Virus record (IMG/VR): IMGVR_UViG_3300021964_009509
Coordinates: 1-23,245 of that record
Reading direction: 5' to 3' (one strand)
Length of the DNA: 23,245 bases
Origin: a virus
Shown: positions 1 to 23,245 of the stretch, piece by piece
How the letters are laid out: each line of letters begins with the position of its first letter
Position numbering within the stretch: the stretch's first letter is position 1
Translations under genes and position numbers: made by a program
Notes under the pieces: generated by a model
Database searches by the model: none
What the model saw: the letters and a program-made list of their open reading frames with translations, nothing else
Told to the model about the DNA's origin: nothing

Positions 1-19
1 AGACATTAGATAAATATAG

Positions 20-48
20 TTGTATATTACGTACTATATGTCTAATAT
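20..48 (+). promoter_or_regulatory. possible sigma-70 promoter upstream of gene 32
   Basis: TTGTAT (20-25) and TAATAT (43-48) are separated by 17 bases, a plausible -35/-10 pair. The region is AT-rich throughout, so a chance match is quite possible. GATAAATA at 9-16 also resembles a T4-type late promoter with one mismatch. In T4, gene 32 is served by several promoters, so either could be used. No gene is visible in bases 1-95. Confidence 0.3.
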
Positions 49-80
49 ACATTTAGGCAACAACAAACATAGGCACAATA

Positions 81-87
81 AAGGAGG
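81..87 (+). promoter_or_regulatory. strong ribosome binding site of gene 32
   Basis: AAGGAGG lies 8 bases before the ATG at 96 and is a full match to the anti-Shine-Dalgarno sequence. Most other genes here have weak or no Shine-Dalgarno sites, so this marks gene 32 for high expression. That fits a protein needed in stoichiometric amounts to coat ssDNA. Confidence 0.85.
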
Positions 88-95
88 CTTACATT

Positions 96-1103
96 ATGGC
101 ATCATTGGCTGAAATAAGAGCGAAGTTGAAATCTCAAGAAGTGAATCGCTCCACTTCATCAAACACAGGCGGAGACAACGCCATCTACCCACACTGGAAC
201 ATAGCAGAAGGATCAGAAGCAGTGGTCAGATTCCTACCAGACAAGGACGAGACCAACACATTCTTCTGGACTGAGAGGAACATGATCAAGTTACCGTTCG
301 CGGGCATCAAGGGTCAGACAGATTCAAGACCGGTCACTGTACAGGTGCCGTGCATGGAGATGTATGGCAAGACCTGTCCAGTGCTGACGGAAGTGAGACC
401 GTGGTTCAAAGACAAGAGCATGGAAGACATGGGCAGGAAATACTGGAAGAAAAAGAGTTACATCTTCCAAGGTTTCGTCACAACCAATCCGTTATCAGAT
501 GACACGACACCTGAGAATCCAATCAGAAGATTCATCATTGGACCTCAGATATTCAACATAATCAGAGGGGCACTGATGGATCCAGAGATGGAAGAAATGC
601 CAACTGACTACTTGAAGGGCGTGGACTTCAGGATCACCAAGACCACAAAAGGTGGTTACGCTGACTACTCAACATCAAAATGGTCAAGAAGAGAAAGACC
701 GTTGGACGAGGCGGAGAGAGCCGCGATCGACACACACGGGTTACACAACCTAGGTGACTTCAGACCAAAGGAACCAACAGAAGCGGAAGTGAAGATAATC
801 AAAGAGTTATTTGAGAAATCCGTGGAAGGTGAGGCCTACGATCTCGAGCAGTATGGACAGTACTTCAGACCAGCGGGCGTGTCTTACCAAGGTAATTCAC
901 AGGTATCTGTACCAACAGCGGACAGACCAGTGGCGACAGAGAGAACATCGGACGTTCCAAACTCCGAGGTCAGACCTGCCGTGACTGAATCCGCACCAGC
1001 ACCACAACCCGAGGCGGCACCAGCGATGGCGGCACCCGCGGGTGACAGTGCCAAGAGGGCAGAAGACATCCTCAAGTTGATCAGATCAAGACAAGCAAAA
1101 TAA
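96..1103 (+). CDS. 32: gp32 single-stranded DNA-binding protein
   Basis: This is the T4-type ssDNA-binding protein that coats single strands during replication, recombination and repair and recruits other phage replication proteins. The 335-residue product starts with the basic LAST-like N-terminal segment (MASLAEIRAKLKSQ) used for cooperative binding. The DNA-binding core follows (residues about 30-235), including the conserved stretches RPWFKD, ENPIRRFIIGPQIF and KGGYADYST. The zinc region has only two obvious cysteines (C86 and C94), fewer than the His-Cys3 site of T4 gp32. After residue 260 comes a Pro/Ala/Glu-rich linker, then a terminal helix (SAKRAEDILKLIRSRQAK) where T4 has a plain acidic tail; this ending resembles marine T4-like homologues. 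The start is fixed by the AAGGAGG site. A hairpin terminator follows, so the gene probably has its own transcript. Confidence 0.95.
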   Translation: MASLAEIRAKLKSQEVNRSTSSNTGGDNAIYPHWNIAEGSEAVVRFLPDKDETNTFFWTERNMIKLPFAGIKGQTDSRPVTVQVPCMEMYGKTCPVLTEVRPWFKDKSMEDMGRKYWKKKSYIFQGFVTTNPLSDDTTPENPIRRFIIGPQIFNIIRGALMDPEMEEMPTDYLKGVDFRITKTTKGGYADYSTSKWSRRERPLDEAERAAIDTHGLHNLGDFRPKEPTEAEVKIIKELFEKSVEGEAYDLEQYGQYFRPAGVSYQGNSQVSVPTADRPVATERTSDVPNSEVRPAVTESAPAPQPEAAPAMAAPAGDSAKRAEDILKLIRSRQAK

Positions 1104-1115
1104 TCTGACATTTAC

Positions 1116-1146
1116 CAAGGCCCTGATATTGACTATCTGGGCCTTG
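1116..1146 (+). terminator. hairpin terminator after gene 32
   Basis: An 8-bp perfect stem (CAAGGCCC 1116-1123 with GGGCCTTG 1139-1146) encloses a second 4-bp stem (GATA/TATC) with a 5-base loop. It begins 12 bases after the gp32 stop. The T-tract is poor (TGTGTAGTAATAT), so it may act as a partial terminator or a 3' mRNA stabiliser rather than a full stop. T4 gene 32 is likewise followed by a terminator. Confidence 0.7.
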
Positions 1147-1163
1147 TGTAGTAATATAACAAC

Positions 1164-1259
1164 ATGAATAATATTAAGAAAGCGATCGAATGGATCTTGT
1201 ACAAGCAGGTACCCGCATGGATACTGGTTGTATTGGTGATCATTTGGATCTTACTATAG
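1164..1259 (+). CDS. 31-residue membrane microprotein
   Basis: A short open frame between the gp32 hairpin and uvsX encodes 31 residues. The N-terminal half is amphipathic and basic (MNNIKKAIEWILYKQ), and the second half is a single hydrophobic segment (residues about 18-31: AWILVVLVIIWILL) long enough to span or insert in the inner membrane. It ends 10 bases before the uvsX start. Nothing Shine-Dalgarno-like precedes the ATG. Small single-span proteins are common in T4-like genomes, but I do not recognise this one. The regular hydrophobic pattern and the fit into an otherwise empty 166-base gap are the only support. Confidence 0.5.
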   Translation: MNNIKKAIEWILYKQVPAWILVVLVIIWILL

Positions 1260-1269
1260 GACTAAAGCA

Positions 1270-2373
1270 ATGACAAAAGTGTTTGACGCAACAAAATTTA
1301 GAAAGAGTATAACCAAGTCCATACAAGGATTGGGCATAGGTTTCAGCGATCCCACAGACTGGATCTCAACAGGAAACTACGCCCTGAACTACTTGATGAC
1401 CAGTGACTTCAACAAGGGCATACCACTGGGCAAGGTCACCGTCCTCGCAGGTGAGTCTGGTGCGGGCAAGAGTTACATAGCATCAGGAAACATAATCAAG
1501 AACGCACAGGAGCAGGGCATCTTCGTGGTGTTGATTGACACAGAGAACGCACTGGATGAGAAATGGTTACAGGCGTTGAACGTGGACACATCGGAAGAGA
1601 AACTGTTGAAGTTGAGTCTCTCAATGGTGGACGACGTGGCCAAGACCGTTTCCGAGTTCATGAAATCATACAAGGATGAGCATGCCGACAACAAGGAAAA
1701 CGCACCAAAGGTGCTGTTCGTGATAGACAGTTTGGGAATGTTGCTGACACCAACGGACGTCAACCAGTTTGAAGCAGGTGAGATGAAAGGTGACCTAGGT
1801 AGGAAACCCAAGGCACTGACGGCACTGGTGAGGAACTGTGTGAACATGTTTGGAAGTTGGAACGTGGGACTGATAGCAACCAACCACACATACGCATCAC
1901 AGGACATGTTCGATCCCGACGACAAGATATCAGGCGGTCAGGGATTCATCTATGCCAGCTCGATAGTGATAGCGATGAAGAAATTGAAATTGAAAGAGGA
2001 CGAAGCGGGCAACAAAGTATCAGACGTGAGAGGTATCAGAGCGGCCTGTAAGGTCATGAAGACCAGGTATGCCAAACCATTCGAATCCGTTCAGGTCAAA
2101 ATACCATATGACACGGGCATGGATCCCTACAGTGGACTGGTGGACCTGTTCGAGAAGAAGGGTGTACTGGTACAGACCGGAAACAGACTGAAATACACTG
2201 ATTCCAAAGGCAAGGAACACATAGACTTCAGGAAAGCATGGACAGGTGATAAATTAGATATGCTGATGGCGGATTGGAAAGAGAAGGAGATCGCGGAAGA
2301 GAAAGCGGATCAGGCCAAGGCCAAAGCAAAGACTAAAAAAACAGAAACAACCGAAGAGGAAACGGAAGAATAA
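1270..2373 (+). CDS. uvsX: UvsX RecA-like recombinase
   Basis: UvsX is the phage RecA/Rad51-type recombinase. It forms filaments on ssDNA and catalyses strand exchange for recombination-dependent replication and repair, loaded by UvsY onto gp32-covered DNA. The 367-residue product has a Walker A motif GESGAGKS (residues 61-68), the RecA-type segment IFVVLIDTENALDE, a Walker B strand VLFVIDSLG (about residue 157) and the L2-like stretch ISGGQGFIYASSIVIAMKK. The last 30 residues are a highly charged Lys/Glu tail. Length is close to T4 UvsX (about 390). AGGA lies 8 bases before the ATG. The stop codon is followed at once by the next ATG (TAAATG), indicating one operon with the downstream genes and uvsY. 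Confidence 0.95.
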   Translation: MTKVFDATKFRKSITKSIQGLGIGFSDPTDWISTGNYALNYLMTSDFNKGIPLGKVTVLAGESGAGKSYIASGNIIKNAQEQGIFVVLIDTENALDEKWLQALNVDTSEEKLLKLSLSMVDDVAKTVSEFMKSYKDEHADNKENAPKVLFVIDSLGMLLTPTDVNQFEAGEMKGDLGRKPKALTALVRNCVNMFGSWNVGLIATNHTYASQDMFDPDDKISGGQGFIYASSIVIAMKKLKLKEDEAGNKVSDVRGIRAACKVMKTRYAKPFESVQVKIPYDTGMDPYSGLVDLFEKKGVLVQTGNRLKYTDSKGKEHIDFRKAWTGDKLDMLMADWKEKEIAEEKADQAKAKAKTKKTETTEEETEE

Positions 2374-2619
2374 ATGATTGATTTCACACACGAGGACATC
2401 GAGCGTTTATGGAACTCCATATCACACTACGTGCCTGAAAGATCCAGACTGGACGCGGCCATCGACTTCATCAAGAGCCTGGACGACATAGGCGTGGAGC
2501 ATGACGAGATAAAAGCGTCTGGCGAGTTTGATCCCAAACTGGAAGAAGCGATCAACACAGTGTTCGAGGAAGAGGAAGACCTAGACGAATCATACGACGA
2601 CGGCTACAGCGAGGACTGA
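2374..2619 (+). CDS. small acidic protein between uvsX and uvsY
   Basis: An 81-residue acidic protein of unknown function. The first 50 residues look helical and contain regularly spaced aromatic and hydrophobic positions (RLWNSISHYVPERSRLDAAI). The end is almost entirely Glu/Asp (EEEEDLDESYDDGYSED), reminiscent of DNA-mimic or protein-binding tails. It begins directly after the uvsX stop and its TGA overlaps the uvsY ATG, so it is translationally coupled to both. Its position suggests a role with the recombinase or its mediator, but that is inference from context only. Confidence 0.8.
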   Translation: MIDFTHEDIERLWNSISHYVPERSRLDAAIDFIKSLDDIGVEHDEIKASGEFDPKLEEAINTVFEEEEDLDESYDDGYSED

Positions 2620-3080
2620 TGATCAACTGGTACAGTGAAGTAAGCAGGAGTTTGGCGAAGATACCTGATTGCGTGGCGTACTTTGACAAAGAACTTCTAG
2701 AGGCCAGGAAGCAGTGCAAGATATACGGCAACCTGGAACGAGCATCCGCGGCACTACCCGGCATAGTGGAGGAGAGATTCAGCCAACTACAGCAGTTGGA
2801 GGCAATACTGGAATACCTAAACATAGAGCTGAGAAGACTGAGATCAAAAACATTCAGGAAATTCCTAGAGAACTACAACAGAGCACTGTCGAGCAGAGAC
2901 GCCGAGAAGTACGTGGATGGTGAGGACGATGTTGTTGACCTGACAAAGATAGTGAACGACTTCGCACTGCTGAGAAACCAATGGCTGGGCATCACCAAAG
3001 GACTGGATCAGAAACAATGGCAGATAACCAACATTGTGAAACTGAGGGTAGCAGGAATGGAAGATGCTGACATCAAATAA
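2619..3080 (+). CDS. uvsY: UvsY recombination mediator
   Basis: UvsY binds gp32-coated ssDNA, displaces gp32 and nucleates UvsX filaments. The 153-residue product is predicted to be almost all helical and basic in the middle. It has the block conserved in marine T4-like UvsY proteins: LRRLRSKTFRKFLENYNRA, then SSRDAEKYVDGE, an LLRNQWLGITKGLDQKQWQI stretch and a C-terminal NIVKLRVAGMEDADI. T4 UvsY has 137 residues. It lies just downstream of uvsX with only the small acidic gene between. Its last 17 bases overlap the start of the next gene. Confidence 0.88.
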   Translation: MINWYSEVSRSLAKIPDCVAYFDKELLEARKQCKIYGNLERASAALPGIVEERFSQLQQLEAILEYLNIELRRLRSKTFRKFLENYNRALSSRDAEKYVDGEDDVVDLTKIVNDFALLRNQWLGITKGLDQKQWQITNIVKLRVAGMEDADIK

Positions 3081-3693
3081 TAGGATAATACTCACAGATG
3101 TTGACGGTGTGTTACTAGAATGGGAACACCATTTCACTAAATGGATGTTGCAGAAATCATATTTCGACGAGCACGGCAATCGATACTATCCACACAAACT
3201 ACTGCCTGACAAACAGAACACATATGAGATGGCGGAAAGGTTTGGTGTGACCAAAGACGAGATCAGGGCACTGATCAGGGAGTTCAACAGGAGCGCCTGG
3301 ATGGGCACACAGAGACCCATGTTGGAATCACAGACCTGGGTCAAGTTGTTGTCCGCTGAGGGATGGACATTCATACCCATAACATCACAGACATCAGACA
3401 TACCAGCACAGCAGTTGCGTAAGCGGAGACTGGGAGAACTGTTTGGGGATCACGTGTTCACAAATTACCACATCCTGGGCACGGGCGCCGACAAAGATTC
3501 AGCATTAGCCGAATTCCACGATACCGGGCTGTATTGGGTCGAGGACAAGCCAAACAACGCTGTAGCCGGGCTCAAATACGGTTTAAAGCCCATATTAATA
3601 GACCACCCATACAACAGAGACTTCGAACACCCGGACGTCATACGTGTAAATAATTGGCAGGAAATACACAGATTACTATCAGGAAGATCATGA
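3064..3693 (+). CDS. HAD-superfamily phosphatase
   Basis: A 209-residue haloacid dehalogenase-type hydrolase. Motif I is TDVDGVLLEW, with D12 as nucleophile and D14 as acid/base. Motif II is the IPITSQT strand (T107/S108), a basic residue near K144 may be motif III, and motif IV is YWVEDKP (E160/D161). Such enzymes remove phosphate from nucleotides or sugar phosphates. The 5'(3')-deoxyribonucleotidase-like group is one possibility, but the substrate cannot be read from sequence. The gene overlaps uvsY by 17 bases and its TGA overlaps the next ATG (ATGA), so it is cotranslated with its neighbours. A sugar-phosphate role would fit the glycosyltransferase that follows, and a nucleotide role would fit the upstream genes. 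Confidence 0.75.
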   Translation: MLTSNNRIILTDVDGVLLEWEHHFTKWMLQKSYFDEHGNRYYPHKLLPDKQNTYEMAERFGVTKDEIRALIREFNRSAWMGTQRPMLESQTWVKLLSAEGWTFIPITSQTSDIPAQQLRKRRLGELFGDHVFTNYHILGTGADKDSALAEFHDTGLYWVEDKPNNAVAGLKYGLKPILIDHPYNRDFEHPDVIRVNNWQEIHRLLSGRS

Positions 3694-4367
3694 AGGTTTA
3701 CGTAGGATGGGACAGCAGGGAGGACATAGCATACCAAGTGTGTGAGCACTCGATCAAGCGTAGAGATCCTAACGCAGAAGTACACCCATTAAAACAGAAC
3801 GAGATGCGACAGCAAGGCATCTACACCCGAGACGTGGACAAACTGGCATCAACTGAATTCACATTCACTAGATTCTTCGTGCCTTACCTGAACGAGTTCA
3901 AAGGATGGGCGGTGTTCTGTGATTGTGACTTCGTGTGGAAAGTGCCCGCGAAGGAACTGGAACAGTACTGTGATGATTCCAAGGCAGTGGTGTGCGTACA
4001 GCACGATTACACACCAGAAGATGGATCCATCAAGATGGACGGGCAGATACAGACAGCATATCCCAGGAAGAATTGGAGTAGCATGGTGCTGTGGAACTGC
4101 GGTCATGAAAAGAACAAGATACTGACCCCCGAATTTCTGAATAAGCAGACACCAAAATTCCTACACAGGTTCTCGTGGTTGGAAAATTCGGAGATAGGAT
4201 CCTTGCCACATGCTTACAACTGGTTGGTGGGTTGGTACAAGGAGCCCAAGGATGGTAAACCCAAGATCCTACACTACACCGAGGGTGGACCGTGGTTCGA
4301 TGGATACAGGGACTGTGAGTACGCCGACGACTGGAAGAAGGAAGTGATCAACTTGTTCTCCGCATAA
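3690..4367 (+). CDS. GT8-like glycosyltransferase
   Basis: A 225-residue GT-A-fold glycosyltransferase resembling the family 8/LPS galactosyltransferase group. It begins MKVYVGWDSREDIAY, the usual first beta strand with a nucleotide-sugar loop. The metal-binding DxD motif is FCDCDF (D78, D80). The C-terminal HYTEGGPWF supplies the conserved His and Trp that close the site in this family. I chose the ATG at 3690 because it overlaps the upstream stop as ATGA; the in-frame ATG at 3654 would add 12 residues inside the HAD gene with no homology signal. Base composition matches the replication genes, so it probably belongs to the older backbone rather than the AT-rich part of the island. The acceptor is unknown. 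Confidence 0.8.
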   Translation: MKVYVGWDSREDIAYQVCEHSIKRRDPNAEVHPLKQNEMRQQGIYTRDVDKLASTEFTFTRFFVPYLNEFKGWAVFCDCDFVWKVPAKELEQYCDDSKAVVCVQHDYTPEDGSIKMDGQIQTAYPRKNWSSMVLWNCGHEKNKILTPEFLNKQTPKFLHRFSWLENSEIGSLPHAYNWLVGWYKEPKDGKPKILHYTEGGPWFDGYRDCEYADDWKKEVINLFSA

Positions 4368-4798
4368 TGAACTGGGAGAAGTTAAAACCGCAACACTACT
4401 TCAAAGAACCTGTAGAACACATCTATTCATCCACTATTTTTGATATCAAAGAATACGATAAATTATATGAGAACCAGAACAACTTTTTACACCAAGTATG
4501 GAAAGACTTTGACGAAAAATACAAAACTGGTTTCCAGTTTTGCGATGATCTCAGAGATATCAACAAGGACAAGGAAATCATATGTCTCTGGTTTTTTAAA
4601 GAGAGGAATGATCGGAGCGCGGGAAATGATATTGAACTACACGGAAAGCGACTAACCTATTTCCAAAACACATTTTTGATAACCGAATCTAAAGATATAA
4701 AAATACTGGAAAAAAAAGACGAATACATACGAAGACCATTAGTACAACTAGATTTAAAAAAAGATACCTGGAAAAATCTTTTAAAGAGATTTCAATAA
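4367..4798 (+). CDS. unknown protein at left edge of the glycan island
   Basis: A 143-residue protein I cannot assign. It starts at an ATG overlapping the upstream stop (TAATGA) and ends by overlapping the convergent methyltransferase gene by 7 bases. It is clearly more AT-rich than the genes before it (17 G+C in the 60 bases 4681-4740). The middle and C-terminal part (KEIICLWFFKERNDRSAG, then a beta-rich YFQNTFLITES stretch ending in RRPLVQLDL) has the strand-turn pattern of a double-stranded beta-helix, so a 2-oxoglutarate/Fe(II) oxygenase-like or cupin-like fold is possible. The iron-binding His-x-Asp and distal His are not convincingly present. Treat it as hypothetical. Confidence 0.7.
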   Translation: MNWEKLKPQHYFKEPVEHIYSSTIFDIKEYDKLYENQNNFLHQVWKDFDEKYKTGFQFCDDLRDINKDKEIICLWFFKERNDRSAGNDIELHGKRLTYFQNTFLITESKDIKILEKKDEYIRRPLVQLDLKKDTWKNLLKRFQ

Positions 4799-5397
4799 TA
4801 TATCTTATCTACTTGATATACTCCGTCGTGTGTATCAATAATTTTGTTGTTTCTAAATCCTAGATCTAACATATAATCGTCCATTTCAGACTCGTTGGGT
4901 ATTTGAGGGAAATTTTTATCCTTGTATAAATTTACTTCTTGTATGATGTATTTTGCACGTTTGAATATGTCAGGAGAACCTTTCATGATCATGATCTCTG
5001 CTCCTTGCACATCTTGTTTTATTAGATCGAATTTAGCGTCATATCCGACCAACTCATCTAATGTCTGCATCTGTCTTACTTCAAAATCTTTGAACACACC
5101 AAATATAGTAGACCCTTTGGTGTATGTGACTTTTTTCTTGTTGCCTTTGTTGATTTCTCTTAGATACATTTTGATCTCTTTGCTTGAATCTCCTAACACT
5201 GCTATGTGATAGTTGGGAGTTATCTGCTTCAGAGATTTTTCGTGCTTGGGTCCTGCTTCTATGCAAGTATATTCCGCATCAGGCCATATTCCCTTAACCT
5301 TCTTTGTCCAGAAGCCATTCCATGCCCCTATGTCCAATATTTTTTTAGGAGCAAAGTTTTGCGTTTCTTTCAGTTCTCTCAGATAATCATACATCAT
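4792..5397 (-). CDS. FkbM-type SAM methyltransferase 1
   Basis: A 201-residue Rossmann-fold methyltransferase of the FkbM family, which usually O-methylates sugars or related small molecules. Motif I is ILDIGAWNGFWTK (residues about 20-32) for SAM binding. The acidic end of the second strand is CIEAGP. The FkbM signature follows as FDLIKQDVQGAEIMIMKGS, then a strand YIIQEVNLY. It is the last gene of the leftward arm. Its ATG overlaps the stop of the upstream methyltransferase (ATGA), and its end overlaps the convergent gene by 7 bases. It is much more AT-rich than the replication genes, as expected for recently acquired DNA. The acceptor is probably a sugar hydroxyl on the island's product. 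Confidence 0.88.
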   Translation of the reverse strand: MMYDYLRELKETQNFAPKKILDIGAWNGFWTKKVKGIWPDAEYTCIEAGPKHEKSLKQITPNYHIAVLGDSSKEIKMYLREINKGNKKKVTYTKGSTIFGVFKDFEVRQMQTLDELVGYDAKFDLIKQDVQGAEIMIMKGSPDIFKRAKYIIQEVNLYKDKNFPQIPNESEMDDYMLDLGFRNNKIIDTHDGVYQVDKIYY

Positions 5398-6035
5398 GCT
5401 TTGAAATAAACAATGTCAGGCCATGTCTTGATCAGGATCTTATAGCCCAGGTCCTTCAAGTGTTTTTCTATCTCTAAATTGCTACTGCCATATCTCTTAC
5501 TGTTGTTGTTGAGTTCGATCATTATGAATTTAATTTTTTCTAGACAATGTGCCGCACCTTTAAGGACTTCCATTTCCAACCCTTCCACGTCTATCTTGAG
5601 CATGTCTATGTCGTTGATATCCAGAGAATCCAGTTTTGAAATTCTCGTGTCTCCCTTCTGTAGTAATACCCGTGTGTTCTGTGTTGCGGATTCTTCGGAG
5701 AGTGCGATGTGGCCGTCCTCGTTTCCTATCGCTTGATTGTAGGTGCGTACATGGTTGTATGGTGCTACGTTACGTTGTAGACATTCATAATGTGTCTTGT
5801 TTGGTTCGAAGCAGTATACGTTGTTCGCGTATGCCTGCATGGTCATGGCCCATGTGCCGCACCACGCACCTATGTCCACTATCTTATTAAATTTTTTGTT
5901 CTGCGACTGACACCATTTGACAAACTGTTTCAAACATTTGTCCTGCATGTGGGGATATCCTTTTTCACGCCAATCGTCTATCTGTGCATCTGTTGATGGT
6001 ACCCACAACCCGTCCTTTAATTTTTCTATATTCAT
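5394..6035 (-). CDS. FkbM-type SAM methyltransferase 2
   Basis: A 213-residue FkbM methyltransferase. The SAM motif is IVDIGAWCGTWAM (about residues 50-62), followed by VYCFEPNKTHYECLQRNV, whose Glu would bind the SAM ribose. The FkbM motif is DIDMLKIDVEGLEMEVLKGA, then IKFIMIELNN. An N-terminal extension of about 45 residues (VPSTDAQIDDWREKGYPH) is absent from the neighbouring copy. It overlaps the sulfotransferase stop and the next methyltransferase start by 4 bases each, so the three genes are translated as a unit. It is clearly diverged from the other two FkbM proteins here, so each copy probably methylates a different position or sugar. Confidence 0.9.
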   Translation of the reverse strand: MNIEKLKDGLWVPSTDAQIDDWREKGYPHMQDKCLKQFVKWCQSQNKKFNKIVDIGAWCGTWAMTMQAYANNVYCFEPNKTHYECLQRNVAPYNHVRTYNQAIGNEDGHIALSEESATQNTRVLLQKGDTRISKLDSLDINDIDMLKIDVEGLEMEVLKGAAHCLEKIKFIMIELNNNSKRYGSSNLEIEKHLKDLGYKILIKTWPDIVYFKA

Positions 6036-6634
6036 GATAAGTCCTCATAGTACCGGGACAGAAAATCAAAATCGTCCTTGTAAACTTTTTTGATTCTTTG
6101 TTTCTGAGCAGAAGTCAATAAAGAGGTTCTGTTCTGTCCTTGTCTTATCAATTGTTTTGAACTGGTTTCACCTGTACCAAAACTCTTGAAATCCTTCTGC
6201 GGTAGATAAGAATTTTCCAATAGATCCTCGAAACGGTAAATGATGTCAAACTTGGCATTTTCTTCGCATAACCAATGCGTCTGTGGTAGATAGTTCACTC
6301 TGATAGCACCACTCTCGTATTCGTCCATCATGTCATCTATTGTTTTCCATCCGTGTTTAAGTGCTGTACCTTTGACTTTGCTGAACCATACCCAACTGCT
6401 GGCTATCCTATCCATTGGTTCCCTGACCGTTGTTACCACCTTGAAATCTTTATAATCAAATTTTAGATTATCTAACTTTTCTAATATACCTGACAATTTA
6501 CCATGACGTCCTAACATATTATTTTTAATATATTCGTCATTCCTGTCTGCGTAAGGCCAGTTGTATGAAAACCAACTTCCTCCCGTGCGTGGAATGTGGA
6601 CATATAACATTTTTTCTTTTTGATTAAGTTGCAC
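6032..6634 (-). CDS. sulfotransferase
   Basis: A 200-residue PAPS-dependent sulfotransferase of the carbohydrate/cytosolic superfamily. The 5'-phosphosulfate-binding loop is HIPRTGGSW (residues 13-21) and the 3'-phosphate-binding segment is VTTVREPMDRIASSW (67-81), both in canonical order. It would transfer sulfate from host-made PAPS to a sugar hydroxyl. I chose the GTG at 6634: GAGGG precedes it by about 8 bases, and it lies 2 bases after the upstream stop. The ATG at 6610 would remove 8 residues and has a poorer site. The product is short for the family, but both cofactor loops are present. Confidence 0.85.
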   Translation of the reverse strand: MQLNQKEKMLYVHIPRTGGSWFSYNWPYADRNDEYIKNNMLGRHGKLSGILEKLDNLKFDYKDFKVVTTVREPMDRIASSWVWFSKVKGTALKHGWKTIDDMMDEYESGAIRVNYLPQTHWLCEENAKFDIIYRFEDLLENSYLPQKDFKSFGTGETSSKQLIRQGQNRTSLLTSAQKQRIKKVYKDDFDFLSRYYEDLS

Positions 6635-6636
6635 GA

Positions 6637-7182
6637 TTATTCCCTCACCATTAGATAGTCATGTTTTACAAAAGGATCTATGCCTTTACAGGTATATCCC
6701 CATTCTTGAAGTAATTCCACAGAATACAAATCGCCCTTGTTCTGTTCTACCAAGATTACCGGACTATATTTTTTAATAGTATTTTCACTTCCTTTGATTG
6801 CTCTTAGTTCATATCCTTCGATATCATACTTTATGAATCCAACATTCTCATATGCAAAACTGTCTATCGTACGAATAGGTACTTTGATTGATCCATTATC
6901 TTTGATCCTTCCCACCCTGTTGTTGGTTGTAAAAGAATGTCCGGTCTTCTCACCGATACCACAAACGGTGTATGTAAATTTCTTCATGTCTTTCACATTT
7001 CTAGCGAACTCTTTTGTTTTGTCACGGAAATCAAAAGCAAATATATGCTTAAAATCATCCTCCATCTGTGCAGAAAATCCCCCCTCTCTACACCCAACGT
7101 CTATCCCGATGGTATCCTTTACTATGTAAGGTCTGGCCATGGCGTAGGTTCCTTGCCAGGTTCTAATGTGTTGCTCATCCAT
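6637..7182 (-). CDS. FkbM-type SAM methyltransferase 3
   Basis: A 181-residue FkbM-family methyltransferase. The SAM loop is GIDVGCREGGFSAQ (about residues 27-40), with Cys where many have Ala or Ser, followed by HIFAFDFRD. The FkbM signature is NVGFIKYDIEGYELRAIKGS, then PVILVEQNKGD. It starts 31 bases after the stop of the KpsC/KpsS-like gene and ends 2 bases before the sulfotransferase GTG. It is AT-rich like the rest of this operon. Predicted role: O-methylation of a sugar or its precursor. It is the shortest of the three copies. Confidence 0.87.
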   Translation of the reverse strand: MDEQHIRTWQGTYAMARPYIVKDTIGIDVGCREGGFSAQMEDDFKHIFAFDFRDKTKEFARNVKDMKKFTYTVCGIGEKTGHSFTTNNRVGRIKDNGSIKVPIRTIDSFAYENVGFIKYDIEGYELRAIKGSENTIKKYSPVILVEQNKGDLYSVELLQEWGYTCKGIDPFVKHDYLMVRE

Positions 7183-7213
7183 TATAAATTGTTCTTCATC
7201 CTCTATAATTATC

Positions 7214-8026
7214 TTACAAAAGTCCCTTGTCCATCAGTATCTCCACAGCGGTGCCGTTGGCGAACTCCTCGGGAGTGAACTGCTGATAGGCCAGGCTGTA
7301 TAACCATGGTTCCGGACCACCGTAGTAGGGGTTCTCTATGTCTGACAACTCAGTTCCCGCCACGTCTGTTGCGAAACTCTTCTCATGACAGAACACCGGA
7401 ACCCCTTCACACATGGCCTCCACCGCCGCTATGCTACAACTGGTCACAACACACCAGGCCTCCTTGAGGTCCTCGGATAGGGGCACCTTGGCCTCACTTG
7501 GCCCTGATGTACCCCTGCCCCTAGGCTTGTGTCGAAGTCGGATGGGCCTGTCTGTGTATCTCTTGATCTGTTCAATGGTCTCGTTTGTCCAATTCGGTTG
7601 GTCTATGTATGCGTTTATCCCTGCCGAGCTGGGACACACCAACACATATTTGCCAGCAAACGATGGTGCCTTGATCTTGATCCCAAACTTCTCGAATCTA
7701 TCTGGCTTGCAGTCTTTGATGAAAGGAACATGTATGGAATTCTTACAGATGCGCCAGTAGTGGTTGTCTGGCTTTAAGTTGCTGTTGTCAAATCTTCCAA
7801 AATATGGAGTGTCTGTGAACCAGTACCAATGGTTACGGGCTTCTAACTTCTTGATCATCTCCCTGTTGTTGCCAACGAATCCCCAGAACATGCTGTTGCT
7901 CACAGGGTCATTTTCTACGGTGTTGTCCAATTTCGTAATCTGTTCAGGCCAGGATTTCTCCACTCCGTCAAACACTTCCCAGGCCTTGCTGTTTTTATTA
8001 TTAAATGGTGCGTAGATTGTTAGCAT
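7214..8026 (-). CDS. KpsC/KpsS-like glycosyltransferase, paralog A
   Basis: A 270-residue member of a four-copy family in this island. The C-terminal half has the GT-B signature VVTSCSIAAVEAMCEGVPVF, matching the conserved Ser-x(4)-Glu-Ala...Gly-x-Pro pattern of capsule synthesis (KpsC/KpsS) and CDP-glycerol transferase-like proteins. A shared tail follows, YSLAYQQFTPEEFANGTA. The N-terminal half (NHWYWFTDTPYFG, then DRFEKFGIKIK) aligns by eye with paralog B. The RPHP motif of paralogs C and D is changed to LRHKPRG here. The start overlaps the SGNH gene by 26 bases. Unlike its methyltransferase neighbours, its base composition is similar to the replication genes. A sugar-transfer role is inferred; donor and acceptor are unknown. 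Confidence 0.7.
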   Translation of the reverse strand: MLTIYAPFNNKNSKAWEVFDGVEKSWPEQITKLDNTVENDPVSNSMFWGFVGNNREMIKKLEARNHWYWFTDTPYFGRFDNSNLKPDNHYWRICKNSIHVPFIKDCKPDRFEKFGIKIKAPSFAGKYVLVCPSSAGINAYIDQPNWTNETIEQIKRYTDRPIRLRHKPRGRGTSGPSEAKVPLSEDLKEAWCVVTSCSIAAVEAMCEGVPVFCHEKSFATDVAGTELSDIENPYYGGPEPWLYSLAYQQFTPEEFANGTAVEILMDKGLL

Positions 8027-8693
8027 CTATAAAATCCTTTAACTGATTTGCCCATTCGCCGTGTCCTTTGGCGTTAGGGTGAGGATCTCCTGGTTTACAA
8101 TGTTGATTGTTTTTAACTGTGTAATCAAAATGACTTGTCTCCGGACGAAAAAATCTTTTCTTTTTTATAGTATCAAATAATAATTTGACATCGGGGTTCG
8201 TAATTGTGGCATCAGATAAGGTGTTGTAAAACACGTAAGGATATTTCTTGTTCTCAAAATAGTCCTGTAAATCTAATAATCCTAGGATAGATTCTACCTG
8301 GGTCATTTGTTCCAGATCAGCTCCTGTTGTAAACAAATATTTTATGAAGGATTGTGTGTGATTATTTCGATTCGGATCCCACGTCTTCCACGTGGTAGTC
8401 ATTGATGGAAATTTGTGTGCTTTGTATCCGTCATTGGTGGGATAGTCAAATCTATTACCACCACTAGATCCTATCAGGAAAAAACAATCTGAGGCTTTTT
8501 CCGGAAACTTTTCGCACCATGCCCTTGTGGTCCACATTAATCTCTTGGATCCCCTTCCGCCGTTGGCAAGGTTCACTTCTATGTCTAAGTCCATGAGTTT
8601 GGCCAGTTCCATACCACAATGAGTCCATACATTATCTCGTGGACGCATGGTGAGAAACGAACAACCGTTTATGAACATCTTGGAAATCGCCAT
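8001..8693 (-). CDS. SGNH/GDSL-type hydrolase
   Basis: A 230-residue SGNH-fold protein and the first gene of the leftward arm. The catalytic Ser is in FINGCSFL (S12, block I). LANGGRGSKRL carries the Gly of block II, FFLIGSSGGNR supplies a block III Gly-x-Asn, and DPHPNAKGH near the end gives the Asp203-x-x-His-type pair, here Asp203 and His205 (block V). Enzymes of this kind add or remove acyl groups, often acetate, on sugars and lipids, so it may edit acetylation of the island's glycan. No signal peptide is visible, so it should act in the cytoplasm. No Shine-Dalgarno site precedes the ATG. The promoter read at 8700-8728 would start the RNA at or next to the ATG. Confidence 0.78.
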   Translation of the reverse strand: MAISKMFINGCSFLTMRPRDNVWTHCGMELAKLMDLDIEVNLANGGRGSKRLMWTTRAWCEKFPEKASDCFFLIGSSGGNRFDYPTNDGYKAHKFPSMTTTWKTWDPNRNNHTQSFIKYLFTTGADLEQMTQVESILGLLDLQDYFENKKYPYVFYNTLSDATITNPDVKLLFDTIKKKRFFRPETSHFDYTVKNNQHCKPGDPHPNAKGHGEWANQLKDFIDANNLRTI

Positions 8694-8709
8694 ACGATAA
8701 TTATATATT
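8680..8709 (+). promoter_or_regulatory. possible sigma-70 promoter of the rightward arm
   Basis: TTGGAA (8680-8685) and TATATT (8704-8709) are 18 bases apart and would start RNA near 8716, just upstream of the GT61 ATG at 8722. Matches to consensus are 4/6 and 5/6. The -35 lies inside the divergent SGNH gene. The area is AT-rich, which lowers certainty. Confidence 0.4.
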
Positions 8710-8728
8710 AATTATTTCATTATGCCAA
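8700..8728 (-). promoter_or_regulatory. sigma-70 promoter of the leftward arm
   Basis: Read on the minus strand, TTGGCA (8723-8728) and TATAAT (8700-8705) are separated by exactly 17 bases: a perfect -10, a 5/6 -35 and the ideal spacer. The expected start is about 7 bases after the -10, at or next to the A of the SGNH ATG (8693), suggesting a leaderless mRNA. The -35 lies within the first codons of the divergent GT61 gene. Confidence 0.6.
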
Positions 8729-9807
8729 TGGTTAAGAACATCAATTCTCTGAAATACTTCATCGATCGTTTTCCCATGATTGATAGTGGATACGAGTACT
8801 CAGTCAATTACCATAAGGATATAAATCCAAATTTCAAATCGTTGCCCACTTTCATGGCAGAATTCTTTGATTGTCGAACACACAGTTGCCCACTGTTGCT
8901 GACCAATGAGGATCATCTGATCACTAATCATGTGTGGAACCTCACACACAAGAGCAGGAACAAACCAGATAAGACGCACGGACTGTGGAAGAACTGGGGT
9001 GACCATGTGGAGATCGACCTACCTCCCGTAGCCAGGCAGTTCAACGAGACCTACACCTACGTGTGGTTGCCCATAGATGAGGACAGCGCTAACAACCCAT
9101 GGCACATATGGATGGACGTGATATCCAAGTTCCGATTGATTGAGAAGAGGTGGTCCACCAACTTCGCCAAATACGTGTTTGTGCTTTCGAACCCCAGCAA
9201 TTATTTTGACAAGGTGGCAAAGGAGTTCTTCTCGGAAATGAAGTACATGGTGATGCCAAAGAACGAGACTTGGCAGTTCAAACACATGATCGTGCCCAGC
9301 CTCAGCAATCACAACGACGGAGTGATCACACCACACCTGGCACCATGGCTTAGGGTGATGAAAAACATACTGAAGGTCGGATCTGAAAGAAAGAGGAAGA
9401 TCTTTGTGTCACGTGAGGACGCCAAGACCAGGAAACTGGTAAACGCTGAAAAACTGTTGCTGGCTCTCAAGGGGTGGGAGACCGTGATGCTGGAAAATTT
9501 ATCAATCGAAGAACAGGTAAGGTGTTTCTCAGAGGCATCTCACGTGGTGTCAACCCATGGTGCGGGACTGACCAATCTGCTTTGGTGTGAACCTGGAACA
9601 AAAGTGATCGAGATACAGGATCCAAACATGATAAGAAAGAAAGTGTATCCTGTACTATCATACCAGTTGGGACTAGAACACGAGTTGTACCTAGCAAAGA
9701 CCATACCCATAAAGACACAAGGAGCAAAACCAGAGGGTGTGAAAAGATTGAATGACCTAATTAATTTTGAAGTGGATATAGTAGATTTTATCAAACATAT
9801 AGATTAA
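8722..9807 (+). CDS. GT61 (DUF563) family glycosyltransferase
   Basis: A 361-residue glycosyltransferase of family 61. The diagnostic block is KIFVSREDAKTRKL (about residues 234-247), followed by the helix ENLSIEEQVRCFSEASHVV and the signature STHGAGLTNLLWCEPGTKVI near residues 275-294. In this family the HGAGL segment lies at the nucleotide-sugar site. The central region (PWHIWMDVISKFRLIEKRW) matches the DUF563 layout. It is the first gene of the rightward arm and diverges from the SGNH gene across 28 bases. Most of the gene has backbone-like composition, turning AT-rich near the 3' end. A gap of 61 bases before gmd contains no clear gene or promoter. Confidence 0.85.
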   Translation: MPMVKNINSLKYFIDRFPMIDSGYEYSVNYHKDINPNFKSLPTFMAEFFDCRTHSCPLLLTNEDHLITNHVWNLTHKSRNKPDKTHGLWKNWGDHVEIDLPPVARQFNETYTYVWLPIDEDSANNPWHIWMDVISKFRLIEKRWSTNFAKYVFVLSNPSNYFDKVAKEFFSEMKYMVMPKNETWQFKHMIVPSLSNHNDGVITPHLAPWLRVMKNILKVGSERKRKIFVSREDAKTRKLVNAEKLLLALKGWETVMLENLSIEEQVRCFSEASHVVSTHGAGLTNLLWCEPGTKVIEIQDPNMIRKKVYPVLSYQLGLEHELYLAKTIPIKTQGAKPEGVKRLNDLINFEVDIVDFIKHID

Positions 9808-9868
9808 TATAAACAAAAACTAACTTAGAAAAATATACCAAGGGTCTAAATCTACATAATTATAGTAA

Positions 9869-10852
9869 ATGAAAAAAATTGCTTTCGTAACAGGAATGAC
9901 CGGACAGGACGGTCCTTATCTTGCAAAACATCTTTTATCACATGACTATAAAGTGTATGGATTGGTAAAAAGATACAGCAACCCAAACCTTTCAAATCTT
10001 ACATACCTAGGCATCGAAAACGATGTAGAACTCGTGACAGGAGATATTACGGACGACGCGAACATGAACCACTTGATTAGATCTATTCGCCCAAACGAAT
10101 TCTATAACCTGGCGGCACAAAGTTTTGTTGGTGCTAGTTGGGATCTCAACAAACAGACCACTGAAGTAAATGCAGTGGGTGTGTTGAACATACTGAATGC
10201 GATCGTGAGTCAAAATCCTACCACAAGGTTCTATCAAGCAAGTACCAGTGAACTTTATGGTAATGCCAACATTGACGGGTTACAGGATGAAAAGACTCCA
10301 TTCCATCCACGTTCACCGTATGGTGTATCTAAACTATATGCATACTGGATGACAGTGAACTTTAGAGAGAGTTACAGCATTCATGCTTCAAATGGTATAT
10401 TGTTTAATCACGAATCGCCTATCAGGGGTAAGGAATTCGTAACAAGAAAGATAACAGATGGTGTGGCCAAAATTAAATTGGGTCTTGCTAAAAAATTAAC
10501 ACTCGGTAACTTGGACGCCAAAAGAGACTGGGGATTCGCTGGAGATTTCGTTGAGGCCATGTACACTATGGTGCAACAAAAAGATCCAGGTGATTACGTT
10601 ATTTGTACAGGAGTACAGCACTCGATAAGAGAATTACTAACACATGCTTTTTCCACAGTGGGTGTTGAAAACTGGGAGCAATATGTAGAATCGGATCCTC
10701 GTTTCAAACGTCCAGCAGAAGTGCATGCCCTACACGGATCTTACAACAAAGCCAAAGAAAAACTGGGCTGGGAACCAAAAACCTCATTCAAAGACATGAT
10801 TGCCTTGATGGTCAACGAGGACATCAAACGACTGTCAAATGATTTACGTTAG
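9869..10852 (+). CDS. gmd: GDP-mannose 4,6-dehydratase
   Basis: Gmd converts GDP-D-mannose to GDP-4-keto-6-deoxy-D-mannose, the precursor of GDP-fucose, GDP-rhamnose and GDP-perosamine. The 327-residue product (E. coli Gmd has 373) begins with the NADP-binding loop TGMTGQDG (8-15). It carries the catalytic set T126/E128 in STSELYG and Y151xxxK155 in SPYGVSKLYAYW. Two Gmd-specific blocks are present almost unchanged: FNHESPIRGKEFVTRKI and LGNLDAKRDWGFAGDFVEAMY. No enzyme for the next step (fucose synthase, reductase or aminotransferase) is in the window, so the ketosugar must be used by host enzymes or by genes elsewhere. The last 14 bases overlap paralog B. The gene is AT-rich. Confidence 0.95.
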   Translation: MKKIAFVTGMTGQDGPYLAKHLLSHDYKVYGLVKRYSNPNLSNLTYLGIENDVELVTGDITDDANMNHLIRSIRPNEFYNLAAQSFVGASWDLNKQTTEVNAVGVLNILNAIVSQNPTTRFYQASTSELYGNANIDGLQDEKTPFHPRSPYGVSKLYAYWMTVNFRESYSIHASNGILFNHESPIRGKEFVTRKITDGVAKIKLGLAKKLTLGNLDAKRDWGFAGDFVEAMYTMVQQKDPGDYVICTGVQHSIRELLTHAFSTVGVENWEQYVESDPRFKRPAEVHALHGSYNKAKEKLGWEPKTSFKDMIALMVNEDIKRLSNDLR

Positions 10853-11654
10853 TTCAACTAATAGACAACTCACAGAAAAATATGTCGATTGGGCCTCGCA
10901 AGGTTTACCCAATTCTAAAAAACTACAACCTTTAGAAATTATTTCTAAAACTGATTGCACCAAAACAGTTATATTTGGCGTGCTAAGGGGAACACATTTA
11001 GTATACAGATGGGCAGAAAAAAACAAAATTGATTTCTATTACATGGACAGGCCATACTGGGGCGAGACGAGGAACATGCCCTACTATGTGAGAATTGCGA
11101 AAAACAATCATTTGAAAAATTGGTTCGAAGAACGACCCAGCGATAGGTTTGAGAAAAGTTTTCCGTGGCCAATCAGACCATGGAAGAAAGACGGAAAAAA
11201 TATTGTGGTGTGTCCACCCTCGAACGCCATGAAGGAATTTTTCGGAGTACATGATTGGTTAGACAACACAATTAAGACCTTGCGAGTCAACACAGACAGA
11301 CCAATCATAGTAAAAAACAAAGGGTACAATCCCATAATAGGTCGTGATAAAAATGGTGGTTACATTGTTACAGGAAAAGATAACATACCTCCCAGCCCAC
11401 TTATTGACTGGGATGACACCTATGCTGTGGTAACCTACAATTCAAATATCAGTCTAGAAGCAACGACGAGGGGTATTCCATGTTTTACGGACGTACATAA
11501 TGCGTGTGCTCCTATATCAGAAACCGATTTTTCAAAGATTGAAACACCTAAATACCCTGATAGAGAACCGTTATACTACTCGATGGCCTATGGACAATTT
11601 ACAGCAGAAGAGATGCGAAACGGATACGCATGGGGAGTATTAGATGGACGTTGA
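10839..11654 (+). CDS. KpsC/KpsS-like glycosyltransferase, paralog B
   Basis: A 271-residue homologue of paralog A in the same family. By-eye landmarks in the same order are FYYMDRPYWG, DRFEKSFPWPIRPWKK, NIVVCPPSNAMKEFFG, TDRPIIVKNKG, then the GT-B signature VVTYNSNISLEATTRGIPCF and the shared tail YSMAYGQFTAEEMRNGYA. As in A, the His-Pro of the RPHP motif is not kept (here NKGYNP). The ATG lies 14 bases inside the end of gmd, and the end overlaps paralog C by 11 bases, so all three genes are cotranslated. The sequence is AT-rich, unlike paralog A, so the copies did not arise by a very recent local duplication. Predicted sugar transferase; donor unknown, possibly the Gmd-derived GDP-sugar. 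Confidence 0.68.
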   Translation: MIYVSSTNRQLTEKYVDWASQGLPNSKKLQPLEIISKTDCTKTVIFGVLRGTHLVYRWAEKNKIDFYYMDRPYWGETRNMPYYVRIAKNNHLKNWFEERPSDRFEKSFPWPIRPWKKDGKNIVVCPPSNAMKEFFGVHDWLDNTIKTLRVNTDRPIIVKNKGYNPIIGRDKNGGYIVTGKDNIPPSPLIDWDDTYAVVTYNSNISLEATTRGIPCFTDVHNACAPISETDFSKIETPKYPDREPLYYSMAYGQFTAEEMRNGYAWGVLDGR

Positions 11655-12624
11655 AATATTCAGAAGGACAGTGAAAGATCGCAGACGTGGTGCCAGTTGG
11701 GACCTACTTCAACACATGGCAGAAGGCATACGAGCCGTTGGCGACAATCCCATAATGGTCAACGAAAATATGACCGGTGATTGGCAACCCAACGAGATGG
11801 AGCCCACAACCCCAATCGGTTGTATGTTTGGGTATGGGGGTACCAATCAAATGCATCACACCAAAGGACGTAGACGAGACCTAGTGGAACGTGCGAAGAA
11901 AAAAGGAATCAAGATAATAACGTTTGATGGTGGATTACTTTCTAGTTTTGGCAATGTACACGGGCCCAAACACCATTGGAGAGTTTCGTTGTTTTCACCC
12001 ATGAACAATGGCGACTTCTTGTCAGACAATAGTCCACCGGATAGATGGGAGGCCGCAAAGTCTAGATGGAACGTTAAAAATGAACCATGGCGGAAATCCA
12101 ACCAGGATGATCCGATTATGTTTGTTCTACAACCCAGAGACAACTGGAGCATGAACGAGCTTGATCCAATAGAGTGGTTCCATGGGGTGTATGAAAAACT
12201 AAGGCCTGCAACAGATAGAAAATTTATCGTGAGACCACATCCTAACCATGTTGTTCACATCGAAAACAGAATGGGTGAGTTCCCGGAAGATGTTGAAGTA
12301 GTAATAGGACAAAAATATTTTAATGGAGACGAAAAAAAATACTACAGATTTAATTACCAAGAGGCAATATCTAATTGTCATGCCGTTGTTACACACAATT
12401 CAACTGCTGGTGTGGATTCGTGTGTTCGTGGAATTCCCACCTTCAATACCTCAGACCTCGCACTTAGTTGGCCGGTGGCAAACAAAGATCTAAACAATAT
12501 AGAAACGCCCGAATATCCCGATAGGACTCAATGGCTTTACGATCTTGGATACAAATTATGGAGCGAAGAAGAAATAAGAGATGGCACAGTGTTTAAAAGA
12601 TTCAAAGATAAGTTGGGACTGTAA
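11644..12624 (+). CDS. KpsC/KpsS-like glycosyltransferase, paralog C
   Basis: At 326 residues, the longest member of the four-copy family. The first 55 residues (RTVKDRRRGASWDLLQHMAE) resemble the first Rossmann half of a GT-B enzyme. GIKIITFDGGLLSSFG occupies the position of TDTPYFG in paralog A. The motif FIVRPHPNH is intact, as in capsule Kdo-transferase-like proteins, followed by VVTHNSTAGVDSCVRGIPTF and the tail YDLGYKLWSEEEIRDGTV. The start lies 11 bases inside paralog B, and the TAA overlaps the ATG of the amidotransferase gene. Role inferred as sugar transfer within the same pathway. Confidence 0.68.
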   Translation: MDVEIFRRTVKDRRRGASWDLLQHMAEGIRAVGDNPIMVNENMTGDWQPNEMEPTTPIGCMFGYGGTNQMHHTKGRRRDLVERAKKKGIKIITFDGGLLSSFGNVHGPKHHWRVSLFSPMNNGDFLSDNSPPDRWEAAKSRWNVKNEPWRKSNQDDPIMFVLQPRDNWSMNELDPIEWFHGVYEKLRPATDRKFIVRPHPNHVVHIENRMGEFPEDVEVVIGQKYFNGDEKKYYRFNYQEAISNCHAVVTHNSTAGVDSCVRGIPTFNTSDLALSWPVANKDLNNIETPEYPDRTQWLYDLGYKLWSEEEIRDGTVFKRFKDKLGL

Positions 12625-14252
12625 TGTGTGGTATCTACGGCATAACCGAACACAATCCAACATTTATAAAACAGTTTATAGATATATGTGAGCACAGGGG
12701 GCCAGATGGTTCGAGCATTTGGCATGACGAAAAAGTGACCTTGGGTCATAACTTGTTGAGCATAATGGGTGAACCAGGCAATGCAACACAACCATGGACG
12801 ACACCTAAAGGAAACAAACTGGTTTATAATGGAGAAATCTTCAACTACTACGAACTGAAGGAGAAGTACAAAGAGTTCACGGACACTACAGGTTGCGACA
12901 CAGAACTACTCGCTTGGGGACTAGACAAGTTTGGCATAGCATTTATTAATGAGATGGATTCCATGCATGGCTTCGCCTACTATGAACTCGATAAGAACAC
13001 ACTCACATTGAGTAGAGATCATGCGGGTGTAAAACCTGTTTACTACGCAGAGATCAAAGAAGGATTAGTATTTGGTTCTGAGATCAAAGGAATGCTTGAT
13101 AAAGTTCCTGGTAGTAGGAAGCAGGACAAACTTGCGATGGGGTGCATGACCACCACAGGGCTGAATCCCTTACGTAATACTTTTTTTACAGGTATAAAAA
13201 AACTACTTGCAGGCGAAACTATTGTCTATGACATAGCAAAAAAGAAAATCACAAACACAAAAAGAGTATTCATAAAACCTAATTCGAATAAAAAATTTAT
13301 TCCTGAAGAATTTAGAACAATGGCCAGAAAATCTATAAAAATGGCCAGCATCGGAAGAAGGAAAATTGGCGTGTTCTTGAGTGGTGGGTTGGATTCGAGT
13401 CTGGTGGCATACGAACTTAAAAATGTTCTAAGCGAGGTGAACACTTTTACAAACAGGATGGAACCAAATTACATTCATCCAAAGGATGGTGATCACAACG
13501 AGGATGCCAACTGTGCTAAGGTGTTGGCCACGGTGAACAAGTTCAATCATACCGAAGTAATCATCACTCCCGAAATAGCAAAACAGTACTGGGACGATTC
13601 CATATATTACATAGAGCAACCTGTTTACAATCCAAGTCTCTCAATGTATTGTTACACTAATAAAATTTTACACGATAACGGCATAGTGGTCACAATGGCC
13701 GGAGACATGGGCGATGAGGTGTTGGGCGGTTATCCTAAATACTGGAAACTGAGGAAAGAGGAGTTCAAAAGTTGGGCTGACATTATAGATAAATGGATCA
13801 ACAGGATAAAAAGACCAATAAAAGTATATGACAAAATAGTGTTACGAGATGAACTACTTAAATGTTATCCTGACGATTTATGGAATCCGGTGGACCCCAT
13901 AGGTTCCTACATGGCCCTCGATTGTGTTGCACAGGTTCCTGAAGAATTTTTAATGAGGAACGACAAATACGGAATGGCATATAGCATGGAAGGACGTTTT
14001 CCATTAGCGACAAAAACATTCATGCAGTACTGCATGGATATTCACAGTGACGAGAAGATTGGGGGAACAAAAAACGATACAAAACTTTTGACCAAAATTG
14101 CGTACAAAGGATTGTTACCAGATGTAATCATAAACAAAATGAAAACGGGGTGGACTGTACCACTACAGCACTGGTGGAATAAATCAAGTAAAGCAAATAT
14201 ACCAACAATGATTGTGAGTGATTGGATTAAAAAATACAACATGATCGATTAG
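12624..14252 (+). CDS. asnB: glutamine-hydrolysing asparagine synthetase-type amidotransferase
   Basis: A 542-residue two-domain amidotransferase. The N-terminal class II glutaminase has the nucleophile Cys2 exposed after Met removal (MCGIYG), then EHRGPDGS, NGEIFNYYEL and RDHAGVKPVYYAE. The C-terminal synthetase domain has the ATP PP-loop FLSGGLDSS (about residue 250), MAGDMGDEVLGGY and GRFPLA. Length matches E. coli AsnB (554), and all key motifs are present. Free asparagine synthesis is possible, but inside a polysaccharide operon the closer parallel is the AsnB-like proteins of O-antigen clusters that amidate uronic-acid sugars. It begins at TAATG overlapping paralog C; a 16-base gap with no clear signal follows. 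AT-rich. Confidence 0.9.
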   Translation: MCGIYGITEHNPTFIKQFIDICEHRGPDGSSIWHDEKVTLGHNLLSIMGEPGNATQPWTTPKGNKLVYNGEIFNYYELKEKYKEFTDTTGCDTELLAWGLDKFGIAFINEMDSMHGFAYYELDKNTLTLSRDHAGVKPVYYAEIKEGLVFGSEIKGMLDKVPGSRKQDKLAMGCMTTTGLNPLRNTFFTGIKKLLAGETIVYDIAKKKITNTKRVFIKPNSNKKFIPEEFRTMARKSIKMASIGRRKIGVFLSGGLDSSLVAYELKNVLSEVNTFTNRMEPNYIHPKDGDHNEDANCAKVLATVNKFNHTEVIITPEIAKQYWDDSIYYIEQPVYNPSLSMYCYTNKILHDNGIVVTMAGDMGDEVLGGYPKYWKLRKEEFKSWADIIDKWINRIKRPIKVYDKIVLRDELLKCYPDDLWNPVDPIGSYMALDCVAQVPEEFLMRNDKYGMAYSMEGRFPLATKTFMQYCMDIHSDEKIGGTKNDTKLLTKIAYKGLLPDVIINKMKTGWTVPLQHWWNKSSKANIPTMIVSDWIKKYNMID

Positions 14253-14268
14253 ATTAAATACCGCTGGA

Positions 14269-15165
14269 ATGAAAATAAAAGTCATAACCTCCTACAAACC
14301 GGGCACATGGAATGCTTATGCCAAACGTGCGGTGGATAGTGTACTAAAATATTGGCCCGATGATATCATTGTTGCTGTATATCATGAAGACCAACCACAG
14401 GATGTATTTGAACACCCTAGGGTAGAATGGTATGATGCTCACGTGGTGCAACCTGAACTACTCAAATTCAAGAACAAACACAAAGATGATCCAGTGGCCA
14501 ATGGCGAACTACAGGAGATACCGGGAGGTGTAAGAAGGCCTGCTGAACTTCAGAAAAAAGGAGGACTTGATAAAAATAAAGGATCGTTCTTATGGAATGC
14601 AGTGCGTTTTTCAAATAAAGTTTTTTGCGTCACACATGCACTAAAAAACTCCCACGGATACGATTACATTATTTGGCTAGACGCGGATACCTATACATTC
14701 AGAGATATGCCAAAAAGTTTTTTAGAAAACTTACTGCCCAAAGACACCATGATAACATATCTAGGACGCGAAAATCCAAACCTCAAAGACGGCGGCAAGT
14801 ATCCCGAGTGTGGATTTGTTGGCTACAACATGAATAATCCCGAAATAAAAAATCTCAGTAATGATTGGGAAAAAATGTATGTAACGGATGAGATGTTTAA
14901 ATTGCTAGAATGGACAGATTGTGCTACATTATGGTACCTCGCAAAGAAATACCAAAGAGAGAAAAACATAAAGATAAACGATATCGGCTACTGGAAAGGT
15001 GTGAAAGGACATCATGTTTTCATCAACAGCGAGTTAGGATTATACATAGATCATATGAAAGGTGATCGTAAAGAAGCAGGAAAGAGCAGACGTAATGACT
15101 TTAGACCACAATCTTTAGAAGCCATAAAAGATTTACACAATCTAGATTATTGGAAAAAAGTTTAA
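14269..15165 (+). CDS. GT-A-fold glycosyltransferase
   Basis: A 298-residue protein that looks like a GT-A glycosyltransferase. It begins with the strand-loop MKIKVITSYKPGTWNAYAKRA and carries the metal-binding motif YIIWLDADTYTF (D138, D140). A conserved-looking GGKYPECGFVGYN follows, where such enzymes contact the acceptor, and HHVFINSELGLYIDHMKG near the end contains the His expected for metal and diphosphate contact. I cannot assign the CAZy family. It sits between the amidotransferase and paralog D, with its TAA overlapping the ATG of paralog D. It is AT-rich, but the following genes return to backbone composition, so the edge of the foreign segment probably lies at its 3' end. Confidence 0.75.
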   Translation: MKIKVITSYKPGTWNAYAKRAVDSVLKYWPDDIIVAVYHEDQPQDVFEHPRVEWYDAHVVQPELLKFKNKHKDDPVANGELQEIPGGVRRPAELQKKGGLDKNKGSFLWNAVRFSNKVFCVTHALKNSHGYDYIIWLDADTYTFRDMPKSFLENLLPKDTMITYLGRENPNLKDGGKYPECGFVGYNMNNPEIKNLSNDWEKMYVTDEMFKLLEWTDCATLWYLAKKYQREKNIKINDIGYWKGVKGHHVFINSELGLYIDHMKGDRKEAGKSRRNDFRPQSLEAIKDLHNLDYWKKV

Positions 15166-16037
15166 TGAAAATAGAGATATGGCCTCAGCACGGACCACTC
15201 AACAGTAAGCCCATCTTTGACGCCTTCATAAGAAGTCTACAGAATGCCGGCGAACAACTGTACATCAACAAGAGTGCGGACAACGCCAGCGTGGCAGTGA
15301 TATGGAGTGTGTTATGGCGTGGCAGGATGGAACAGTATAAGAAGATCTGGGATCGCTACAGGTCTCAAGGCAAACCGGTGATAGTGTTGGAAGTGGGAGG
15401 ACTACGTAGAAACAAGAGTTTCAAGATAGGAATAAATGGGATCAATCGTAATGGGGACTTCGCCAACCAAGAGTTCGATGATCAACGTTGGCCTTTGTTT
15501 GAGCACGAGCTCAGACCTTGGAATCCCACAGGAGAGCTCATAGTAATATGTGGACAGCACGACACTTCGGAACAATGGAAGGGAATGCCGAGAATGTCTG
15601 TTTGGTTAGAACAACAGATAACTGAGATCAGAAAATATACACAAAGGCCAATACTAGTCAGACCTCACCCTAGGAACCAAATCAACTTTAACGAAAAAAA
15701 ATTTAAGAACGTAAAGATTCGTATGCCCAAGAGAGATTTTCGTACATATGACGATACTGATTTCAAAGCCACACTAGGCGGAACATGGGCTGTGGTTAAT
15801 CACAGTTCTAACCCAGCCATGGAAGCGGTCATAAGGGGAATACCTGTATTCGTGTCCGAGTCCAGTCTATGCCATGATGTTGGTAATACTCATTTACATG
15901 AGATAAACAAACCCGCCATGCCTAACAGATTCACCTGGGCAAACCAACTGGCCTACACGGAATGGTTCGAGGACGAGATCGAACAAGGACTGCCGTGGGC
16001 AAGAATAAAGAAGAGACTAGAGGAAAGATACTTATAA
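15165..16037 (+). CDS. KpsC/KpsS-like glycosyltransferase, paralog D
   Basis: A 290-residue member of the four-copy family, closest in layout to paralog C. It has ILVRPHPRNQ, then GTWAVVNHSSNPAMEAVIR leading to RGIPVF, and the tail NQLAYTEWFEDEIEQGLP. VIVLEVGGLRRNKSFKIG occupies the position of the first-domain loop. The start at 15165 overlaps the upstream stop (TAATG); an in-frame ATG at 15150 would add five residues inside the preceding gene and is less likely. Composition matches the replication genes, so this copy may be a long-standing phage gene. The C-terminal overlap (TAATG) couples it to the DUF115-like gene. Confidence 0.72.
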   Translation: MKIEIWPQHGPLNSKPIFDAFIRSLQNAGEQLYINKSADNASVAVIWSVLWRGRMEQYKKIWDRYRSQGKPVIVLEVGGLRRNKSFKIGINGINRNGDFANQEFDDQRWPLFEHELRPWNPTGELIVICGQHDTSEQWKGMPRMSVWLEQQITEIRKYTQRPILVRPHPRNQINFNEKKFKNVKIRMPKRDFRTYDDTDFKATLGGTWAVVNHSSNPAMEAVIRGIPVFVSESSLCHDVGNTHLHEINKPAMPNRFTWANQLAYTEWFEDEIEQGLPWARIKKRLEERYL

Positions 16038-16804
16038 TGCAGAAGATCAACATAGGACAACGCAATGTAATCAAACCCATAGAATGGACACCCTACACAG
16101 GCGAGACCGTTGTGGTCAACACAGTGATAAGGCAAGGCAAGAAAATACAAGAGACCGCATTCTACGAGGACAAGGTCAAAGCAGTGCCAAGGGGCAATGC
16201 TTATTGCATAGGTAACGGGCCTTCTCGTAAAGGATTTGATCTTAACAAACTCGAAGCATCAGGACAGACATATGGGTGTAATGCTTTGTACAGAGACTTC
16301 ATTCCTGACTTCATATTCTCAGTCGACACGAAAATAACCGTAAAGATGTGTGAGGACGAAGTGGGGTTAAAGACCACACACTACGCACCAGCGCTGGAAG
16401 TGAACAGGAAACAGAACAAGGGCATGTTACATCTCATACCACACAACCCTCACTGGATATCAGGCAACGCCGCATTCTGGACGGCTGGGGTACACGGACA
16501 CAAGAACATCTATCTGATAGGTTATGACTTCCGAGAGTACGGCAAGGGAGAACTGAACAACATCTACCAGGACAGCGAATGCTACGGAGAGAGGAACGGA
16601 GACTCTATATTTGAGGGTTGGCTGAAGACTTTCCGAGACATGTTGAAGATGAGGCCATACGTGAACTACACAGTGGTACATGACAATCCCCCGAGTTTCC
16701 TGCACAATCTACAGACAGGCACGGACATAGGCAACAGTAAGGTGATCAGTTATAAAGAATTTAACGATACAGTCTTAGACCAGCACTCTCAAAACGCTGT
16801 CTAA
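16037..16804 (+). CDS. DUF115/GT42-like protein, possible glycosyltransferase
   Basis: A 255-residue protein with the hallmark AYCIGNGPSRKGFDLNKL (about 55-72), then YGCNALYRDFIPDFIFSVD (79-97) and, later, HKNIYLIGYDF. The GNGPS...CN pair followed by a short Asp-containing strand is the pattern of Campylobacter-type sialyltransferases (GT42) and the related DUF115/MptE-like proteins, in which this loop binds the CMP or nucleotide part. It could transfer a nonulosonic-type sugar, but no CMP-sugar synthesis genes are visible. I chose the ATG at 16037 overlapping the upstream TAA; an upstream in-frame start at 15962 would add 25 residues that merely read paralog D out of frame. The 3' end overlaps the convergent SprT gene by 44 bases. 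Confidence 0.7.
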   Translation: MQKINIGQRNVIKPIEWTPYTGETVVVNTVIRQGKKIQETAFYEDKVKAVPRGNAYCIGNGPSRKGFDLNKLEASGQTYGCNALYRDFIPDFIFSVDTKITVKMCEDEVGLKTTHYAPALEVNRKQNKGMLHLIPHNPHWISGNAAFWTAGVHGHKNIYLIGYDFREYGKGELNNIYQDSECYGERNGDSIFEGWLKTFRDMLKMRPYVNYTVVHDNPPSFLHNLQTGTDIGNSKVISYKEFNDTVLDQHSQNAV

Positions 16805-17225
16805 AAGCATAGAAGTTTTTATTGTGATTAGAGAACGGATCTTTCATCACAGTCATCTGATATAGGTGCACCATCTCGTGTGCCAAGGTTTCTATAAAAT
16901 CCTTCCAAGTTGGAAACTTTTCGTGCAGTTGGATGTAGTAATCCACAGGCACGTGGTGTGGTATCTTACGTTGATCAAATTTACCTTTGGGTGTTTTCCT
17001 ATTGTCCCAATTCGCCACGCATCTGCCCCAATCTCCCACTAGGCGCTTCACTTCTATGTGAACCCTGCCAAGTTTACTACCAAATAACATGACATTCAGT
17101 TTGGAAAACCAGTGTGCGGCAACCAAGGATGTGGGTCTATATCCTTGTACATTACCACTCATGGCAAGTTTATTCTCAAACTGTCTCTTGAGCTGTTTCT
17201 TTTTGCTGTGTGCCTTCTTTTCCAT
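16761..17225 (-). CDS. SprT-like zinc metalloprotease
   Basis: A 154-residue SprT-family protein. The zinc-protease helix is LAHEMVHLYQ (H116, E117, H120), and a third ligand is probably H134 in the SNHNKNFYAF segment. The Lys/Arg-rich N-terminus (MEKKAHSKKKQLKRQ) could bind DNA. Relatives include bacterial SprT and the SPRTN/Wss1 proteases that digest DNA-protein crosslinks; a repair or host-takeover role is inferred. I chose the ATG at 17225, with AAGG about 6 bases upstream; a TTG at 17243 in the same frame would add six residues. It is the only leftward gene between the island and the uvsW operon and overlaps the preceding gene tail-to-tail by 44 bases. No zinc-ribbon C-terminus is present, as the protein ends soon after the third ligand. 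Confidence 0.8.
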   Translation of the reverse strand: MEKKAHSKKKQLKRQFENKLAMSGNVQGYRPTSLVAAHWFSKLNVMLFGSKLGRVHIEVKRLVGDWGRCVANWDNRKTPKGKFDQRKIPHHVPVDYYIQLHEKFPTWKDFIETLAHEMVHLYQMTVMKDPFSNHNKNFYAFRQRFESAGLRLYR

Positions 17226-17227
17226 GG

Positions 17228-17255
17228 TTGACCTTATTACCAATTATGCTATAAT
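17228..17255 (+). promoter_or_regulatory. extended -10 sigma-70 promoter for the uvsW operon
   Basis: TTGACC (17228-17233) and TATAAT (17250-17255) are 16 bases apart, with TG one base before the -10 (TGC-TATAAT), giving an extended -10. This is one of the two best host-type promoters in the window and would start RNA near 17262, giving a leader of about 18 bases. It lies directly upstream of the divergent SprT gene's start codon, so opposite transcription may interfere. Confidence 0.75.
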
Positions 17256-17279
17256 ATACTAATAATTATCTAAATTACC

Positions 17280-18626
17280 ATGGACAAAATGCACACAGAT
17301 TTGCCAAAAACAATTAACGAAGCGCTTAAAATACTAGCATATAATGATTATTTCTGGCCAGATCATCGTACGGGCCATATCAACCCACACCCCAAGGACA
17401 AGGAGACCGTGAGATCACTGGCAGAATCACAGTACGCATGGACCGAGAAACAGGCCAAACTGGCACTGGTCATACTCAAAAGATACCTCTCCAAGTTCCA
17501 GGCACACGGCATGGACATCAGGCCATTGCTGGATGAACCCAAGTTCGAGGATGCTTTCCGTGTGATCAGCGCAGACAAGACCATAGAGAGGTACACCGAC
17601 GAGGAAGGGGTGGACAGGATAGAACTGCGATTCCCTTACGACAAGAAACTCATACAGTTGGTTAGATGCCTAAAAGATAACAGAGATCTACCAGCAGGTT
17701 ATTCACAATACGACGGTGAGACAAAAAAATGGACATTCCTGCAGTCAGACGTGACCACTTATTACCTGACCCTGATAGCGGTGCGTTACGATTTCAAGTT
17801 CGTTGATGCAAGTTTGATGGAGCAGTATGAGGAGATACGCGATAGCATAATAGGACATCGCAAACCCACGGCAAGGATACAGGAAGGGAGGATCGTTCTC
17901 GAGGACGCACCCGGATCCCTACAGGAGTACTGGGACAACAATCTTAAGTGCCTGGAACCTTTACAGCAAGTGGACTCATTGAAAAATTTTGACATATCTA
18001 CATCCGGCATCAACATACCGTCGTCCACCAGCATAGCCCACAAGATAGCACACAACAACTACCATAAACTCTGGATCGACTCCAAAAGTTACGGCAAGAG
18101 AGATGTGGTGATGGGATTGAAGGAACTGGATTGTTTTCCATTGCTAATGCCGGTGAGTGGAGACATCAACTCCGTGGACGACGTCCGAGACTTCTGGGAG
18201 TGGCTCAACGCCTTCAAGACACATGGTATAGACATCTTGAACGACTGTGCATGGGGTTTCGACATAAAGGAACCGGTCTACATGAAGGACCAGAGGAAAG
18301 AATATAACGAAAGACAGATGATAATAAACAACAACAGTTCCAGAGACTTTTTTGAAAACCTGTATGAGTTACACCAGATGAGCCGACAGTTCAAACAGAT
18401 CAACGATAATACTAAAATCATATTCGTCAGGAATAGGATACCACGGGCATTAATTAAGAGCAAAATCAAACCAAAAGCATCGTTAGTGGCAGTGGGTGGT
18501 GGTTATTATGCCTCGGGTACGGACAATCTAAAAAGACTTCTTGAGAATCTTCCAAAAAAGTTGTATTATAGTGATCACCAACCCAGTAATTGGGATTGGC
18601 ACGATCATGTTATAATGAAACTTTAG
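17280..18626 (+). CDS. HARP-domain-like protein upstream of UvsW
   Basis: A 448-residue protein, first in the operon ending in the DnaE-like gene. Residues about 113-172 (IELRFPYDKKLIQLVR, then a YDGETKKWTF turn and a helix YYLTLIAVRYDFKF) resemble the HARP/HepA-related module that precedes the ATPase of annealing helicases such as SMARCAL1. No Walker A or DEAD-type motif is present in this protein. The following gene is the helicase UvsW, so the pair could act as a split DNA-remodelling enzyme; that is inference. The rest (residues 180-448) is unassigned and ends with an HQPSNWDWHDHVIMKL tail. No ribosome site is evident. The stop is one base before the UvsW ATG. Confidence 0.72.
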   Translation: MDKMHTDLPKTINEALKILAYNDYFWPDHRTGHINPHPKDKETVRSLAESQYAWTEKQAKLALVILKRYLSKFQAHGMDIRPLLDEPKFEDAFRVISADKTIERYTDEEGVDRIELRFPYDKKLIQLVRCLKDNRDLPAGYSQYDGETKKWTFLQSDVTTYYLTLIAVRYDFKFVDASLMEQYEEIRDSIIGHRKPTARIQEGRIVLEDAPGSLQEYWDNNLKCLEPLQQVDSLKNFDISTSGINIPSSTSIAHKIAHNNYHKLWIDSKSYGKRDVVMGLKELDCFPLLMPVSGDINSVDDVRDFWEWLNAFKTHGIDILNDCAWGFDIKEPVYMKDQRKEYNERQMIINNNSSRDFFENLYELHQMSRQFKQINDNTKIIFVRNRIPRALIKSKIKPKASLVAVGGGYYASGTDNLKRLLENLPKKLYYSDHQPSNWDWHDHVIMKL

Positions 18627-18627
18627 A

Positions 18628-20094
18628 ATGAGCAGTTGCAAACTAGTAATCAAGGACGAAGTGAATGTGAAGTTCGAGAACCTAAGTCTCGAATGGCGTA
18701 AGCGATTGTCCAACAAATTCAAATACGAGATACCATATGCCAGGCACCTGCCAGCGGTCAAACTGGGCAGGTGGGATGGCAAGGTCAGTTTCTTTGGGTT
18801 GGGAGGTACCACTTATCTAAACCTAGTGGATCAGATACTGCCCATACTGGACGAGGGAGGTGTCTACGTAGACTTCGAGGATCACCGGCCGCAACACAAT
18901 TTTGAATTCAAGGCCGTGGACAAGGATTACCTAGCACACATAACCTGGCCCGAGCATCACCCTTGTGCGGGACAACCCATACAGTTGAGAGACTACCAGA
19001 TAGAAGTCATAAACAAGTTCATAGAGAACCCACAGAGCATACAGGAGATAGCCACTGGTGCGGGCAAGACCATAATCACCGCGGCACTTTGCCAATTGGT
19101 GGAACCATATGGTCGTACCTTGACCATAGTGCCTAACAAGAGTTTGGTCACACAGACCGAGGAGGATTTCTTGGCCTGTAACCTAGACGTGGGAGTGTAC
19201 TACGGTGACAGGAAGGAACTAGGCAGATTTAACACCATAGCCACATGGCAGTCACTGAATGTGTTAGAGAAGAAATCAAAAGATGAACATACCACAGATT
19301 TCTTAGAGGCCATAAAGGGCATCAACACTGTGATCATAGACGAGGTGCACATGGCCAAGGCCGATGTGCTAAAAAGATTATTGACCGGACCGTTCGCACA
19401 CTGTGGCATACGTTGGGGACTGACAGGCACTGTACCAAAGGCAGACTACGAGTTCATGGGATTGAAATGTAGCATAGGTGATGTAGCCAACAGGATACAG
19501 GCCAGTGAACTGCAAGACAAGGGTGTGTTGGCCAACTGCCACGTCAATGTGTTACAGACACAGGACCATCCACAGTTCAAGACCTATGGCGAGGAGTTGA
19601 AATGGTTGACCACAGACGATACTAGGATGACCTGGGTGGCGAACACGATCAAGGACATAGCCACTTCGGGAAACACGTTGATACTGGTTGATAGGATATC
19701 CGCTGGCGAGATGTTGGAGAAGAAAATAAAGGATTCCGTGTTCGTGTCGGGATCGACCAAAAACACAGACAGGAAGGAACAATACGATGAAGTATCTACT
19801 GCGACAAATAAAGTTATCATTGCCACATATGGAGTTGCCGCTGTTGGCATTAACATTCCTAGGATTTTTAATCTTGTTCTCATAGAGCCCGGCAAGTCAT
19901 TCGTGCGGGTGATACAGAGCATAGGACGTGGCATCAGGAAGGCCGAGGACAAAGACAGTGTGCAGATCTGGGACATCACCAGCAGTTGCAAGTTCGCGAA
20001 AAGACACCTGGGACAGCGGAAAAAGTTTTACAAAGAGGCCAATTACCCGTATAATATAGAAAAGATAGATTATGAAAATCCTTACACTAGATAA
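18628..20094 (+). CDS. uvsW: UvsW superfamily 2 helicase
   Basis: UvsW is the T4-type ATP-dependent helicase/annealase that unwinds R-loops, migrates branches and remodels stalled forks, shifting replication from origin-dependent to recombination-dependent. The 488-residue product (T4 about 500) has the N-terminal substrate-recognition region, which includes VKLGRWDGKVSFF. The helicase motifs follow in order: Q-like RDYQ, Walker A ATGAGKT (142-148), DEVH (238-241), LTGT (265-268), and motif VI with QSIGRGIRK (430-438). Codons 389-420 use T-ending codons unlike the rest of the gene (see findings). The end overlaps the next gene by 23 bases. Confidence 0.95.
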   Translation: MSSCKLVIKDEVNVKFENLSLEWRKRLSNKFKYEIPYARHLPAVKLGRWDGKVSFFGLGGTTYLNLVDQILPILDEGGVYVDFEDHRPQHNFEFKAVDKDYLAHITWPEHHPCAGQPIQLRDYQIEVINKFIENPQSIQEIATGAGKTIITAALCQLVEPYGRTLTIVPNKSLVTQTEEDFLACNLDVGVYYGDRKELGRFNTIATWQSLNVLEKKSKDEHTTDFLEAIKGINTVIIDEVHMAKADVLKRLLTGPFAHCGIRWGLTGTVPKADYEFMGLKCSIGDVANRIQASELQDKGVLANCHVNVLQTQDHPQFKTYGEELKWLTTDDTRMTWVANTIKDIATSGNTLILVDRISAGEMLEKKIKDSVFVSGSTKNTDRKEQYDEVSTATNKVIIATYGVAAVGINIPRIFNLVLIEPGKSFVRVIQSIGRGIRKAEDKDSVQIWDITSSCKFAKRHLGQRKKFYKEANYPYNIEKIDYENPYTR

Positions 20095-20575
20095 CAGATC
20101 ATACACTTTGGAGAAGATACCCGAGTGGGTGGATGAGAAACTTAGGTTTGCGGTATTAGACAATTCTGATCCTGCCAACCCGGACTTCTTCTACATTCCT
20201 TTGATATTCTTAGAGAGTTTCAACGCACCCGCGGCGGTGCTGGAGATAGGTAAATGGAAGATCAAGATGCCGCTGGACTGGAAGATGCTGATAGGTGAGG
20301 CAGGACAATCAGAGATGCATGTGTTACCAATAACCAGTCTCAACGACAGGGGATTCGATGCTTTCACTTTCAATCCTATGTCAAGTTCTAAACCAGATTT
20401 CTATCCCATAGATGTCGTGGACATCTACACAGAAGTCAAATGGTACTTCCCAAAGATCAAGTCTGGACAGATGTTGGCTGTGCCGTTGTCCAATGGGCCA
20501 AAACCCGTGTGTGCCTACTTCGTCAAAGATATCTCAAGACAGTGTGAACAGGTAGACTATGGCTCGGTCTGGTAG
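20072..20575 (+). CDS. conserved hypothetical downstream of uvsW
   Basis: A 167-residue protein of unknown function whose sequence looks like proteins found beside uvsW in other marine T4-like phages; this is recognition from memory, without a search. It is mostly beta-rich. Recognisable blocks are LEIGKWKIKMPLDWKMLIGE, SEMHVLPITSLNDRGFDAF and VKWYFPKIKSGQMLAVPL. No catalytic motif, signal peptide or membrane span is visible. It begins 23 bases inside uvsW and its end overlaps the next gene by 17 bases, so it is made together with UvsW. A structural or regulatory partner role is possible. Confidence 0.8.
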   Translation: MKILTLDNRSYTLEKIPEWVDEKLRFAVLDNSDPANPDFFYIPLIFLESFNAPAAVLEIGKWKIKMPLDWKMLIGEAGQSEMHVLPITSLNDRGFDAFTFNPMSSSKPDFYPIDVVDIYTEVKWYFPKIKSGQMLAVPLSNGPKPVCAYFVKDISRQCEQVDYGSVW

Positions 20576-20792
20576 ACGAACGATAACAATAGATGCACCC
20601 GTGCTGATAACCAGTAACAAGATCGCCGTGTGGATGGATGAACACTGGATGAAGGATTTCTTTAATTGGTTAAGGCAAAATAAATTCAAGATTTCGGCTA
20701 TGAATCACTTACAAAATAAAATAAAATTAACATTCGTAGATGCGAAAGAATGCACTATGTTCGGATTGAAATATGCCAGCAGAAAAAAATAA
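20559..20792 (+). CDS. small basic conserved-context protein
   Basis: A 77-residue protein, basic at both ends (MARSGRRT and FGLKYASRKK), with a Trp-rich middle (VWMDEHWMKDFFNWLRQNK). No known motif is seen. It overlaps the upstream gene by 17 bases and the clamp-loader-like gene by 20 bases, in a different frame from each, which strongly supports it as a real gene in a tightly coupled operon. The second half is locally AT-rich. Function unknown. Confidence 0.75.
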   Translation: MARSGRRTITIDAPVLITSNKIAVWMDEHWMKDFFNWLRQNKFKISAMNHLQNKIKLTFVDAKECTMFGLKYASRKK

Positions 20793-21228
20793 CAGGAAAT
20801 TCTTTGATCTCAGGAACGGTCTAAAAGCCGTGGACTTCAGGAACAAGGACTACTTCGACAGAATAGACGACAAGGAACAGTCCTTGTATTCACCCTACAT
20901 GCTGATGAGGTATGTGTCGAGCTGTTCGTCCAAGGATCGATTCTATGTGGAACATTACGTAGAGATGGTCAACGAGTGTGTGAATAAACATTGTTTCACA
21001 CTAGGCAAACACAAGAAACTACTCTGGATACTGACCGCCATGTGTGGCACACTGCAACAGCAGTTCCATCCGTGGATCAAACCCATGAAACGTGTGCCAA
21101 ACAAGAGTCTCAAGAAACTGCAAGAGATCTATCCCACATGGAAGGAATCGGACCTAGAGACCTTAGACAAAGTGATAACGGACAGGGAACTAGAGGAGTT
21201 GATGGAGGCGCATGGCATCGACAAATAA
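20773..21228 (+). CDS. 62: probable gp62-type clamp-loader subunit
   Basis: A 151-residue protein resembling the small clamp-loader subunit (gp62) of T4-like phages, which works with the gp44 ATPase to load the gp45 sliding clamp. Supporting features are the segment YSPYMLMRYVSS near residues 39-50, VEMVNECVNKHCFTLGKHKKLLW, then a FHPWIKPMKR stretch and a C-terminal helical EELMEAHGID. The order (conserved Tyr-Ser-Pro box, Asn-containing helix, Trp-Ile basic turn, Gly-Ile-Asp end) agrees with phage clamp-loader A-subunit proteins as I remember them. T4 gp62 is longer (about 187). gp44 and gp45 are outside the window. A search is needed before naming it firmly. Confidence 0.6.
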   Translation: MPAEKNNRKFFDLRNGLKAVDFRNKDYFDRIDDKEQSLYSPYMLMRYVSSCSSKDRFYVEHYVEMVNECVNKHCFTLGKHKKLLWILTAMCGTLQQQFHPWIKPMKRVPNKSLKKLQEIYPTWKESDLETLDKVITDRELEELMEAHGIDK

Positions 21229-21895
21229 ATGCACCTATTGTGGCAAGGAGTTCGCCAAGGAGAGAACCTTACAGGTACACCTGTGTGAACCCAAACGTAG
21301 ATATCTACAGCGAGATGAGAAATGGGTGGTCAACGCGTTCATGGTGTTCCAGCGATTCTATCAGATACACCAACACAACTCCAAACCTAGAACATACGAC
21401 GACTTCGTCAAGAGTGCGTACTACAACGCATTCGTCAAGTTTGGAAGATACATCATGCACATCAACCCGTTGTACCCTGACAAGTACATAGACTACGTGC
21501 TACGATCAAAGATCAAACTGGATCACTGGGCCAGGGACGACCTGTACGAGGAGTACCTGATCGAGACCTTGAAATCAGAACCCGTGGAGTCGGCCTTACA
21601 ACGTAGCATAGCCACAATGATGGACTGGGCCAACGAACAGAACGCACAGTGGAGTGACTACTTCAGGTTGGTCAACACCAACAGGGCAGTGCAACACATA
21701 CAGCAGGGTGCGATAAGTCCATGGCTACTGTTAGGTTGCAGTGCGGGGAAGAAGATGTTAAAATCATTTAACGACGAACAATTACAGATGATTGAGAGAT
21801 TCATAAACCCAAGTTTCTGGCCAAGCAAGATCAAGAGCTATCCAGCGGATCTACTATTGGTGCAGGAGACAGCACGGGAGGCCAAGATTGTCTAA
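21212..21895 (+). CDS. zinc-finger protein downstream of the clamp loader
   Basis: A 227-residue protein with an N-terminal zinc-finger-like motif: C7 and C10 (CTYC), twelve residues, then H23 and C25 (HLC), followed by a basic KRR. The remainder is helical and charged with many aromatic residues (KFGRYIMHINPLYPDKYIDY). No enzymatic motif is visible. It overlaps the upstream gene by 17 bases, and its last 8 bases contain the TTG start of the next gene. The finger suggests binding to nucleic acid or a replication protein; role unknown. Confidence 0.8.
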   Translation: MASTNKCTYCGKEFAKERTLQVHLCEPKRRYLQRDEKWVVNAFMVFQRFYQIHQHNSKPRTYDDFVKSAYYNAFVKFGRYIMHINPLYPDKYIDYVLRSKIKLDHWARDDLYEEYLIETLKSEPVESALQRSIATMMDWANEQNAQWSDYFRLVNTNRAVQHIQQGAISPWLLLGCSAGKKMLKSFNDEQLQMIERFINPSFWPSKIKSYPADLLLVQETAREAKIV

Positions 21896-22121
21896 GATAG
21901 ATCTAGAGATCACTGATAATTTGAGTTTTGAGGACGGGGACTGTGCCGTGATAATAAAAGAGGACGGATCCATAGGTAGAGTGATAATGCCCGACATGAA
22001 CAGGAAGATGTTGGAGTCAGAAGGATATAAGAAACTACTGGATGTATTAGAGGTTCTAGAACCGGGATCACGTGACAAGATGATCGACCATGCCAAACAA
22101 GGTAAAGGGAGTATGCACTGA
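21888..22121 (+). CDS. small acidic protein with TTG start
   Basis: A 77-residue acidic protein (MSKIDLEITDNLSFEDGDCAVI and GSIGRVIMPDMNRKML) of unknown function. The start codon is TTG. GGAGG at 21877-21881 lies 6 bases before it, one of the best ribosome sites in the window, so the rare start is well supported. The gene overlaps the preceding stop by 8 bases, and its last base is the A of the next ATG (TGATG). Context ties it to the DnaE-like protein. Confidence 0.78.
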   Translation: MSKIDLEITDNLSFEDGDCAVIIKEDGSIGRVIMPDMNRKMLESEGYKKLLDVLEVLEPGSRDKMIDHAKQGKGSMH

Positions 22122-22711
22122 TGCCAGATGTGGACATAGATTTCTTTGACAGAGACGGTGTGCTGAAATTATTCAAACACACACCCGCTTCCATGATCAA
22201 AGATGGCAAGTCGGAGAAACACAAGACCGGAGTGTATTTCCATGCGGTGCCCGAACATCCTGTGACCGGACATGCATCACTGGATTACAAGAAGGCAGAA
22301 GATCGTGGATACTTCAAGATCGATTGTTTGAATGTCAACATCTACAAGAACGTGAAGTCGGAGCAGGAACTGGTAGAGTTGATGATACAGGAACCGGACT
22401 GGGACATGCTGAAGGATCCAAAGATAGTAGAAAACCTATTCCATCTGAACGGTCATTTCAACATCGTGTCCAAACTGGAACCCAGGAACATAGAGCAACT
22501 GGCGGCGGTGCTGGCCATCATACGTCCGGCCAAGCGACAGTTGATGTACAAGGATTGGGTAGACATCATGAAGGAAGTCTGGGTGAGACCCACAGACGGT
22601 TCTTACTTCTTCAAGAAGTCACATGCCGTGGCCTACGCACAAGCCATCGTGGTGCAGATGAATCTGATAGCCAGGGATAAATATAACTTTAGTGTACAAC
22701 AAGAAAACTAA
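22121..22711 (+). CDS. DnaE-like mini-protein (condensed polymerase III alpha palm)
   Basis: A 196-residue protein whose blocks match, in order, the palm of bacterial DNA polymerase III alpha (DnaE, about 1160 residues in E. coli). MPDVDIDF (1-8) corresponds to the MPDFDVDF motif holding two catalytic Asp. KHKTGV (33-38) corresponds to the HAGGV segment and HPVTG (46-50) to HPVT. GYFKIDCLNV (63-72) corresponds to GLVKFDFLGL with the third catalytic Asp (D68 here). FNIVSKLEPRNIEQLAAVL leading to IIRPA (113-137) corresponds to VFQLESRGM...RPG, and FFKKSHAVAYA (163-173) to FNKSHSAAYA. The fingers and long inserts are collapsed to short linkers, and PHP, OB and tau-binding domains are absent. Whether it retains polymerase activity is unknown; it may be a processivity or regulatory derivative. 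Similar proteins appear to occur in other marine T4-like phages. Confidence 0.75.
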   Translation: MPDVDIDFFDRDGVLKLFKHTPASMIKDGKSEKHKTGVYFHAVPEHPVTGHASLDYKKAEDRGYFKIDCLNVNIYKNVKSEQELVELMIQEPDWDMLKDPKIVENLFHLNGHFNIVSKLEPRNIEQLAAVLAIIRPAKRQLMYKDWVDIMKEVWVRPTDGSYFFKKSHAVAYAQAIVVQMNLIARDKYNFSVQQEN

Positions 22712-22829
22712 AAAACTCACCAAAAAAACTAAGAAAAAAACTCCTATCAATCGCTCCGTATATAATACATTCCAACCCAAAAATCCGTTGACTGTATATT
22801 TTCTGAAATTGATAGAGAAGAAATCTTAA
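22692..22829 (+). CDS. possible 45-residue basic protein
   Basis: An open frame starting at GTG and overlapping the end of the DnaE-like gene by 20 bases encodes 45 residues. The start is lysine-rich (repeated KKTKK), then a more ordinary segment SVYNTFQPKNPLTVYFLKLIE. It fills the only gap between the rightward operon and the convergent gene, ending 2 bases short of that gene's stop. The overlap style matches its neighbours. No Shine-Dalgarno site is present and the frame is A-rich, so a chance frame cannot be excluded. Confidence 0.4.
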   Translation: MYNKKTKKLTKKTKKKTPINRSVYNTFQPKNPLTVYFLKLIEKKS

Positions 22830-22831
22830 GT

Positions 22832-23206
22832 TTAAACTGGACGTCGGACCAATTGTATTGTCCTTCTCTTCACCCGTTTCTTTGAAATATCTGAAAGTCT
22901 CACTGTTGGACCATGCACAATCTCCACGTCCTTAGAATTTAGTGTGACCAGTGTTGTGCGGAAATAACGGAAGTCGCCCTTAAGGAATATGTTGATTGGT
23001 AACTTACGATTGGACTCGTGCCACCAGATCTCACCACACTTCAGGAACTTCATCTTGTCCTGTGGCAACATCAACCTACCATAATCATAGAAGCTGATCA
23101 CGTTGGCATCCTCGTTCTGTACTATGCCCACATACTCCAAGTCGCCCTTTCTTATAAGGCTTAAAAATGGGAATTTGTCCCTCAGCGTGTTAAAAATCTC
23201 GTTCAT
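22832..23206 (-). CDS. conserved marine T4-like phage hypothetical
   Basis: A 124-residue leftward gene. The sequence resembles a short protein I remember from many marine T4-like phages, with an N-terminal MNEIFNTLRDKFPFLS, a central ISFYDYGRLMLP, a Trp pair in GEIWWHESNRKLPINIFL and a basic end KKRVKRRTIQLVRR. Function is unknown; the basic tail could contact nucleic acid. No signal peptide or membrane span. It converges on the end of the uvsW operon. No clear minus-strand promoter is visible in the 39 bases before the window edge. Confidence 0.8.
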   Translation of the reverse strand: MNEIFNTLRDKFPFLSLIRKGDLEYVGIVQNEDANVISFYDYGRLMLPQDKMKFLKCGEIWWHESNRKLPINIFLKGDFRYFRTTLVTLNSKDVEIVHGPTVRLSDISKKRVKRRTIQLVRRPV

Positions 23207-23214
23207 TCTATATC

Positions 23215-23222
23215 TATAAATA
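23215..23222 (+). promoter_or_regulatory. T4-type late promoter
   Basis: TATAAATA is an exact match to the T4 late promoter recognised by the phage sigma factor gp55 with gp33 and gp45. It reads rightward out of the window, divergent from the preceding leftward gene. An ATG at 23232 follows closely, but too little sequence remains to call a gene. I found no other exact match on either strand. Confidence 0.6.
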
Positions 23223-23245
23223 CTGTTAAATATGTACTATGCAAA

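Follow-up and report, generated by a model that had tools for sequence, protein, structure and literature searches.

A diverged DNA polymerase III alpha palm in a marine T4-like virus, probably the C-terminal unit of a split minimal polymerase

The locus and its catalytic motifs

The stretch of DNA analyzed here (the window) is a 23,245-base fragment of an uncultured marine virus, and it contains an open reading frame for a 196-residue protein beginning MPDVDIDF, with the start codon one codon ahead of PDVDIDF, at the position equivalent to DnaE M399 (Table 1). The first-pass annotation of this DNA had described the product as a condensed DnaE palm that retains all three catalytic Asp residues in a T4-like phage, and profiles, invariant residues and fold search all agree with that description. 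Judging from sequence and predicted structure, the protein (hereafter the C-unit) combines a diverged DnaE (Pol III alpha) palm with the edge of the fingers.

Table 1. Coordinates of the C-unit gene, its motifs and its neighbors in the 23,245-base window.
Feature	Position	Strand	Basis or remark
UvsW-like helicase	18628..20094	+	Pfam/PHROG scans
phrog_11279, syntenic neighbor	20072..20575	+	PHROG scan
phrog_11758, syntenic neighbor	20773..21228	+	PHROG scan
phrog_11058, 227 aa, N-terminal C2H2-like zinc finger; syntenic in other jumbo phages	21212..21895	+	Scans
77-aa ORF, TTG start, 1-base overlap with the C-unit start codon	21888..22121	+	Weak PHROG match
C-terminal unit, probable split minimal DNA Pol III alpha (phrog_11778), 196 aa	22121..22711	+	ORF list, PHROG profile, alignments, fold search
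PDVDIDF, residues 2-8 = DnaE 400-406; Asp equivalents E. coli DnaE D401, D403, D405	22124..22144	+	D3, D5, D7 invariant
HKTGVYF (34-40; HKTGV 34-38), counterpart of DnaE KHAGGV	22220..22240	+	H34, G37 invariant
HPVT (46-49), counterpart of DnaE KHPVT	22256..22267	+	Alignment
KIDCL (66-70): K66 = DnaE K553, D68 = DnaE D555, third catalytic Asp	22316..22330	+	K66, D68 invariant; hhalign onto DnaE 540-643
RPAK (135-138), counterpart of DnaE RPGP (R639)	22523..22534	+	R135, P136, K138 invariant; hhalign
FKKSH (164-168): H168 = DnaE steric-gate H760	22610..22624	+	H168 invariant
phrog_11637, convergent with the C-unit; likewise in most jumbo phages read	22832..23206	-	PHROG scan

Of the uvsW/clamp-loader operon in which the gene had been placed, the UvsW-like helicase is indeed found upstream, but Pfam and PHROG scans show no clamp loader among the window ORFs scanned. 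In the phages that carry this family the C-unit gene has uvsW on one side and the gp61/gp41 primase-helicase genes on the other, within a replication and recombination module, and phrog_11279, phrog_11758, phrog_11058 and the convergent phrog_11637 accompany it in several jumbo phages. Further upstream in the window, positions 3654-16804 hold ~13 kb of glycan-type genes between uvsX/uvsY and uvsW (glycosyltransferase-like, FkbM-like methyltransferases, sulfotransferase-like, nucleotide-sugar epimerase, asparagine synthase-like), an interval that in RaK2 or 121Q contains just a few small genes. The 448-aa ORF immediately 5' of uvsW (17280-18626) has no Pfam or PHROG match above threshold; Phosso likewise has large unannotated ORFs upstream of uvsW.

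The six Pol III alpha blocks occur in the order originally described and are in register with E. coli DnaE both in alignments and in hhalign; the last two extend as LEPR...IIRPAK (residues 119-138), which matches the DnaE RPG region, and FKKSHAVAYA (residues 164-173), which matches DnaE FNKSH with H760. Residues D3, D5, D7, K66, D68, R135, P136, H168 and Y172 (E. coli DnaE D401, D403, D405, K553, D555, R639, P640, H760 and Y764, respectively) are invariant in two alignments, one of 9 diverse phages and one of 51 proteins from the window and IMG/VR, and the motifs DxDxD, KxDxL, RPxK and FKKxH are kept in 158/158 IMG/VR homologues examined; locus L237 lacks DxDxD only because its contig begins inside the gene. 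Across the C family, conservation of D401, D403 and D555 is absolute; at D405, the DnaE groups have Asp and PolC has Asn (PMC3919608). The equivalent D7 is invariantly Asp, which marks the C-unit family as DnaE-like. The steric gate of Pol III alpha is H760, which is invariant in these enzymes and touches the sugar of the dNTP (PMC8485763).

The proposed link to C-family polymerases appears in PHROG profile searches, where the full-length C-unit aligns with phrog_11778 ('DNA polymerase'; 5.3e-66) and a second hit is to phrog_405, which groups the full-size phage Pol III alpha proteins (2.2e-5). Pfam DNA_pol3_finger stays below threshold (16.1 bits versus a cutoff of 22), and phmmer against PDB sequences gives no Pol III match, the top entry being a ribosomal protein (E=0.37); the C-unit is thus too diverged for detection in the PDB by sequence only, and a fold search was required. 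The AF2 model (pLDDT 89.6, pTM 0.75) has bacterial Pol III alpha as its best match in the PDB: the top 14 Foldseek matches are all C-family polymerases, headed by 2hpi (prob 1.00), and noise follows. The two outcomes that would have told against the first-pass annotation, a profile search without a C-family link and a predicted fold holding the Asp residues apart, did not arise in these profile and fold searches.

Among annotated phages, homologues were found in 63 records, all at <60% identity over >=80% of the length. Nearly all are jumbo phages (RaK2, 121Q, PBECO4, PA5oct, XacN1, SCTP-2, Atu_ph07, Phosso); two 141-kb Alishewanella phages are also included. IMG/VR holds at least ~600 C-unit loci (among the matches listed, 571/599 and 600/600 candidate stretches were confirmed), and the large T4-like phages that carry the family include hundreds of marine ones. 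In GTDB, all 11 hits (L327-L337) fall on MAG contigs attributed to unrelated bacterial and archaeal phyla, with at most 93% identity to the window protein; these look like mis-binned viral contigs.

The N-terminal partner and the split point

The GS motif that the C-unit lacks is supplied by a second protein family, phrog_11127 (the N-unit), whose members match Pfam DNA_pol3_alpha at 5.6e-10 and 1.4e-8. In XacN1 the N-unit is ORF245, of 182 aa, and its C-terminus (...GVVWGTGRGSSCCSYCLYLIGLHDVDSIKYGLELSEFFR) aligns with DnaE GVPVGPGRGSGAGS...FERFLN, up to residue 393. Among 73 N-units that are mutually <75% identical, 67 have their C-terminus exactly 33 residues from the G of GRGS, which corresponds to DnaE 393. 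Because these N-units stop at 393 and the C-unit begins at 399, leaving a gap of ~6 residues, the split is both sharp and complementary. The AF2 model of the N-unit (pLDDT 89.8, pTM 0.76) places Pol III alpha and PolC on top in Foldseek against the PDB, with noise below. TM-scores in the fold searches are low (0.3-0.5), as small queries were compared with chains of >900 residues and half of the fold is absent from each, and weight was put instead on the ranking and on the sharp fall after the polymerases.

The N-unit gene lies far from the C-unit gene in the same phage genome, beside a GroES-like gene (RaK2, Phosso, PA5oct, 121Q and the Vibrio phage) and, in several phages, beside gp44 genes. 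A nearer source of the GS motif, the neighboring 227-aa ORF with its string ...LLGCSAGKK..., was considered and rejected: this ORF belongs to phrog_11058, and its homologues do not have that string.

Both units are present in 62 of the 63 phage records that have a C-unit. The RaK2 N-unit as query matched 60 phage records, all within the C-unit set (including XacN1, CM1 and RAS14), and the Alishewanella phages OQ508956/7 are two further carriers; the sole C-unit record with no N-unit match, PP728206, is 109 kb long and comes from a phage type with ~350 kb genomes. In IMG/VR the XacN1 N-unit as lone query retrieved four loci only, and an alignment was therefore used as query instead. Environmental contigs retrieved by the N-unit alone carry the C-unit in 10/20 cases, including 8/9 of those >200 kb. 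A B-family (gp43-like) polymerase is found in 22/24 genomes or contigs carrying the split system.

The window itself contains neither an N-unit nor gp43; the N-unit of this virus is not visible because the record is only a 23-kb fragment. A stand-alone N-unit is also found in 0/26 contigs close to the window, where the matches are to a separate DnaE of ~563 aa. One MAG bin, labelled Pelagibacter, contains both units: its C-unit, on a viral contig, is 93% identical to that of the window, and its N-unit (173 aa) is encoded next to a GroES-like gene on a different contig, co-binning being no proof of one genome. The ~563-aa protein is an extra, PHP-less DnaE-like polymerase seen in the window relatives L276-L280 (records G040, G022, G032, G037 and G035), in which a single chain carries the GS motif, the Asp triad and the fingers sequence RRAFAKK, encoded 4-5 kb 3' of the C-unit where measured. 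Its closest named match is in a 484-kb uncultured phage (38%), and it was not found in the cultured split-Pol phages searched.

Comparison of the window C-unit with close relatives gives dN/dS of 0.023-0.052 (five comparisons with unsaturated dS), and the gene is thus under strong purifying selection. The first-pass annotation had spoken of a palm relic, and a short protein devoid of most DnaE domains might indeed look like a single-protein remnant in decay. With dN/dS at 0.02-0.05, invariant catalytic residues, at least ~600 IMG/VR loci and a partner gene in all but one of the phage records, that reading has next to no probability left, and a relic or pseudogene is ruled out by the dN/dS values and the invariant residues. 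It is instead highly probable that the ORF is the C-unit of a split minimal Pol III alpha with retained function.

What the pair has lost and what it may do

The same annotation held that fingers and accessory domains are reduced to short loops, which is right as to reduction and understates the loss. In alignments with DnaE the C-unit has nothing ahead of residue 399, and hence no GS motif (G363, S364); it has no thumb region (between PDxDxDF and KHAGG) and nothing of DnaE ~643-755, including R709/R710. The chain stops after the FxKSH helix, with no HhH, clamp-binding motif or tail, or OB, and the PHP domain is absent as well. GS motif, thumb and palm therefore never meet in one chain, the first being on a separate protein and the second absent. 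In the N-units the R390 position is occupied by Glu or Asp. R390, R709 and R710 are reported dNTP contacts (PMC4374717), so the side of the site that grips the dNTP is altered, and with the thumb missing and these three residues replaced or absent, templated and processive polymerization by the pair is not assured.

The architecture that would result can be outlined as follows. The C-unit would contribute the metal-binding palm strands (D3, D5, D68) with K66 beside the third Asp, the RPG-like element and a short helix bearing the steric-gate H168; the N-unit would contribute the helices that precede the palm and the GxGRGS nucleotide-binding motif. We infer that the halves associate physically, and together they may rebuild a nucleotidyltransferase site of pol-beta type that does without PHP domain, thumb, R709/R710 fingers element and clamp-binding tail. 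The minimal polymerase suggested earlier is accordingly tenable as a two-gene pair and not for the C-unit alone, the GS motif lying on a second gene elsewhere. We lean slightly toward the view that the pair catalyzes as a DNA polymerase, the chief reservation being the loss of the thumb and of the fingers arginines. The main replicase of these phages is the separate gp43-like B-family enzyme, and the uvsX/uvsY/uvsW and primase-helicase context suggests that the split enzyme would most likely serve accessory DNA synthesis in recombination-dependent replication or repair.

The same losses can be read in another way, namely that the pair assembles without polymerizing DNA and serves the replisome as a scaffold, non-catalytic or regulatory; it might mimic Pol III and bind host epsilon, clamp or tau, or it might steer gp43. 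Absence of the thumb and of the R709/R710 element, the change of R390 to Glu or Asp, the B-family polymerase in 22 of the 24 genomes and the DnaQ-like exonuclease genes of some split-Pol phages are all consistent with such a role. However, even very diverged members share the catalytic Asp residues, the GS motif and the steric-gate His without exception, none of which a purely structural role would call for; moreover, epsilon binds to the PHP domain in E. coli, and the pair has neither this domain nor the clamp-binding tail, making mimicry of epsilon or clamp contacts unlikely. A scaffold is thus the less likely reading, and for the decoy of host clamp or tau that had been suggested no supporting evidence was found. 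A site that is active on some other substrate (non-templated addition, or nucleotidylation of protein or RNA) is less probable again: the set of residues kept (GS, DxD and the distal D) is that of a generic nucleotidyltransferase and the parts lost (thumb, fingers arginines) are polymerase-specific, but the DnaE-specific RPG-like and FxKSH elements are also kept, with H168 equivalent to H760 that contacts the dNTP sugar (PMC8485763), and the gene lies within a replication and recombination module.

Returning to catalysis by the pair, we put forward, tentatively and with slightly less than even confidence, that these proteins of ~175 and ~195 residues form the smallest working C-family DNA polymerase known, and that abundant marine T4-like viruses use this minimal heterodimer as a dedicated second polymerase in addition to their B-family replicase. 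If the halves do form an active enzyme, they would show what the minimal core of the bacterial replicase is and would represent a polymerase palm operating as a heterodimer, and large T4-like phages would use two unrelated replicative-type polymerases. With a sharp split point, nearly perfect co-occurrence and two small proteins to work with, the idea is easy to test.

Comparison with known systems

A C-family palm in such a phage had been called unexpected, but for group 2.2 jumbo phages a split minimal Pol III alpha beside a B-family polymerase had already been predicted (Iyer et al. 2021, PMC7824862), with the Mg-binding Asp residues and the template-binding part on a separate C-terminal protein, as in the C-unit here, and the NTP-binding GS unit on a distant gene, as in relatives of the window virus; the N-unit had been annotated earlier as a truncated Pol III alpha in genome papers (PMC5259590, PMC6102473). 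A limited search of the open-access literature found no experimental test of the split enzyme. The window ORF is thus an independent rediscovery of the published C-unit; what is added here is the exact boundary, the co-occurrence in 62/63 records, the change of R390 to Glu or Asp, retention of the steric gate, the selection estimate, the marine breadth and the second, PHP-less DnaE in some relatives.

Split pairs of phrog_11127 and phrog_11778 are represented by RaK2 ORF162 + ORF124, Atu_ph07 gp316 + gp74 and 121Q gp56 + gp16. Like the cultured group 2.2 phages, the window has a full-length member of the C-unit family (38-54% identity; 37-52% to the cultured phages of the nine-phage alignment) with the same catalytic residues, and the arrangement is shared, with phrog_11279, phrog_11758 and phrog_11058 upstream, phrog_11637 convergent and primase/helicase downstream; unlike them, it derives from an uncultured marine virus and shows no N-unit or gp43 within its 23 kb. 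With bacterial DnaE (E. coli DnaE, Taq DnaE 2hpi) the C-unit shares the palm strands bearing D401/D403/D405/D555, K553, the RPG element, FxKSH with the steric-gate His and the fold match, whereas its one chain covers no more than the C-terminal portion of the palm plus a piece of the fingers, without GS motif, PHP, thumb, R709/R710, HhH, clamp-binding motif or OB. The full-length phage DnaE (phage G type, phrog_405) and the ~563-aa DnaE of the window relatives likewise have the palm motifs; in contrast to the C-unit they carry GS motif and RRAFAKK fingers in a single chain, and some of the same viruses encode such a DnaE in a gene of its own, 4-5 kb 3' of the C-unit.
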